Source: Fibrisoma limi BUZ 3
Lineage (GTDB): Bacteria > Bacteroidota > Bacteroidia > Cytophagales > Spirosomataceae
DNA length: 64,000 bases
Reading direction: 5' to 3'
Assembly (NCBI RefSeq): GCF_000296815.2
Contig: NZ_CAIT01000009.1
Span: 930,001 to 994,000, forward strand
The position numbers and the translations under genes were made by a program. The notes under the pieces were generated by a model. That model did not search any database, was not told the origin of the DNA, and saw only the letters and a program-made list of their open reading frames with translations. Shown here piece by piece: positions 1-64,000 of the stretch; the first letter of the stretch is position 1; every line of letters starts with the position of its first letter.

Positions 1-1
1 T

Positions 2-847
2 TTGCGTAACTTTGGCCGTTGCCTGCTGTACGTTCTGCTTGTGAAGACATTATTCTCCTTTTTATTTACCGACGCCTACCGGCTACTCAGCAACCCCAAT
101 GGGCGAAAATTCCTGTGGTTACTCCTGACATCGGCTGGTACCCGGCGCAACCAGACCACTACCCTGACCTACGACGGACTGCGCTTTCAGACGCCCGACA
201 GCCTGATGTTTTTCTGGCAGGTGAAAGAGATTTTTGTGGATGAGAGCTATGCTTTCCCAGCTACCTCGTCGGAGCCGGTTATCATCGATTGCGGGTCCAA
301 CATTGGCACCAGCGTCGTATATTTCAGCCGCTACTATCCGAAAGCCCGGATCATTGCCTTTGAAGCCGATGCCGCAACCGCCCGAACGCTACGCTATAAC
401 CTGACGGCCAATGGCGTAGCCAATGTTGAGGTTATTGAAAAAGCTGTCTGGACCGACAACGAGGGCGTCGATTTTGGCAGCGCGGGCGACGACGTTTCGT
501 CGGTTTACGTAGCAACCAACGTGAACCACGTACCATCGGTCCGCTTCCGCGACGTATTGAAGCAATACCCCCGGATCGATATGCTGAAAATCGACATCGA
601 AGGGGCCGAGAACCCCGTACTGGCCGACTGCCGATATGCACTTGGCCATGTGCAGAACCTGTTCATCGAGTACCATGCGTACATCGGTCAGCCACAGACC
701 CTCCCGGAACTGCTCGACATCCTAAAAGACAGCGGCTTCCGATATTATATTGATACGGCCCAGCACCGTACGAAACCACTTGTCAACCGGCAGTACCGGG
801 GCAATACCGTTATGGACCTGCAATTGACTATTTTTGCGTACAGATGA
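2..847 (+). CDS. FkbM-family methyltransferase (5' end probably outside window)
   Basis: Predicted SAM-dependent methyltransferase of the FkbM type, which usually O-methylates sugars of surface polysaccharides or glycolipids. The frame is open from the first bases and the first possible start is a TTG at position 2, so the true N-terminus may lie upstream. The SAM-binding motif I (IDCGSNIG, residues about 95-102) is followed by the acidic end of strand 2 (FEAD), and the typical FkbM motif LKIDIEGAE lies at residues 195-203. A hydrophobic stretch at the N-terminus may anchor it to the membrane. It is followed closely by a second FkbM-like gene and two glycosyltransferases, which fits a surface polysaccharide cluster. 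The substrate cannot be read from the sequence. Confidence 0.85.
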   Translation: MRNFGRCLLYVLLVKTLFSFLFTDAYRLLSNPNGRKFLWLLLTSAGTRRNQTTTLTYDGLRFQTPDSLMFFWQVKEIFVDESYAFPATSSEPVIIDCGSNIGTSVVYFSRYYPKARIIAFEADAATARTLRYNLTANGVANVEVIEKAVWTDNEGVDFGSAGDDVSSVYVATNVNHVPSVRFRDVLKQYPRIDMLKIDIEGAENPVLADCRYALGHVQNLFIEYHAYIGQPQTLPELLDILKDSGFRYYIDTAQHRTKPLVNRQYRGNTVMDLQLTIFAYR

Positions 848-955
848 CGGACGGTGTTCGGTTTTCAGTTTACGACGGTCGGCGTCCCGGTTCTCGGAGG
901 CCACACACCAACGGATCGTAAACCGAATGCCGTAAACCGACTACTCGTAAACTCA

Positions 956-1912
956 ATGATTGATAAGATTCTAAGCCGTCCCGAGTTTCGCGATCAACCA
1001 CCCGTGCTGGTGGACATTGGCGCATCGGGGCAATTACATACCCGCTGGAAAGCCTTCGCGAAACACTCGGTTTGCATTGCGTTCGATGCCGACGACCGCG
1101 ATTTCGGCTACGTCGAAAGTGAATCCAGCCATTTCCGGAAGCTGTACACGTTTAATCATATTGTAACGGAGACAGACACGGAAACGGCGGACTTTTACCT
1201 GACTGCGTCCCCCCACTGCTCCAGCCTGCTGAAACCCCGGCCCGATCTGATTCAGGAGTACGCCTTTGCACCGAAGTTTGAACTAACGAAGGTCGTTCAG
1301 CTCAAAACCCGCAGCCTGCACTCCACGCTTCAGGAATTGAACATTGGTCAGGTCGACTGGTTCAAGACCGATTCGCAGGGCATCGATCTGCGCCTGTTTC
1401 GCGACCTCGGCGAGGATCGCACCCGGCGTGTGCTGACGGCGGAATTTGAGCCCGGCATCGCGTCCGTGTACGACGGCGAAGACAAGCTGTTCCGCATTTT
1501 GCAGTTCATGGACGAAACCAATAACCACTGGCTGGCCGAACTGCTGCCGAAAGGTTCTCCACGCATTACGCCCGCCCTATTGGACAGCTTTACCACCAAT
1601 CCGCTTCTGAAAAAGTTTGTGTTGTTTTCACAGAAGAACAGCGCGCTTTGGGGGGAGATGACGTACATCAACCGTTTCGCCGACGAAGCCATGCTGACGC
1701 AGCGAAACCTGCTGCTGGGCTGGGTATTTGCTACCACCCTCGCGCAGCACGGGTTCGCCCTGATCCTGACGCAAAAAGCCAAAGCCCGTTTCAACGATCC
1801 TATTTTTGACGAGATGGAGCGCTACTCCCGCCGACGTATCTGGGGCCGCGTGTGGCAGATCGGTTTCTGGCCGGAGGTAGTTAAGAAGTTTGATAAACTA
1901 TTGGGCCGGTGA
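956..1912 (+). CDS. FkbM-like SAM-dependent methyltransferase
   Basis: Second methyltransferase-like protein of the cluster. The ATG at 956 (MIDKILSRPEF) gives about 318 residues; a GTG at 854 in the same frame would add 34 residues that look non-conserved, so I prefer 956. VLVDIGASG near the N-terminus corresponds to SAM motif I, and VDWFKTDSQGIDL matches the FkbM LKIDxEGxE region, with S-Q-G in place of the usual E-G. The C-terminal 100 residues are extra compared with plain FkbM domains. Its stop overlaps the GTG start of the next glycosyltransferase, so translation is probably coupled. A role in polysaccharide methylation is inferred from family and neighbours. Confidence 0.75.
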   Translation: MIDKILSRPEFRDQPPVLVDIGASGQLHTRWKAFAKHSVCIAFDADDRDFGYVESESSHFRKLYTFNHIVTETDTETADFYLTASPHCSSLLKPRPDLIQEYAFAPKFELTKVVQLKTRSLHSTLQELNIGQVDWFKTDSQGIDLRLFRDLGEDRTRRVLTAEFEPGIASVYDGEDKLFRILQFMDETNNHWLAELLPKGSPRITPALLDSFTTNPLLKKFVLFSQKNSALWGEMTYINRFADEAMLTQRNLLLGWVFATTLAQHGFALILTQKAKARFNDPIFDEMERYSRRRIWGRVWQIGFWPEVVKKFDKLLGR

Positions 1913-3201
1913 GAGTTACGCTGCTCAGCACGTACCACCTCAGCGGTGGCGCGGGCGTAGCCGCAACACGGCTGCACCACGCGCTGAATCAGTACGGTCA
2001 GGTGGATAGTACGCTGTTGGTAGGTATCCCCAATCGACTGGAAAAACACCGCTCCGACGCGGATGTTACGTATCTGGCCAATAATCTGCTGGCGGAGCAG
2101 ACAGCTTACCTGCGCTTTGTGGCCGAACGGTTATACTTTCTGCCCTTCGAGCACGACCCGTCCGTTCGCTTTCAGTTTTCACCGGCGGTGGTTGGGGCCG
2201 ACGTCAGTTTTCATCCGGCCGTACAACAGGCCGATGTGCTGCATCTGCACTGGGTCAACTTCGGCTTCCTGTCTCTTCGCAGTTTTCATCAACTCATTGA
2301 TTTGGGCAAACCTATCGTCTGGACGCTCCACGACATGTGGGCGTTTACGGGTGGGTGTCACTACAGCCGGGGTTGCGATCATTTTCAGACGCATTGCCGC
2401 CAATGCCCGTACCTGAAGCGTCCGGGCGAGCGCGATCTGTCGTACCGGATATTTGAACAGAAACGTAAGTTGTTCGACCGGGGGAACATTCATCTCGTGT
2501 CGCCGAGCCATTGGCTACGGGAAGAAACGTACCAGAGTGCGCTACTGAGTGATTTTCCGCATACGGTGATTCCGAACCCCATCGACCTCAATACGTTTCG
2601 GCCAATCGACCGAACGGCCGCAAACGCCCGGCTTGAGTTACCGAACAACGGTTCGCTACGACTCCTCTTCGGCAGTGCCAGCGTTACTGATCCGCGCAAA
2701 GGCTTTCGGTACTTTGCCGAAGCCCTGAACCGCCTGCATGAGCAGCAGCCAACGGCTGCGATTGAGATACTGGTGTTTGGTAAAGGACGTAGCTATCTGT
2801 TCAACGAACAGCCGTATCCCATCCGGCATCTGGGTGTATTGACGACAGAAGACGACATCGTTGCCGCCTACAATGCCGCCGACGCCATGGTGGTGCCCTC
2901 GCTGGAGGATAACCTGCCGAACACCATTGTTGAAGCGCTGGCCTGCGGAACCCCGATTATTGGATTCCAGACGGGCGGTATACCCGAAATGATCGATCAT
3001 CAGCAGAACGGCTATCTCGCAACCGTTCGATCAGCCGACGAACTGGCCAACGGGCTTACCTTTATCGTGAACCACCCAAACCAGGCCGAACTACGCCAGC
3101 ACGCCCGACAAACCGCCGAAACCCGTTACGCAGCCGATATCGTTGCAGGGCAGTATGTTGAACTGTATCAAAAATTAAAGAGCGAAAGAGTGAGAGAGTG
3201 A
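1909..3201 (+). CDS. GT4-family glycosyltransferase
   Basis: Glycosyltransferase with GT-B fold, predicted to transfer a sugar from a nucleotide donor during surface polysaccharide assembly in the cytoplasm. The start is a GTG overlapping the stop of the previous gene (GTGA). The N-terminal half has the acceptor domain with a Gly-rich opening (LSGGAG), and the C-terminal half carries the donor site: VPSLEDNLPNTIVEAL followed by CGTPIIGFQTGGIPE, the EX7E region of family GT4. A small cysteine-rich patch (CHYSRGC, CRQC) in the middle is typical of a subset of bacterial GT4 enzymes. Sugar and linkage are unknown. Confidence 0.88.
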   Translation: MRVTLLSTYHLSGGAGVAATRLHHALNQYGQVDSTLLVGIPNRLEKHRSDADVTYLANNLLAEQTAYLRFVAERLYFLPFEHDPSVRFQFSPAVVGADVSFHPAVQQADVLHLHWVNFGFLSLRSFHQLIDLGKPIVWTLHDMWAFTGGCHYSRGCDHFQTHCRQCPYLKRPGERDLSYRIFEQKRKLFDRGNIHLVSPSHWLREETYQSALLSDFPHTVIPNPIDLNTFRPIDRTAANARLELPNNGSLRLLFGSASVTDPRKGFRYFAEALNRLHEQQPTAAIEILVFGKGRSYLFNEQPYPIRHLGVLTTEDDIVAAYNAADAMVVPSLEDNLPNTIVEALACGTPIIGFQTGGIPEMIDHQQNGYLATVRSADELANGLTFIVNHPNQAELRQHARQTAETRYAADIVAGQYVELYQKLKSERVRE

Positions 3202-3252
3202 AAGAGCGCAAAAGCTGGCTCACTCTTTCACTCCTTCGCTCTTTCACTCTTT
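3177..3252. repeat. Purine/pyrimidine hairpin at gene end (copy 1)
   Basis: An imperfect inverted repeat of about 30 bp per arm made of GAAAGAG/GTGAAAGAG units on the left and CTCTTTCAC units on the right. It overlaps the last codons of the GT4 gene and ends four bases before the next ATG. It can fold into a long stem and may act as a terminator or RNA stabiliser. Two further hairpins of the same style lie at 5149-5241 and 7631-7708. Confidence 0.7.
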
Positions 3253-3256
3253 AAAA

Positions 3257-4009
3257 ATGCCAACCGTATCCATCATCACCATCACCTACAACGCCGAGCG
3301 CTTTCTGGAACGTACCATCCAGAGCATTGTGGCGCAGCAGGCGATGGACTATGAATATCTGATTATCGATGGCGCGTCGAAAGACGGGACGCTGGATATT
3401 ATCCGTCGCTACGAACCGCATGTTACCCGCTGGGTTTCCGAGCCCGACAAAGGGCTCTACGACGCGATGAACAAAGGCCTGCGCATGGCTACCGGCGACT
3501 ACGTCTGGTTTATGAACGCGGGCGACGAAATTCACGATCCGCAAACCCTACCCCGGCTGCTCGAACGTATCGGCGCAACAGCCGCCGAAGTATACTACAG
3601 CGATGCCTTATTTGTACAGGACGACGGAACAGCGGTAGGCCTGCGGAGCCAGATAACACCTCACTCGTTACCGCACCATCTGACCTGGCCCGATATGGCA
3701 CTCGGCATGAAAGTTTGCCATCAGGCGTTCATTGCCAGGCGCGCCATTGCCCCGGAGTATCCAACCGATAACCTCAGCGCCGACCTCGACTGGGAAATCC
3801 GCTGCCTGAAGCTCGCCCGACGCATTGAGTTCTTACCGTTCGTTCTGTGCAGATACCTTGTCGGTGGTCTGTCCGTACAGCAGCACCGCCGATCACTTAC
3901 CGATCGATTTAAGGTTTTGGTCCATCATTTCGGGCTAATTGCAACTGTATTCAATCACGGCCGGATTGTGTGGCGATCCATTCGTTTTAAAATGCAGGCT
4001 GATCTTTGA
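3257..4009 (+). CDS. GT2-family glycosyltransferase
   Basis: Family 2 glycosyltransferase with GT-A fold. The N-terminal strand VSIITITYNAERFLERTI, the nucleotide-binding GASKDGT, the DAMNKG segment and the metal-binding region FMNAGDE are all visible in the first 100 residues. The 250-residue length is normal for a soluble cytoplasmic enzyme of the WcaA type that adds sugars to a lipid-linked glycan. It is the last gene of the polysaccharide cluster in this window, starting 55 bp after the GT4 gene with the purine hairpin between them. Confidence 0.9.
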   Translation: MPTVSIITITYNAERFLERTIQSIVAQQAMDYEYLIIDGASKDGTLDIIRRYEPHVTRWVSEPDKGLYDAMNKGLRMATGDYVWFMNAGDEIHDPQTLPRLLERIGATAAEVYYSDALFVQDDGTAVGLRSQITPHSLPHHLTWPDMALGMKVCHQAFIARRAIAPEYPTDNLSADLDWEIRCLKLARRIEFLPFVLCRYLVGGLSVQQHRRSLTDRFKVLVHHFGLIATVFNHGRIVWRSIRFKMQADL

Positions 4010-4076
4010 CCAGTCACATTCCAATTTATGAACAATTGTAAAAATTGTATTAAGCTGAAAGGATAATTGCAAGTTC

Positions 4077-4109
4077 TTTGCCTTTTGACCGATAATGCGG
4101 ATAAATTTG
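4077..4109 (+). promoter_or_regulatory. Bacteroidota-type promoter of pfkA
   Basis: TTTG at 4077-4080 and TAAATTTG at 4102-4109, separated by 21 bp, match the Bacteroidota -33 (TTTG) and -7 (TAnnTTTG) boxes. They lie about 65 bp before the pfkA start codon. Confidence 0.6.
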
Positions 4110-4173
4110 CGGGCCTTATTCCGATAAACCCTTGTTTATTTTGTTCAATTCCCACAAAAAATAGACTTAACCA

Positions 4174-5148
4174 ATGAAAAGAATTGCTGTTTTTACCTCT
4201 GGTGGCGACGCGCCGGGTATGAACGCCTGCATCCGGGCTGTTGTTCGGGGGGCGGTCTATTACGGCCTGGAAGTGTTCGGAATTCGCCGGGGGTACAGCG
4301 GAATGATAAATGGCGACATTTTTCAGATGAATTCGCACTCGGTCAGTAACATCGTTCAGCGCGGAGGTACCATTCTGAAATCGGCCCGCAGTAAAGAGTT
4401 TATGACTCCCGAAGGTCGCCGAAAAGCATTTGAACAACTACAGAAATTCGGTATCGAGGGGCTTGTCGCTATTGGCGGAAACGGTACGTTTACGGGAGCT
4501 ACCATCTTTTACGATGAGTACGGCATTCCAACCGTCGGCGCACCCGGAACGATTGATAATGACCTCTACGGCACCGATTATACGATTGGATTCGACACGG
4601 CTGTTAATACCGCCCTCGAAGCTATCGACAAAATCCGCGACACGGCCGACTCCCACGACCGGATCTTCTTCATTGAAGTGATGGGCCGCGACTCCGGCTA
4701 CATTGCCATTCAGTCGGGTATTGCCGGTGGTGCCGAACTCGTCATGGTTCCGGAAGTACTGACCCCCATCTCGGAAGTAGTTGAAACGCTGAAAGCAGGC
4801 TGGAGCCGGCAGAAAGCCTCGTCTATCATTGTTGTAGCCGAAGGTGAAGAAGAAGGCAACGCCATCGAAGTGTCCGAAAAGATTCGTCGGCAGGTTCAGT
4901 CCGACATTGATATGCGCGTAACCACCCTGGGTCATATCCAGCGCGGAGGTATTCCAACCGCCTATGACCGGATTCTGGCAAGCCGTCTGGGTTTGGGTGC
5001 GTTAGAAGGTCTGATGAACGGGCAAAAGAACGTAATGGCAGGAATCGTCAACAACGAGCTTGTCTATACGCCGTTCCGCGATACGATCCGCCTGCCGAAG
5101 CCGATCAACGAAGACCTGCTCCGCATGGTGAAGATACTATCGGTTTAG
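4174..5148 (+). CDS. pfkA: ATP-dependent 6-phosphofructokinase
   Basis: Glycolytic phosphofructokinase, converting fructose 6-phosphate and ATP to fructose 1,6-bisphosphate. The 324-residue length matches bacterial PfkA. Visible motifs are SGGDAPGMN (residues 9-17), the catalytic loop GTIDND (125-130) with the general base Asp, EVMGRDSGY, and GHIQRGG. Gly104 of the GGxGT loop points to ATP rather than pyrophosphate as phosphoryl donor. One oddity: the usual Asp of GGDGS/T, which helps bind magnesium, is Asn103 here (codon AAC). It has its own promoter and is followed by a long purine hairpin and a convergent gene. Confidence 0.97.
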   Translation: MKRIAVFTSGGDAPGMNACIRAVVRGAVYYGLEVFGIRRGYSGMINGDIFQMNSHSVSNIVQRGGTILKSARSKEFMTPEGRRKAFEQLQKFGIEGLVAIGGNGTFTGATIFYDEYGIPTVGAPGTIDNDLYGTDYTIGFDTAVNTALEAIDKIRDTADSHDRIFFIEVMGRDSGYIAIQSGIAGGAELVMVPEVLTPISEVVETLKAGWSRQKASSIIVVAEGEEEGNAIEVSEKIRRQVQSDIDMRVTTLGHIQRGGIPTAYDRILASRLGLGALEGLMNGQKNVMAGIVNNELVYTPFRDTIRLPKPINEDLLRMVKILSV

Positions 5149-5241
5149 GGAAGAAAGGGAAGAGGGGGAGGAAAGGGACAAAGGGGAAGTTGCCTTAAGT
5201 CCTTTCCTCCCCTTCTTCCCCCTCCTCCCTTTTCTCCTTTT
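5149..5241. repeat. Purine/pyrimidine hairpin between convergent genes (copy 2)
   Basis: The space between the pfkA stop and the stop of the convergent DUF218 gene is almost entirely filled by a G/A-rich arm and a matching C/T-rich arm with a short loop around TTGCCTTAAG. It is a likely bidirectional terminator. Confidence 0.65.
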
Positions 5242-6038
5242 CATACATACCCCACCACCTTATAGACAACCAGACCGATAATTTCCCGTAGTAAATAGAA
5301 ACTATCGGCGAACGCCTGCTCGTGTGGCAGCAGCAGCTCACCCGGAACGAATGACCGGTAGCCACTCAGGAAGTTAGCCGGAAACGGTACTACCTGAACA
5401 CCTTCTTTCTGGAAGCAGGCCACCGACCGGCGCATGTGCGAGGCCGACGTAACGAGTATGCACCGATTGGTCCGAAACCGTTCACGGAGCAACTTCGCCG
5501 AGAATTGAGCGTTTTCGTGGGTATTGCGTGATTTGTCTTCCAGTAGGATGTCTTCTGGTTTAACGCCTACCATGCGCAGGAATTCGGCCGTCATCTGGCC
5601 TTCGTCGTTGACATCAATCGTTTGAAACGGCAATCGGCCCTGTCCGCCACTGATGACAATTTTCTGAACCGCTCCTGTTTTGTAGAGGTAAAACGCCTGT
5701 TGCGCCCGATCGGCCTCGCGACCCAGTAACGGGCGGCCGACTTCGGGCTGTTCGGTTACGTTCATCATGCCGCCGGTCAGCACGACCGCAATGTGCGGCC
5801 CTGGCGTTTGGTTCGCTTCACGAATAGCGGTCACCGACACGGGCTTATACTCCCAAAGTAGTGCCAGTTCATTGATCAGGAACGAATTACCGAACAGCCA
5901 GAACGTAACGAAACCAGCCCAGATCGCCCGGCGACGGCGCACAGGGTTTCGGGCGAGCAGCGCTATTACCAAAGCGGTAAATAACCAGCCGGCGGGTGTC
6001 AGCAGGTAATTGAGGGTTTTCGAGAGGAAGTAAAACAT
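5241..6038 (-). CDS. YdcF-like DUF218 membrane-anchored protein
   Basis: Member of the DUF218/YdcF/ElyC family, envelope proteins whose best studied relatives affect cell-envelope precursor metabolism; the reaction is not established. The first 60 residues hold two hydrophobic segments (YLLTPAGWLFTALVIALLA and AGFVTFWLFGNSFLI) that anchor it in the inner membrane. The DUF218 domain follows, with VVLTGG, the ISGGQGR loop, EDKSRNTHENA and VTSASHMRRS, all signature positions of the family. The 265-residue length is normal. It is convergent with pfkA and divergent from the thioredoxin-fold gene. Confidence 0.85.
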   Translation of the reverse strand: MFYFLSKTLNYLLTPAGWLFTALVIALLARNPVRRRRAIWAGFVTFWLFGNSFLINELALLWEYKPVSVTAIREANQTPGPHIAVVLTGGMMNVTEQPEVGRPLLGREADRAQQAFYLYKTGAVQKIVISGGQGRLPFQTIDVNDEGQMTAEFLRMVGVKPEDILLEDKSRNTHENAQFSAKLLRERFRTNRCILVTSASHMRRSVACFQKEGVQVVPFPANFLSGYRSFVPGELLLPHEQAFADSFYLLREIIGLVVYKVVGYV

Positions 6039-6153
6039 TACGTATGCGAAGAAGGGCGGCCCGTTCGTTGAAGGTTGTAGGTATCAATGATGCAAGTCCG
6101 TCAAATCTGCTAATTTTGTAGGTATTTCAGCCGCGAAGATACGCACCGACCGT

Positions 6154-7629
6154 ATGAAAAAACTCCTCCTGACCGCGTTGTTCGGTTTGTTGTTTACGCC
6201 CGCCCTGCTGGCTCAATCGACCGAAGGCTTCCGGATTGTCAGCCGCATCAAAGGCGTTAAAGATACCACCTGCGTACTGGCGCACTATTTTGGCGCTGGC
6301 CAGTACATTCCTAAAGACACCGCCCGCGCCGATGCCAATGGCAATCTGGTCTTTGAAGGCAAGAAACGGCTGCCAGAAGGGCTGTTTATCGTCGTTACGC
6401 CCAAGAACCGTTACATCGAACTGCTCATCGCCGACGACCAGGATTTCTCGTTCGAAACCGATACCGCAAATGTGATCAAAAACATGAAGGTAACCGGCTC
6501 GAAAGAAAACGAGCTGTTCTATACATACCAGCAGGAGCTCGGCAAACTCTACGATGAAGCGCAGGTAATTAGTGCTGAAAAAAAGCTTCACAACGACGCT
6601 ACGTCAGCGGCTATGGCGAACGAAAAAATGGCGGTTCTTCAGAAGAAAGCGCAGACGTACCGCGAACAGTTTCTGAAGGAAAATGCCAGCAGCTTTGCCG
6701 TAAAGATCTTAAAAGCCACCGCCGACCCGGAAGTACCACCTGCCCCCAAAGCCAGCAACGGCCGCCCGGATTCAGTTTGGGTGTTCAACTACTACAAGTC
6801 CCATTTCTGGGACGATTATGATTTCAGCGACGAGCGGTTCGTACGATCGCCGGTGTTGCAGCGCAAGCTCGATCGGTACATCAAGGAACTGACCGTTCAG
6901 ACCACCGATTCGCTCATTAAGGAAGCCGATTACCTGGTCAGCAAAGCTCGGGCTGGTAAGAACAAGGAAACCATTTCGTACACGATCTGGTACATCACGA
7001 GCCAGTATGAGCAACCCAAGATCATGGGCACCGATGGCCTGTTTGTCCACATGTTCGAGAAGTACTACGCTACTGGTATCATGCCCGTAACGGATACGTC
7101 GACGATCCGGCGCATCGGCGAACGCGTGGCTACGCTCAAGCCTACGCTGGTCGGCAAAGTGTTACCAACACCCAGCGTCAGTGATACGCTCCGGAAGCCC
7201 GTTGCCCTGAACAACATCAAAGCTGATTATACCGTCGTATATTTCTACGATCCACACTGCGGCCACTGCCGGGAGAGCGCACCGAAATTGAAGAAGTTCT
7301 CAGACGACTACAAAGGGAAGGGCGTTGCCGTAGTTGCTATTGCTGTTGAACAGAGCCCCGAAGAATGGAAGAAATTTATCCGGGAGTTCAAGCTGAACAA
7401 CGTAACGCACGGCTATGATTACTCGCTGCGGACCAACTACCGGCAGCAGTACGATGTCTGGACAACCCCGACGGTATACGTTCTCGACAAGAACAAAAAG
7501 ATCATTGCCCGCAAGCTACCGGTTGAGCAAATTGAGGATTTCATTCAGTTTAACCAGAAACAACAGGCGCAGACTACCAGGAAACCTGCCGTAGCCCCCG
7601 CCAACGCCAAGGCAAGTGTGAAGAAATAA
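6154..7629 (+). CDS. Secreted thioredoxin-fold protein (DUF4369/DUF5106/TlpA-like)
   Basis: Periplasmic thiol-disulfide exchange protein of a Bacteroidota type. A signal peptide (MKKLLLTALFGLLFTPALLAQ) is followed by a DUF4369-like beta domain, a helical DUF5106-like middle and a C-terminal thioredoxin domain with the redox motif CGHC at residues 369-372 (DPHCGHCRESAPKLKKF) and a cis-Pro segment (TTPTVYVLD). The tail is rich in Gln, Ala and Lys. It stands alone, divergent from the DUF218 gene. TAATTTTG at 6111-6118 could be its -7 box, though no good -33 box is at the usual distance. The client protein is unknown. Confidence 0.85.
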   Translation: MKKLLLTALFGLLFTPALLAQSTEGFRIVSRIKGVKDTTCVLAHYFGAGQYIPKDTARADANGNLVFEGKKRLPEGLFIVVTPKNRYIELLIADDQDFSFETDTANVIKNMKVTGSKENELFYTYQQELGKLYDEAQVISAEKKLHNDATSAAMANEKMAVLQKKAQTYREQFLKENASSFAVKILKATADPEVPPAPKASNGRPDSVWVFNYYKSHFWDDYDFSDERFVRSPVLQRKLDRYIKELTVQTTDSLIKEADYLVSKARAGKNKETISYTIWYITSQYEQPKIMGTDGLFVHMFEKYYATGIMPVTDTSTIRRIGERVATLKPTLVGKVLPTPSVSDTLRKPVALNNIKADYTVVYFYDPHCGHCRESAPKLKKFSDDYKGKGVAVVAIAVEQSPEEWKKFIREFKLNNVTHGYDYSLRTNYRQQYDVWTTPTVYVLDKNKKIIARKLPVEQIEDFIQFNQKQQAQTTRKPAVAPANAKASVKK

Positions 7630-7630
7630 A

Positions 7631-7708
7631 GGAGAAAAGGAGGAAGGGGAGAAGGAAGTGACCAGCGGTTGTTCCTTTTCTCCTTTTCTCCCCTTCCTCC
7701 TTTTCTCC
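7631..7708. repeat. Purine/pyrimidine hairpin between convergent genes (copy 3)
   Basis: Arms at 7631-7653 and 7686-7708 are perfect 23-bp inverted copies made only of G/A on one side and C/T on the other, with a 32-base loop. They lie just after the stop of the thioredoxin-fold gene and just before the end of the convergent DUF58 gene, as expected for a bidirectional terminator. Confidence 0.8.
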
Positions 7709-7712
7709 TCTT

Positions 7713-8624
7713 TTATTTCATCTTCGTGCGTTTCACTAAATACGCCGTCAGGATCTGGTCGAAGCCCTGGGCGATGTCGGCTTCAATGAAATCAATTTTG
7801 TACTGCCCGCAGCGGAGCTTCAACTCCTGAAAATACTGCTTTACGGCCTGCTGGTACGTTTCGCGAATCTGACCCGGCTGTAGCTTCACCTTCTCCCCGG
7901 TTTCCAGGTCAATGAATTCATACGGCCGCTCGTCGAATGCAAATTCTTCCTCCGTCTTTTTATCGGTTACGTGAAAGAGCAGCACTTCGTGCAGATTATG
8001 CCGCAAGTGCTGGAGTGCCGAAAACAGCGAATCCGCTTTTTCCGTGTTGTCGAACATATCGCTGAACAGCACCACCAACGACCGCTTGTTGATTTTTTCG
8101 GCAACCTGATGAATAACATCGGCGGCCGATGTTTTACGGAGTGGTTTGGGCTGCACCATCAACTGGTCCAACTGAGTGAACAGCTTGTGCACGTGCGACG
8201 GCGTCGACTTAACGGGGGTTTGCAGATCGATCGTATCCGCAAACGTAGTCAGGCTCACGGCGTCTTTCTGACGTTGCAGCAGATACGCCAGACAGGCGGC
8301 TGCCATCACACTGAAGGTCATTTTACCGTAGTTCGACTCAGGATAATACATCGACGACGACGTATCGATCAGCAGGTGGCAGCGCAGGTTTGTTTCTTCC
8401 TCGTAGCGTTTAACGAACAGCTTTTCGGTTTTGCCGTACACTTTCCAGTCGATATGCCGGGTTGTTTCGCCGGTGTTATAGAGTCGGTGTTCCGCAAATT
8501 CGACCGAGAAACCGTGAAACGGTGATTTATGCAGGCCCGTGATGAAGCCTTCGACCAATTGACGGGCCAGAAACTCGACGTTTCCGAACGAACGTACCTG
8601 GCTCAGGTTGAGGGATTGTTTCAT
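7713..8624 (-). CDS. DUF58 domain protein (vWA-like, MoxR partner family)
   Basis: DUF58 protein of 303 residues with a von Willebrand A-like fold. The family motif R-H-I-D-W-K (RHIDWKVYGKTEKLFVKRYEEE) lies near residue 60, followed by the metal-ion site LLIDTSSSM (DxSxS) and a C-terminal vWA half with VVLFSDMFDN. Relatives work with MoxR AAA+ ATPases in metalloprotein or complex maturation and in the BatABCDE system, but no MoxR gene is in view here. The upstream region contains the group II intron remnant, so its regulatory region may have been altered. Confidence 0.88.
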   Translation of the reverse strand: MKQSLNLSQVRSFGNVEFLARQLVEGFITGLHKSPFHGFSVEFAEHRLYNTGETTRHIDWKVYGKTEKLFVKRYEEETNLRCHLLIDTSSSMYYPESNYGKMTFSVMAAACLAYLLQRQKDAVSLTTFADTIDLQTPVKSTPSHVHKLFTQLDQLMVQPKPLRKTSAADVIHQVAEKINKRSLVVLFSDMFDNTEKADSLFSALQHLRHNLHEVLLFHVTDKKTEEEFAFDERPYEFIDLETGEKVKLQPGQIRETYQQAVKQYFQELKLRCGQYKIDFIEADIAQGFDQILTAYLVKRTKMK

Positions 8625-8749
8625 AATCTGTACCGGACCAGCGGTCCGCTCTATACGCTCTGTACCGTTGCTAACGAAGGAATTTACCTAAACGTACCTT
8701 TTTCTGATAAGATCAACTGAAAACAAAGATATGAACAGCGGACCGTGAG

Positions 8750-8830
8750 GAGCCGTGTGAGGGAAAACTTTCACGCACGGTTCTGAAGACCAGCCGCCGA
8801 GTCGCCCCGGCGGCTGAGTTTAATTTATAC
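8750..8830 (+). ncRNA. Group II intron 3' remnant (domains V and VI)
   Basis: Positions 8750-8783 form a 34-nt group II intron domain V: GAGCCGTGTGAGG, a GAAA-like loop, and CACGCACGGTTC pairing back, including the catalytic AGC triad and the standard length. A second hairpin with perfect 9-bp arms CAGCCGCCG and CGGCGGCTG (8791-8799, 8808-8816) fits domain VI, followed by TTATAC as a possible 3' splice end. No reverse transcriptase and no domains I-IV are seen upstream, where only about 125 bp separate it from the DUF58 start. It is therefore a decayed fragment, not an active intron. Confidence 0.75.
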
Positions 8831-8850
8831 AATCGACCCGCCGACGCGGT

Positions 8851-8979
8851 ATGTCTAGCTATTCGAAGGGCAAAGGCAATTCTGGTCTACGGCTACCCGG
8901 TGGCTACGGGAGCCGACGACAATACCACGACATATTTGGCAAGATTGCGGTTTACTTTGTCATCGTTTGGGATGAGTAG
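8851..8979 (+). CDS. Possible small protein or exon remnant after intron
   Basis: A 42-codon open frame starting MSSYSKGKGNSG and ending AVYFVIVWDE, directly after the intron remnant. The N-terminal half is rich in Ser, Gly and Arg and the C-terminal ten residues are hydrophobic. I do not recognise it. It may be the 3' part of a gene that the intron once interrupted, or chance. Confidence 0.2.
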   Translation: MSSYSKGKGNSGLRLPGGYGSRRQYHDIFGKIAVYFVIVWDE

Positions 8980-9362
8980 AAGCATAAAGCAACTTCAGGA
9001 AATGTCACGAATCAGAATTTTTCTTTACGGGATTCTCAGGAAGCGATCCTCAATGAATTTATCAAGTGCTTTTAGGCGAAGCCTTCTCCATTTCAGCTCA
9101 AAAAGCTCAAATGTGTTATACTAATATAAGTTAATGACTGCGCTACCAGTGCGGCTTAATGCTGAATCGAACTGTCGAAGCCGTCAGAATAAGTTAAACT
9201 AAAAAGCACCCGTCAACCTATTCAAGTTATCACGGGGATGCAAAATTATACTCGCACAATCAAACGATTTCAGGTTAAAAACTGAGCCAAAAGCTTCTTA
9301 ACCATGACTGTAAGAAAGCTCAGCAAGCGGTACATGTTACCGATTGGATCCTGTGAGCTGGT
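8980..9362. other. Intergenic stretch, nothing recognised
   Basis: About 380 bp between the intron remnant area and the end of the ECF sigma gene. Both strands have only short frames without family features. I see no RNA gene or repeat. Confidence 0.5.
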
Positions 9363-9941
9363 TTACCGCTTGGTGCTTATCCGTATCCGATAATCCGCTC
9401 GTAACGCTTTTAAACTACGGAACAAAACGTTATACACCGATTGAGGTGAGATCTGCATTATTTGCCGAATCTCGCTATACGTTTTGGCTTCAAAAAAATA
9501 AAGCTGTACCATCTGTTGTTGACGACGAGGCAGCGTACGTAAGGCCCGCTCGATGAGTGCTACCTGAAGTTGTTCTTCTTCTACGTTGACATAGTCCTCT
9601 TCGGAAGACGGGCACATAGGGTGCATTTCATGGGTCACTTCGCTAGACATCTGTTGTTTATTTAGGCGTCGAACGATGGAATGGCGCAGGGCATTGGCCA
9701 GGTAATAGCCGGCAGGAGCCTTGGCATTAAGCGTTTGCCGGGATTGCCAGATGGTTAAAAATAAGTCCTGGATGGTGTCTTCAACTAACTCGGCATCATT
9801 CGTTAAGCGCAGCGCGTACCGCTTTAGCGCCGGATAGAAACGTACATAAAGCTGGCCAAAGGCGGTCTTGTCTCCTGACAAGGTTTGCTGCCAAAGGGCT
9901 TTATCCGACGCCGAAGCATGCAAGGAAAGGTTCCGGTTCAT
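9363..9941 (-). CDS. ECF-type RNA polymerase sigma-70 factor
   Basis: Sigma factor of the extracytoplasmic function group with sigma region 2 (FGQLYVRFYPALKRYA, then AELVEDTIQDLFLTIWQSR) and region 4 (ALRTLPRRQQQMVQLYFFEAKTYSEI, then SPQSVYNVLFRSLKAL, the helix-turn-helix that reads the -35 region). The ATG at 9941 gives 192 residues, normal for the family; an upstream ATG at 10046 would run into lutB and is unlikely. No anti-sigma factor or SusCD pair is next to it. It lies downstream of lutB on the same strand with a 67-bp gap, so co-transcription is possible. Confidence 0.9.
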   Translation of the reverse strand: MNRNLSLHASASDKALWQQTLSGDKTAFGQLYVRFYPALKRYALRLTNDAELVEDTIQDLFLTIWQSRQTLNAKAPAGYYLANALRHSIVRRLNKQQMSSEVTHEMHPMCPSSEEDYVNVEEEQLQVALIERALRTLPRRQQQMVQLYFFEAKTYSEIRQIMQISPQSVYNVLFRSLKALRADYRIRISTKR

Positions 9942-10008
9942 AAAAAGATAAGGGGGAGTTTTACGAGGGCCTATGATCGGGTCGTACGTTATAGGTGTAT
10001 GCCTCAGA

Positions 10009-11382
10009 TTAATTCGTTCGTCCACGATTGGCGTACCAATCACCAAAACTTTTTCGGGCTGGAAGTGGCATCTCTCGGCCTATATACCAGGGATTAAACC
10101 GATGGTTGACCAGCCACGGAAACTGCCGAAGTGTCCAGCGACCGAACCGGCCAGCCAGACGATACAGCCGCGGACTGGTCAGGAGCCAGCTTAACCCATT
10201 CATACTGGCCGTCTTACTAGCCGGCGCCAAGCCTGCTGCCACAATAACCTGCCGCCATTTCCAGAGTTGCTTGTCCAGATCAATCTTGACGGGACAGACA
10301 TGGGTACATGATCCGCACAGGGTAGAGGCAAATGGCAGGTCAGCATGTTTTTTCAGGTCCAGATTGGGGGATAGCACCGAGCCGATTGGCCCAGCTATGG
10401 CGGTGTGGTAGCTGTGGCCGCCACTACGCCGGTAAACTGGACATGTGTTGAAGCAAGCCCCGCAGCGGATGCACTTGAGCGATGATCGAAAGTCAGCGCG
10501 TCCCAACTGGTGACTGCGGCCGTTGTCCACCAGGATGATGTGCATCCGCTGACCCGGCCGGGGTTTGGCAAAGTGGCTGGAGTACGCCGTAATGGGCTGC
10601 CCCGTGGCGCTGCGGGTCAGTAAGCGCAGAAAAACGCCCAGGTGCTCTTGAGCTGGAATCACTTTTTCAATGCCCATGCACGCGATGTGCACATCAGCCA
10701 GGTGAGCCCCCAGATCAGCATTCCCCTCATTGGTACACACCACAAAGGCCCCGGTTTGGGCAACGGCGAAGTTAACCCCGGTTATAGCCACGTTTGCGTG
10801 CACGAACTTCTCCCGCAGGTGCTGACGAGCTATTTCGGTCAATGCTTTAGGGTCAATTATCCCGGCTGGCACGCCCAGATGTTGATGAAATGTCTGGCCA
10901 ACATCTTCTTTTTTAAGATGAATGGCGGGCAGTACAATGTGGCTGGGTGGTTCCTGGCGTAGCTGGACAATCCGCTCGCCCAGATCCGTGTCTACAACCT
11001 CAATGCCCTGCTTGATGAGGAACGGATTGAGGTGACACTCTTCCGTGAGCATCGACTTGCTCTTGACGATACGCGCTGCGCCATATTCCCGTAAAATAGC
11101 CAGCACAATCTGATTATGTTCATTCGCATCAGCCGCCCAATGTACTTCTACGCCGTTCCGGTGGGCACTTTGCTCAAACTGCTCCAGATACTGGTCTAGC
11201 TTGGATAAGGTATGTTCTTTAATCTGGGACGCCAGCTCGCGCAGGTGTTCCCATTCCGGCAGACCATGAGCCGCTTTATCGCGTTTCTGGCGAATCCACC
11301 AAAGGGTTTCGTCGTGCCAGTTCGTGCGTTGCGTGTCAGCTACGAACTGCCGGGCGGCCGCTGCGTGATCAAGCTGGTTCAT
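10009..11382 (-). CDS. lutB: L-lactate utilisation iron-sulfur protein LutB
   Basis: LutB (LldF) family subunit of the iron-sulfur L-lactate oxidation complex that converts L-lactate to pyruvate. An N-terminal LUD domain (KSKSMLTEECHLNPFL; VAQTGAFVVCTNEGNADL) is followed by two 4Fe-4S ferredoxin motifs, CIRCGACFNTCPVYR starting at Cys304 and CGSCTHVCPVKID starting at Cys356, and a C-terminal DUF3390-like tail. The 457-residue length fits. Its start overlaps the end of lutA by 14 bp, so the two are translationally coupled. The third usual gene, lutC, is absent next to it. Confidence 0.93.
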   Translation of the reverse strand: MNQLDHAAAARQFVADTQRTNWHDETLWWIRQKRDKAAHGLPEWEHLRELASQIKEHTLSKLDQYLEQFEQSAHRNGVEVHWAADANEHNQIVLAILREYGAARIVKSKSMLTEECHLNPFLIKQGIEVVDTDLGERIVQLRQEPPSHIVLPAIHLKKEDVGQTFHQHLGVPAGIIDPKALTEIARQHLREKFVHANVAITGVNFAVAQTGAFVVCTNEGNADLGAHLADVHIACMGIEKVIPAQEHLGVFLRLLTRSATGQPITAYSSHFAKPRPGQRMHIILVDNGRSHQLGRADFRSSLKCIRCGACFNTCPVYRRSGGHSYHTAIAGPIGSVLSPNLDLKKHADLPFASTLCGSCTHVCPVKIDLDKQLWKWRQVIVAAGLAPASKTASMNGLSWLLTSPRLYRLAGRFGRWTLRQFPWLVNHRFNPWYIGREMPLPARKSFGDWYANRGRTN

Positions 11383-12088
11383 AGGCGTTCAGGACTTGAG
11401 CGATGTGCAGTACATCGGTGTTACTTTTCCTCCGGCGGAGTATTCCCTGCAGGTGCATCAGACAGGACATGTCGCTACCAACGATATAGTCTACGTTATT
11501 GGCCAGGTGCTCATCAACTCGATCCTGACCCATTTTGACCGAAACGGCTTCTTCAGTGACGCAGAACGTACCGCCAAACCCACAGCATTCGTCGGGGCGC
11601 TCGGGATAAACCAGTTCCAGTCCATCGACTAAACTCAACAGTTGTATGGGTTTTGAAAAAGCCGGTTCGTTTTGCTCCGACATCGACGCGAGCCGTAACC
11701 CCCGCAGCCCGTGACAGCTACTATGCAAGCCAATCCGGTGGGGAAACGACGCTGCCAGCGACTTAACGCGCAGTACATCCGTCAGAAATTCACACACTTC
11801 ATAAATGCGGCTCCCGTGTGCAGCCGGCAGATGCTCCCTGAGATGAACTGTGCAGGAACCTGACGGTGTAACAACGTACTCAAATGAACTGAATATACGC
11901 TGAACGTTCATTTCGCATCCGCTGGCCAGATGTTCGTACCCAGCGTTAGCCATCGGCTGACCACAACACGTCTGTTCAGTTGGATACGTGACCGCGCAGC
12001 CCAGCTTTTCAAGTAACTCCAAAGTAGCTACCCCAACCTGAGGGAAGAACTGATCGACGTAACAAGGAACAAACAGAGCGACGTTCAT
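11369..12088 (-). CDS. lutA: L-lactate utilisation protein LutA
   Basis: LutA (LldE) family protein with two CCG cysteine-rich domains: TCCGQPMANAGY and, near the C-terminus, ECCGFGGTFC. These bind iron-sulfur centres that pass electrons during L-lactate oxidation. The ATG at 12088 (MNVALFVPCYVDQFFP) is the family start; an in-frame ATG at 12181 adds a non-conserved stretch running into the regulator region. lutA is divergent from an araC-type gene, with 154 bp between the two start codons, a suitable site for control by that regulator. Confidence 0.93.
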   Translation of the reverse strand: MNVALFVPCYVDQFFPQVGVATLELLEKLGCAVTYPTEQTCCGQPMANAGYEHLASGCEMNVQRIFSSFEYVVTPSGSCTVHLREHLPAAHGSRIYEVCEFLTDVLRVKSLAASFPHRIGLHSSCHGLRGLRLASMSEQNEPAFSKPIQLLSLVDGLELVYPERPDECCGFGGTFCVTEEAVSVKMGQDRVDEHLANNVDYIVGSDMSCLMHLQGILRRRKSNTDVLHIAQVLNAYEPA

Positions 12089-12242
12089 GGGATAGGACAA
12101 TCTAGTCTTGGGAAAGAACAACGAGAATGCTGCTGCAAATTGGGGTAACAGGCGTCGCATCTGTACTACCGAATTAGCCATCTTTTCCCATATTTTAGCA
12201 ACTATTACGTACTTTGTCAGACAACATTGCCAATTGTTGATT

Positions 12243-13112
12243 ATGAAGCCTCAACTGCTCGCGGTTCCGCATCAACCAGCACACTCCTTCAGCGTTCGCC
12301 GGGATGTGGTGTTATATTTCTACAATCGGTGGCATTACCACGCCGATGTTGAATTAGTATATATTGAGCAGGGTAGCGGTACGCAGTTTGTTGGCGACCG
12401 GATTCAGCCCTTTTCGGCAGGCGACGTTTTACTGATCGGCTCTAATCTGCCTCATTACTGGCGCTGCGATGATGCCTATTTTAATGAAGGCAGCTCGTTG
12501 CGGGCCGTTGCGACGGTCGTGCATTTTAAAGAAGCGTGTTTGGGTGATTCGTTTCTGGAGTTGCCCGAAAGTCTCGAGGTCAAAAACCTGCTTGAAACAG
12601 CCAAGCTGGGAATGCGACTAGACGGGGCGTTGCGGGTCGCGGTTGCAGAGAAACTGCGGCACTTACTGGAGGCCAGGGGGCTGGAGCGTATCATTTTGTT
12701 GCTGTCCATTCTGCACTTGATTGCTGACTCTACCGAAAAGAGCCTATTGACGAGCGCCAACCCGTTTCGCATATCGGCTGAAACCGATACGGACCGTATC
12801 AATCGGATTCTGCAATACTCCTTAAAAAATTACCACCGGCCGATCTCCCTGGAGGAGATCGCCGAAGTGGCGACGATGAGTCCCAATTCATTCTGCCGGT
12901 ACTTTAAATCACATAACCGAAAAACCTATACCCAGTTTCTGACCGAGTTACGGGTAGGGCGAGCTTGTAGCCTGTTGATCGAGAACAAAATCAGTATAGC
13001 TCAAGTGTGCTACGAGAGTGGCTTCAACTCCTTCTCTAACTTCAACAAGTACTTCAAGACCGTTATGGGCGTAAGTCCTTTAAAATATCAGCAACAGTAC
13101 GTAGCTAAATAA
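12243..13112 (+). CDS. AraC-family transcriptional regulator
   Basis: AraC-type activator of 289 residues. The N-terminal cupin-like sensing domain (HADVELVYIEQGSGTQFVGD, then FSAGDVLLIGSNLPHYW) is typical of sugar-responsive members, and the C-terminal 100 residues hold the two helix-turn-helix units (SLEEIAEVATMSPNSFCRYF and SIAQVCYESGFNSFSNFNKYFK). The ATG at 12243 is preferred over 12108, which lies inside the lutA region. It is divergent from lutA and just upstream of a fucosidase gene, so a role in switching on fucose or lactate use is plausible but not shown. Confidence 0.9.
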   Translation: MKPQLLAVPHQPAHSFSVRRDVVLYFYNRWHYHADVELVYIEQGSGTQFVGDRIQPFSAGDVLLIGSNLPHYWRCDDAYFNEGSSLRAVATVVHFKEACLGDSFLELPESLEVKNLLETAKLGMRLDGALRVAVAEKLRHLLEARGLERIILLLSILHLIADSTEKSLLTSANPFRISAETDTDRINRILQYSLKNYHRPISLEEIAEVATMSPNSFCRYFKSHNRKTYTQFLTELRVGRACSLLIENKISIAQVCYESGFNSFSNFNKYFKTVMGVSPLKYQQQYVAK

Positions 13113-13253
13113 AACTAGCCGTTTAACTGGTCCGCGGCACTTTGTATACTGATTCATGCTAATAAGGTGGAAAATTCGGCTAACGCATAGGAAGATGGAT
13201 GGCAAAGACTTACCGTATTTTGGCCTTGAAAAACGATAACCCTTCTTTAAATA

Positions 13254-14687
13254 ATGAAACGTTGTAAGATAAACTGGCTGGTGATCTGGGCGTTGGTCCA
13301 TACACTTGCTTTATCCGTGAACGCTCAATCTACATCGGCCCGTTCGGGATCAGCAGACGGCCCGTATCAACCGACTTGGCCCTCGATTGACAGCCGGCCG
13401 GTACCCGCCTGGTTTGAAGATGCCAAGTTTGGTATCTTTATCCACTGGGGCGTCTATTCGGTGCCCGCTTACAGCCCAACCGCCCGGGATAAGGTAGGTA
13501 TTTACGATCGTTACGCCGAACACTATTGGCGCCGACTGCTCAACCCCAGCAAAACCCAGTCCTTCTTCATCGATTTTCATAACCGCAATTACGGTCCCGG
13601 TTTCAAATACCAGGATTTCGCAAAAGACTTCAACGCCGAGATGTTTCAGCCCGACGAGTGGGCGAACCTGTTTCAGCAGGCGGGAGCTAAATACGTCGTG
13701 CTGACGTCCAAACACCACGAAGGCTTTGCGCTATGGCCATCCAAACTATCCTGGAACTGGAATGCCATGGACGTAGGACCGCACCGCGATCTGCTGGGCG
13801 ATCTGACTAAAGCCGTGCGTGATAAAGACCTGAAAATGGGCTACTATTATTCGTTGCTCGAATGGTACCATCCGCTCTACAAGAAAGAGACGATCAACCA
13901 ATACATTGAGGAACACATGTTTCCGCAGATGAAGGAACTGGTGACGACCTACAAACCCGACGTGTTCTGGACGGATGGCGAGTGGGATTATACCTCCGAT
14001 GTACTGAGAAGTCCGCAGTTTCTGGCCTGGCTCTACAATGATTCGCCGGTGAAAGACCGTGTTGTCGTCAATGACCGCTGGGGCAAAGAAACGCGCAGCA
14101 AGCACGGCGGTTTCTTTACCACAGAATACGATCTGATTCACGAAGGCGATTCACAGGGCGTCAAATTTGAGCGGCCCTGGGAAGAGTGCCGGGGCATTGC
14201 GGGTTCGTTCGGTTATAATCGCAACGAGATTCTGGAAGACTATTCATCGTCGGAAGAGCTGGTGCATATTCTGATCAACAAAGTGGCGAGGGGCGGTAAC
14301 CTGCTGCTAAACGTTGGTCCTACGGCCGATGGGCGGATTCCGGTCATCATGCAGCAACGCCTGACAGATATGGGAACGTGGCTGAAAGTCAACGGCGAAG
14401 GTATTTACGGCACCCGCAAGTGGGATGCTGCCCCCAGGATTGACAAGAACACCACTACGTATTTCACCCGGAAAGGCAACGACCTGTATCTGATTACGAC
14501 CAAATGGCAGGATAGCTTCTCGGTAGACGGCGTCAGTTCGGGCACGAAAGTACGTCTGCTGGGCTACAACGGAGCGGTGAAAGCGTCGGCCAAAGGCGGT
14601 AAGCTGACGATTAGTGCGCCCCCGGTAACCCCTGCTACGGTTCCCTGTGCGTATGCCTGGGTGTATAAGCTGGAGAAAGCCCTATAA
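13254..14687 (+). CDS. GH29 alpha-L-fucosidase, secreted
   Basis: Glycoside hydrolase of family 29, releasing terminal alpha-L-fucose from glycans. It has a signal peptide (WLVIWALVHTLALSVNAQ), the family opening WFEDAKFGIFIHWGVYSVPAY, the KHHEGFALW segment, and the nucleophile region VFWTDGEWDY with the catalytic Asp at residue 241. The 477 residues cover the catalytic barrel plus the C-terminal beta-sandwich (ALLNVGPTADGRIP-like segment at GGNLLLNVGPTADG). It acts in the periplasm or at the cell surface. The gene follows the AraC regulator in the same direction after 141 bp. Confidence 0.93.
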   Translation: MKRCKINWLVIWALVHTLALSVNAQSTSARSGSADGPYQPTWPSIDSRPVPAWFEDAKFGIFIHWGVYSVPAYSPTARDKVGIYDRYAEHYWRRLLNPSKTQSFFIDFHNRNYGPGFKYQDFAKDFNAEMFQPDEWANLFQQAGAKYVVLTSKHHEGFALWPSKLSWNWNAMDVGPHRDLLGDLTKAVRDKDLKMGYYYSLLEWYHPLYKKETINQYIEEHMFPQMKELVTTYKPDVFWTDGEWDYTSDVLRSPQFLAWLYNDSPVKDRVVVNDRWGKETRSKHGGFFTTEYDLIHEGDSQGVKFERPWEECRGIAGSFGYNRNEILEDYSSSEELVHILINKVARGGNLLLNVGPTADGRIPVIMQQRLTDMGTWLKVNGEGIYGTRKWDAAPRIDKNTTTYFTRKGNDLYLITTKWQDSFSVDGVSSGTKVRLLGYNGAVKASAKGGKLTISAPPVTPATVPCAYAWVYKLEKAL

Positions 14688-14692
14688 GCTCA

Positions 14693-14839
14693 TGAGCCGG
14701 TACGTGCGTCTGTCGAATCCACTCAGGATGCTCGGCTGCCTTGTTTAGGTGTGGCTGGTCAGCCAGTCGGCGCGGGCTCAGTACTATGAAGCCGCCATAC
14801 AACCGTTGCGCGATGAGCAGTTCCAATCGGCCCGATGAT
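14693..14839 (+). pseudogene. Possible broken start of a secreted protein
   Basis: Read in one frame this gives a signal-peptide-like beginning (MSRYVRLSNPLRMLGCLV), a TAG stop, then continues VWLVSQSARAQYYEAAIQPL and stops after a few more codons. The hydrophobic segment followed by A-Q-Y looks like a signal peptide with a nonsense mutation. I cannot name the parent gene, and chance is possible. Confidence 0.25.
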
Positions 14840-15295
14840 GTTGAACTTACTGAACAGTTGACGGGGGTATTCGACAAAACTTGAAATCAAGCTATCTACG
14901 AAGGTAAGCGAAAAGAGAAACTAATGGGTGGGGTTATTCAACGAGACTGTTTCCCGCGCCCTACCACCTGACGCTTACCCGTAACGCGGTCAGATGAATA
15001 GCTTATCTGGCAGGCAACGACGGACCTGGAAAGTGGGCTCAGGCAATTTACTATCTACCGGGATGGTATGCCAGTGGATTCGATAATGGGTCAAAAATCG
15101 AACTTCGGAGACGCCCCATGCCCCGGTAGGTGACTTTCACCCATAGGTTGCCCGCCGGTACGCCTGATAGGCAATCGAAAAAGAAAGGCGAGTGAGAAAA
15201 GATAAATTCGTTGCTTAGCGCCAATAGACAACTGCAAGAAGCTATTTGAGTTAGCTGTTTTTGAACTAGCAATGGTCGCCAGTAAGCACTTTGTT
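14840..15295. other. Degraded intergenic DNA
   Basis: Between the fucosidase area and the IS5 remnant. Short frames exist on both strands, none with recognisable family motifs. The area is probably decayed coding DNA disturbed by the adjacent insertion. Confidence 0.4.
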
Positions 15296-15299
15296 ATGT

Positions 15300-16121
15300 G
15301 CAGCAACATTACAGTTCCGACCTGACGACCACCCAGTGGCAAGGTATCGCAGCGACGAACCGTCGAAAAACGCATTCGTGTCCAACGTAAATGCATTTGG
15401 TCGCTCAAACGCACTGTGGGAGCGATCTTCTATTTGACTAAAAACGGCATCATTTAGCGGGATTTGCCCGAGGGGCTCCCGCCCTGGCAGACAGTCTACC
15501 TCTACTTTCGTAAGTGGAGTGCTAATGATACGTGGTTGTTGATTGCCAATGAGTTGAGTATGCTTCATCGCCACAAAGCAGGTAAGAGGTCCCTGCTTAC
15601 AACGGCCATTATTGACGCCTAAATTAAGTGAAGAACTAGGCGACCGCTACTGAGCAGGCTGGTTTTGATGGTGGTAAACTTATCAAGGATCGCAAAAGCT
15701 TTCTGATCGTAAACACGATGGGCCATGTGCTGTGGACTCACGTGCGTCCTGCTAATGTGGCCGATGGGAAAGCGGGGGTGGTTTGTTGGGAAGAAGATGA
15801 ACATGTCAATCCGTTGCTGGACGATCTGGTATGATGGCTGCAGATAAGACGTTTGGTGGTTATTTTAAGGAGCCGTTAGAGACCCTTTAGAACATGCGGG
15901 TACTAACTTCTAAAGAGTTTATTAACAACGAATCGGCGGACAGCAAGCTAGTTATTCACAAGTGGCCGGCCTGCCGGTGCGGCTGGGTCGTTGAGCGCAC
16001 TATCAGTTGGGTAGGCAACAATCGGGGTTTGGCCAAAGGCTACGAACAGGCGCTGCTTTCAGCCCGTAGTTTCGTCTGGCTTGCTCACATTCGACGCATC
16101 ATTAAACGAGCTCTTCGCTAA
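15300..16121 (+). pseudogene. Decayed IS5-family transposase
   Basis: DDE transposase of the IS5 family broken by stops and frameshifts. Piecewise translation gives the N-terminal SDLTTTQW, then GAIFYLTKNGII, a stop, RDLPEGLPPWQTVYLYFRKW, then AIID, later GGKLIKDRKSFLIVNTMGHV, then a stop, and finally the C-terminal VERTISWVGNNRGLAKGYEQ and the end SFVWLAHIRRIIKRAL. These match the order of blocks in intact IS5 transposases. It is inactive. Terminal inverted repeats were not defined by eye. Confidence 0.8.
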
Positions 16122-16311
16122 CTCAAACAACTCCTAAAAATGATTATTAATTTTCAAGTCGGATATCGTTTACGAAAAGGAGGGTTAATTTCAACAAAAT
16201 GCATCTTATAGTTCTGATTGTCAATAAATTATATTGACATTTTGTAGTATAAGAACCGTTCATGTAAACGTACCTTTCAGGGACAAACTACACACGGTAA
16301 CGCTCATAAAC

Positions 16312-16383
16312 AAAAAACCGAACCGTCTGGTAAGCTCTGCCAGGAATTGCACCAAATGGGCAGCGAGTTACCAAACGGTTCGG
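16312..16383 (-). terminator. Rho-independent terminator of rlpA
   Basis: Arms CCGAACCGT (16318-16326) and ACGGTTCGG (16375-16383) enclose further complementary bases; on the minus strand the hairpin is followed by six T (16312-16317). It lies 25 bp after the RlpA stop codon. Confidence 0.8.
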
Positions 16384-16408
16384 TCGGAGTAGCCCGACGG
16401 GGCTTCAG

Positions 16409-16879
16409 TTAAAAGCGGTTAACCGGTTCCAGCATAGGCTGAAACGCTGCGGGGGTAGTGAAAACCGCGGTTTCGGGTGCTAACGCAAGCAGATTGCTTT
16501 TGTTGACGACCCGGAGAGAAACATTGGCAACGCCCTTCGAGATCATGCCAAGTGCCTGAGCGGCCGCGTGCGAAAGATCAATAATGCGGCCTTTTGAAAA
16601 TGGTCCCCGATCATTGATTCGTACAATTACGGAGCGGTTGTTGTCTAGATTCGTGACTTCAACCAATGTATTGAACGGTAGCGAACGGTGCGCGCCGGCG
16701 AGGACATCGTGCCGGACACGTTCTCCACCGGCCGTACGACGACCGGTGAACTTTTTGGAGTAAAACGACGCCTTACCCTTCTGTATGAGACCCGGTAGGG
16801 CCTCTGTCGGTTTCATGTTGCTGAAAAACAACATTAGGGACATGATAAAACTCATACAGTTTTTGGTTACGTGAAACAA
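16409..16879 (-). CDS. rlpA: RlpA-like septal ring lytic transglycosylase
   Basis: RlpA family protein with a double-psi beta-barrel domain, cutting glycan strands that lack stem peptides or acting in septum processing. After a hydrophobic leader (SFIMSLMLFFSNM) comes GKASFYSKKFTGRRTAGGE, then the conserved VRINDRGPFSKGRIIDLSHAAA with the catalytic Asp in NDRGP. The 156 residues hold only the barrel; there is no SPOR domain as in Escherichia coli RlpA, which is common for short Bacteroidota versions. The first methionine or MSFIM nine codons in could be the start. A strong terminator follows. Confidence 0.88.
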   Translation of the reverse strand: MFHVTKNCMSFIMSLMLFFSNMKPTEALPGLIQKGKASFYSKKFTGRRTAGGERVRHDVLAGAHRSLPFNTLVEVTNLDNNRSVIVRINDRGPFSKGRIIDLSHAAAQALGMISKGVANVSLRVVNKSNLLALAPETAVFTTPAAFQPMLEPVNRF

Positions 16880-17127
16880 ATAAAAAGAGGGTTTCCCGAT
16901 TGTTATCCTTCAGCCCTTCTTCCCCAAAAAGTGCAATTCCTATTTAACAAAGATAAACGGTAGAAGCCTTAGAACCAAGGAATTGCCCAAAAAACTGTGT
17001 AAAGCGTTCCACAACTCTACTGATTTTCGGGGATTTTTCACCTCAAAATTTATTTAATAGGATTCCTTTGGTTCTGATACTAATGACCGTATTTTAGCGT
17101 TTGCATTGCCACTTAAAATCACTGATT

Positions 17128-17454
17128 GTGGAAGAAAGAGAACGGGAAAAAATCTACTCGAAACGAGTTCGGGCGGGGAAGCGGACGTATTTTTTCGACG
17201 TCAAATCGACCCGCGCCAATGACTATTACCTGACCATTACGGAAAGCCGTAGACATCCACAAGGTGACGGGTTTGTGTACGAGAAACATAAAATGTTCCT
17301 CTACAAAGAAGACTTCGACAAATTTGTGGAAGCGCTGCAGGAAACCGTTGATCATATTAAAACGGAACTGATGCCCGACGTTGATTTCGCGCAGTTTGCG
17401 CAGCGTGAGCGCGATGAACTTGACGATTTCGCCAGCGAATTAAAGTGGGAATAA
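17128..17454 (+). CDS. PUR-alpha-like nucleic-acid-binding protein (DUF3276)
   Basis: Small protein of the Bacteroidota DUF3276 family, a bacterial relative of the eukaryotic PUR-alpha single-strand DNA/RNA-binding domain. The GTG at 17128 gives MEEREREKIYSKRVRAGKRT, which fits the family start better than the upstream TTG at 17101. The block YFFDVKSTRANDYYLTITES and the acidic C-terminus (RDELDDFASELKWE) are characteristic. Cytoplasmic, probable RNA or DNA binder; the exact target is not known. A terminator follows about 95 bp downstream. Confidence 0.85.
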   Translation: MEEREREKIYSKRVRAGKRTYFFDVKSTRANDYYLTITESRRHPQGDGFVYEKHKMFLYKEDFDKFVEALQETVDHIKTELMPDVDFAQFAQRERDELDDFASELKWE

Positions 17455-17547
17455 TCCAGCATTGATGCAGCACAAACGTCTACTCTTTCCATCCATCAGT
17501 TAGTCTTACCTCCGGACCTGCGACTTATATTGCGCAGCCAGATCATT

Positions 17548-17576
17548 AGCCTCGGCACCTGCCGGAGGCTTTTTTT
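17548..17576 (+). terminator. Rho-independent terminator after DUF3276 gene
   Basis: Stem AGCCTC-GGCA paired with TGCC-GAGGCT (one bulged G), followed by a run of T. Confidence 0.8.
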
Positions 17577-17642
17577 GTTGTAGATTCGCACAAAAAATAT
17601 GTCGTGAATTGTCAATGCGTACGTGAGCCGATTATTTATTCG

Positions 17643-17666
17643 CTCATTCACTCATTCACTCATTCA
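17643..17666 (+). repeat. Three tandem CTCATTCA units before ychF
   Basis: Three perfect 8-bp copies end ten bases before the ychF ATG, inside the 5' leader. Copy number could vary by strand slippage. Confidence 0.8.
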
Positions 17667-17676
17667 CAATTCAATT

Positions 17677-18777
17677 ATGGGACTACAATGTGGAATCGTG
17701 GGCTTACCGAACGTCGGCAAGTCTACTTTGTTCAATGCCATTTCAAGCGGGAAGGCCGAAGCCGCTAATTACCCGTTCTGCACCATAGAGCCGAACGTCG
17801 GCGTTGTGACCGTTCCCGATGAGCGGCTCGATACGCTGGAAAGTTTAGTAAAACCCCAGCGGGTTGTCCCGACGATCATTGAATTCGTCGACATTGCCGG
17901 TCTAGTGAAAGGGGCCAGCCAGGGAGCTGGTCTCGGCAACAAGTTCCTGGCCAATATCCGCGAGGTAGATGCTATCGTTCACGTAATCCGCTGCTTCGAA
18001 GATGAGAACATTGTTCACGTCGAGGGTCGCGTTGATCCGGTGTTCGACAAGGAGATCATCGATGCTGAGCTTCAGTTGAAAGACCTGGAGTCGGTCGATA
18101 AGAAAATTCAGCGGATCGATAAGGCCGCCCGCGTTGGTGATGCCAAAGCCAAAGTTGAACTTGAAATCCTGAAACTGTACAAAGCTGCCCTTGAGCAGGG
18201 AAAAAGCGCCCGGACGGTGCAGGTGTCACCCGAAGAGCAACTAGCCGCCATCGGTGACCTGTCGTTACTGACGGTGAAGCCGGTGATCTACGTAGCAAAC
18301 GTAGACGAAGGCTCCCTGCCGGACGGTAATCAATATTCCGAAAAGCTCAGGGAAGCCGTTAAGGACGAAGGGGCCGAAGTGATTGTGATCAGTGCAGGAA
18401 TCGAGTCGCAGATCGCCGAGATGGAAGACCCCGAAGAACGGCAGTTGTTCCTGGCCGAATACGGTCTCGACGAATCCGGACTGAGTAAACTGATCAAAGC
18501 GTCGTACCGGCTGCTTGGGCTGATCACGTACTTTACCGCCGGCGAGAAGGAAGTTCGGGCCTGGACCATTCACCGCGGCTGGAAGGCTCCGCAGGCGGCC
18601 GGGGTTATCCACTCCGATTTTGAGAGGAAGTTTATTCGGGCGCAGGTTATCAAGCTTCCTGACTACGTTCAATATAAAAATGAAGCGGGCGTGCGGGAAG
18701 CCGGTAAACTATCCGTCGAAGGCAAAGAATACGTTGTGCAGGACGGCGATATTATGGAGTTCCTGCACGGAGCTTAA
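17677..18777 (+). CDS. ychF: Redox-regulated ATPase YchF (Obg-family)
   Basis: YchF/OLA1, a conserved ATPase of the Obg class of P-loop proteins that binds ribosomes. The P-loop GLPNVGKST is near the N-terminus, DIAGLVKGASQGAGLGN is the switch region, and NVDE replaces the GTPase NKxD motif, the hallmark of the ATP-preferring YchF group. A coiled insertion and the C-terminal TGS domain (AWTIHRGWKAPQAAGVIHSDFE) complete the 366-residue protein, the usual length. The ATG at 17677 is chosen over the TTG-like upstream extension, which runs through the tandem repeats. Confidence 0.96.
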   Translation: MGLQCGIVGLPNVGKSTLFNAISSGKAEAANYPFCTIEPNVGVVTVPDERLDTLESLVKPQRVVPTIIEFVDIAGLVKGASQGAGLGNKFLANIREVDAIVHVIRCFEDENIVHVEGRVDPVFDKEIIDAELQLKDLESVDKKIQRIDKAARVGDAKAKVELEILKLYKAALEQGKSARTVQVSPEEQLAAIGDLSLLTVKPVIYVANVDEGSLPDGNQYSEKLREAVKDEGAEVIVISAGIESQIAEMEDPEERQLFLAEYGLDESGLSKLIKASYRLLGLITYFTAGEKEVRAWTIHRGWKAPQAAGVIHSDFERKFIRAQVIKLPDYVQYKNEAGVREAGKLSVEGKEYVVQDGDIMEFLHGA

Positions 18778-18789
18778 TCATGAAAGAGG

Positions 18790-18812
18790 GCGGCTGAAAA
18801 GCCGCTTTTTTT
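18790..18812 (+). terminator. Rho-independent terminator after ychF
   Basis: Perfect stem GCGGCT / AGCCGC with a GAAA loop and a run of T, 12 bp after the ychF stop. Confidence 0.88.
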
Positions 18813-19054
18813 GTTTCTTCCAGCAGTTAGTCTAACAGACGATAGATCTTATTCTGGATAATCTATATTCAGTAATTATATATCAAAATTATACAATAAT
18901 AACCTATAAAATTATGTCAAAATCGGTGATAACCGTATAAAATATTTAATTGTACGCAATAAACTACTTAGCCTACATTTACAGTATAGATTAAATCATT
19001 CACCATTCGTATGAACGGATACTCAACGCAAACACTCTTCCTCTTTTCAGCCAG

Positions 19055-20443
19055 ATGCAAACAGTTTTATTCATTATGGTGCCTATCCCTAGTCACTATA
19101 ACGCAAACTATGGCCTAGCCAACTGGTTACAGCAACACAACTACCGAATCGTTTACGCCGGTACCCCTTCCCTAAAGCAGCACGTCGAAGAACAGGGTTT
19201 CGACTTTAAAGAACTAACCTACCTGATCGAATACTTTCCGGCGGGAATCCGCACAAAGCTGCACCATCTATGGCGCAGTCTCCGCGACTCAAGCCATCTG
19301 CGAACTCGTTACCGAGACTATCGAACAACCCTCCAGTCCCTTCAGGCTTTGTGCGATCAGGTGCGCCCGGATTATATTCTGATTGACGAGCACCTGAGTT
19401 ACTACTATTACCTGCTTCACGACAAAGCCCCCAACGTATTTTTCATTCATTCCAAGCCACCCACCCAACCCCTGCCGGCCATCCCACCGTTGGAATACGC
19501 GGTGCCCTTACAGAACAACCTGCTCGGACGACTACGTGCGTGGGCTATGTGGCAACCGTATCTGCTCCGTCGCCATATCGGGCGACTACAACGGCGAGCT
19601 ATTTTCCTAGGCAAAAACGACATGTACTTTGTGGAGCGCCATGCCCGCCGAAATGGGCTGGATCCGTCAACCATAGCCATGCGTAACAACGCCCTGTATG
19701 ACCTGGTCAAAGGCGTACAGCGCCTGCATATTGTGCCCCGCTGCCTGGAATATCCCTGGTATAAACCTGCCCCGAACGAGCATTTCTTCCGTCGGCCGTA
19801 CGAGCGCCACGATGCCCGTTTTGCTTCTACCAACTGGCAATCCATCGAACCTATTTTAGATAAAAGGGCCAGAGAAGGCCATAGGCTGCTCTACGTATCG
19901 CTGGGTACGCTGAGCAAGAAGCACGCTGATTTATGCGTACACTTTCTAAACCAGGTCATTGAAGCCGTTAGGCCCCTCCACGGTGTGCAGGTTATTATGG
20001 TGACGAATAAGCTGGACATCCACCCTACCGAAAACACCCCACCCCACGTGCATCTGATGCCCAGCGTACCGCAGCAGCGATTACTGCTTTACTGCGATCT
20101 GATGCTTACGCATGGCGGTATGAATTCCGTTACCGAATGCCTGGTTGCCGGTGTACCCATGCTGGTATATCCCCTTAATCTAACCAGCGATCAACCAGGC
20201 AATGCAGCCCGCGTCCGATTTCACGGTTTAGGGCTAGCCGGAACCCTGCGCCGGGCCTCCAGTATGCGCCTTCGTCAGCAGATCGAAGCATTACTCGGCG
20301 ACCCTGCTTACCACGAGCGCGTAGAATTGCTCGGGCAGCAATTCGCAGCCGAAATACGCGAGCAGGAACGAAGTATCCTGCCCGTATTCGGCTATCAGCC
20401 AACGCCTTCGCTTACCAGCCCCCACCCCGTTACTGCCGACTAA
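19055..20443 (+). CDS. GT1/MGT-type glycosyltransferase
   Basis: UDP-glucosyl/glucuronosyl transferase-like enzyme of 462 residues with GT-B fold. The N-terminus (FIMVPIPSHYNANYGLANWL) resembles the acceptor domain of MGT enzymes, and the C-terminal donor site HGGMNSVTECLVAGVPMLV followed by SDQPGNAARV is the classic GT1 signature. Such enzymes decorate lipids, carotenoids or natural products. A GT2 gene follows after 54 bp and probably shares its transcript. The upstream 240 bp are AT-rich. The substrate is unknown. Confidence 0.88.
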   Translation: MQTVLFIMVPIPSHYNANYGLANWLQQHNYRIVYAGTPSLKQHVEEQGFDFKELTYLIEYFPAGIRTKLHHLWRSLRDSSHLRTRYRDYRTTLQSLQALCDQVRPDYILIDEHLSYYYYLLHDKAPNVFFIHSKPPTQPLPAIPPLEYAVPLQNNLLGRLRAWAMWQPYLLRRHIGRLQRRAIFLGKNDMYFVERHARRNGLDPSTIAMRNNALYDLVKGVQRLHIVPRCLEYPWYKPAPNEHFFRRPYERHDARFASTNWQSIEPILDKRAREGHRLLYVSLGTLSKKHADLCVHFLNQVIEAVRPLHGVQVIMVTNKLDIHPTENTPPHVHLMPSVPQQRLLLYCDLMLTHGGMNSVTECLVAGVPMLVYPLNLTSDQPGNAARVRFHGLGLAGTLRRASSMRLRQQIEALLGDPAYHERVELLGQQFAAEIREQERSILPVFGYQPTPSLTSPHPVTAD

Positions 20444-20497
20444 TACGCGCTGTAGACAGCAACTCTTCCTCTTTAAACCAATCTGTTTCTATACGTT

Positions 20498-21373
20498 ATG
20501 ATTTATTTTAACAGCCTACCCCAATGGGTACAGGCTCACCGGTTCGCGTACGACCCCAGCAACGTACCGGCTGAACTCCTGTGCAAACTTCGCACCCGTC
20601 TGGCTCGTTTTCAGGAGTCGAAGCCGGAGGTCTCGATTATCATCCCGGCCTACAACGAAGAAGAAAGCCTGCTCAACATGCTTTCTTCGCTGGCTCGCCA
20701 GAAAACACTGTATCCAACTGAACTGATTGTCGCCAACAACAACTCGAAAGACCACACGCAGGACCTCCTCGATCAAGTTGGGGTTCGCACCTTGCAGGTA
20801 ACCGATCAGGGAGCCGCCTTTGCCCGTCAGGCCGCTCTGCAGGCAGCGAAGGGGCGATTCATCGTCAATGCCGACGCCGACTGCTTGTATCCGCCAACCT
20901 GGATAAACGCACTCATCGAACCGCTGCATAATCGTGTCACATCCTGCACCTACGGTACGTATTCGTTTTTGCCCAGCGCCGTTAATTCACGCAAAGCGCT
21001 GTGTATCCATGAAACAGCGGCTCAGCTTATATTCCGGCTCCGTCGGCTTCGGGGGTATGAATGCGTTAATGTGATGGGCTTTAATTTCGCTTTCCGACGA
21101 GACGATGCATTATCCGTTGGCGGATTCAATACGTCGTTCCGGCGTGGCATCGACGCTGCCAGCGACGACGGCTGGATGGCGATGACCCTTTCAGCAAAAG
21201 GCCAGATCAGGCAGGTAAAAAGAGACGCCTACGTCTGGACCAGTGACCGTCTGCTGGTCAAAGATGGCGGAGTACCAAAAGCATTCGCAAAGCGGTTGAC
21301 GAATGAACTACGACGGGCAAGCCGCTACCTGCGCCCGGCGGATCTGCCCGTTGCGAAGCCATCTGCCACGTAG
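20498..21373 (+). CDS. GT2-family glycosyltransferase
   Basis: Family 2 glycosyltransferase of 291 residues. Motifs seen are VSIIIPAYNEEESLLNML at about residues 47-64, NNSKDHTQD for nucleotide binding, NADADCLYPPTW for the metal site, and a later DDGWMA block matching the catalytic ED region. It lacks obvious membrane helices. It is paired with the GT1 gene just upstream, so both may act on the same glycolipid; this is inferred from position only. Confidence 0.88.
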   Translation: MIYFNSLPQWVQAHRFAYDPSNVPAELLCKLRTRLARFQESKPEVSIIIPAYNEEESLLNMLSSLARQKTLYPTELIVANNNSKDHTQDLLDQVGVRTLQVTDQGAAFARQAALQAAKGRFIVNADADCLYPPTWINALIEPLHNRVTSCTYGTYSFLPSAVNSRKALCIHETAAQLIFRLRRLRGYECVNVMGFNFAFRRDDALSVGGFNTSFRRGIDAASDDGWMAMTLSAKGQIRQVKRDAYVWTSDRLLVKDGGVPKAFAKRLTNELRRASRYLRPADLPVAKPSAT

Positions 21374-21380
21374 TGATTAC

Positions 21381-22673
21381 TCACTTTCGCTTATTCACCC
21401 CCACCCGTACGTAGCCAACCAGTTGATCGGCACGCGCTGCGGGTGGGCGGTGATATACGAACACCTCATAATCATTCTCTGTGGCGGAGTAATCCCCCTC
21501 TATCAGCGACTCGTCGGTTTTGGGCGGATTACTCGTCGTCTGCATAGCGTAGTTATAATTGTATACGCCCTGTTTCAGCAGAATAGCCGCCCGGTAGGCG
21601 TTCAGCGCCGGATCGTAGGTCATCCGGTTGCGGTCGTTCAGAAGCCATAGGTTAAACGCGCCGTTGACGTATACATCGACGCCGGGCTGCTCGTTAATCC
21701 GGAGCGTAAAAACGGTTTCGATGTAATCGCCGTTGATCGCACCATTACCCGTTTCGCGATTATCGATAATGTACTGGCCGTTAAAATCATCACTCTGAAT
21801 ATAAGCCCCCCGGCTCCGGGGTTGATCGGCCAGCACATACGCAATGTTCCGGTCGGGTCGGCGGTCGATGCGGTCGATATAGTTGGACCGCGACAGCACC
21901 GTTCGCGTATCAAAGAATCGATACTCATTTCCTCCAGGCATGGTATTGCTCAGGTCGACGAGCCGGTATTCCAGCACCTGGTCAAACGCCCGTACGTTGG
22001 TAGGCCGCAGTCCCCGGATCACCTTATCGTCGCGGTAGTTCTGCCGTATTACCACCCGAAAGTCATCCTGGGGCGAAATGACCTGGTACCCTTTGTAGCT
22101 GACCGTCATGTCGATCTGCTGATCCGTAAACTGCCGGGCCGGGTCGGTCGAAAAGCGGATGCCGGCCGCCACAACCAGCCGGTTCTGGTACGTAATGAAC
22201 CGCCGGGTGAAGATGGTGTTGTTCCGGTTGCGCTCGTCATATACAACCAGTACATAGTTACCCGGTAGTTTTACCCGCGGCAAGGTTAATCGGTAGTGAT
22301 AATACGGAATCTTCGTATTGATCGACACCTGGTAATCCGTGATGGCATTATCGTTGTATTCGTACGTAAATTCGATATCATTCAGAACAGACTGCTGCCA
22401 GTCGGCATTGCAATGAAGCAGTCGGGCGCGGAACGAACGGTAGTTGGCCGTCAGATCGTCAAATTCCAACTGAAGGGGCGTTCCATCATCGAGCGAAACG
22501 ACCGGCGGATTCAGCGTTTCGGAGGGCGTATCGACCGTACTGCCCACCTGTGGGTACAACAATACCGTGCGAATCTGTGGATCGTAAATCTGATCGATGG
22601 TCCGAACTTGTTGCCCAACCGCCGGAATGGTCAGCAGGCTGGTAAAAAAAAAGAGTAGTCGATAAATAGTCAT
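21381..22673 (-). CDS. Type IX secretion system plug protein (DUF5103)
   Basis: DUF5103/PlugT9SS family protein; relatives plug the unused SprA translocon pore of the T9SS at the outer membrane. The ATG at 22673 gives a clean signal peptide (TIYRLLFFFTSLLTIPAVGQQ). The family blocks YDPQIRTVLLYP, LEFDDLTANYRSFRARLLHCNADW and TYQNRLVVAAGI are visible in order, and the 430-residue length is typical. It is the only secretion component in the window and is convergent with the GT2 gene; it serves the T9SS cargo proteins encoded in the island only in a general sense. Confidence 0.85.
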   Translation of the reverse strand: MTIYRLLFFFTSLLTIPAVGQQVRTIDQIYDPQIRTVLLYPQVGSTVDTPSETLNPPVVSLDDGTPLQLEFDDLTANYRSFRARLLHCNADWQQSVLNDIEFTYEYNDNAITDYQVSINTKIPYYHYRLTLPRVKLPGNYVLVVYDERNRNNTIFTRRFITYQNRLVVAAGIRFSTDPARQFTDQQIDMTVSYKGYQVISPQDDFRVVIRQNYRDDKVIRGLRPTNVRAFDQVLEYRLVDLSNTMPGGNEYRFFDTRTVLSRSNYIDRIDRRPDRNIAYVLADQPRSRGAYIQSDDFNGQYIIDNRETGNGAINGDYIETVFTLRINEQPGVDVYVNGAFNLWLLNDRNRMTYDPALNAYRAAILLKQGVYNYNYAMQTTSNPPKTDESLIEGDYSATENDYEVFVYHRPPAARADQLVGYVRVGVNKRK

Positions 22674-22771
22674 TCGAAGCGGAAATCGAAACGCACGGTA
22701 AGTTAACGAACGTCCGGCGCTATAGTTACACAAAACTAGTTAGTTTGCATTTTTATCAGTTGTCCGCCATT

Positions 22772-23686
22772 ATGGTTGAATACAATCCTAAAGACTGGAT
22801 CCGGTTTATTCTGGCTTACAACCGGGCCGACACCGTCCGGAAGCTGTTGCCTGCGCTGATGGGTATTGGCGTTTATGCGCTGATTGTTGTGATCCTCATC
22901 GACAAGCTGGACCTAACCGAGAATGCCCACCTCAAGAACGTATCGCTGGTGCACACACTGCTCAGTTTCGTTATCTCCATGCTGCTGGTATTCCGGACCA
23001 ACACTGCCTACGATCGCTGGTGGGAAGGCCGCAAACTCTGGGGTTCGCTGGTCAACAACAGCCGCAACCTGGCTATCAAGATCGATCAGTTAATTGGTCC
23101 GGAACAGAGCGAAGCCCGACAGTTCTTTCAGGTCATGATTCCTAATTTTGCGTTTGCTCTCAAGAATCACCTGCGTCAGGTAGTAGCCGAAGCTGAATTC
23201 ACGAATAGCGATACGTTCCGGTTCACAGACCTGCGTCGGCATGAACACATTCCTCAGCAAATTTCGCTGGCTATTTTCGGCAAGATCAACGAACTCCAGC
23301 GGCAGGGCGTTTTGCAGCTCGAACACCTGCTGGTGCTCAATGCCGAAGCGCAGTCGCTTATGGACATCTGCGGAGCCTGCGAGCGTATCCGGAATACGCC
23401 CATTCCGTACTCCTACAGCTCGTTCATCAAGAAATTCATTGTGATTTACTGCTTCACACTCCCCATAGGTTACGTATCAAATTTACATTACCTGGTGGTT
23501 CCGTTCGTGGTGTTTGTTTTCTACGTATTGGCGAGTCTGGAAATCATTGCGGAAGAAATTGAAAATCCGTTTGGAACCGACGCCAACGACCTGCCCACCG
23601 AGGACATTTGTCAGGGTATCCGCAAAACCGTTCTGCAAGCCTTGTCGGCACCGGCTCCTGCTGCCATTCAATCGCCGAAGGATTGA
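22772..23686 (+). CDS. Bestrophin-like anion channel (YneE family)
   Basis: Inner-membrane protein of the bacterial bestrophin family, forming pentameric chloride/anion channels. Signature residues FRTNTAYDRWWEGRKLWG follow the second hydrophobic segment, and later membrane segments (FIVIYCFTLPIGYVSNL; YLVVPFVVFVFYVLASL) end with EIENPFGTDANDLP, a conserved bestrophin block. The ATG at 22772 is preferred over an upstream TTG. The gene is divergent from the T9SS plug gene with 98 bp between starts. Confidence 0.9.
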   Translation: MVEYNPKDWIRFILAYNRADTVRKLLPALMGIGVYALIVVILIDKLDLTENAHLKNVSLVHTLLSFVISMLLVFRTNTAYDRWWEGRKLWGSLVNNSRNLAIKIDQLIGPEQSEARQFFQVMIPNFAFALKNHLRQVVAEAEFTNSDTFRFTDLRRHEHIPQQISLAIFGKINELQRQGVLQLEHLLVLNAEAQSLMDICGACERIRNTPIPYSYSSFIKKFIVIYCFTLPIGYVSNLHYLVVPFVVFVFYVLASLEIIAEEIENPFGTDANDLPTEDICQGIRKTVLQALSAPAPAAIQSPKD

Positions 23687-23760
23687 TAATCAGCGAGGAG
23701 GATTGGGAATATGGCGAATGATTCCCTATTTTGTAGTCCATACGCCATCGCCTTTTCTCC

Positions 23761-24564
23761 ATGATCATGACCACCCTGAAGGCCTGTCCGAACTGTTCGG
23801 CGGACCTGGAGACTACGTATCAGTTTTGTCCGCAATGCGGCCAGAATGCCCACATTCACCGCTTCAACCTGCCGCACATTTTTCACGAAATCTTTCACGC
23901 GCTGACCCACGCCGACAAGGGTGTGCTTCATTTGCTGAAAGAACTGGCAATCCGGCCGGGTATTGTGGCCCGCGAGTATGTGCTGGAAGGAAAACGGAAG
24001 AAGTATATTAACCCGTTTACATTTCTGGTGCTGATGCTGGGGATTACGCTGTTCGTGAACTCCATCTTCCATCCCTACACCCGCGAGAGCAGCACTCAAC
24101 CTACGTCGGCCACGCAAAGCGCTGAACCGGCCGAGGTACGACAGATGCGGGCAAAGTTTATGGAGCGTCGGAAGAACTTCCAGACCTTTGTTGAGAAACG
24201 GAATAACTTGGTCATTTTTCTGGCTATTCCCCTGTTCGCGCTGGTGTACTGGCTCTTTTTTCTGCACTCAGGCATCAACTACGCCGAACATTTTGTCGCT
24301 CAGGTATTCTTCTCCGGCTTCTACTCACTGCTGACGCTGGCACTGCTGGCCCCTTTGAAAACTTACATGACGCAACCAAATCAGTTTGCGGCACTACAGC
24401 TACTGCTGCAATTTCTGTTTCTAAGCTTTGCGTACTACCAGTTTATGGGGCCAGACCGTTCGTGGCGACTAGCCAAAGCCAGTCTGGCAACCTTACTGGC
24501 TTTAGTAGTCTGGGTCATTTTTTCGTTTGGAGCCGGGTACTTATACATCCGGTACGGCGGCTAG
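23761..24564 (+). CDS. DUF3667 membrane protein with zinc ribbon
   Basis: Protein of 267 residues that starts with a zinc ribbon (CPNC...CPQCGQ), then the DUF3667 block (FNLPHIFHEIFHALTHADKGVLHLLKELAIRPG, REYVLEGKRKKYINPFTFLVL) and four or five membrane segments. The function of the family is unknown. Two ATG codons at 23761 and 23767 are both possible starts. It is convergent with the ABC-F gene, only three bases apart. Confidence 0.85.
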   Translation: MIMTTLKACPNCSADLETTYQFCPQCGQNAHIHRFNLPHIFHEIFHALTHADKGVLHLLKELAIRPGIVAREYVLEGKRKKYINPFTFLVLMLGITLFVNSIFHPYTRESSTQPTSATQSAEPAEVRQMRAKFMERRKNFQTFVEKRNNLVIFLAIPLFALVYWLFFLHSGINYAEHFVAQVFFSGFYSLLTLALLAPLKTYMTQPNQFAALQLLLQFLFLSFAYYQFMGPDRSWRLAKASLATLLALVVWVIFSFGAGYLYIRYGG

Positions 24565-24567
24565 CTG

Positions 24568-26520
24568 TCAGGCCAGCTTTTTTTCCCACTCTTCGGCTTC
24601 CAGCATGGCGGTTTCCCACTGCGCCTGAAGCTGATCCAGTTGTTGGGTCAGTCGCTGGTATTCTTCGTTTTTCTTCTGTAGAGCCCCATTATCGCCGTAG
24701 GTTGTCGGATCGGCCAGTTCGGCTTCCAGCTTTTTTTTGCGGCTTTCCAGTTCGCTGATGCGGGATTCGGCTTCTTCGGCCTGCTGCGTCAGTTTCTTCA
24801 GCGTGCGCTGCCATTCCTTCCGTTCGTCGTCTGTAGCCTGGGGCTTGGGAGTCGGAGCCTGGGGTTTGGGAGCGGCCACCGGCTGGCTGTTACCCTTGGC
24901 CCCCTGTCCTGCGCCCTCGGCCTTACGCTCTTCCAGCCACCACTCGTATTCGTCGTACGTACCGGGGTATTCTTTGATCTGCTCGTCTTCGATGTACCAG
25001 ATTTTGTTGGCAATCTGCGAAACGAAATACCGGTCGTGGGAAACGACGATGTACGTACCTTCATACTGCTCCAGCGCCTGAATCAGGATGTTCACCGACT
25101 GCATGTCGAGGTGGTTGGTCGGCTCGTCAAGCAGCAGGAAGTTGGCCTGCGACAACAGCACCTTAGCCAGCGCAACCCGCGACTTTTCGCCCCCGGACAG
25201 CACCTTGATTTTCTTGAAGACCTCATCGCCCGAAAACAGGAAACAGCCGAGTACGCCCCGCAATTCACCTTCGCTTTTGGTGGGGTTGGCGTGTTTTAGC
25301 TCTTCCAGCATGTTATCCTCAATGTTCAGCGATTCGAGCTGGTGCTGGGCGTAGAAGCTGAACGATACGTTATGCCCCAGTTGTCGGCGTCCCTCGTTCA
25401 GTGGCTCCGTACCGGCAATAATCCGCAGCAGCGTGGATTTACCGCGACCATTGGCACCGATCAGCGCTACCTTATCGCCCCGTTCAAGCCGGATGTCGGC
25501 GTGGGTCATGATACGTTTGGGACCGTAATGCTTTGTAATGTCTTCAAGATGCAGGATATGACGCCCTGGCTGAGTCGAAAACTGAAATTTGAAGTTTACC
25601 CGAGCCGTCTCATCAATCACTGCATCGACTAGTTCCATACGGGCCAGTTGCTTCACCCGGCTCTGTGCCTGCTTGGCTTTAGTGGCCTTTGCTTTGAATC
25701 GCTCGATAAATCGCTCCGTCTGCCGGATTTTGGCCTGCTGGTTTTCGTAAGCTCCTCGCTGTATTTCGTTACGCAGGGCTTTCTCCTCCAGATAGAACGA
25801 ATAGTTGCCGGGGTAGTAGTTGAGTTTAGCACCCGATACCTCCACCGTTACGTCGATGACATTATCGAGAAACTCGCGGTCGTGCGAGACTACCAATACG
25901 GCCCCTTCATAGGTCTGAATGTATTTCTCCACCCACTGAATCGACGGCAGGTCAAGGTGGTTGGTCGGCTCGTCAAGCATCAGCAATGACGGTTTCTGCA
26001 AAAGCAGTTTGGCCAGCATCACCCGCATCCGCCAGCCCCCCGAAAACTGTTTTAATGGTTTTTCCAGATCGTCGGTGGAGAAACCAAGCCCTTCCAGAAT
26101 TTCTTCCGCCCGCGACTGGATGGTGTACCCGTCGAGGGCGTCGAATTCCTCCTGGGCTTTACCAAGCTTATCGACCAGATCGTCGGTGTAGTTGGTTTCC
26201 ATCTGGTGCAGCAGCTTGTCGATTTGCTTCTGGAGCTTGTTCTGCCGCTCAAACGCCTGCATCGCCACGGCCAGAATTGACTCGTCGGTCTGGTACGACA
26301 GCAGGTCCTGATTCAGGAAACCGATGGTAACGTCGCCGGCTTTGGAGATCGTACCACCGTCAGGCTGGTACTCGCCGTTGATAATCCGCAGCAGAGTGGA
26401 TTTACCCGTACCGTTGAGGCCAATCAGACCGATTTTCTGGTTTGGTTTGATGTGCAGCGACGCGTTCTCATACAACGCCCGGCTGCCGAGGTAATACGAC
26501 AGGTTGGTAATGGAAATCAT
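24568..26520 (-). CDS. ABC-F family ATPase
   Basis: Soluble ABC-F protein with two ATP-binding domains and no membrane part; such proteins act on ribosomes, for example as translation factors or antibiotic-resistance protectors. Walker A motifs are GLNGTGKST and GANGRGKST, signature motifs are FSGGWRMRV and LSGGEKSRV, and both Walker B sites end in DEPTNHLD. The linker between domains carries many Lys/Arg (KAKATKAKQAQSRVKQL), and the C-terminal coiled coil (about residues 545-650) is preceded by a Pro/Gln-rich stretch. At 650 residues it resembles Uup/YheS-like members. Which subfamily it belongs to I cannot settle by eye. Confidence 0.93.
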   Translation of the reverse strand: MISITNLSYYLGSRALYENASLHIKPNQKIGLIGLNGTGKSTLLRIINGEYQPDGGTISKAGDVTIGFLNQDLLSYQTDESILAVAMQAFERQNKLQKQIDKLLHQMETNYTDDLVDKLGKAQEEFDALDGYTIQSRAEEILEGLGFSTDDLEKPLKQFSGGWRMRVMLAKLLLQKPSLLMLDEPTNHLDLPSIQWVEKYIQTYEGAVLVVSHDREFLDNVIDVTVEVSGAKLNYYPGNYSFYLEEKALRNEIQRGAYENQQAKIRQTERFIERFKAKATKAKQAQSRVKQLARMELVDAVIDETARVNFKFQFSTQPGRHILHLEDITKHYGPKRIMTHADIRLERGDKVALIGANGRGKSTLLRIIAGTEPLNEGRRQLGHNVSFSFYAQHQLESLNIEDNMLEELKHANPTKSEGELRGVLGCFLFSGDEVFKKIKVLSGGEKSRVALAKVLLSQANFLLLDEPTNHLDMQSVNILIQALEQYEGTYIVVSHDRYFVSQIANKIWYIEDEQIKEYPGTYDEYEWWLEERKAEGAGQGAKGNSQPVAAPKPQAPTPKPQATDDERKEWQRTLKKLTQQAEEAESRISELESRKKKLEAELADPTTYGDNGALQKKNEEYQRLTQQLDQLQAQWETAMLEAEEWEKKLA

Positions 26521-26551
26521 AGCGCAAATTTACCAAAAATAGAACGGAACG

Positions 26552-26583
26552 TTGCGTTATTTAATTCCACTGGCGTATATTTG
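26552..26583 (+). promoter_or_regulatory. Promoter of tRNA-Thr
   Basis: TTG at 26552-26554 and TATATTTG at 26576-26583 with 21 bp between them match the Bacteroidota -33/-7 boxes; the tRNA begins 20 bp after the -7 box. Confidence 0.65.
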
Positions 26584-26602
26584 CACCCGCTTCATCGCAA
26601 TT

Positions 26603-26675
<73 letters not shown>

Positions 26676-26789
26676 CATTTTTTGAATCAGGGTTAATCAG
26701 TTTTTGAGCATTTACGCTCTTAATCAACTGGTTAACCCTTTTTACTTTATCATACCTTACGATAAAGAATAAGGTTTTATACAGTTTAT

Positions 26790-26809
26790 TCGTCCCCTCC
26801 TTCGTCCCC
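26790..26809 (+). repeat. Left pair of TCGTCCCC repeats (putative integrase arm sites)
   Basis: TCGTCCCC at 26790-26797 and 26802-26809, start-to-start distance 12 bp. The same pair with the same spacing and orientation occurs near attR. They fit arm-type binding sites for the tyrosine integrase. Confidence 0.65.
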
Positions 26810-26858
26810 CGTACCGAATTAATTAGTACATTGGTAGTGACCAAACCAGTTATTTCAA

Positions 26859-28208
26859 ATGCGTACCATCACCGATCAGGCTATCAAATGCCTGTTGAAA
26901 GATGCCCGTTCGGCTGGCCCAACCCCCATTTACCTCGTTTATCGCTACGAATACACCCGGTTTAAGGTATCAACCGGCCAATCAATCGCGCCTGATCTGT
27001 GGGATACGACCAACGGCCGGGCGCGTACTGACGTAAAGAACCGGGCCGTACTGCGAGACAACGAAACGATAAACGCTCACCTCGACCGCCAACGCTCGGC
27101 CCTACGTACGGTTCTGAACCGGCTGCAACTGGCAGGGGTACCAATCACGAACGACCTCATCAAGCAGTATTTTGACAAAGAGGTAGGCCGGAAGGAAAAG
27201 AAGGTAGCCGTTCAGGATGCTAAAGAGTCGTTTACAGCCTATATCGTTCGGTTTGTAGAGGAGGCAAAAGCCGGGAAACGATTGAACGCTAAAGAGGCCA
27301 AATATGCGCCTTATACGTTGGCCGGGTACATGAAACTAAAGCGCATTCTGGAGAACTACCAGGCCGCAACCGGCAACCCGATTGACTACGACGCCTACAC
27401 CCTCGCCTATTACGATGCCTTTAAGTTATGGCTGACTAATCGGGGGCTAACGCTCAACTACGTCGGTACGCTGCTGAAAGACCTGAAAGTAATGCTCAAG
27501 CAGTCACATCACGACGGAATGCATGAAAACACGATATACCAACATCCAAAGTTCAAGAAACTGGTCGAGGACGTGGATAATGTTTATCTGACCGACGATG
27601 AACTAACCGCACTCTTTACCCTAAACCTGTCGGCAAACGCACGGCTCGACCGGGTTAGAGATTTGTTTCTGATCGGAGCGTATACCGGCCTGCGTTTTTC
27701 CGATTTCAGCGACCTACGGCCCGAGAATATCACGCATAACGGCCGTATTTTGACCCGTAAGGCACTCAAAACAAACGGGCGGGTTTCCATACCCCTTAAC
27801 CCAAATGTACTGTCCATACTGGCTAAATACGACGGCGTTCCCCCGCGCACCATCACCAACCAGAAGATGAACGACTACATCAAAGAATTGTGTCGGCTGG
27901 CTGGTATCGTGGAAAAGGTAGAGGTGAGTCGTACTGTTGGCGGCAGTCGTCAAACTCGTTACCTAGACAAGTGCGAGCTGGTTACTACCCACACCGCTCG
28001 CCGGTCATTTGCCACCAATGCCTATTTAGCCGGCGTGCCGACCGTGGCCATTATGAAATGTACCGGCCACAAGTCAGAAACAGTCTTTCTGCGGTACATC
28101 AAAATCAGTCCGGAACAAAACGCCTTACTGCTGCTCAATCATCCGCATTTCGGAGGAATACACGATACTCAAAACAGCCAGATCATACCAATGAATAAAG
28201 TAGCCTGA
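26859..28208 (+). CDS. Tyrosine integrase
   Basis: Site-specific recombinase of the Bacteroidota integrase type, which cuts and joins DNA at att sites. An N-terminal arm-binding domain (about residues 1-110), a SAM-like core-binding domain (120-220) and the catalytic domain (240-440) can be seen. Catalytic residues are Arg279 (TGLRFSD), His378 and Arg381 (HTARRSF), His404 (GHKS) and Tyr413 (FLRYI). It lies 180 bp inside the left boundary of the island, in the normal position for the integrase that targeted this tRNA-Thr gene. 449 residues is a little longer than average, with no sign of damage. Confidence 0.95.
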   Translation: MRTITDQAIKCLLKDARSAGPTPIYLVYRYEYTRFKVSTGQSIAPDLWDTTNGRARTDVKNRAVLRDNETINAHLDRQRSALRTVLNRLQLAGVPITNDLIKQYFDKEVGRKEKKVAVQDAKESFTAYIVRFVEEAKAGKRLNAKEAKYAPYTLAGYMKLKRILENYQAATGNPIDYDAYTLAYYDAFKLWLTNRGLTLNYVGTLLKDLKVMLKQSHHDGMHENTIYQHPKFKKLVEDVDNVYLTDDELTALFTLNLSANARLDRVRDLFLIGAYTGLRFSDFSDLRPENITHNGRILTRKALKTNGRVSIPLNPNVLSILAKYDGVPPRTITNQKMNDYIKELCRLAGIVEKVEVSRTVGGSRQTRYLDKCELVTTHTARRSFATNAYLAGVPTVAIMKCTGHKSETVFLRYIKISPEQNALLLLNHPHFGGIHDTQNSQIIPMNKVA

Positions 28209-28253
28209 TCAGGCTCAGCAACGATCTGATAAACTATACATCACAGAAATTTT

Positions 28254-29279
28254 ATGGAAGCAATTGAAACAGCGGCATTACAAAAGATTGACGAAGCTCG
28301 CGATTACATTGTAAAGTATGCATGCGAATTACCAGGTTTATTATCGGGTATTAATTTACCGATTCCGAGTTCACGAGACGAAAATATTGGTAAAACGGAA
28401 TGTAGCAAAGCAGAATACAAAGCAATCACAGGGCTACAGTTTAGGCAGGATGTGCTACATGGACTTTCAATGAAAATAGCCTGCGAGGTCAATTGCATTA
28501 TAGAAGATGTTTGTCTAGAAATTAATGAGAACGCAATCCGGATGCTGGGTAAGGAGCGTCGAAAAGCTTACGCGGCTAAATGCGAAAATGCGTTTAATTC
28601 TTTTTCAGAAGCTAGAAGTAGGCTATACGTACATTCTGGGGACCTCGTAAAAAATCTTGAGAATAATAGCCAATTACCTCAGATCATAACTCTAAATGAA
28701 GATCAAGGTAAGTTTATTCCGATTGGTGATACTAAATATGGTAAGAAAGTAAGTGAAATAGTAAATGAGGTGTTATCCGATGCACAACTAGCGACTGAAA
28801 TACTCGAAGAGCAGTTCATAAAACTTAAACATAGTATTGAAAAGAACCTACCCGTCAAACTTAAAGACGAACTAGCCGAAGATATATCAACCAACTACTC
28901 AACGACAAACCAAAGCGCTGAAGAGAGTCAAAAAATAACTGATGAAAAGGGAACCATTACAGATATCTTAAGTGGCGCTAGTACCGAAAAAGAACCCGAT
29001 AATGGAGTTGATAAAAACAAACTTATTTGGAATTGTAAACCAGCTATTGCGGGTTTCATCATTTCAGAACTTATTAGAGCTGGATATATTGAACCCCCTA
29101 TAACAAACGGCGAATTGAGTCTTACTAAGTTGGCAAACATTTGTAATAGTTCATTCCGCTTCACCAAGTATAACCCTAGTCCTAATAGCTGGCGCAATGT
29201 TGTAGATACAGAACGGAATACATTATCTGAAGCTAACCGCACTAAATTAACATTACCAGACCTTGATCAATTATCTTGA
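28254..29279 (+). CDS. RteC-like C-terminal domain protein, otherwise unknown
   Basis: 341 residues, strongly AT-rich coding and unlike its neighbours in base use. The first 250 residues are mostly helical and charged without a family I recognise. The last 80 residues (LIWNCKPAIAGFIISELIRA, then LSLTKLANICNSSFRF and a Ser/Asn-rich loop) resemble the C-terminal domain of RteC, the regulator of transfer in Bacteroides conjugative transposons. The gene follows the integrase by 45 bp. A regulatory role in excision is an inference; a HMM comparison with RteC would settle it. Confidence 0.5.
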   Translation: MEAIETAALQKIDEARDYIVKYACELPGLLSGINLPIPSSRDENIGKTECSKAEYKAITGLQFRQDVLHGLSMKIACEVNCIIEDVCLEINENAIRMLGKERRKAYAAKCENAFNSFSEARSRLYVHSGDLVKNLENNSQLPQIITLNEDQGKFIPIGDTKYGKKVSEIVNEVLSDAQLATEILEEQFIKLKHSIEKNLPVKLKDELAEDISTNYSTTNQSAEESQKITDEKGTITDILSGASTEKEPDNGVDKNKLIWNCKPAIAGFIISELIRAGYIEPPITNGELSLTKLANICNSSFRFTKYNPSPNSWRNVVDTERNTLSEANRTKLTLPDLDQLS

Positions 29280-29292
29280 CTTTATCTCCAAG

Positions 29293-29312
29293 ACTACTGT
29301 CATGACAGTAGT
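29293..29312. promoter_or_regulatory. 20-bp perfect palindrome, candidate operator
   Basis: ACTACTGTCATGACAGTAGT is a perfect palindrome without loop or T-run, 61 bp before the start of the excisionase-like gene. It looks like a dimer-binding operator rather than a terminator. Confidence 0.55.
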
Positions 29313-29373
29313 ATGATAGTTAGCACCTATTAAGTTTCGAGAAGTTTGCTGAAACAATCAGAACAATATATCC

Positions 29374-29694
29374 ATGTTTCAGCACACAATTCAGGTTTCT
29401 TCTCTCACTCCTGACCAGTTCGGCGAATTGGTAGAGGCTCGCGCCTACAGTGGCACGATGCGAGCCCTGGCCGATTACAAACCTGCCAAGGACCCAGATT
29501 TGCCCCCATTATCCACCAGAAAGCAGACTGCTAAATTTTTAGGGGTTTCCCTTGTGACTCTAAATGATTGGTCTAAAGACACTGAGGACCGCCCGGCCAT
29601 TCTTACTCCTCTGAAAATAAGTGGAAGAGTTCGATACCCTCGTGAAAGAGTACTAGCTGCGTTGCGGGATGTACGGAGATATAAAAAATCATAG
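29374..29694 (+). CDS. Excisionase-like helix-turn-helix protein
   Basis: 106-residue DNA-binding protein of the helix_turn_helix_17/Xis type. The region LSTRKQTAKFLGVSLVTLND followed by a short wing and VRYPRERVLAAL matches the winged helix of excisionases common next to integrases in Bacteroidota elements. It probably steers the integrase towards excision. The coding strand has chromosomal-like base use, in contrast to the gene before it. The next gene begins three bases after its stop. Confidence 0.7.
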   Translation: MFQHTIQVSSLTPDQFGELVEARAYSGTMRALADYKPAKDPDLPPLSTRKQTAKFLGVSLVTLNDWSKDTEDRPAILTPLKISGRVRYPRERVLAALRDVRRYKKS

Positions 29695-29705
29695 TCATGG
29701 CTGCT

Positions 29706-29978
29706 ATGTTCGACCTCCCCCAGCCATCCACCGCGACGCCCATTTTAGCGACATCGATCGCCAGAGAAATCCGTGCAGTAGGTGGACGAGTCTGGTTGAT
29801 TCAAAAAACTGAATTTGGACTAATCCTTCGCTGCGAGATTGGGGCACGACAGCTGCGTCTCGTCCTTCAATCTCTGACGGAACCCGCTGCCGCAGTACAT
29901 CAAGAGAAAGGTGTCGTCAGTCATTTGGTACACGATTTGGACGGGTTGCGCCTTTTACTACGAGTTATCGCTGATTAA
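29706..29978 (+). CDS. Small hypothetical protein in primase operon
   Basis: About 90 residues (first ATG at 29697, second at 29706). It has no recognised family. The visible part is a mixed alpha/beta sequence (GGRVWLIQKTEFGLILRCEI, then LRLVLQSL) without signal peptide or membrane segment. It sits between the excisionase-like gene and the next small gene with almost no spacing, so it is part of the same operon and probably serves the element itself. Confidence 0.6.
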   Translation: MFDLPQPSTATPILATSIAREIRAVGGRVWLIQKTEFGLILRCEIGARQLRLVLQSLTEPAAAVHQEKGVVSHLVHDLDGLRLLLRVIAD

Positions 29979-29984
29979 CGCCCC

Positions 29985-30323
29985 ATGATAGATTGTAAAA
30001 CTCTTCCGGCTTCTTTCGTCGGCAGGTCGGGCCAGTTTTATGTTCGAGTACCGCGGGTAGACGGTGGGTTTTGGCCCCAAACGGCAGTTTATTCCTCCGT
30101 CAAAAGTTACGACCAGCGAAGTGAGCGGCCCATTTACATTGACATTTCGGAGGCATCAGAGGATTTTCTAAAAGAACAAAAAATTTACCAAGATAGCCTG
30201 ACAACGACCCCGCCAGCTTGCGAGCCTGACCGGGATGAGACCGACCTAGGCCTCACTCCGCAGCGCCTGCTCTGGCAGGAGCGGTTTAAAACTCACTTAA
30301 CGCGACATGACACCAAAAGTTAG
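29985..30323 (+). CDS. Small hypothetical protein in primase operon
   Basis: 112-residue protein without recognised family. The middle is rich in aromatic and charged residues (GQFYVRVPRVDGGFWPQTAV) and the end is acidic, then basic. Its last 17 bases overlap the start of the primase-like gene in another frame, which suggests translational coupling. No signal peptide. Confidence 0.6.
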   Translation: MIDCKTLPASFVGRSGQFYVRVPRVDGGFWPQTAVYSSVKSYDQRSERPIYIDISEASEDFLKEQKIYQDSLTTTPPACEPDRDETDLGLTPQRLLWQERFKTHLTRHDTKS

Positions 30324-32841
30324 CATTTTCGAAAATGTTGCACCCGCATCCTATAAGGGTGATTACCCAGCTAGTGCCGTGCTGGTGGTAATGCGTTCAA
30401 GGTTCGAGCATGAAACCAAACTCCTGCGTACGTTTTCCGATGCAGAAGCAGCCCAAGCGTACAAAGCGGGTAAGCGCGATAGCGAAGGTCGGTTAGTTGA
30501 GCCAGGACATTTCTGGGGTGTCACCTGGTCCGGCACGTTCAAAGGCGGGAAGAAGGCGCAGGATCTGGAGCAGCATAGCGGATTGATCTGCATGGACGTG
30601 GACGGCTTGAACGGGGATCAAGTGACTAAACTCTTCAACCAACTTTGTACCGATGTATTCACTCACATCACGTTTGTGAGCCCCTCAGGAAACGGAATAA
30701 AATGGGTTGTAAAGATTGACATCAACCACGTTGATGAACACAAACTGTTTTTTCGGCAGCTTTCCGATTACTTACATGACAGTTATGGACTGACACGAAA
30801 ACAAGATGTTACAAAGGGTACAAAGCCACAGATTGACGCCAGTGGTTGCAACGTGGACCGGCTATGTTTTTTGCCCTATGCACCCGACGCTTATTATAAT
30901 CCCAAAAGTGAGGTGATTCCCCTGCTGGAGGAGTATTGTCTACCACCTCAGCCTACACACGAAGAACCAGGAGGCCGACTGAAAAAGCAGGCCCTTCCGG
31001 AAGATGATACCTACTGCCGTATCAACGAATACTTAACGCGGCTTCATCACACTAACACTGACCTGACGGCGAACTACGAAGATTGGGTCAAGATAGGGTT
31101 GGCCTTCGCTAGTTTAGGGGAAGAAGGCCGGTCTGGCTTTCACGAAGCCAGTCGGCTGCACCCAAAATATAGCTATCAGGAAACAGAAGCCAAGTTTAGT
31201 GAACTGCTACGTAACCGCAGTGGACAAGTCAACATTGGTACCTTCTTTCACATGGTTGATGAGGTACTAGGTAAACCGCATTCATGGCCACAAAAGGAGG
31301 GCTCTGCAAGATACGAACAGACAACAGACGATGATAGACAGGAAGATTGGCCAGAACCCGAACTCTTAACAACACCACTTTTGTCGGTTTTGTCAGTACC
31401 CCCCTCTAGCATTCCTGAAAAATTACGGCCGTGGTTAACCGATATAGCGAATCGAATGAAGTGCCCGCTGGACTATGTAGCCTCAGCCGCAATCGTAATG
31501 ATTTCTTCTCTGATTGGGACCCGGCTCGCCATTAAACCTAAACAGAAAGATAACTGGACGGTAGTACCTAATCTGTGGGGGGCCGTTATCGGAGACCCTT
31601 CCACGAAGAAAACGCCCTCAGTTAGTGAGGTTTTTAAACCCCTAAAGCAGCTGGCCCGGCAAGCCGCTGAGGACCACAAGCAACGCCTGCAGGAATACGA
31701 GGCTCAACACCTTCAATACGAAATGCAGAAAAAAATTTATCAAAAGCAGGAGCAAGACCGGCTAAGTGGGAAGCCAGTCAAAACCTTCATTGCTTACCCC
31801 ACAGAACCCCAAAAGCCAACCGAAAAACGGTACTGGAGTAACGACGTCACCGTTGAAAAGTTGGCTGAATTACTTAATGATAACCCAACCGGGTTGCTCA
31901 TCGAGCGTGACGAACTGACGGGGCTACTCGCAGGGTGGGACCGATTGGGCCGGGAACAGGACCGGGCGTTTTACCTGGAGGCCTGGAACGGTTACGGACT
32001 ATATACGTCAGATCGGATTGGCCGAGGTACTATACACGTCCCCCATTTATGCGTTAGCTTATTCGGAGGCATACAACCGGCGAAGCTTTTAGGGTATCTA
32101 CAGGCCGCTACCGGCTTCGATAATGATGGCTTCGTACAACGTCTGCAGCTAGCCGTTTATCCGGACAAGCCCCAGTGGGAATATACGGATGAATATCCCG
32201 ATAAACAGGCCCGTGATATAGCCTACAAGGTAGTTCAACAACTTGCCATTAGTGATCTAACCAAGTACGGATATGAGGCTGACGAATACAATCGGTACCC
32301 GTACACGCATTTCGACAACGAAGCTCAGGAGATATTCAAAGAGTGGTATATCAATTGGGAAACCAACGTACTTCCCAATGAAACGGGGCTTTTGCTGGAA
32401 CACTTTGCAAAATACCCCTCTCTAATTGCTAGCGTGGCCCTTATTTTTCATCTGATTTCCTGTGTGGAAGAGGATTCGTCAACGGCATCGTCTAAATTAG
32501 TTTCGGCTCAGGCCGTTCGAATGGCAGTGAACTGGTGCATTTATCTGCAAAGCCATGCTCGGCGTATCTATGGGCTGCTGGATACGGCTAGCATTGAATC
32601 GGCCAAAGAACTGCTCAAACACCTGAAAGCGGGTGACTTAAGCGACGGGTTCAAAGCCCGCGATGTACAACGGAAGGGGTGGATGCACCTGACTAGCGCC
32701 GAGGCAGTGGAGGCCGCATTACAAGAGCTAGTCAATCGGCAATGGTTAAAAGAAATTGTTGCAACCTATAATAAGACAGGCAGACCAGAGGCTCCATCTT
32801 ACAAAATACACCCTAAAATTTTATTGAAAACGCGTGGTTGA
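30307..32841 (+). CDS. Primase/helicase-like replication protein (BT4734-PriCT2-DUF3987)
   Basis: 844-residue protein with three parts. Residues 1-220 form a BT4734/VirE-N-like domain (SGLICMDVDGLN, FVSPSGNGIKWVVKID) related to archaeo-eukaryotic primases. Residues about 235-330 resemble PriCT-2 (YEDWVKIGLAFASLGEEGRSGFHEASRL). The rest is a DUF3987 helicase-like ATPase domain with GDPSTKKTPSVSEV as P-loop-like motif and IERDELTGLL as acidic motif. Such genes replicate the excised form of integrative elements and phage satellites. A repeat of a 17-bp motif lies inside the gene at about 31379 and again after its stop. Confidence 0.8.
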   Translation: MTPKVSIFENVAPASYKGDYPASAVLVVMRSRFEHETKLLRTFSDAEAAQAYKAGKRDSEGRLVEPGHFWGVTWSGTFKGGKKAQDLEQHSGLICMDVDGLNGDQVTKLFNQLCTDVFTHITFVSPSGNGIKWVVKIDINHVDEHKLFFRQLSDYLHDSYGLTRKQDVTKGTKPQIDASGCNVDRLCFLPYAPDAYYNPKSEVIPLLEEYCLPPQPTHEEPGGRLKKQALPEDDTYCRINEYLTRLHHTNTDLTANYEDWVKIGLAFASLGEEGRSGFHEASRLHPKYSYQETEAKFSELLRNRSGQVNIGTFFHMVDEVLGKPHSWPQKEGSARYEQTTDDDRQEDWPEPELLTTPLLSVLSVPPSSIPEKLRPWLTDIANRMKCPLDYVASAAIVMISSLIGTRLAIKPKQKDNWTVVPNLWGAVIGDPSTKKTPSVSEVFKPLKQLARQAAEDHKQRLQEYEAQHLQYEMQKKIYQKQEQDRLSGKPVKTFIAYPTEPQKPTEKRYWSNDVTVEKLAELLNDNPTGLLIERDELTGLLAGWDRLGREQDRAFYLEAWNGYGLYTSDRIGRGTIHVPHLCVSLFGGIQPAKLLGYLQAATGFDNDGFVQRLQLAVYPDKPQWEYTDEYPDKQARDIAYKVVQQLAISDLTKYGYEADEYNRYPYTHFDNEAQEIFKEWYINWETNVLPNETGLLLEHFAKYPSLIASVALIFHLISCVEEDSSTASSKLVSAQAVRMAVNWCIYLQSHARRIYGLLDTASIESAKELLKHLKAGDLSDGFKARDVQRKGWMHLTSAEAVEAALQELVNRQWLKEIVATYNKTGRPEAPSYKIHPKILLKTRG
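31379..31395 (+). repeat. TTTTGTCGGTTTTGTCA motif, copy 1
   Basis: 17-bp motif made of two TTTTGTC half units, inside the primase-like gene. Identical copies lie at 32868-32884 and, inverted, at 32970-32986; a near copy at 45860-45873. Confidence 0.75.
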
Positions 32842-32867
32842 CCCACTGACTAAACTGACGAAAATAC

Positions 32868-32884
32868 TTTTGTCGGTTTTGTCA
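32868..32884 (+). repeat. TTTTGTCGGTTTTGTCA motif, copy 2
   Basis: Lies 27 bp after the primase stop and 69 bp before the next ATG, with ACTGAC half units on its left. Its flanks (AC before, GT after) also match copy 1. Confidence 0.8.
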
Positions 32885-32952
32885 GTGCAATACTGAAAGA
32901 TGTAAGCAAAAAGGCTGTGTATCACAGAAGCTAATATTTAAATGTTACAAAA

Positions 32953-33453
32953 ATGCATCCAGAGCTTATTGACAAAACCGACAAAACTATATTTGCAGAT
33001 TATGACTGGAGTCCGGTAGTGGACCTACATTTTAGAACGAATCGTTCAGGCCAGCACCCGCTACTGCCGCCTTACCTGGAGGTAATTCGCCGGATTGGCC
33101 AGCCCTATCACCACCACAAGTTTTGGGGAATCAAAGCCCGCTCGGACAAGGGACATTTTCTGTTCTATACCGATCTGAACCGTACTCCAGGCTTACGGAA
33201 TACCCACCACGAGTTTTTATCTCTTGACAACCAGCCCTTCATGCTCCTCATCCGGCAGAACAGCCAGGACATAACCCCCTATCAACCTCTCCGGTTGCTG
33301 CTAGTGCCGGCCCCTGAGAAAACCTTGGCCTTTCTTAAAGCCCGCGATCGATTAGCCCAGTTGCCTCGTCTACGGTTACCCTGCTTCCCTCAGTGGGCCA
33401 TCGCCTTGCAGCAGAGCAAAGCCGCCCGTAAGGAGTCGAGCATCTTTCTGTAA
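32953..33453 (+). CDS. Hypothetical protein downstream of primase
   Basis: 166-residue protein without recognised family. It is rich in His and aromatic residues in the middle (GQPYHHHKFWGIKARSDK) and ends basic. The N-terminal residues IDKTDKT are encoded by an inverted copy of the 17-bp motif (32970-32986), with a direct copy just before the gene. The ATG may therefore lie within a regulatory site. No signal peptide; a replication or regulation role is only suggested by position. Confidence 0.6.
   Translation: MHPELIDKTDKTIFADYDWSPVVDLHFRTNRSGQHPLLPPYLEVIRRIGQPYHHHKFWGIKARSDKGHFLFYTDLNRTPGLRNTHHEFLSLDNQPFMLLIRQNSQDITPYQPLRLLLVPAPEKTLAFLKARDRLAQLPRLRLPCFPQWAIALQQSKAARKESSIFL
32970..32986 (-). 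repeat. TTTTGTCGGTTTTGTCA motif, inverted copy 3
   Basis: Exact reverse complement of copies 1 and 2, inside the first 12 codons of the 166-residue gene. Confidence 0.8.
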
Positions 33454-34545
33454 ATAAACCATGCTGTGACAGGTAAGCTTCATGAGTGACCTCCCACTAG
33501 ACGGTCACGTCAGCTTAGAAGCGAGCAGAGGCTGACAGTAATTTGGCTCTACAATCGTTTATCAGTCAACAGTAACCTATATCTACTTCTATACTGAGAA
33601 CGCTAACCGTTCAGTCTCATTCCATGAACGGTTACTGAGCGAATCATTTCATTTGTGTTATGAATGTAAAGCGTTTAAGTACTTCCGATCTCCAGTTCTG
33701 ATTTTAAGCTTTTCCACATTGAGGTTTTCGTTGACTGGATTCATCTAACCTGGCAAGTTGTTCGAGTCCTACGCTGATGTTATTATGAGCCGAAGCGAGC
33801 CGGGGGCAGCAAATCTTCAACCATTAAGCAATTTGCTCCGCTATTTTGGCCTCATTGATTCCTACCCACTAAAACGGTGGCCGACTATAATATGCATGTG
33901 CTACGAAATAGAGGTACCCTTAAAAGTGTAGAAATTTATACACTAGTAAACGAATAATCGTTTTGAGCCAATTCCTATCTTATTGATTTACAATATAATA
34001 AGAACCGTATGTTGAGTTGAGTATTCACACTTTAGTATATTTACCTTTTATAAATATGTGAAAAGTTGATCTCTTTCAGAACACAAGCTAGCGACTTACT
34101 AAATTCAATACGTCTTAATTGAGCTAAAACAGAACAAGCAGCCACTAATTGATTGAACTGCGTTTTACCGTCAGCCTTGCTCTGAACTACTCCCTACCCG
34201 AGCCGAGCCGAGGCCGGGCGTTTTTGACCTCCCCCGCTACCTGCGCCTAATAATGACATAGGGTACCCATCACACCGTTAATCATTGTCCCAACAGAAGG
34301 AATTTATTTTGAAACGGGTAGCACTACCAACCTGATTGGTAGCTAACAGGCTTGGTACTGGCACAAGGCGAGAGAAGAGTGGTAAGCTAGCTTAAATATA
34401 TGTACCTCGATTATAGTAAATTAAAAAACCGATTAAACTCGTGCCGTCAAACCTGACAATTCTTTTCCTGATCTGCTATACGATGAATCCTTGCAGTAGA
34501 CAAAAGCGTGGACAAGTTTCTTTACTATCGATTAACATGGTTAAA
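33454..34545. other. 1.1-kb gene-free stretch
   Basis: No coding frame with family features. It holds an inverted repeat AACCGTTCA/TGAACGGTT (33605-33613, 33625-33633), a hairpin CTACCAA/TTGGTAG with a 5-base loop (34324-34342) and an AT-rich zone around 33900-34080. It could hold a replication or transfer origin, but nothing proves this. Confidence 0.5.
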
Positions 34546-36810
34546 TTAGCGTATCAGTTGGACGGTACCTGAATACCTACTTAGCCGTTGAGGATCAAAC
34601 TGTACGTCAAGATGATAAGCAAACACCCCAGCCGGCGCGATTTGCCCATTGATAGTCCCATCCCAGAGGGGGTCTCCGCTGCTTAGCTCAAACTCCTTTC
34701 GATTATAGACTACTTCGCCCCAACGATTAAAGATCGTCAGGTTCATAATCGTTACCCTAGCTGGCCTGAAATGAATCGTCCAGTTATTGTTCAACCCATC
34801 CTGATTAGGACTAAAAGCCGAAGGCATACTTACCGAAGCACTACAATCCTCTTCAACCTGTGCCATCGTCTTTGTGATGCACCCCAGAGCATCTTTCACG
34901 TACACCGCATATCGATCGGCCTTTAAACGAGCAAAGAAGGGCTGATTCTGAAAGTAAACAGAATCCAGCGAATACATCATGGCTGAGGCAGCCCTTGCAT
35001 ACATCGTCAACTCGCCGGTCTGTTCACCACACGCGGTTTGGGACGTTCGTACCGAATCGATGGTGGGCGATTGACTTGGGGCTATAGGTATAGTCACCCC
35101 ACTGGTACAACCGACCGAATCTTTGACAATCGCTCGGTATGTACCCGATCGTAAGTTCGTAAATGAGCCGTTAGGCTGAAAAGTGGTGCTATCCAAACTG
35201 TAGCCAAGCGGCTTTACACCACCGGTTACCGTTAGACTGATGGCTCCGTTGGCCCCCCCGCAGGAGGTGACTACTACGTTCACCGCAGCAATACTCGGAA
35301 GGGGCGGTTGAATAAGCTCAAGCGCTTGGGTACTGCTACAGCTATTGGCATCTCTGACGGTGAGTAAGTACTTCGCTGGGGTAAGGTTCTTAAACACGGG
35401 CTGACTGGAGAAGTTAATTCCGTCCAGGGAGTAGGTTAATGAACCTTCCCCACGAGCTGTTACGATCACCTCTCCGTTTGCTTTGCCACAACTGGGCAGC
35501 TGGAGTTGAACACGCAAGATTTGCGGGGCTTGTGACGCCACGATGTTAATCAGGGCGCTGGCGGGCGAACTACAGCCATCGGCGTTGGTTACCATATAGG
35601 AGTATCCTCCCTGGCCAACCTCTTTGTCGGTATACGTCGTGCCACTGGTGGCCGAAGGGATGAGCCCCCCGGGCGTTCGGGTTAAGACGTAATTACCTGA
35701 TGCGGGCAAGCCTGTCAGGCTGATTGTACCCGTTGTGGCTCCACAGCCAGGTTGTATCAGAGCCCCTAAGCCCGGCGCATCCGGTGGGCCTTTAACGGTA
35801 ACGGTGCCGCCCGAGGTAACCGGGCAGGCGGACGAGGTACGACTAGAAATCGTGTAAGTGCCCGTCGGCACGTTGGTAAATGTTGGGTTGGTTTGATACG
35901 TAGAGCCGTTGATCGAATACTGATAGGCCTGCCCATCGCTGGTGTTACCAACCGGTGAGGTAAAGGTGATGGTACCGTTCGTGCCGCTACAGGCCGGCGT
36001 GACACTGGCTGCCACCGGATTGGAAACGGCCCCTGGTTTGACCACTTCGTTCACCGCCCATGCCCATAAATTACCCCAGAACTTGTCGGTATCATTGGTG
36101 GGGTCAATTACCGGCCCTTCGCTCATAGTGTTGCCGACAATCGTAAAAAAGTCGGTGTCGGCAATCAATACATCACGCGTAGCGGAGGCAAAGATGATCG
36201 TCGGCTTATCGTCTGCATTGGTGGCAATAACGGTCGAAAAGCAATCGGTGGAAAAGTAGCCTTGTGAGGTTCCGCCCTGTGTCATCGATGTGGCCTCCCC
36301 GAATACACCCGTAAACAACTTGGTGACCGAATCCCCTGGCCGTACAGTAGTCGGATCCGTATTCCCTTCCCGTAAAGTATACCCATAGTAAGCGGTGACT
36401 GGGTAGTTCGCCGGCTGTTCAGCCAGGATAACCACCTTACCGGGTTGAGCGGACCAGGCCTTAATCGCTATTTGTTCGGCTTGGGTGACTGGAAATGATC
36501 CGCCAAAGGTGGGTCCAATGAACAGAATGTCAAACGGTGCTAGTGAGGTGGCGGTGATGGACCCCGATGCGGTGAATGTGTGCGTGATGCTCAGTGAATA
36601 CGGCACTTTGCCGCCCGGTCCGAAGTTCGCCGTATTTGTTAGTTTAGGCAGGGCCGTCTTGATCATGGTTGCGCCATTGAGCGTATACCCCTTGTCATCT
36701 GAACCGGCATCCAACCGGCTATGGTGAATACTGGCTACTTTGATTGTTTGGGCTGAACTGACGGAAATGGCTAGCCCCATCAGGAGTTGGGCGAGGAGAA
36801 GTCGTAGCAT
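34546..36810 (-). CDS. Secreted multidomain protein with gliding-motility C-terminal domain
   Basis: 754-residue surface or secreted protein. The ATG at 36810 gives a signal peptide (LRLLLAQLLMGLAISVSSAQ). Residues about 20-260 form an alpha/beta domain resembling glutamine-amidotransferase-like/ThuA folds (VASIHHSR, FDILFIGPTFGGSF, VVILAEQP). Then follow at least five repeats of the SprB/Ig-like type, each with a Cys and a G-T-Y or Y-V-D-A-x-G-C pattern. The C-terminal 100 residues (PSAFSPNQDGLNNNW, FNRWGEVVYNRKEF, GVFAYHLDV) are the gliding-motility-associated CHU_C domain, a type B T9SS sorting signal. It is likely exposed on the cell surface. Confidence 0.85.
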   Translation of the reverse strand: MLRLLLAQLLMGLAISVSSAQTIKVASIHHSRLDAGSDDKGYTLNGATMIKTALPKLTNTANFGPGGKVPYSLSITHTFTASGSITATSLAPFDILFIGPTFGGSFPVTQAEQIAIKAWSAQPGKVVILAEQPANYPVTAYYGYTLREGNTDPTTVRPGDSVTKLFTGVFGEATSMTQGGTSQGYFSTDCFSTVIATNADDKPTIIFASATRDVLIADTDFFTIVGNTMSEGPVIDPTNDTDKFWGNLWAWAVNEVVKPGAVSNPVAASVTPACSGTNGTITFTSPVGNTSDGQAYQYSINGSTYQTNPTFTNVPTGTYTISSRTSSACPVTSGGTVTVKGPPDAPGLGALIQPGCGATTGTISLTGLPASGNYVLTRTPGGLIPSATSGTTYTDKEVGQGGYSYMVTNADGCSSPASALINIVASQAPQILRVQLQLPSCGKANGEVIVTARGEGSLTYSLDGINFSSQPVFKNLTPAKYLLTVRDANSCSSTQALELIQPPLPSIAAVNVVVTSCGGANGAISLTVTGGVKPLGYSLDSTTFQPNGSFTNLRSGTYRAIVKDSVGCTSGVTIPIAPSQSPTIDSVRTSQTACGEQTGELTMYARAASAMMYSLDSVYFQNQPFFARLKADRYAVYVKDALGCITKTMAQVEEDCSASVSMPSAFSPNQDGLNNNWTIHFRPARVTIMNLTIFNRWGEVVYNRKEFELSSGDPLWDGTINGQIAPAGVFAYHLDVQFDPQRLSRYSGTVQLIR

Positions 36811-37271
36811 GGATTCGCGTGGATAACAAGGCACAAAATACTAAATAAATGCTTTTTGGCCAGCCCGCTAATAATACTATCTTGCTCGCAGACGCTCAGT
36901 TTTTTGCTCTAGCAAAGATCATCCGCTAGCCGTAATTTCGATTGCTGCGGGGGTAAAACACGGCCCTTGTGTAACGCGATTCGTTGTGAGGGGAATTTAG
37001 CTGAAAGTGTTTTTAGGCTGGTAAACTCAGTAAAGTTCGCTTAGCGCTATCACGCTGAGCTGATAAAGGTGTTTGTCGCTTTATGGGCTGATTAGGTTGT
37101 CGATGAGGAGCGGACTCAGTGAAAAGCCCTTTCAGATACGGGAATTTCCCCCTGTTAAAGCCTCATGTACGTCAATAGATTTGGGCTATTAAATTTATCA
37201 AAACGGACTTTTATACTGAATACGTAAAAACAGCTTTGTATACCCTTTTTTCACCACTAAATTCTGTACCC
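36811..37271. other. Divergent intergenic region
   Basis: About 460 bp between divergent genes. No RNA gene or clear repeat seen; presumably promoters for both directions. Confidence 0.5.
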
Positions 37272-37853
37272 TTGAAAACATATACTTTCCTTCCCCTAGT
37301 TACATGGCTCACACTAACGGTTCTAATGCAAGCGTGTAAAAAAGAACCTGCAACCGAATTGCCACTGGATGTTGTCCAATACAAGAAAGCCATGCACTTT
37401 CGTAACCAATATGATGAAGCTGATACAGCGACAATCAGACGGCTGTTTGGTAGCCAAGCGGCCTTGGATCATCTTAACCCTAAGCGCCGATTAGCCAGTA
37501 TAGCGCTTTCAATAGACGAACTGACAGATGCTAGCTTTCAAAAATTTTTTAATAACAAAGTGCCTGACTTTTCATTGATTGAGCCTGACTCAGGTCGCTT
37601 TGATGGATATAGGCTCCACGTAGGTGTTGAGAAGAATGGTTCTGAGTCAAAACATGTATACCTGCTTACTTTTGGTAAGATACAGTTTGAGTCGAATACT
37701 AATGCTGACTTTCGTCATCCCACCGCTTATTTACAGGACAGTTTACAGTTTGGCATCTATCGCCTTAACAGAATTCGGTTAAACTTTGATGCTTTACCGA
37801 ATAAATTACATCTTTCTTGTCGTCCAGACTGTCAAGGTGACGAGTTACTATAA
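37272..37853 (+). CDS. Hypothetical lipoprotein
   Basis: Probable lipoprotein starting at TTG 37272 (MKTYTFLPLVTWLTLTVLMQAC), which gives a good lipobox ending in Cys; another TTG at 37236 would spoil the signal peptide. The mature part is about 170 residues, AT-rich coding, with no family that I recognise. Two bases after its stop a membrane protein begins, which in turn overlaps a histidine kinase. It may be the sensor or an accessory part of that signalling set; this is inferred from the operon only. Confidence 0.7.
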   Translation: MKTYTFLPLVTWLTLTVLMQACKKEPATELPLDVVQYKKAMHFRNQYDEADTATIRRLFGSQAALDHLNPKRRLASIALSIDELTDASFQKFFNNKVPDFSLIEPDSGRFDGYRLHVGVEKNGSESKHVYLLTFGKIQFESNTNADFRHPTAYLQDSLQFGIYRLNRIRLNFDALPNKLHLSCRPDCQGDELL

Positions 37854-37855
37854 CT

Positions 37856-38512
37856 ATGCTGGTGATACTTAAACTGTTTTATGTAACGTCTGCAGTCGTC
37901 GGCTTAGTTTGCTTCAGGCAGATAAACTTAGCCCCCATTAGGGCATTGGTTATCTATTGGGTGTTTATGGTGTCGGTTGATCTTGGTTTAGAACAGTTAG
38001 GCGAAGATCAAACAGTAGTGATTGAGCTTTTCTATTGTTTAATACATACTATAGCCTTCGCTGTTTATGTATACATATTCAACCAAAATGCCCCCAAAAA
38101 ATCCTTTCGCTACATCACTCAACTAATAATGCTCGGTGTAGTGGGGCTATTTGCCGTTTACCAAATAGTATTCAACTTAGATGATTTAACCGCCTCTGAC
38201 GATGTCTTTCTGATACAGGGGCCATGTGCACTTTTCGTTGTCTTATTATATTTCAGAGATATTCTTTTCGGTAAAGAAGTACTTATTCTGATAGAAGAGC
38301 CTTTGTTTTGGATAGCTACCGGTATTCTTTTTTACACGACCGGAAATCTGATTGCGACCGGCTTCTTTCACCAGATATATGCCTCTGCAAAGTATTTAGC
38401 GTTAGCTCTTTATCAACTTAATTATGTGTTAAACATTGTTATGAGTATTGCTTTTGGAGCTGCTTTTGTCTTGTCTACCCAGAGGCTCAAGACCCATATA
38501 GATGGATATTAA
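37856..38512 (+). CDS. Polytopic membrane protein next to histidine kinase
   Basis: 218 residues with about six or seven hydrophobic segments along the whole length and short loops, similar in build to 7TM receptor domains, although no extracellular domain is present. It has no recognised family. The last 11 bases overlap the start of the histidine kinase gene. It may act as membrane partner or sensor for the kinase. Confidence 0.75.
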   Translation: MLVILKLFYVTSAVVGLVCFRQINLAPIRALVIYWVFMVSVDLGLEQLGEDQTVVIELFYCLIHTIAFAVYVYIFNQNAPKKSFRYITQLIMLGVVGLFAVYQIVFNLDDLTASDDVFLIQGPCALFVVLLYFRDILFGKEVLILIEEPLFWIATGILFYTTGNLIATGFFHQIYASAKYLALALYQLNYVLNIVMSIAFGAAFVLSTQRLKTHIDGY

Positions 38513-39284
38513 TTTTCTGCCAGTAATAGCTACAGTGGTCTTCTTACTACTCGCAGTGTTCATTACAAGTTTCGCCCTTCTGTTTCAAAAGCGCCAACTT
38601 CAAAACTATAAAGAGAAGCAACGTCTTAAAGCAGCTTACGAACAGGAAATTCTTAAGGCGCAGGTTGAGATTCAAAACACGACACTTCAGGAAATTGGCC
38701 AGGAGTTGCATGACAACATTGGCCAACTGCTCTCGGTAACCACTCTTTATTTAGGCGCTTTAGAAGAGGCAGTCGATGCGGGTGAAGCCCTGGAACTTGT
38801 ACAAACGACACGTCAGGTAGTCGACAAAGCTATTAATGACGTACGAGCTTTGTCCAAAAGTCTGGACAGTAGCTTCATCGAGGAGTTCGGCCTGGTTCAA
38901 ACGCTAACCCATGAGGTAGCCCGGATCCAGAAAGCCCGTCGCTTTACGATTGAGCTATTCACCACTGGTACGCCCGTGTCGTTAGGGGTTCAGCGTGAGA
39001 TGGTGCTGTTTCGGGTGCTACAGGAGCTATTAAATAACGCGCTGAAACACTCCCAGGCTAAACGGATTCTGTTGAGCGTTCACTACCTACCTACGGCAGC
39101 TGAGTTCAGAGTAGAAGATGATGGGATAGGGTTTGACTATGAGCAGGTTTTACAGCAGGAGCTAGGCCAATCAGGGGCCGGCCTACGTAACATCAATCGT
39201 CGAGTAGAGCTTATTGGCGGCTTGTGCACCTATCAAACCGCGGCTGGTGGCGGTACCTCAGTCTTGATCAGTCTGCCGCTTTAA
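38502..39284 (+). CDS. Sensor histidine kinase (HisKA_3/LytS-NarX type)
   Basis: 260-residue kinase with one N-terminal membrane helix (residues about 8-28), a coiled coil, the dimerisation and phosphorylation site QELHDNIGQLLS with His70, and a HATPase domain (LLNNALKHSQAKRI, VEDDGIGFD, GAGLRNINRRVELIGG). The type usually works with a LuxR-class response regulator, but none follows here; a terminator comes next. The kinase is therefore an orphan within a lipoprotein/membrane protein/kinase operon. Confidence 0.88.
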   Translation: MDINFLPVIATVVFLLLAVFITSFALLFQKRQLQNYKEKQRLKAAYEQEILKAQVEIQNTTLQEIGQELHDNIGQLLSVTTLYLGALEEAVDAGEALELVQTTRQVVDKAINDVRALSKSLDSSFIEEFGLVQTLTHEVARIQKARRFTIELFTTGTPVSLGVQREMVLFRVLQELLNNALKHSQAKRILLSVHYLPTAAEFRVEDDGIGFDYEQVLQQELGQSGAGLRNINRRVELIGGLCTYQTAAGGGTSVLISLPL

Positions 39285-39481
39285 GCGGCTTAGTTGTACA
39301 ATGCTTCCACAAACCCTGCATTCTCACCCAGCGAAAGCGGCTATACATCACCTGAGCGAACGTACTAGTGGTTCGTTTTGGACTTAACCGTCATATTTAA
39401 TTTAGGCTTAATGCTTCAACGCTGATCAACCTGTAGGTTTGCACAAATACATCCAATCATAGGATGTACGGTGGGATACCC

Positions 39482-39514
39482 AATGGCCCGACGTGATGCG
39501 TCAGGCCATTTTTG
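39482..39514 (+). terminator. Rho-independent terminator after the kinase operon
   Basis: Stem AATGGCC-GACG paired with CGTC-GGCCATT, loop TGATG, followed by TTTTG. About 200 bp after the kinase stop. Confidence 0.75.
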
Positions 39515-39689
39515 TTTTAATGAATTAGTATATGTATTTCTATACCAATGATTCATAAACTATTATATCTGTAACTGGCAAAAAAAAGGGGGAAATTCCC
39601 CTGCTGTAACCCTCTGCTTTTAACTTATTTTGTAGAGAGTTATCTTTTCTAGTTGTATCATAAAGGCTAACATTCAATTATCTATCCAC

Positions 39690-42311
39690 ATGAAAAAGTT
39701 ATTACTTGTTGTCCTCACTGTTTTTTGTCAAACTCTTTGGGGCCAAACGATTCAAAACGTAAAAGTGGTAGGGGCTACCACTTCACCTGCTGAAGTTCCA
39801 CCAGGAGCTACATTTTTAGTTTCCTTCGATGCTAAAAACTTTAAATGTCCAGAGACAAAGTTTAAAATTGACTTCATTCAGACTGGCTCACTTGCGGTAG
39901 TTTCTTCATCAACAATAACAGCTTCACCAGCCTCATTGGTGATGCCTTCAAATGCCCCTCAAAATAAACTGTATCAAATAAAAGTTAGCAGTGTACGACC
40001 AGCCGAGTGCCGAGTTGATCCCTTGGCAACAGGTAATTTACTAACGGTGCGCGCAGTAGGTCCGGCAACTCCACCTACTCTTCCTGATTCTATAGAAGCT
40101 TCACCTGGCGTAGTTACTGTTTTGGGAGTTGATGAAACTAAGTTTAATCCCGCAGAGGTTCAAGTTACTCTAAATCTGACGGGGGCGCAATTTTCTAATG
40201 ACCCAACCGATTTGTCTACTTACATAAATGGAGATTTTGTTCCAACTAAAAATCTCTCAATAACTCCTAATTCTATTTCCTTCGGGTTGTCGCTCAAAGA
40301 AGGGTTTAATAATTTTTTCTTTCATACAGTCGATAAACAGGGATTAGGAATTGAAGGCACATACAAGCTTTGGTCTGGTTCTCAATCATTAGTTGTAAAC
40401 GCAATAAACCAGGCTAACAATCCGGTCAATGATGCTTCAGTTAAAGTAGTACTTAGCGATGATGAAATAGTGGTTGCTGAAGGAAAGACAGTTAATGGTA
40501 GTGTTGTATTTCCTAACATTCCAAATCGAACGCTAATTGTTACAGCTTCCACCTCAGACAACTTATTTGGAGTAGCAGGTACGGTAGGAGGTGCTGGGGT
40601 TACTGTCCGGTTAACGCCAATAAAAACTCCTAACCCTATTAATAACAATGATTTTAGTCTTGGTACTCAAGGGTGGGATATAGGTACAGCTCCAGTGACA
40701 ATCATTCCCCATCAAGAGGCAAATGCACAGCAGTTTAGTATTACTGCCAGTAATCAGGATATGAAGGTGAGTACTGCTGGAGAGGGGCCTCAAAACGTTT
40801 CAAGAACTTTTATTACTAAAAAGGGGACCAAGAACGTTACTGTACGCTATCAGTTTATTACGTCTGAAGTACCGGGTGGTTACTTTGGGTCCCAATACAA
40901 TGACTATTACTCAATTGCTATTCGCAGTGAAAAGGGTAAAGCTAACCAGTCAGAGCAAAAGACAATGAACGGACTAGGTTTGGGTGCTTTTGAATATAGC
41001 TCCGGGGCCACCGCTTTTCGTGAACTATCTCTCCCGGTTTCTGTCGAAGGCGATGTTGTGCATATTGATGCCGAGGTAGCTAACGTTGCAGATGGTTTAT
41101 ATGATTCATATATAGTGATTGATTTCGTAGAAGAGCGTCAGGTGACAATCACTAAGAAAAAACTAATAGATCCTGACCGCACTCATACTTTAAGTCATCT
41201 AAGTATTGACAACCACTCTTATTTTGAGGGCTTTGTGCCGGTTTATGGACAGATTACAGTAGAAGGGCCAGCAGAAGACAAAATAACATCGTTGCAATTA
41301 CAAGTTTATCAGGGGCAAACTCTAATAAATTCCGCTAACCTTCATGAAACGGCGCAGTCTATTCTGTTTCAGACATTCGGCGAAGATGAGAAAGTCGAAA
41401 TTACGACCAATAGGTTGCTGTTTAATCTCCCTTCACGTGCCCCGCTTAATGCTGATGGACAGGTATTACTGAAGTTACGAGTTGAAACAGAGAAAAGTAC
41501 ACAAGCAGTGTCAGTAGATTATGGCTCATTTGCTAATATGATGCTCGCCAGAAACCTACCTCGTTATTCTACTGATGATGATGCCAATGAAGGCGGAGAT
41601 ATGTGGGGCTTGCCTAGTATGATAACTTATGTAAGTTCGTTACCCGCAAACTGGAGTTACAATGACATCAGCAATATGAATGGAAATGTATTTCCTCCCC
41701 ATGGCTCGCATAGGGACGGATTAGATATAGATGGTTATTTTGCGGGGTATAATGCTCGTAATGCTGCCGTTGCCCAACAATTTATTGATTTCCTCAAAAC
41801 ACCCGCTGGAAGTGATGCTCAAGCAATCTTCGTCGCCTTTGAAAAAACGCCGACTGATACATTTTGGCAAACAATTAAAGATGCAACTGTCAATGGTAGC
41901 CCAGTAACCAATATTATTCAACGTGATATGGGACATACAACTCATTTTCACCTTCGAAAGCGGCCAGCGGCTCAAGCCAACTTAGTTGCATTAAATAAAA
42001 AAGTACGGGCTCGCCAAGCTGCTCGGCAGCAAGAATCAAGTCAAGTTGTAAATATATATCCTAATCCAGCCAGCTTAAGCCAAAGTAGTATTAATATTAA
42101 AGTGAACGCAATTCCTAATGCTATAGTCGAAGCTGAAGTACTCAATTTGTTCGGGTACTCTCTAAAAAAACTGTCGGGACGATCAACTTCTGGAGAGGTC
42201 AATTTAATGTTAAATGTTGATAATCGGAGTATTGCACCTGGAATGTACTTAATTAAAATCCATGTTCCAGGCAAGCCGGTCGAAACTAAAAGGCTGGTTG
42301 TTACTGATTAA
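39690..42311 (+). CDS. T9SS-secreted protein with LAS-type metallopeptidase-like domain
   Basis: 873-residue secreted protein. A signal peptide (MKKLLLVVLTVFCQTLWGQ) leads into Ig-like and carboxypeptidase-regulatory-like beta domains. At residues 671-681 the motif HGSHRDGLDID and at 749-754 HTTHFH correspond to the zinc ligands of LAS/MepA-type peptidoglycan peptidases (H..G.D.D and HxH). The C-terminal 85 residues (VVNIYPNPA, VEAEVLNLFGYSL, IAPGMYLIKI) form a type A T9SS sorting domain. It is AT-rich and unlike the chromosome. Cell wall cutting, of self or competitors, is inferred from the motif; activity is unproven. Confidence 0.82.
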   Translation: MKKLLLVVLTVFCQTLWGQTIQNVKVVGATTSPAEVPPGATFLVSFDAKNFKCPETKFKIDFIQTGSLAVVSSSTITASPASLVMPSNAPQNKLYQIKVSSVRPAECRVDPLATGNLLTVRAVGPATPPTLPDSIEASPGVVTVLGVDETKFNPAEVQVTLNLTGAQFSNDPTDLSTYINGDFVPTKNLSITPNSISFGLSLKEGFNNFFFHTVDKQGLGIEGTYKLWSGSQSLVVNAINQANNPVNDASVKVVLSDDEIVVAEGKTVNGSVVFPNIPNRTLIVTASTSDNLFGVAGTVGGAGVTVRLTPIKTPNPINNNDFSLGTQGWDIGTAPVTIIPHQEANAQQFSITASNQDMKVSTAGEGPQNVSRTFITKKGTKNVTVRYQFITSEVPGGYFGSQYNDYYSIAIRSEKGKANQSEQKTMNGLGLGAFEYSSGATAFRELSLPVSVEGDVVHIDAEVANVADGLYDSYIVIDFVEERQVTITKKKLIDPDRTHTLSHLSIDNHSYFEGFVPVYGQITVEGPAEDKITSLQLQVYQGQTLINSANLHETAQSILFQTFGEDEKVEITTNRLLFNLPSRAPLNADGQVLLKLRVETEKSTQAVSVDYGSFANMMLARNLPRYSTDDDANEGGDMWGLPSMITYVSSLPANWSYNDISNMNGNVFPPHGSHRDGLDIDGYFAGYNARNAAVAQQFIDFLKTPAGSDAQAIFVAFEKTPTDTFWQTIKDATVNGSPVTNIIQRDMGHTTHFHLRKRPAAQANLVALNKKVRARQAARQQESSQVVNIYPNPASLSQSSINIKVNAIPNAIVEAEVLNLFGYSLKKLSGRSTSGEVNLMLNVDNRSIAPGMYLIKIHVPGKPVETKRLVVTD

Positions 42312-42341
42312 TCAAGATGCATAGAATAGATGCGCAGCTTT

Positions 42342-42379
42342 AAAACAAAGGCTTAGTTCTATCTCTAAGCCTTTGTTTT
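42342..42379. terminator. Bidirectional terminator
   Basis: Perfect 15-bp inverted repeat AAAACAAAGGCTTAG / CTAAGCCTTTGTTTT with an 8-base loop between the convergent secreted-protein gene and umuC. Confidence 0.88.
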
Positions 42380-42394
42380 CTTACTTAAATCAAT

Positions 42395-43675
42395 TTATGT
42401 CGCTTTGAGAATATCCTTCCATCTTGTTGTATAACGGGGTGACATCAACTGCTGCTTCATGTGCCACTCAGGGCTATAACCCTGCACGGCCAGCCGTACC
42501 TTATCCCGGCCGTGTTTGTAGTTGAGCTGATCCACAACCTTGGCCAGCTTTGCCAGCTTGGGATCAGGGCCCTCGTTAAAGATTCCCTCCTGCTTGAAAT
42601 CATCCGCTACCAGATCACTGAGCATCACCCCTACCTTCTGATAGCGGTAACCCGGCTTATAGATCGATTCCAGCAAGGCCAGCGCGTAGCGGGCTAGTTC
42701 GGTATGACTGGTCGTCGGATGGGGCAACACAGCCGTTCGAGTGCCTGAGTAGTACTTAGCCGGTTCACCGTTGGGGGACTTGAGGTGTTTGTTGGTGTGC
42801 AGAAAGACGGTGACTACGCCAGCGGCTGAGTGCTGTTTACGTAGCTTCTCGGTAGCTCGGGCGAGGTGGGTAGTTAGAGCCTCCTGAATCAGCTTACGGT
42901 CTGGAATCAGGTCCCCAAACGAAGGGGCCGAGCATATAGCTTTCTTGGCGGGCGTTTCCACCTCCAGCAGTTTACAGCGTTGCCCGCGTAGTTCATAGGC
43001 TAACCTCAGCCCGTTTACGGTCATCAGATCACGAATGAAGTCGTCGGGCGCATTACGAAGCTGCCAGGCGGTTTTGACGTCGCACTGTCTGAGCTTTGCG
43101 GCCAGACGGCTACCCACACCCCAGAGTTCACTTACGGGTAAGTCTTCCAGAGCCGCCCGTATCTGCTGCTCACCCGACAGCACCACAACACCCCGGGCCG
43201 ATTCCTGTCGCTTGGCGTAGTAGTTAGCTACCTTGGCCAGTGTCTTGGTCGGTGCCAGTCCAATAGCCACCGGCAGCCGTGTCCATTGGTGGATCTTGGC
43301 TTTCATGTGCCGGGCCAGATCGTCCAGATCAGGGTAAACCGATTGGTAACCGTCCAGACTGATAAAAGCCTCATCGATGGAATTGATCTCTACGTGCTCC
43401 ACAAAGCGATGCAGGGCGCTATAAAAGCGGGTGGACATATCGTGGTAGAGGGCGTAGTTGGAACTGAAGATGCGGACCTGATGAGCGTCCAGTAGCTCTT
43501 TGACCATAAAGTAAGGTACGCCCATCTTGATACCAAGCGCTTTAGCCTCATTGGAGCGGGCAATGATAGCCCCGTCGTTGTTGGAAAGCACGACGACGGG
43601 AACGCCATTGAGCGAGGGGTTAAAGCTGCGTTCACAGCTCACGTACATATTGTTGACATCGACTAATCCAATCAT
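42395..43675 (-). CDS. umuC: Y-family DNA polymerase, UmuC type
   Basis: UmuC-like translesion polymerase of 426 residues. Visible are the palm motifs [17 protein letters not shown] and [11 protein letters not shown] with the catalytic acidic residues, the [12 protein letters not shown] steric gate region, the thumb helix-hairpin-helix ([17 protein letters not shown]) and a C-terminal little-finger and DUF4113-like tail. No umuD is adjacent; it may be elsewhere. A perfect 10-bp inverted repeat 82 bp upstream is a candidate operator. A broken second copy of its last codons lies at about 50,772-50,855. Confidence 0.93.
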
Positions 43676-43756
43676 CGCCTGGCTGGTTTATTACGTGCCT
43701 CTCAGCGGTTATCAGACGCATGATGGGCTGCTATTCCGCGATAGTATGGATTTATG

Positions 43757-43782
43757 CTATATAATACAATTATATTATATAG
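43757..43782. promoter_or_regulatory. Perfect inverted repeat upstream of umuC, candidate operator
   Basis: CTATATAATA (43757-43766) and TATTATATAG (43773-43782) with a 6-base spacer, between umuC (minus) and the 99-residue gene (plus). The form fits a repressor operator such as for damage-induced control. Confidence 0.6.
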
Positions 43783-43831
43783 GAGATTGTTTTATTACGC
43801 ATAGGAGGGCGTAAAACGATGTAGGTTTGAG

Positions 43832-44131
43832 ATGGCACAATTTGTTTTGAGACCGCTACGGGATGCTCGCACCAGCATAGAGAACTATGCGATGGCAGCG
43901 GCTGAGCGGCATATCAACGGAGATCGGCTGCTGCGATCGGGTATTGATTCGCTGGCCGACTTTGCTATTGCTTTATACGAGACGGCCAGGCAGGACTTTA
44001 TCGCGATGTACGGTGAGGAGTGGGCCTTTGAGCTGGAGACTGTAAACCGGCTAGTTGTGGCGTACGAGGAGAAAACTGGGCAACTTGTGTTACAACCAAA
44101 TGAGCCGTTGGCAATTATCACAGTTTATTAA
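43832..44131 (+). CDS. Hypothetical protein divergent from umuC
   Basis: 99 residues, mostly alpha-helical (RDARTSIENYAMAAAERHIN, LADFAIALYETARQDFIAMY), no signal peptide and no recognised family. It is not UmuD-like: no Ser/Lys protease motif is seen. It shares the upstream region with umuC and the 10-bp inverted repeat, so it may be co-regulated. Confidence 0.55.
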   Translation: MAQFVLRPLRDARTSIENYAMAAAERHINGDRLLRSGIDSLADFAIALYETARQDFIAMYGEEWAFELETVNRLVVAYEEKTGQLVLQPNEPLAIITVY

Positions 44132-44256
44132 GTTAGTATATACAATGTGATGGGCTCTAATCACCATTTAACAAGTATACGCTTGTCAATTAACTGCTTA
44201 TTAACCTCCATTTTGAATACCCAACTTTACTTTGTAGTAGAACGAAAAGCCAACGA

Positions 44257-44562
44257 ATGTCTCAGTTTATTGCTATCCACTACAATGGTCAGCGACCCAC
44301 GTTTACTTATACCAACTCTTTAGCAGAGGCTAAAAGCCACCTGGCCGGACTGATTCGGTCGGGACATGTAACCCCCAGCGATGCGCTCGTCATTGTTCGG
44401 GCCGAGGATGAGGAAATTCTATACTTTAAGCTAGCAAACAACACCCTGGCCGATCTGGCTATTCGCAAATCAGTCGGAGTAAGCCTAGTTAGGCCGCTGT
44501 TGCGGTTGCTGATTCGGCCGTTCGGTTGGTTGGCGCGAAATCTGGCGATCCATCATCGGTGA
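44257..44562 (+). CDS. Small hypothetical protein
   Basis: 101 residues, starting MSQFIAIHYNGQRPTFTYTN, with a charged middle (VRAEDEEILYFKLAN) and a hydrophobic and basic C-terminus (LVRPLLRLLIRPFGWLA) that may contact the membrane. No family recognised. It lies in the same direction as the previous small gene with 125 bp between them. Confidence 0.55.
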   Translation: MSQFIAIHYNGQRPTFTYTNSLAEAKSHLAGLIRSGHVTPSDALVIVRAEDEEILYFKLANNTLADLAIRKSVGVSLVRPLLRLLIRPFGWLARNLAIHHR

Positions 44563-44653
44563 ACGCTACAGTATTCAAGCCGGAAACAGGTATCCGATGG
44601 CCTAACAACTGCTTGCGGACGTCGGTTAATCCGCTACTCAGCGAACGTAGTCT

Positions 44654-44737
44654 ATGACCGCTCCACTACATCTATATTTAGTCGACGACGCAGCCGATTT
44701 CCGGTACCCCATTCAAGAGTTAGTGAAACAGATGTGA
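44654..44737 (+). pseudogene. Remnant of a response-regulator receiver domain
   Basis: The 27-codon frame begins MTAPLHLYLVDDAADFRYPI and ends after LVKQM. The LYLVDD segment with following D-F-R matches the start of receiver domains (strand 1 plus the acidic pocket). The rest of the domain is missing, so it is a fragment. Confidence 0.4.
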
Positions 44738-44786
44738 TCGGATTGGCCTATGGCGTTTTTGACAGCGAGAAAGCCTTCGGTACTTT

Positions 44787-45860
44787 TCATAATATTTTAC
44801 TCTGCCTTCGGATAACGTCAGCCCGGACGGCATATTTTCCTGACCGATCAGCCCCGACATGAATACCAATGACTCTGCTTCCATTCGCTGAAAGCAGCAC
44901 TGCCCCGGCGCTGCCTGGACCAGTATCACACAAATGATACAGAAAATTAGAATCAATTTTCTGTACCTTACAATCGGCTGTCTGAGTTACAACAAATTTG
45001 CGTGTATCAGCCCGAAACATGATGATGGACAATGATTCATCAATACGTGGAGCCCGTGTTGATAGATTTAGGAAGCCGTGTTTCGCTCCTGGATTACCTC
45101 TCACACGCAACAGCAAATGCCTTAGTTCAGAACCTGTTCGGGCTTGTTCCACTGCCGGTAGAATGACATTATAACTAGTCAATTTACCTCCGTTGTTCAT
45201 TCTAAATTTTATGGTACTTGCTGGCAGTTCACTGCCAAAATCTAGGGTAAGTAGCAGATTTTCACTTACTAAAAAGGCTGTTGATTGAGAAATCTGTTTA
45301 CCAGCTTTATCATAAAATAAAAGTTGGCCCACTGACTCAGATGCTTTCTTTAGTACGCCAGGTGGTAACGTGTCAGCACTGATTGCATCATCGTTTCCTA
45401 TTATGCCAGGTGTTAGCTTGCCAAATTCTGAAGGCAGGGTTGGCCCACTGCCAGGTCTGCGTTCGGCAAGATATCGTCTAAGACTGTCTTTTACCGATTG
45501 ATCAGTGATTAAGCCAGCTTCTAACAAAAACTTTAAATTCTCGGCAGCTTTGTCAGGATTGCCAGTTTTAATCATCTCTAATATTCGGGTTTGCTCAGAC
45601 CGCTGTTTTTCTAGGATCCGTTGCTCACTACCATTGATACTGCTTACTATAGCGTTACCAGCGGCTGCCATTGCTGCTGTTAATATTGCCACTACAACAG
45701 GGTTACGCCATGCTGATGTTGTCGCATCATTGGTTTTAAGTTTAAGCTCAGCCTCTTTTACTGCCTGCTCCCGCTCCTTTAAAGTCAACTCTCTATCTCG
45801 AAACGCTTTTTCAGTTTCCCACTTTTCTCGCTCCGAAGGTGGGTTTTGTTCCTCTGCCAT
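44787..45860 (-). CDS. Membrane-anchored trypsin-fold protein, probably catalytically dead
   Basis: 357 residues: an N-terminal charged coiled coil (residues 8-45), one membrane helix (about 53-75), a helical linker (80-135), and a C-terminal domain with trypsin-like landmarks. STAFLVSENLLLTLDFG (193-209) aligns with the GTGFLV...LLTAAHC block, but the catalytic His is not there. GPGSAGAVL (314-322) aligns with PGSSGSP, with Ala in the place of the nucleophile Ser. The following SRVIGIHVG is the usual last strand. A pseudo-protease acting by binding is the simplest reading. A near copy of the TTTTGTC motif overlaps its start codon. Confidence 0.65.
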   Translation of the reverse strand: MAEEQNPPSEREKWETEKAFRDRELTLKEREQAVKEAELKLKTNDATTSAWRNPVVVAILTAAMAAAGNAIVSSINGSEQRILEKQRSEQTRILEMIKTGNPDKAAENLKFLLEAGLITDQSVKDSLRRYLAERRPGSGPTLPSEFGKLTPGIIGNDDAISADTLPPGVLKKASESVGQLLFYDKAGKQISQSTAFLVSENLLLTLDFGSELPASTIKFRMNNGGKLTSYNVILPAVEQARTGSELRHLLLRVRGNPGAKHGFLNLSTRAPRIDESLSIIMFRADTRKFVVTQTADCKVQKIDSNFLYHLCDTGPGSAGAVLLSANGSRVIGIHVGADRSGKYAVRADVIRRQSKIL

Positions 45861-45873
45861 TGTCAGTTTTGTC
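45860..45873 (+). repeat. Near copy of the TTTTGTC motif at a gene start
   Basis: TTGTCAGTTTTGTC differs at one position from the matching 14 bases of the motif at 31379 and 32868. It touches the start codon of the trypsin-fold gene; a GACAAAA half unit lies about 30 bp further upstream. Confidence 0.5.
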
Positions 45874-46207
45874 TCTAATTAAGATACGTGTTATCTACCT
45901 GACAAAAGCTGGATAAACGAAAGGTAGTAGCTATGCTTCCCTAAAGCAACGGGTTTTCCCCGTATCATTCCGCTGTTTTACCAGTTATGGTAGACCGTCC
46001 ACTCAATTTGTTCTTGAATTAGTTACATGCGGCCCAAAATCAAAAGAGATTGTCCCAAAATTGTAAGCGGGTGTTTATTGAAATGCTCAACATTGCACCA
46101 CGATTAGGGACACCTCTGATTAGTTACAAATATACTTTCAGAAAAAGGCTGATCAGGCACTTACTTTTTGTAGGTAGCCCCAATTAACCATCGTAACCAA
46201 ACACCCG
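45874..46207. other. Divergent intergenic region
   Basis: About 330 bp between the trypsin-fold gene and the next gene on the plus strand. Apart from the motif half unit I see no structure. Confidence 0.5.
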
Positions 46208-46795
46208 ATGAAAACACAGTTTTACTTTTATCGCTTGCTCCCTATCTGCATCTCAATCAGCATGATCCTAGTCAGCAGTTGCGGCCGATATATACCGACT
46301 GAGATAGAAAACGGCAAATTACTTGGCATCGTCCCGGTTCAATATAGTAAGGGAGCGTATATTGAGGTACGTGCTGTACCCAATACCAGTAGAGGAGAGG
46401 TTTTTCGGCAGGCCCGTCGGTGGGCAGCTTTCAATATTGGTGATCCTAAATTAGCCCTATCATTGAGTGATAACGTAACCGGTGACTTGATCACAACCGG
46501 CAGTTTACTGCCAACACAAATTACCACCAAGCGCTCAGTTATATTAGTCCCAGGTATTGACTACGCAGCTACCATTGAATGCTACGATAACCAGTATCGG
46601 GTTACCTTGACCAACTTTCGCATGAATGGGCAGGTTGGTCCTCACCCTCTGGAGATGCGCCACACCAGCGTGACGATTAAAAAGCAAAAGGAACAGCTCA
46701 AATTGCTAGACAAGCGTGCCAAAGGTATACTAGCCGATTTAGCGGAGTTCATTGCTGGCGAAGTCCATCCAGTATCAACTGTAAGTGAGCGATAA
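46208..46795 (+). CDS. Lipoprotein with DUF4468-like TBP-fold domain
   Basis: 195-residue probable lipoprotein (signal MKTQFYFYRLLPICISISMI, then LVSSCGRY with lipobox Cys). The middle RGEVFRQARRWAAFNIGDPK, then NVTGDLITTGSL, and the YAATIECYDNQYRVTLTNFRM strand match the DUF4468 (TBP-like fold) pattern of Bacteroidota envelope proteins. The last 50 residues are helical and charged. The function of this family is unknown. The next small secreted gene begins 24 bp after its stop. Confidence 0.65.
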   Translation: MKTQFYFYRLLPICISISMILVSSCGRYIPTEIENGKLLGIVPVQYSKGAYIEVRAVPNTSRGEVFRQARRWAAFNIGDPKLALSLSDNVTGDLITTGSLLPTQITTKRSVILVPGIDYAATIECYDNQYRVTLTNFRMNGQVGPHPLEMRHTSVTIKKQKEQLKLLDKRAKGILADLAEFIAGEVHPVSTVSER

Positions 46796-46819
46796 GGACA
46801 GGTTTTTTCCTTTTGCACC

Positions 46820-47077
46820 ATGACATACGCTCATCGTTTGTTTGCAGGTCTTTTGCTGATTACCCTCTGGCAACCGGCCCCTGCTCAACATTCAGGTCAT
46901 AGAAAGCACAAGCTAAAGCCTGCTGTAGCCACCGTTCTTATCTGTGGCAGCCGGTCAGCTTATGCCTACCACAGCTATGAATGTCATGGCCTGGCCAGGT
47001 GCCGATCCGGAGTAAGCCGGGTTGCAGTAAGCGAAGCAAGGGGGATGGGGTACCGGCCATGTAAGATTTGTTTTTAA
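46820..47077 (+). CDS. Small secreted protein with Ada-like Cys motif
   Basis: 85 residues: signal peptide (HRLFAGLLLITLWQPAPAQ) and a basic linker, then a 45-residue domain VLICGSRSAYAYHSYECHGL, later SEARGMGYRPCKICF. The pattern of Cys-Ser..AYH..x..C.GL..C, then a G-Y-R-P-C-K-x-C end, is the small zinc-binding Ada/SNase-tail-like module found at the end of bacterial nucleases. Here it stands alone. It may bind metal or DNA in the periplasm; there is no nuclease domain nearby. Confidence 0.6.
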   Translation: MTYAHRLFAGLLLITLWQPAPAQHSGHRKHKLKPAVATVLICGSRSAYAYHSYECHGLARCRSGVSRVAVSEARGMGYRPCKICF

Positions 47078-47177
47078 CTGACTCCGTTTATACGAACATC
47101 AAGTTTGTATCAGCAAAAGGATGCCTTAAGATTAATCCATACTTCAGTAATCATATTTTCATTATAACCAATTCGTT

Positions 47178-50100
47178 ATGGTTTACCTTCTACCAGTTAA
47201 AGTGTGCCATGTGTGGCGCTTCAAGATTCTTTTTTTGACATTGCTACTGGCTACACTGACCGGATACGCTCAATCAATTCGTTATGTGAAGCCAGGGGGG
47301 ACGGGCGATGGTTCAAGCTGGCAACAAGCATCCGGTGACCTCCAGGCTATGATTGATGCCACAGGAGTAGAACAGGTCTGGGTGGCTCAGGGCGTATATA
47401 AACCAACGTTAGGCACTGATCGAAACCTTTCGTTTCATTTAAAAAGTGGGGTAGCCATTTACGGTGGCTTTGCGGGTGAAGAAAGGTTTTTAGATCAACG
47501 CCCGGCTATCACCCTAACCCAGCCTTCGGCTACAACGCTTAGTGGAGATATTGGCGTACCTGGAATCACAACGGATAACAGTAATTCAGTTGTAATGAAT
47601 CCTGTCTACGTTAACGGGTCCGCTCAGTATGTTGATCAAACAGCCATATTAGACGGTTTTGTTCTAACAGCTGCTGGCTATGGCATATACAATAATGATT
47701 ATAGTAATCCGACCATTAGTAATTGCCAATTCATAAACTTTAGTGCTACGGCGATAAATAATTCCAGATCGGGTTCAACAATCACCAACTGTTGCTTTAT
47801 TGCTAACTCAGGGGGGGCTATTAGTACTATTGATGGCGATGTATCAGCTATAAACTGCTTATTTAAGGATAACTCAGCGGAATTTGGTGGCGCTATATGG
47901 GGAGGCAGTAGCAGTTATATTCTAACAGGTTGTTCTTTTGAGAATAATTCGGCTAGAAACGCGGGGGGCGCCATTCATATTCAGTACGATGGTGTTGTGC
48001 GATTAACCGGCTGCCGTTTCGCGGGAAACACCGCCATCAACCGGGGGGGCGTGATTAACAGCATTCTCTTTAGCAGCACAGAGGCTATTGACTGTAGTTT
48101 TACCAATAACACTACAACTGGAAGTGGCGGAGTAGTATATGCCGAAAATGATAGTCGGGTGTTACTAGTCAATAGTACCTTATTGAAAAACACAGCGGCA
48201 CAGGGGGGCATTGCATATAACAACCGCGCTGAATTAACAATTGAAAACTGTAGCTTCCATCAAAATGTTGCCCAGCAAGGAAGTATTGCTTACAACACTG
48301 ACTTTGGTAGTGCTGGTTTTACCAACTCAATCATTTGGAACAACGGCGGAGAAAGTACCTTCTTTAACTCAGAGGGCAATATTATGGTCGATCTCTTGAC
48401 GGAGGTAAATTACTGCCTGTTGGACCCTGCCGTAATTGGATATAGGGGGCAAAACAATTTGACCACTGATCCCCGCTTCGTTGATGCTGCCAATGGTAAT
48501 CTGCAACTACTGGCCTGCTCACCAGCCATTAATACTGGTACCGGTTCGGGCCGCACAACTACTGATCTGGCAAATTATCCGCGGGTACAGGGAGGACGAA
48601 TTGATTTAGGCGCCTATGAGTACCAAGGCGTTCCAGGGGAGCTGACCCTAACGGCTTCGGCCACCCCTATTAACATTTGTACGGGTCAGGAAACTAAATT
48701 ATCGGCTACGGCGAGTGGATTACCGGGGCCAATCATATATAATTGGTACTCACCGTCTGGGGCTACGCTAAGCAATGCTACTACCAACCCAACGACGGCT
48801 ACGATAACCCAGACAGGCCTTCAAAGCTTTACCGTCACAGCATCGGCCAGCGGCTGTAAGAGCACTACTACTGTCACTGTGACTGGCCTACAAACTCCAC
48901 AAGCCCCTACACTAACAAGTTCGGTTACGGCTAGTTGCGGCTCACCTTTATCAGTCACCGCTTCCTGTTTGACAGGCAACGTCAGTTGGCAAGCTACTGG
49001 GGGCATAGCGGATGGTAATGTTTATACCGTTTCGCAACCAGGAACTTATTCAATCTCCGCTCGGTGTCAAAATACCGAGGGATGTACGAGTCCACCGGCT
49101 CCAAGCGTAAGTCTGATTCTCAAACAATTAACTATCACTCAATTTCCCGATAGCCAGACTGCCTGCGTAGGAAGTGACGCCACCTTTGCTGTGCAGGCTT
49201 CAGGCCCTCAAGGACTGACTTATGCCTGGTTCAAGAACAGTGCCGATCCTAATCAACCCGTGTTGGCTACGACTCCTAGCTATAATGTCAGCGTCAACGA
49301 AGGAAGTAAGGCGGGGCGCTACATCGTCAGAGTGTCAGCCGAGGGCTGTACAAGTCAGCAAGCAGAAGCCCGACTGACGGTTAACCAGCGTCCGGTGGCT
49401 CCAGCTCCCACATCCACCAAGCGCCAGTTCTGTGCCAGTGAGAGCCCAGTGGAGCTAAGCCAGTTTATCAACAGGACTAATTCCAGCTACAAACTGCGCT
49501 ATGCTACGGCTGAAGGACAGACCCTGGCTGGTTCGCAGGTCGTACTCAACCAACCAGGCAACTTTGCCTACCAGGTCAGCCAACTCGACCCCTCAACGGG
49601 TTGTGAAAGTGTGCCAACTCGCTTCACCCTGACGGTCAACGCCACTACCCAGCTGGTGAGCGCACCGGCTAATCAGAGTGTATGCTCGGGCAGTGATGTT
49701 ACCTTATTAGTGCAAGCTTCAGGCAGTAATCTCAAGTACGAGTGGTTCAGAAGTAGCATCAGTAACCAGAATAAACTTGCTGAAAACCCCAGCAAGCAAA
49801 CAGGCACGAGCACGGCCAGCCTGAAACTGATTAAAGTCAGCCAGTCACAGAGCTACTATGTGCGCATCAGCGGAGACTGTGGAGTGATCTCATCAGGTCC
49901 TGTTCAAGTAACAGTACAAGCCTGCGGAGCTCGTCAGGGTATAGCTGAAGCGGGTAGTGGCTTACAAGTCAAGTTGCTAGGTAACCCCGTTGAGGGCAAA
50001 AACGTCGAGGTGGAAGTGCGAGGTGTAGCGGGTCAGCTAGTTGAACTGAGACTGGTGGACGCGCAAGGTAAGCTCGTTGCTCAGCAGCGCATCAATCGGG

Positions 50101-50210
50101 CCGAAGAGTTCGAACGGATAAGTATGCCAGTCGGTCAAGGTGGAGGTATATTCTTTTTGGATGTACATACGGCCCATGAACGTCAACAGATGAAGGTGTT
50201 GATTCGGTAA
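47178..50210 (+). CDS. T9SS-secreted right-handed beta-helix surface protein
   Basis: 1010-residue secreted protein. After the signal peptide (FKILFLTLLLATLTGYAQ) comes IRYVKPGGTGDGSSWQQAS, the typical start of choice-of-anchor beta-helix adhesins, and many coils of the form C-x-F-x-x-N-x-A-x-x-x-G-G-A-I (about residues 150-410). The region ends with DLGAYEYQG. Then follow three Ig-like repeats (CTGQETKLSATASG; CVGSDATFAVQASG; CSGSDVTLLVQASG) and a C-terminal sorting-type domain (VKLLGNPVEGKNVEVEV ... FFLDVHTAHERQQMKVLIR). It is likely displayed at the surface for adhesion or glycan binding. It is followed by a terminator. Confidence 0.82.
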   Translation: MVYLLPVKVCHVWRFKILFLTLLLATLTGYAQSIRYVKPGGTGDGSSWQQASGDLQAMIDATGVEQVWVAQGVYKPTLGTDRNLSFHLKSGVAIYGGFAGEERFLDQRPAITLTQPSATTLSGDIGVPGITTDNSNSVVMNPVYVNGSAQYVDQTAILDGFVLTAAGYGIYNNDYSNPTISNCQFINFSATAINNSRSGSTITNCCFIANSGGAISTIDGDVSAINCLFKDNSAEFGGAIWGGSSSYILTGCSFENNSARNAGGAIHIQYDGVVRLTGCRFAGNTAINRGGVINSILFSSTEAIDCSFTNNTTTGSGGVVYAENDSRVLLVNSTLLKNTAAQGGIAYNNRAELTIENCSFHQNVAQQGSIAYNTDFGSAGFTNSIIWNNGGESTFFNSEGNIMVDLLTEVNYCLLDPAVIGYRGQNNLTTDPRFVDAANGNLQLLACSPAINTGTGSGRTTTDLANYPRVQGGRIDLGAYEYQGVPGELTLTASATPINICTGQETKLSATASGLPGPIIYNWYSPSGATLSNATTNPTTATITQTGLQSFTVTASASGCKSTTTVTVTGLQTPQAPTLTSSVTASCGSPLSVTASCLTGNVSWQATGGIADGNVYTVSQPGTYSISARCQNTEGCTSPPAPSVSLILKQLTITQFPDSQTACVGSDATFAVQASGPQGLTYAWFKNSADPNQPVLATTPSYNVSVNEGSKAGRYIVRVSAEGCTSQQAEARLTVNQRPVAPAPTSTKRQFCASESPVELSQFINRTNSSYKLRYATAEGQTLAGSQVVLNQPGNFAYQVSQLDPSTGCESVPTRFTLTVNATTQLVSAPANQSVCSGSDVTLLVQASGSNLKYEWFRSSISNQNKLAENPSKQTGTSTASLKLIKVSQSQSYYVRISGDCGVISSGPVQVTVQACGARQGIAEAGSGLQVKLLGNPVEGKNVEVEVRGVAGQLVELRLVDAQGKLVAQQRINRAEEFERISMPVGQGGGIFFLDVHTAHERQQMKVLIR

Positions 50211-50231
50211 GTCATACATGTCAGCAAGTAG

Positions 50232-50258
50232 AAGCCCGGCTGCTCAGTCGCCGGGCTT
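50232..50258 (+). terminator. Terminator after the beta-helix gene
   Basis: Perfect arms AAGCCCGGC / GCCGGGCTT with a 9-base loop, 22 bp after the stop; the T-run is short. Confidence 0.75.
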
Positions 50259-50491
50259 TATCTTTAGTCAGAGATCTAACGACGAATCACGACAAGTTTT
50301 TTGTTTTAAACTACAGCTCATTAGCTACGTTATCCATTACTCGCCTGCGTACATCAATAAGCTATGTATTGATTTATCCAGATCGGTATGGCACCATAGA
50401 CAACGTTGAATAGGGAAACCGGGCTTATAGATATTAGACACAAAAGGTTCAGGTTTATTCAGTCACTCAACCAAATTAGTAACTGACCAGA

Positions 50492-50623
50492 ATGAACGAG
50501 CTTGATAATTTCTTCCAAAACACCACGGCTGATCAGAACGTAGGTAGCCTGTACGCAATAGCATTTGCCCTATACGTCCTCTACGATATGGCAATGGACC
50601 AACTACGGAGAAGAATAAAATAA
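50492..50623 (+). CDS. Possible small membrane protein
   Basis: 43 codons beginning MNELDNFFQN with one hydrophobic stretch (VGSLYAIAFALYVLYDMAMD) and a basic end (RRRIK). A terminator follows at 50738. No family recognised; it may be a real small protein or chance. Confidence 0.3.
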   Translation: MNELDNFFQNTTADQNVGSLYAIAFALYVLYDMAMDQLRRRIK

Positions 50624-50737
50624 AAACCTAACGCGTTCCCTTTGGGCCAATCAACAACAGTAATCTGAGATAGACCAGCTTAAAAAACTGGTTAATCAGC
50701 TTCTGCAACGTAAATAAGCAAACAGGTATACCCTATA

Positions 50738-50766
50738 GAAAGCCCGTTCGCTCAGGATGGGCTTTC
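50738..50766 (+). terminator. Hairpin terminator
   Basis: Arms GAAAGCCC / GGGCTTTC with a 13-base loop. It could serve the small frame on the plus strand or the decayed genes on the minus strand. Confidence 0.6.
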
Positions 50767-50771
50767 ACTTT

Positions 50772-50855
50772 ACCCGAAGAATTTCCTGCTACCTAGTTGT
50801 ATAATGGGGTGACATCCAGCGTTGTTTCATGTGCCATTCCTGGCTGTAGCCGGGA
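50772..50855 (-). pseudogene. Remnant of a second umuC 3' end
   Basis: Translation of the minus strand gives PGYSQEWHMKQRWMSPHYTTR, a stop, and then QEILRVK. This matches the last part of the intact UmuC ([23 protein letters not shown]), with the Trp codon changed to TAG. It joins the IS256 fragment at its upstream side. Confidence 0.8.
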
Positions 50856-51299
50856 TGAATTTGTCCGTAATGGCCGTTTTTCGCTGTCAGACAATGAATA
50901 GCTGTACATCTCCAAGAGGTGTTTGCTGATGTCAGCGTAGCTGTTTCCTACACTTTAGAGCGATAAAACCTTCTGTTCGAGTTGGGGCGTGAGGAAAATC
51001 TGTCGTTTGGGAACGATCTGGGGTTGGTAGCTACCGGTGCGGTCGCGGGGCGTCTGCAACTCTAAAGGACCAGCACTACTTTTAACCTGCTTGGTAGTTT
51101 TGCCGTTTCGGCGGTTCTGCTCGGGAAGTCGGGTTTGCGCCAATTGGCCATCCATTCCCCCTTCCAAAGCGGACTTTAAAAAGTGTTTAAGTAAAGGAGC
51201 AAATAAGCCGTTTTCGCACGTCAGAGGTTTGCCTTCGTAGAGGCTTTTGATAGCCGCTTGTTTGAAGGCGCCAAAGTCGAACTCGTTCTCGTTGGTCAT
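50856..51299 (-). pseudogene. Truncated IS256-family transposase
   Basis: Mutator/IS256 transposase N-terminus: LLKHFLKSALEGGMDGQL, RRNGKTTKQVKSSAGPLEL, TPRDRTGSYQPQIVPKRQI and LTPQLEQKVLSL. A stop then takes the place of a Tyr codon, and the frame continues with DISKHLLEMYSYSLSDSE. The catalytic DDE part is missing because the sequence passes into the umuC remnant. It is not functional. Confidence 0.85.
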
Positions 51300-51482
51300 G
51301 ATGATGAAAGTTAGAGGTTTTACCCCTTTATTCACCTGTGACACGGTTTAGTAGGCATTCTCATAAATGTAGCAAACCTCTGTCGTAGCATGCTACCTTT
51401 CAAAAAGTTTTATAATAGAATTAGAAAATGGCAAGTCATCTTATGAAAAAAAGAAGTTATAAGTGTAAGAAATAAATCCAAG

Positions 51483-52511
51483 CTACAGTAAGTCTTTTAC
51501 ATCTTTGTTCTCTCCATACTCTTCGGCGACAGTTTTGATCAAACTGTCCATAGTTATATTACCTCCTCCACCTAACTTTAAAATTCGGATAGCTTCGACC
51601 CATTGCCCCTTACCAGACTGGCCTAGATTAACTAGAGATAAGTTTCCACCTGCCGCTATCCATATTTGATTATCCCGTAATCCTCCTGGATAAAGCTTAC
51701 ACATGACTTCAACTAGCTTTTGCTCTCGGGTGCGTTCTATAGTGGCATCTGGAAAATCCAGTTGCTCCAGCAGGCCGAACAGGAAGGCGGCAACGTTGGC
51801 TGATGCATATGGTTGGGAGCCTTTGCTGTCCATTTGACCTTTATTGTCTACAAGATCGGAAATGCCGCGAAGCAGCAGGGTTTTAACCAAGGGCCGCATG
51901 CGGCAGACTTCCAGAAAACCGAGGCCTTCCATTTCAATGGCTAGGGCATGGCTAGCATTTTGTTTAAGGAATTGATGAAGGTCTGAATCAATAGAAGCAT
52001 CTACCTTTTCACCAGAAGCAATGGTGCCGGTGTAGGTGCCTATAACGGGAGCAAATTCTGGGTTCAGTAGCTTCTCCGTTGTTTGTTTCCAAGATTCGCT
52101 TTTTGCATACTGACCGGCCAGCCTTTCCAACTCATAAGAGGAAGCACCAAATTGTGGCCGGGATTTAAAATTGTTTCCTTCGGCCTTTCCTCGCTCGTAG
52201 CCGTAAACGTCCCGGCCTATGACAATGTCTCCGACTTTTACATCCTTCAATCCACCGGCCACACCTGCAAAAAAGACGTATTCTGGATTAAAATGGGCGA
52301 TGGCGCGTTCGGTTTCAATGGCTGCATTCACGTTGGTTTGATCTGTCCTGGCAACGATTACTTCAAGGGTTTGATTGTTGAAGTTATAAGTGCCTTTGGT
52401 ATAGTCGGTGCCGGTTGCAGGGTGTGCTAATGGCTCAATGTTTATTAAATACTGCTCAATGGCGAGACGCTCCACTTCTAGCGCGGTAAGGATAAGGATT
52501 GGTTTCTTCAT
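51483..52511 (-). CDS. Nucleoside phosphorylase-EAD1 fusion, predicted effector
   Basis: 342 residues. The N-terminal part (1-255) belongs to the purine/uridine phosphorylase and MTA/SAH nucleosidase superfamily: GVAGG (83-87), the substrate loop EMEGLGFLEVC (193-203) and the catalytic Asp region RGISDLVD (215-222). The C-terminal part (about 262-342) is an effector-associated domain 1: CKLYPGG, IWIAAGGNLS, G-Q-W-V-E-A-I-R-I-L. The preceding gene ends in the same kind of domain. The enzyme is predicted to cleave nucleosides or nucleotides upon activation. Its start overlaps the preceding stop by four bases. It is the last gene of the operon. Confidence 0.85.
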   Translation of the reverse strand: MKKPILILTALEVERLAIEQYLINIEPLAHPATGTDYTKGTYNFNNQTLEVIVARTDQTNVNAAIETERAIAHFNPEYVFFAGVAGGLKDVKVGDIVIGRDVYGYERGKAEGNNFKSRPQFGASSYELERLAGQYAKSESWKQTTEKLLNPEFAPVIGTYTGTIASGEKVDASIDSDLHQFLKQNASHALAIEMEGLGFLEVCRMRPLVKTLLLRGISDLVDNKGQMDSKGSQPYASANVAAFLFGLLEQLDFPDATIERTREQKLVEVMCKLYPGGLRDNQIWIAAGGNLSLVNLGQSGKGQWVEAIRILKLGGGGNITMDSLIKTVAEEYGENKDVKDLL

Positions 52512-54994
52512 AAAATGTCTTGTAAATTCTTTAGTTTTTCATTGCCTGCATAAGCTTCCCGCATTTTCTTGACTAGCTTATTTACTGTGGGTGACCCACT
52601 ATTACGCAATATTCGAACAGCATGATTCCATTTTTCACGACCGGAGCCGGATGTATAAAGTTGCGACAAGTCACCACCTGCACTTTCCCAAAGACCATCT
52701 TGTTCCGGGCCACCGGGAAACAGTTTAGAAGCAATCTCCAAAAACTCATTCCACCATTCCTCTAAACTAATAGCATCTCGTTTCAATCCGCTGGCAGAAA
52801 GTTTGAGTCGTTGCCAAAAGCCGAGTAAGTGGCTAGATTTTAACAAAGCTGGAACCAAGTCATTTCTATGCATGCTATTGTTGTACAGCTGGTCAAGTAC
52901 CGTTTTCCATTTGTTTTTAGAAACAAGCCAACCCAATTCCTCCGCTTCTGCTAATGAAAAGTGATGGTTCTGTATCAACTGCTCTGCGTGATTTTCTCCC
53001 AAACCGGGCAATACATCGAACAGCCGTAGTTTCTTTGTGAGCGGAATGGTTTTGCTGCTAATAACCTGCTGTTGCACTTTTTGCGATTGCACTCCCTTTT
53101 TCAACTCAGATTCGAGGTTGTTGTAGCTTAATTTACTAGTGGCAAGCTCATCAATTAGTTCGACAAGGGTTGCTGCAATGAACTCGGTACGTGCTTTCTC
53201 GGGAAGCTTAAGCCAGATGGACGCCCGTTGGGGGTAGTCTTTCAGGCTGCTATACTTTCCAATGCTTATGGCATTCAACAGAGTTTCGCTAAAAGCATTT
53301 CCCGTTAGCAGGTGATCAAGAATTTTGAAAAGGGTGTGCTGTGGGTTGGGAATGCCTGACCACACTTCACTGCCTTGTTCAATGGCTGCTTTCCAGCACT
53401 GTTGCCAACCTTCGCTGGTAATGTCGATGTCCTTCAGTAACTTGCTGTTTTTGGCAATTAATTTTCCAGCGATACGGTGCAAACGAACGTCGGGTTGGTT
53501 GGCTGCTACAGATACAAAAGAGCTTGCGCTGATGCTTTCGGACAAAGCCTCTAGCCCTGAGTTATGACCTTCATCTGTGTCTATACGCAACTGTGCTTCG
53601 ATGGCCTTTTCAGCAGAATAACACTGCGCTGCCACTTTCGCATGTAGCACAAGCCAACCCTTTTGTTCGGCCATGTGCAGCACCGCTTCGGCTACTGATG
53701 TTTCTAGCTTTGAAATTTTTTGAGTCAGCTCATTTTCAGCATCATCCGGCAACCAGGAAGCGTGTTGGGCAATCAACGCAGGTTCGTTTTGCACCCATTG
53801 CCATAAGATTGGGGCATCGCTAGGCTGTCGTTTTTTCAGGCGGTTATTTATATAGTCCAAAACTATTTTGGTCCACCAGTTTCTATTTTCGGCTAACAGA
53901 GCTTTCACCAGAATACCTCCACCTTCCTTCGCATATTTTCCTTGAAGCAGATGATTAGTAAGCCAGTCACACACCGCATCCGAAGTTGAAGGTATTGCAT
54001 CCGGGAATCCTTTCCAGCTCTGATACATAAGAGCCGTGAACATATTTAGCGGAGCATTGGGAATAGCTTGAAGAATTGACGTCAACAACCTATTTTTTCC
54101 TTCGAGGCCAACCTTTTCATTAGGACTAACTTGGGAAATAAAATGTGCCAAAACTAAGAGTTGGTTTAACTCACTCTTGTCTATTTGGTGGTAAGTCTTA
54201 CCATAATCCTGAAGCTGGTTGAGCTTTTCGATAGATTCGATTTTCGGGGCAAAGTCGTCAATCAAAACTTGTAGAGATACAGCCTCCTTGATATTACCCA
54301 TCAGCCAGTGTGCGGCTGTGGACTTTAAAGGTTCGGTTTCTTTAAAATCGACTATACGAAATGAATACCTTTCCCACAGGGTCTTAGCGTCTTCAGGAAT
54401 GTATAGCAGGTTGAGGTATTCGTTTTTGACATAATATGGATTAAATGCCGCTCCAATTTTCAACATTAGCTTTTCTTCAAACGGTAGCTGAGGCCAGATT
54501 CTGGCTACCCATTCCCAGTATCCTTCCTCCCCCAACCAAACAAATGGCTGGTTTTGCATTAAAGCATTAGTGGCGGCTACTTCTCTTCCGTCCACTGCTC
54601 CAATTGCCGCCATAGCTTCTGGTGAGTGGTACTCCAGAAGGGGCATTTCTGCTTCTTTATTAATGGTAGGTAGGTGATATTGAAACAGGTCACTAAGGTT
54701 GTGCACCTGGTGCAGGTCCGCTTTTGGGATAAACAGGGCGTGCGAAAACACTCGCCCTGAACGCAGCTTCGGACTTTTATCAGGAAACGTTTTAATCAGC
54801 AGAAAGTGATTTTCGACAAAGAAACCTCGTACCACTGGGCCAGGCAAAACCCCTCCCTCTGGCCGGTCGGCCAAATCGGTGTAACCGCTTACCCGTCTAA
54901 ACAACTCATTTTTTTCATCGGAAGCAGCCAGTAGGTTGTGTCCAGAGGTTTTCCCCGATATTTCTCCAAATATAGCCTGGTGAATAACTATCAT
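52508..54994 (-). CDS. GAP1-like GTPase-associated protein with C-terminal EAD1
   Basis: 828 residues. The N-terminal 200 residues (IHQAIFGEISGKTSGHNLLA, then RVSGYTDLADRPEGG and VVRGFFVENHFLLIKTF) resemble the GAP1-N domain, described in GTPase-centred conflict systems. The middle 500 residues are helical, rich in Trp and Leu, without catalytic motifs. The final 85 residues (KLFPGGPEQDGLWESAGGDL, then GREKWNHAVRIL) are an EAD1 domain like that of the next gene. It may link GTPase state to the EAD1-bearing enzyme. It overlaps both neighbours by four bases (54994/54991 and 52511/52508). Confidence 0.8.
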   Translation of the reverse strand: MIVIHQAIFGEISGKTSGHNLLAASDEKNELFRRVSGYTDLADRPEGGVLPGPVVRGFFVENHFLLIKTFPDKSPKLRSGRVFSHALFIPKADLHQVHNLSDLFQYHLPTINKEAEMPLLEYHSPEAMAAIGAVDGREVAATNALMQNQPFVWLGEEGYWEWVARIWPQLPFEEKLMLKIGAAFNPYYVKNEYLNLLYIPEDAKTLWERYSFRIVDFKETEPLKSTAAHWLMGNIKEAVSLQVLIDDFAPKIESIEKLNQLQDYGKTYHQIDKSELNQLLVLAHFISQVSPNEKVGLEGKNRLLTSILQAIPNAPLNMFTALMYQSWKGFPDAIPSTSDAVCDWLTNHLLQGKYAKEGGGILVKALLAENRNWWTKIVLDYINNRLKKRQPSDAPILWQWVQNEPALIAQHASWLPDDAENELTQKISKLETSVAEAVLHMAEQKGWLVLHAKVAAQCYSAEKAIEAQLRIDTDEGHNSGLEALSESISASSFVSVAANQPDVRLHRIAGKLIAKNSKLLKDIDITSEGWQQCWKAAIEQGSEVWSGIPNPQHTLFKILDHLLTGNAFSETLLNAISIGKYSSLKDYPQRASIWLKLPEKARTEFIAATLVELIDELATSKLSYNNLESELKKGVQSQKVQQQVISSKTIPLTKKLRLFDVLPGLGENHAEQLIQNHHFSLAEAEELGWLVSKNKWKTVLDQLYNNSMHRNDLVPALLKSSHLLGFWQRLKLSASGLKRDAISLEEWWNEFLEIASKLFPGGPEQDGLWESAGGDLSQLYTSGSGREKWNHAVRILRNSGSPTVNKLVKKMREAYAGNEKLKNLQDIL

Positions 54995-55818
54995 AGTTTT
55001 AGAGCTTTCTCGATGAGCCGAGTCAGGTCTTTTTCTTTTGGATTATCGTCCAGCACCAGAAATCCAAAATTTTGAGGCATTTCGTCCAGGTATTTGTCGC
55101 GGGCCTCGTCAGTTTTCAGCGGGAACTCCTGAGCAGAAATTCCAACTATATTAAAGGCTCCTGGCAACCAGTTGGCTGCAATGAAATGGGCGAACAGCGG
55201 CATCTTCTGTTGCAAGATTTCTTCCGGTCTCAAATTAGTGTTCAGTTCGTCCCAACAGGTTAATGCAATGAGCAACCGTGGGGTATCGATGGAGTCTTTC
55301 ATGCCTGTGCCGCGTGCGTGCAGCAGCACTTGCAATAGCTCGATGAACTGGGATTGATCGGATGTACCGGAGGATGGAGCCTTTGTTTCTTTTTGGTCTT
55401 TTACAGCATACCCTTTCTTGCTTAGGTCGAAGCGGTGTTCAATTTCAGACGGGCGAATAAAGAGGATCCACCTATCGTTCGTTTTCGCCCGATCAATCCA
55501 CGTTTTGTCGTATTCCATTAGGGCCACGAGATCGCGTACCTGCTCCCCGCCATAATCTTTGCAATGCAACACAAATTCCTGCCCTTCGTAAATAACCGGA
55601 ATTTTGACCTCCAAATTATCGGTAGAAGGAGTCGATTCCGTTTCTTCCCCGTTAGCTAATCGCCTGTAGGCGCTTTTGATGCCATCGATATTTTCAGGTG
55701 CGGAAGCCTGTTGCAACTTTCCTTTTTTATCAACCAGGCGAAAATATAATTGGGCCAGAAACGTGGTCTTCCCCGATCCAGGCGGTCCAATGATCAAAAT
55801 CTCGTTATTTGTTGCCAT
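54991..55818 (-). CDS. P-loop GTPase 1 of the conflict operon (double-GTPase type)
   Basis: 275 residues from the ATG at 55818; a longer frame from 55872 would overlap too far into the upstream gene. The P-loop GPPGSGKTT lies at residues 11-19, the G3-like DYGGEQ follows an extended beta segment (FVLHCKDYGG), and TCWDEL takes the place of the NKxD motif. This build matches the DO-GTPase1 type, which comes paired with a second GTPase. It overlaps the upstream GTPase gene by 14 bp and the GAP1 gene by four. Confidence 0.82.
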   Translation of the reverse strand: MATNNEILIIGPPGSGKTTFLAQLYFRLVDKKGKLQQASAPENIDGIKSAYRRLANGEETESTPSTDNLEVKIPVIYEGQEFVLHCKDYGGEQVRDLVALMEYDKTWIDRAKTNDRWILFIRPSEIEHRFDLSKKGYAVKDQKETKAPSSGTSDQSQFIELLQVLLHARGTGMKDSIDTPRLLIALTCWDELNTNLRPEEILQQKMPLFAHFIAANWLPGAFNIVGISAQEFPLKTDEARDKYLDEMPQNFGFLVLDDNPKEKDLTRLIEKALKL

Positions 55819-56788
55819 AGCTGCCTCGGTATAAAAAGAAGAAATCGTCTGTTTGAATGGCTGCGGGTGCAATGTGCAGCGGCTGCGGGTTGGCCAGTTG
55901 GTCGAGCACTGTTTTAGTCACGCCTACATTATTTATGTGACAAAGCTGGTCGGAGTCGGACTTCGAATAATTACTGATCTCCAGTGATACGGCTCCGGGA
56001 AAGTTTTCAGACAGGCTTCGTTTGATGGTTTCTACAATGTTTTCACGCATCTGCTGGGCTAGGTCGGCTTTCGACCATACAATCACCACCGGTCTACCTC
56101 GTAGTCCACTTTTCACCTGTTCGGCTAATTGAATTATGTCACGCCCCGCCCTGCCCCGTTGCTGTATGATTGCCTCGCAGTCTACAAATAACAGGAACGC
56201 ATGGGCGTTGTCATAGATCCAGCGGGCATTCTCAGCAGCCGGGTCATTCACGTTGTCAGCCCATTTGGAAAATACTTCGCCCGATGAGTCAGCGAATAAA
56301 ATGTCATGTAAAAAGTTATTATAGCGTAGCGCGAAGTGATATAGGCTATAATAATCCTTGTCGGAAGGCGTAGCATCGGGATTTCGCACCGTGCCATCTT
56401 CCTGCACCTGCAACGTTTTGGCCTGCAATTCCCACCCATTCAATGTATAACTTCCGGCAAAATCCCAGTTTTCGATACGCTTGCCGTTAAACAACAGCGA
56501 GTACAGCATAGCTAAGTAGGTGGTCTTTCCCGCCCCGGACGATCCTATCAAACCGATAATCTTAGGGGTACCTCGGTGCGTCAGAAGGTCAAGCTGTTCG
56601 GGCCGCAACCATTCCCCCGTCCACGGGATGGACGTAGCCGTTGCCGACTTTTTAGTGGTTTTAGCAGGTACTTCTGCGGCTCCTGCATTTTCAAAATACT
56701 GGCATTGCTCATGCAGTGGGCCAGCTAGTTCAAGACAGAAATGGTCAGGTGCATAGCAACCTTCTTTGCTACATCTTCGCTTTGCCAT
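55805..56788 (-). CDS. P-loop GTPase 2 of the conflict operon, zinc-binding N-terminus
   Basis: 327 residues. The N-terminus holds Cys6, Cys11, Cys18, His26 and Cys29, a probable zinc site (CSKEGC...HFC...H..C). A flexible Ala/Thr-rich linker leads to the GTPase domain with P-loop GSSGAGKTT (82-90), G3-like LFADSSGEVF, and WSKADL as NKxD-like motif. The pattern fits the DO-GTPase2 type. It likely acts as a nucleotide-dependent switch together with GTPase 1. The start lies eight bases after the stop of the helical protein gene. Confidence 0.82.
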   Translation of the reverse strand: MAKRRCSKEGCYAPDHFCLELAGPLHEQCQYFENAGAAEVPAKTTKKSATATSIPWTGEWLRPEQLDLLTHRGTPKIIGLIGSSGAGKTTYLAMLYSLLFNGKRIENWDFAGSYTLNGWELQAKTLQVQEDGTVRNPDATPSDKDYYSLYHFALRYNNFLHDILFADSSGEVFSKWADNVNDPAAENARWIYDNAHAFLLFVDCEAIIQQRGRAGRDIIQLAEQVKSGLRGRPVVIVWSKADLAQQMRENIVETIKRSLSENFPGAVSLEISNYSKSDSDQLCHINNVGVTKTVLDQLANPQPLHIAPAAIQTDDFFFLYRGSYGNK

Positions 56789-56796
56789 GTCCTGCG

Positions 56797-58104
56797 TTAT
56801 TTTGTGGTTGCCAGTTTATGTGCTTGCAACCCATGAAACAACCACACCGCCAGATCGGACACTGTCAGCTTGGCTGTTTTGTTGACACCCGTTTCTGTAA
56901 AAAAATCTGAGGTGTTACCCAACTTCACAACATTAGACCATGCACTAAGCAAGGGTTTTCGTGCGTCTCCTTCTAAAGCATATTGATTCAAAGCTAATCG
57001 AATGTTCTTGTCAAGGTTGCTGCTATCTGTCAACCAGTCAGTGAGCAGGCGTTCTTCCTCTGCTTGCTCCCTGTGCACGTCTTTCAATGTTTCCCGAAGC
57101 AGGTAATCCACACTTTCCGGGTAAGTAGCCTCCACCTGTTCGGCAAGATCGAGTGCCATGGAAACGGCCGCGTTCAATGGATCTAAGCTGCGGTAGCTTG
57201 AATTAAGTGAACGGGAATACAGCGATTGCTTCCACCAGAGGAGTTCGCTGCGCTTGTTGTTGGCTGTGATACTGCTAGCTAACGAGGTATTTAGGTTTTC
57301 GAAAAACGGTTGAATTTGAGCGAAATAACTACCCAGGCTCTTTTGTATGGAGGTGGTAATAGTGGAAAGGGATCTATTTTGCTGTGATAAAGCTGAATTA
57401 ACAACCTCGGTAATTCCTTCGGCCGAGTGTTCGGCCATGTATTTTGGCCATTCCCAATTGTTCTGCCCATGATAGTGCGGATTATTTCCTCCCCCTGCAT
57501 CATTTTTCCACCCTTTGTAAACCATCGCATTGAGCAAATGTACTTTCAGGGCTTCTTCATCGATTTGTGATGCTTTTATTCCAGAAATAGAAATTTCAGC
57601 TCCATTAAATTTAATTGTCTGAAGTTTTCGGCTAATACCCCATGCCGCCTGTCCATTTTCCTCCGTTTTGTCGGCCAACTCCTGAAGAAGACCGCTGATC
57701 ACGCTCTCCTCTGAACCCAGTTTGTAATGCCTGACCACATCACGAGCTGTCAGCCAAATTAATGCTGCCGTGGCGGTATCCTCAATCGACAATTGGTTTA
57801 GCGATTCCAGGATCACTGCCCTAACGTATGTAGTGGATTTATCCTTGGTGGCAGTCACACTATTTTTAAAAGCAGACCACTTTTTAATGATGATCTCTTC
57901 CACCTGTTGAACCACTGGGTCGCTGTCTTTCACCTTCGGGTCGAGTGCGACAAGCGTAAACGGTATTATGTCTGCCTTTTCCTTCCTTTTCGTAAGGTAG
58001 GTAGTAATTTCCTTTACGGCCTTTTTCAGGCTTTCAACATTTTCCTGAACACCAGTTTTGATGTGCTGTTCGTTAAGATAAGCTTGAAGTATTGATTCAG
58101 TCAT
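56797..58104 (-). CDS. GASH-like helical protein, first gene of the conflict operon
   Basis: 435 residues, nearly all alpha-helical, with no catalytic motif. Segments such as ATAALIWLTARDVVRHYKLG, then LLWWKQSLYSRSLNSSYRSL and PLNAAVSMALDLAEQVEATY match the GTPase-associated system helical (GASH) type that accompanies paired GTPases. It may sense or scaffold; its Trp-rich interfaces suggest protein contacts. As the first gene of the operon its upstream 500 bp hold the promoter and a TGTCAcattTGACA inverted repeat. Confidence 0.72.
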   Translation of the reverse strand: MTESILQAYLNEQHIKTGVQENVESLKKAVKEITTYLTKRKEKADIIPFTLVALDPKVKDSDPVVQQVEEIIIKKWSAFKNSVTATKDKSTTYVRAVILESLNQLSIEDTATAALIWLTARDVVRHYKLGSEESVISGLLQELADKTEENGQAAWGISRKLQTIKFNGAEISISGIKASQIDEEALKVHLLNAMVYKGWKNDAGGGNNPHYHGQNNWEWPKYMAEHSAEGITEVVNSALSQQNRSLSTITTSIQKSLGSYFAQIQPFFENLNTSLASSITANNKRSELLWWKQSLYSRSLNSSYRSLDPLNAAVSMALDLAEQVEATYPESVDYLLRETLKDVHREQAEEERLLTDWLTDSSNLDKNIRLALNQYALEGDARKPLLSAWSNVVKLGNTSDFFTETGVNKTAKLTVSDLAVWLFHGLQAHKLATTK

Positions 58105-58186
58105 TTCGGAATGGTTTCTTGTATTAGCTCAACAAATAGGCCATTGTAGTTACTCATGCCTTTTTGACATATTGCTCAACTGTTTA

Positions 58187-58200
58187 TGTCACATTTGACA
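58187..58200. promoter_or_regulatory. TGTCA-N4-TGACA inverted repeat before the conflict operon
   Basis: An inverted repeat 83-96 bp before the first start codon of the operon, with another TTTTTGACA half unit at 58161-58169. Candidate operator; short, so chance is possible. Confidence 0.4.
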
Positions 58201-58609
58201 GAGCTATTAATACGGTCTTCAATCCGACCTATTTTTTTGTTTCTTTTTTCCTGTTTTAAATGTGCCATATTACTGGTAGCACCACAATCATCTTCCACAA
58301 GGCAGCTGGTACCGTCAATTTACTCCCTACTATCGTCTGAGCGCTACCGTTGTCACCTTCTCCGCCTTTACCCCAAGTGCCAGCTATGATGTACAGTTCG
58401 TTGCCTTCGCTAACCAGCTTACGACAGTATTCCTCCAGCAGAGCCCAGGTCTGAAATTATGCTGAGGTAAGATGTTGCTGTGATAAAGAACGACTCTCTT
58501 CGGCCGTGCTAAACCAATTTGAACGATGGTGATGTGCTGGATATATGGGGGCACTAAAGAACGGACTCAGCCTTGCACAGAGGTTATTATACCCCACTAG
58601 CAGTTCAGT
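58201..58609. other. Intergenic DNA with possible decayed coding
   Basis: Between the conflict operon and a lipoprotein gene. A frame on the plus strand around 58345-58460 gives SYDVQFVAFANQLTTVFLQQ and stops, which looks like the tail of some beta-rich protein, but no start or parent is visible. Confidence 0.35.
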
Positions 58610-59152
58610 TTATTTCTTTCTAGCAAATATGAATATTGGAGCAGGTAATACTTCGTTATCAAAATCATTCGCTATTGATAATGTGTCTTTTCTAATACTG
58701 ATGATCGGAAAGTTTGTACCATGAAATCCAAATCTCTCTTGTTGTTGTTGCGTATACAGATAGTCGCTACCACTGCCAGCCGCATGGCATTCGCACTCAA
58801 CTTCTCCAGTTTTGACTTTCAATAGTTGATTAGCCCCTACGTTGAGGATATCAACCCTAAATGAATCTACACTGGAAACAGACCATTTTATCGGTCCCAA
58901 ACATGAACAGTCAGAACTAGACGAAAAAAATCCATTAGAAATTTCGTATTGTAAATACATCATACCAATGGAATCTCCTTCGAACCTGTACATCTGCCTG
59001 CCTTTCACGTTTTGATGTTCAAAGTTTGTTATCCACTCACCCTTTAACATTTCAGATGTATCCTTTTCTGGATTCTTGTTACATGAAATTAAACAATAGG
59101 CTATTATCACTGAAGCCAATACGCGTTTTACAAATAAAGCTATCATGGACAA
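58610..59152 (-). CDS. Hypothetical lipoprotein near the right island end
   Basis: 180-residue probable lipoprotein (VKRVLASVIIAYCLISCNKN with lipobox Cys). The mature domain has a lipocalin-like opening (MLKGEWITNFEH, then MYRFEGDSIGMMYLQYEI), a Cys-rich pair (DCSC, CEC) and a long beta region. No family name can be given with certainty. It is the last gene before attR and is strongly AT-rich, as other island cargo. Confidence 0.65.
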   Translation of the reverse strand: MSMIALFVKRVLASVIIAYCLISCNKNPEKDTSEMLKGEWITNFEHQNVKGRQMYRFEGDSIGMMYLQYEISNGFFSSSSDCSCLGPIKWSVSSVDSFRVDILNVGANQLLKVKTGEVECECHAAGSGSDYLYTQQQQERFGFHGTNFPIISIRKDTLSIANDFDNEVLPAPIFIFARKK

Positions 59153-59732
59153 AAGAATTATATAACCTTTAATTAGTATGACAACAACCTATTTATACAA
59201 TGATAGGAGGAATGATGCTGAGGCTCAATAAGATGTCTTGGAAATTGCCGTAACCTTATTAAACGTAGTGTGCAGAAGATAACAGATAAGTGGGTCGGCC
59301 AACCGCCTACCGTAAACGCTGGCAATCTCTAGGGGTGAGGGCTGGCTGCAGTAGGTAGTGACAAAGGCGCCACATACGCCGATAAGTATGCTGACCGGCA
59401 ACACCGTTAAGGCATTACTACAGATTCGCTGGAGGGGCCAGTCTTAGCCCCATCGCGAATACACAGCGCTAGGTTATCGTTATAAATAGGTTGGGTGGCG
59501 GTAGGGGTGGATCACTCTCATTTTTTACACTCAAAAAGGAAGGAACCCAACTCCTCAATATCGATTCAACGATAGATAGAATGCGGATTGATACTGCATC
59601 AAAAAAGGCCGGGGGAACCACCCGCCCAATTCTGACCAAACCAAGTTAGACCAAAGGTCAACTTAATACACTGTAAAATTACCCCAAGTAACAGCCTCGA
59701 CAAATCAAGGAGATGAAATATTTGTTTGCAGC
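59153..59732. other. Gene-free right end of the island
   Basis: About 580 bp with no credible gene. It leads into the TCGTCCCC repeats and attR. Confidence 0.5.
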
Positions 59733-59771
59733 TCGTCCCCTGTTGTTAAATTCGTCCCCTTATTCGTCCCC
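59733..59771 (+). repeat. Right TCGTCCCC repeats (putative integrase arm sites)
   Basis: Three copies at 59733-59740, 59752-59759 and 59764-59771. The last two are 12 bp apart, the same spacing and orientation as the pair next to attL. Confidence 0.65.
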
Positions 59772-59822
59772 CGGCAAAAATCCCTTAAATTAACCTCTGT
59801 AAATCAAGTATTTACAGTCTTA

Positions 59823-59845
59823 GTTCAAGTCCCGTAGGAGGCTCA
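59823..59845 (+). mobile_element. attR of the island
   Basis: Repeat of the tRNA-Thr 3' end: GTTCAAGTCCCGTAGG and onwards to CTCA, with two mismatches against attL and 16 identical final bases (59830-59845). Confidence 0.88.
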
Positions 59846-59878
59846 AAAGCCCACAGTCTAATGATTGTGGGCTTTTTT
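59845..59878 (+). terminator. Displaced terminator of tRNA-Thr
   Basis: Perfect arms AAAAGCCCACA / TGTGGGCTTTT with more T. It follows attR at once and must originally have ended the tRNA-Thr transcript before the island separated them. Confidence 0.8.
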
Positions 59879-60292
59879 CTGTCTAGCCGGACGAGCAACG
59901 CATTACGTATCCGTAAGAAGTTTTCAGAACCCGCGATACGCCCCTGCAAGACTTTGAATTAATCACTCCGAGAGTTACGGTTTACTTTTTTGCTCCTGCT
60001 GCCAAGGCTTTTATCCGGGCTTCCACCTGCCGACAATAACGCCAGACCTGCTACCAACGCCAAATAGTGTACATCATTTGGGATGGCATCATCAAAAGCC
60101 AATTGAGCCTGTTTTTGTGTACATTAATCTACTGACTTGTTTGCCAGCAACGATACGTCTGACGTTTCAGCTCTTCGCCCGGGTACATGCAATCGGTGGA
60201 TGGTTCTGGCTTTGTAACAGATCGGTAAACTGTCTGTGGCCCTTTGCCAGTGAAATGCCAAGTTGTCAATCAGGAGGCATATACCATTATTT
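59879..60292. other. Intergenic DNA after the island
   Basis: No credible gene. On the minus strand near 59,988-60,060 a short frame reads YCRQVEARIKALAAGAKK before a stop, perhaps the tail of a lost gene. Confidence 0.4.
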
Positions 60293-62383
60293 TCAGGAAT
60301 CGATGTACCTCGCGATGGTTTCCATCAATAACGGGTAATCTATTGGTTTGAGCAGGTGATCGTCGAAGCCAACCGCCCGGCTGCGCTGTTTGTCAGCTTC
60401 CTGTCCATAGCCCGTCAGCGCAATGATGGCCATCGATTGACCCCAGGGCTGACGGCGAATCTGCTGACAAACTGCATAGCCATCCAGGTAAGGCATACCG
60501 ATGTCTAACAGAATAACAGTTGGCAATAAGGCTCCCGCAGCCTCCAGAGCCTCAGGGCCACTATAGCGGGTATGCACCTCATAACCTTTTAGCTGAATTA
60601 ATTTAGCCGTCATGTCAGCCAGGTCTTTATTGTCGTCGACGATTAATACCCGGCTTACGGAAGGACGTTGCCCCGATGCTGATTTGACAGGCTGCGCTTC
60701 ATCAGTAATCTCCTGGACGGGGGGCGATGCCTCGGGCAGCGGTAGCTCAATCCGGAATTCACTACCCTTATTCAAGCCCTCACTAAAGACAGTAATGGTG
60801 CCCTCATGGCTTTCAACCAGTTGTTTCGCTACGGCCAGACCTAAGCCTAAACCACCATGAGGACGATCAAGGGAGGTGTTGCCCTGCACAAAGATTTCAA
60901 AGATAGCGCGCTGCTCGTCGCGGGGAATACCCATGCCATCATCCTTCACCCGTAGTACCGCAGAAGGTCCCGTAGTTTCCAGAATCACCCAGACATGTCC
61001 GCCTTCGTGCGTATACTTAACCCCATTGGTCAACAGATTCATCAGCACCTGGGCCAGCCGGGTAGCATCGCCATACACATGCAGGGGCAAGGAAGGTACC
61101 CGAAGCGCCAGGTGCCGGTTATGTTCGTGATAAAGCGACTGAGCCGTTTCGACTGTCTGCTGAACCAATTGATTCAAGTCGACTCGGTTTCGCTGTAGCT
61201 TGATCTTGCCTTGCCGGATGCGGCTCACATCCAGCAAATCGTCCATCATCCGGTTGAGATGATTGGCTTCCCGAGTCATCAACCTGATGGCTTTGTCGTA
61301 GGATAAACTTTCATCAGCTCCTTTGGTTAGTTCCAGCAGCAACAACGTATTGGCGATGGTCGCCAGGGGGTTGCGTAATTCATGGCCTAACATAGCCAGA
61401 AACTCGTCTTTACGACGGTCTGCCACCCGCAGCGTCTCTTCAGCTTTTGCTCGTTCCACCGCTGCCCACGTGCGCTCAGCGGTTTCCTCTACCAGACTAA
61501 TGTCGGTGGGTGTCCATCGGCGGGGCCTACGCTGATTGGTCACAAAGGTGGCCACCAGTCGTCCCTGTTTAATGAGGGGTACGACCACCGCAGCCCCAAT
61601 GTCATTCCCCAGATAAGACGCTCGTTGGTCGTCGGGCATGGCAGGGTCAGTGTTGGTATCGTACACAACCCAGGTCTTGCCATTAATGAGCCACGGCATA
61701 GGCCAGTCTCCCAGCGGGTACCGTCGGGCGTGGCTCGAAGCACCAGACTGGTGCCAGTCCCGGACTACAACAAACTCATCGGTCTCTTCCCGAACCTCTA
61801 CGTAGTAGGCCCGATCCGAGCCCAGATGTTCGCCCAGGAGTTGAGCTGCCCTGGCCTGTATTTCAACAGGATCAGTCAGTGGCCGTAGTTCATCACTCAG
61901 TTTAAGCAGATATGATTTTCGTTTTTCGATTCGCTGTAACTCATCCTGAGCCTTTTTCTGGAGGGTCAGATCGCGCAGCACTTTAACTAATCCTATGAGG
62001 TTACCACCCTCATCGTGCAAGGGAGTAACTACGCCCGAACCATAGAACTGTGAGCCATCTTTTCGGCAATGCCAGCGTTCATTTTCAACCTGCCCCTGCG
62101 CGATGGCGGTTTGGGCTTCCTTTTGGGGAGCACCGGCGGCCTGATCTTCGGGGGTAAAAAGAATATCACCTGACTGGCCGATGATTTCGGCTTCTTCATA
62201 ACCCAGCAAAGCTTGAGCCCCGCTGTTCCAACTCGTTACCCGTCGCTGAAGGTCGGTAGTGAAAATGGCGTAGTCTTTGGCGCTTTCCAGAATGAGTCGC
62301 TGTTGGACCTGGGAATGCGGCCATGGCTGCTGTCCGGGCGAAGGCACGGCGTTCGTACCACCTTGGTTTTCATCTGCTTCCAT
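60293..62383 (-). CDS. Hybrid sensor histidine kinase/response regulator
   Basis: 696 residues. A PAS domain (ESAKDYAIFTTDLQRRVTSW, then GSGVVTPLHDEGGNLIGLV) is followed by a GAF domain (VEIQARAAQLLGEHLGSDRA, then GAAVVVPLIKQGRLVATF), a HisKA domain with the phosphorylated His in LGHELRNPLATIAN, a HATPase domain (NLLTNGVKYTHEGG, DDGMGIP, GGLGLGLAV) and a C-terminal receiver with the phospho-accepting Asp in VILLDIGMPYLDG. No membrane segment, so it senses a cytoplasmic or light/redox cue. It lies outside the island. No output partner is adjacent. Confidence 0.93.
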   Translation of the reverse strand: MEADENQGGTNAVPSPGQQPWPHSQVQQRLILESAKDYAIFTTDLQRRVTSWNSGAQALLGYEEAEIIGQSGDILFTPEDQAAGAPQKEAQTAIAQGQVENERWHCRKDGSQFYGSGVVTPLHDEGGNLIGLVKVLRDLTLQKKAQDELQRIEKRKSYLLKLSDELRPLTDPVEIQARAAQLLGEHLGSDRAYYVEVREETDEFVVVRDWHQSGASSHARRYPLGDWPMPWLINGKTWVVYDTNTDPAMPDDQRASYLGNDIGAAVVVPLIKQGRLVATFVTNQRRPRRWTPTDISLVEETAERTWAAVERAKAEETLRVADRRKDEFLAMLGHELRNPLATIANTLLLLELTKGADESLSYDKAIRLMTREANHLNRMMDDLLDVSRIRQGKIKLQRNRVDLNQLVQQTVETAQSLYHEHNRHLALRVPSLPLHVYGDATRLAQVLMNLLTNGVKYTHEGGHVWVILETTGPSAVLRVKDDGMGIPRDEQRAIFEIFVQGNTSLDRPHGGLGLGLAVAKQLVESHEGTITVFSEGLNKGSEFRIELPLPEASPPVQEITDEAQPVKSASGQRPSVSRVLIVDDNKDLADMTAKLIQLKGYEVHTRYSGPEALEAAGALLPTVILLDIGMPYLDGYAVCQQIRRQPWGQSMAIIALTGYGQEADKQRSRAVGFDDHLLKPIDYPLLMETIARYIDS

Positions 62384-63289
62384 TAGAGTTAGAATTAGTA
62401 GAAAAACAGGCGAGTAGCTTTTTTATCTGGAGACTGTCCCCGGCTATGAATGAAAAAACGCCTTGCTCTGGTAAGCAAATTCAGCCTGAAAAGTTTGCAT
62501 GAATTGGGGAGTGATCCCCGCCAGCGTATTGGGCAAACTTTGCCTATCCCCAAGTTTCTATTTTCAGATACGGCAGATAAATGTATAGCTTACCCGTAAT
62601 TGTTTGCTCTGACCAAGATGAAGCGGCTTCTTTTACGTTCTAAATCTGGTGGGATACCGACAAGCCATCTGGTGCAGCCTGACGATTGAGGTCATAGCGA
62701 ACACATTGAGCAACCCCTTCGCCTGAAAGCTAATAGGGGGAATTTCATATACACAATTGAGCAGCTTTCCCCACAGCACTCAGTCAACCCGGATTTTACC
62801 GTAGGTAAATTGGTTCAGCCCCGGGCTTATCGGCCGCAGAGAAGCGTAATGAACTGTGCTTAACCGGATTCACAGCATGAAGCAAACCTAAAGGCGCTAT
62901 CTACCAATACAGCAAGCTTCTGGTTCTCTAGAGTTGAATGTAGTTCAGCGAGAAATCCGTAAAAACAATTGACCTCTACTGACTGACAATTGACCGATCG
63001 AGTTCAAACATCCAATACCGCCCAATTAATTAGCGTTACTAAAAATGGCACTGCTTTTGTAGAAAATACCCTGACAATGTAATCGTTATAATAGCATATT
63101 TACTCAACAAGATTGGTAGATCGATTAGTACGTCCGTTAAAATCCACCATTTTGAATAATTTTACGTACAACAAAATACTCTTATGTTTAACAGCTGCAA
63201 ATCAGCTATTTAAACAACAAAAAGTTAATGATATTATGAATACTGGGCACTTAACAGACTGATAAGTACCCTACTCAGCGAATGAAGTT
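62384..63289. other. 900-bp gene-free region
   Basis: Between divergent sensor genes. No coding frame with family features and no RNA gene seen; AT-rich from about 62,990 on. Confidence 0.5.
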
Positions 63290-64000
63290 ATGAAAGGCTC
63301 TTCCTCTATTCCCACCGCTGACCCGGCCGTATTGAGAGCCGCCCTGAATTTTTACGGCAACGGGATCATGCTCTTTGAGTGCCTTCGCAACGCAAAAGGC
63401 GATATTCAGGATTTTCGGCTGACCCTGGCGAATCAGCAGGCCGAAGAGCTCATCGGTATGACCGAAGCGACCATGCTGAACCGGACCGCTTCCGACCTAT
63501 TTTCTGCGGCCTTCCGAAACGAACTGTGGACCTACGCCCGGCACGTTGTCGATACCGGTGAAATTGCCCGTACGCAGATCAATTTTCCAATACCCGGTAC
63601 GCAGGAACGCTGGTTTGAACTGACGTTCCAGAAATACGGCGACGGTGCGGCTATTTCGTTTGCCGACATCACAGCGTTGAAAAAAGCGGCTCTGGCGGCT
63701 CAGGAGCAATCCGAACTATTAGACAGTATTCTGAACGGTTCGCTGAACGGCGTTATCTGTTATCAGGCTATCCGGGACGAACACGACCAAATCTGCGACT
63801 TCCGGGCGACGCGCTGGAACCCGGCTGCGCTACGTATGACGCACCAGACTGAAGCTGATCTCAGTAACTACACCTTGCTCGAACGGTATCCGGAACGGGC
63901 CCTGCCCGGTAACTCCGGCTACGATCTGTTTCAGACATACATTCAAACGATTACTACCGGAACCCCGTGGCACCATGAGGTTTATATGGACTCGGGAGAT
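63290..64000 (+). CDS. PAS-domain sensor protein (cut by window end)
   Basis: Open frame from ATG 63290 to the end of the window (237 codons). Two PAS domains are visible: RAALNFYGNGIMLFECLRNA to AISFADITALKKAALAAQE, and, after a linker coil, LLDSILNGSLNGVICYQAIR to the window end. This build is typical of the N-terminus of large PAS-containing histidine kinases of Spirosoma-like bacteria. The output domain is outside the window. Confidence 0.8.
   Translation, partial: MKGSSSIPTADPAVLRAALNFYGNGIMLFECLRNAKGDIQDFRLTLANQQAEELIGMTEATMLNRTASDLFSAAFRNELWTYARHVVDTGEIARTQINFPIPGTQERWFELTFQKYGDGAAISFADITALKKAALAAQEQSELLDSILNGSLNGVICYQAIRDEHDQICDFRATRWNPAALRMTHQTEADLSNYTLLERYPERALPGNSGYDLFQTYIQTITTGTPWHHEVYMDSGD

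Follow-up and report, generated by a model that had tools for sequence, protein, structure and literature searches.

A trypsin-like domain without its catalytic triad on a helical stalk shared with wall-hydrolase-like and other proteins

Computational analysis of the gene P0001, at positions 44787–45860 on the minus strand of the 64,000-nucleotide stretch of Fibrisoma limi BUZ 3 DNA studied here (the window), shows that the C-terminal domain of its protein is related by sequence to the trypsins, that this domain lacks the His-Asp-Ser catalytic triad, that the loss recurs in relatives, and that the stalk carrying the domain is shared with proteins that end in other kinds of domain. The gene encodes 357 amino acids plus a stop, starting from an ATG, and its features, all on the minus strand, follow one another in a simple order. 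Residues 1–50 (45711–45860) form a charged, presumably cytoplasmic stretch that is predicted to be helical from its sequence and in an AF2 model, where the helix runs from residue 10 to 47 and residues 11–40 (pLDDT 74–80) are the only confident part. As the initial annotation had described, a single hydrophobic helix follows this K/E/R-rich segment; it occupies residues 55–73 (45642–45698) and has a mean Kyte-Doolittle hydropathy of 2.04, with every other hydropathy window at or below 1.6. Next comes the conserved helical stalk, probably periplasmic, at residues 77–144 (45429–45632; ILEMIKTGNPDKAAENLKFLLEAGLI...PGSGPTLP), which is supported by its identity to a Massilia protein and by a hairpin profile. 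Profiles and alignments place the trypsin-like domain without a triad at residues 171–357 (44790–45350).

The trypsin-like relationship proposed in the initial annotation is borne out by sequence profiles. Taken on its own, P0001 matches Pfam Trypsin_2 weakly (E 0.0029; 18.8 bits, below the 27.6 cut-off), so the case for membership is made by its relatives and by profile-profile comparison: Massilia P0002 clears the Trypsin_2 cut-off (28.5 bits), Rhizobium P0003 clears that of Trypsin PF00089 (24.9 versus 20.6), and hhalign aligns the P0001 and P0002 domains with three intact trypsin-like relatives at 98.9% (E 2e-17, 157 columns), compared with 0.1% for a control with the stalk region of the same proteins. 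A four-sequence profile matched V8/Spl-type proteases in the PDB; the match to 7uxg has an E-value of 5.9e-7 over a best stretch of just 46 positions, and those to 1p3c (2e-4) and SplB (2.9e-4) each span most of the domain. Two AlphaFold models, both made from two-row alignments, were of unusably low confidence (mean pLDDT 39.9 and 37.1). A Foldseek search with such a model listed many trypsin-fold proteases, but no match had an E-value below 0.001 and the top three rows had a TM-score of 0.26; because none was significant we give the list no weight as proof, including its top match, 7sjy, a structure of RsgI9 (E 0.025). Support for the fold therefore comes from the sequence profiles, and these support a relationship of the C-terminal domain to the S1/Trypsin_2 trypsins.

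The loss of the catalytic His and the nucleophile Ser, also proposed previously, is confirmed by the alignments. The motifs that had been cited for it, TLDFG and GSAGA, lie at residues 205–209 and 316–320; Phe208 (45237–45239) occupies the His position and Ala318 (44907–44909), in the loop CDTGPGSAGA (311–320), that of the Ser. The third position is changed as well, with Arg247 (45120–45122) where Asp is expected, so that the triad reads Phe/Arg/Ala. When relatives were inspected for the same losses, the Massilia protein (P0002, from locus L008 of the genome collection), which is 44% identical to P0001 over residues 8–353, also proved to have none of the three catalytic residues; its triad positions are Phe, Ser and Ala, so it has the His-to-Phe and Ser-to-Ala changes in common with P0001. 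Thus, triad loss is not the decay of one gene. Rhizobium P0003, which is named a trypsin-like serine protease in its public record, has Tyr at the His position, Ala at the Ser position and, in an ambiguous register, either Glu or Ser at that of Asp; Yoonia P0004 has Ile, Ala and Ala. Replacement of the Ser by Ala is not universal, since L064 (genome G1769; Phe, Gly, Ser) and the stalk-less L032 (Phe, His, Ser) have no His or Asp in place but still have the Ser. The genome with L032 (L080:902–3280) also encodes two intact-looking relatives, L081 and L082.

Among 48 aligned trypsin-like domains His and Ser are both kept in 42, and His is absent from six (P0001–P0004, L064 and L032), which include all four of the stalk-borne domains (P0001, P0002, P0003 and L064). 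Asp is in its column in 39 of the 42, and its absence from L012, L018 and L022 may be misalignment. This set contains seven reference rows chosen as intact and some near copies (e.g. L041/L042, L036/L038 and L050/L052), and excludes L027, which has no recognisable frame, and relatives with no given locus. The frames of L002, L004, L006, L018, L022, L024 and L032 were picked by a pattern that demands His and Ser/Ala motifs, so these rows are not independent controls; with the six intact ones removed, His and Ser are kept in 36 of 36 intact-class rows. A tree of 39 domains (37 of the 48, without L041, L042, L045 and eight others, plus L081 and L082) requires three changes (bootstrap range 2–4), versus an average of 5.8 with shuffled labels. 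It groups P0001 with P0002 and L064 (86/94) and P0004 with L032 (99/98). Its grouping is unsure because some end branches are long (P0004 4.57, P0003 3.89, L064 3.05), and the triad columns were kept in, which may draw degenerate rows together. The tree suggests that trypsin-like domains have been inactivated more than once, but a single common origin of the degenerate ones, which we also considered, may still apply.

The loop around the missing nucleophile is retained, with six of the ten columns that are invariant among P0001–P0004 falling within residues 311–320 (hypergeometric p 1.5e-6, 167 ungapped columns), a retention that is partly ancestral because intact relatives conserve the loop too. 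In trypsins this loop forms the S1 pocket and the oxyanion hole, and we take Ala318 to be position 195 in chymotrypsin numbering and Asp312 to be position 189, at the base of the pocket. Cys297 and Cys311 are also invariant in P0001–P0004; both members of a cysteine pair that flanks the His strand in P0002–P0004 are missing from P0001. The number of cysteines after the membrane helix is even in P0001–P0004 and L064 (2, 4, 4, 4 and 4), a pattern that would fit disulfides formed outside the cytoplasm. Other stalk proteins have one (L023 and L037) or none (P0005, L065 and L076).

That even count is one of three observations which suggest that the N-terminus is cytoplasmic and the C-terminus periplasmic. 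The others are the wall hydrolases found on the same stalk (below) and the distribution of charge: the 20 residues preceding the membrane helix contain more K and R than the 20 following it in 12 of 14 proteins, a set from which L065, having no membrane helix, was left out and to which P0004 was added. P0001's own flanking charges are tied (4 and 4) and leave its orientation undecided, and L023 shows the opposite bias. Considering the set as a whole, we infer that the C-terminal part is displayed in the periplasm.

The stalk is more strongly conserved than the domain it carries; P0001 and the Massilia protein are identical at 66% of stalk residues 77–144 (45/68) and at 38% of the trypsin-like part (70/185). 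Stalk carriers were initially found in searches with whole or N-terminal alignments, and a profile of the hairpin alone then placed 14 of them above the best of 500 shuffles, although the scores cannot be treated as independent, since profiles from this family had been used to find the carriers. A hairpin profile built without P0001 gives it 76.8 bits, versus 7.2 for the best of 500 shuffles; L075 is marginal (10.2 versus 3.5 in shuffles). The N-terminus of Yoonia P0004 was considered as the same stalk and rejected (1.1 bits versus 6.0 in shuffles), and P0004 is not counted as a carrier because the hairpin profile gives it no support. Trypsin-like C-termini are found in P0001, P0002, P0003 and L064, Amidase_2 in P0005 and L075, SLT_2 in L065 (whose open frame has the hairpin part alone and no membrane helix), SH3 in L074 and an Exo_endo_phos nuclease domain in L030. 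L037 has a Glyco_hydro_19 match and L023 weak TPR-like matches, all below their cut-offs; no Pfam family was found in the C-terminal part of L031, and that of L073, which matches the hairpin, lay outside the Pfam scan. The stalk itself matches no Pfam family above cut-off in the scanned carriers. A separate observation is a Hymenobacter plasmid gene (L059:730–3681) whose single product combines a subtilase with a Trypsin_2 domain and which lies near a stalk-amidase gene.

The remaining carrier is encoded on a viral contig. L076 (L076:5863–6822, on IMGVR_UViG_3300033134_000021) joins the stalk to an endolysin-like domain (PHROG E 6.9e-6; no Pfam family) and lies between baseplate genes; of six nearby ORFs that were scanned, four have matches to tail or baseplate families. 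It was the one viral-contig match to the two-row stalk alignment A2, and searches of the viral contigs with P0001, alignment A1 or the intact-trypsin alignment A7 gave no relative. Stalk sequences gave no match in the phage search, and in plasmid searches either none or the Rhizobium protein alone. Among 295 genomes of the window's class, the two-row stalk profile matched only the genome of P0001 itself. For two families within the phylum of Massilia, an eight-row profile matched 3 of 97 genomes in one and 4 of 97 in the other, centre genomes included; the stalk is rare in the genomes searched. In the literature searched, mostly papers available without subscription, we found neither the stalk, nor the exchange of its C-terminal domains, nor P0001 itself. 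We propose that one type of membrane anchor, the stalk, is reused to display envelope domains that can be exchanged.

On these findings we think it somewhat probable that P0001 is a single-pass protein whose dead trypsin-like domain, held on a periplasmic stalk that serves as an anchor for exchangeable domains, binds without cutting. It would span the inner membrane once, with its charged N-terminal helix remaining in the cytoplasm and the stalk, followed by the catalytically dead domain, facing the periplasm. That domain keeps the loop of the S1 pocket and oxyanion hole, with Ala for the nucleophile and Phe for the His, and we infer binding without cleavage from this combination; it would hold a peptide or protein much as an engineered Ser-to-Ala protease does. 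The kept loop, the Ser-to-Ala change and the cysteine pattern are all consistent with a natural 'trap', a domain that binds in the periplasm, and the attachment of the stalk to envelope domains in other proteins (Amidase_2 in two of them, SLT_2, SH3 and the phage endolysin-like domain) favours this interpretation. Counting against it, our searches found no ligand, partner or conserved neighbour for P0001. A role as a binding module in signalling or defence, as the initial annotation had envisaged, is plausible, and any sensing or decoy function is putative. A bolder version, which we regard as unlikely, is that bacteria and phage share a polymorphic family of membrane-displayed envelope proteins in which wall hydrolases, nucleases and trypsin domains are exchanged on one conserved stalk, and that its trypsin members have more than once been disarmed into natural substrate traps. 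These would capture a periplasmic protease target, a protease inhibitor or an incoming phage protein, and what they captured would be reported or blocked at the membrane.

Three other readings of P0001 deserve consideration. Because the trypsin-like domain is less conserved, the stalk may be what does the work, and one could go on to regard the stalk and membrane helix as functional and the domain as a drifting relic; the difference in identity to Massilia (66% versus 38%) and the long end branches of several degenerate domains point this way, but the domain spans its full length in P0001–P0004 and L064 and its Ser loop holds those six invariant columns out of ten, and we find a relic quite improbable. 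That P0001 is an active protease with other catalytic residues is highly improbable. Viral trypsin-fold proteases do use another nucleophile, a precedent that is no direct point in favour here, and against it stand the triad positions themselves (Phe/Arg/Ala in P0001, Phe/Ser/Ala in Massilia) and the nearby Ser317, which lies one residue away from the nucleophile position and corresponds to Val in P0004.

It is also doubtful that P0001 is part of a conflict system, directed at phage or otherwise, whose decoy or dominant-negative effector would be the inactive trypsin domain, although such systems have been described with inactive trypsin domains as effectors (PMC7159879). Three of the 14 carriers lie beside defence or conflict genes, a raw count for which the neighbours of some carriers were scanned: L065, with its stalk hairpin and SLT_2 (MltB-like) transglycosylase, adjoins an Avs2 gene (L067:4838–6049 and 6692–10921), L074 adjoins type I restriction genes, and Rhizobium P0003 adjoins caspase and YLATT genes. 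The window itself holds, at 51483–58104 on the minus strand, a GAP1-N1-type GTPase conflict system with GASH, DO-GTPase2, DO-GTPase1, GAP1-N1 with EAD1, and a nucleoside-phosphorylase-EAD1 effector. That GTPase/EAD1 system is 5.6 kb from P0001, but three plus-strand ORFs and a transposase-like fragment (by eye) separate the two, so P0001 is not in its operon. Nor does P0001 match EAD1 or another adaptor in Pfam; the genome's only two EAD1 matches are both at window positions 51489–52762. PADLOC and PHROGs returned nothing for P0001, and by eye the ORFs at the Massilia locus include no defence neighbour and look like housekeeping genes. No vWA match was found in P0001, four small neighbours or the scanned genes at 51–58 kb, and no vWA or MoxR gene was recognised, partly by eye, among the ORFs at 38–58 kb. 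Elsewhere in the window, also by eye, a DUF58/vWA-like ORF lies 36 kb from P0001 (7713–8624, minus), and a tyrosine-recombinase-like gene followed by a VirE/primase-like gene at 26859–32841 may mark a mobile element.

Inactive trypsin domains are thus linked to peptidoglycan hydrolases and a nuclease by a stalk that has no Pfam model above cut-off and that is present on a phage contig as well. To our knowledge few bacterial pseudoproteases have been characterised, and the stalk carriers make up a delimited group of proteins that could be used to study the function of the common anchor and the reason for the inactivity of its trypsin members.

Inactive bacterial trypsin domains are themselves already known (PMC7159879, PMC4794232). 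In vWA-MoxR ternary conflict systems, trypsin-like domains in the effector position are called catalytically inactive, like that of P0001, and are proposed to be dominant-negative or peptide-binding; they are fused to a vWA component rather than to a membrane stalk (PMC7159879). NucA-trypsin systems (PMC7159879) and nuclease-protease immune pairs (PMC12799240) are further cases of bacterial immunity that involves trypsin-like domains, and some of these have membrane segments, but in the immune pairs the protease cuts and activates the nuclease (PMC12799240), whereas no nuclease partner was recognised for P0001. MamO is likewise a bacterial trypsin-like pseudoprotease with another function, but it is related to HtrA, has H116, D149 and T225 at the triad, binds metal and carries a C-terminal transporter domain (PMC4794232). 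RsgI9 of Clostridium thermocellum differs from P0001 in being an anti-sigma factor with a self-cleaving periplasmic domain (PMC12203970), and Pfam gave no match to a cytoplasmic anti-sigma domain in P0001. With no sequence relation seen between them, the two proteins are nonetheless alike in having a cytoplasmic part, one membrane helix and a protease-like domain outside, and the outer S1C domain of RsgI9 is reported to bind cellulose (PMC12203970).
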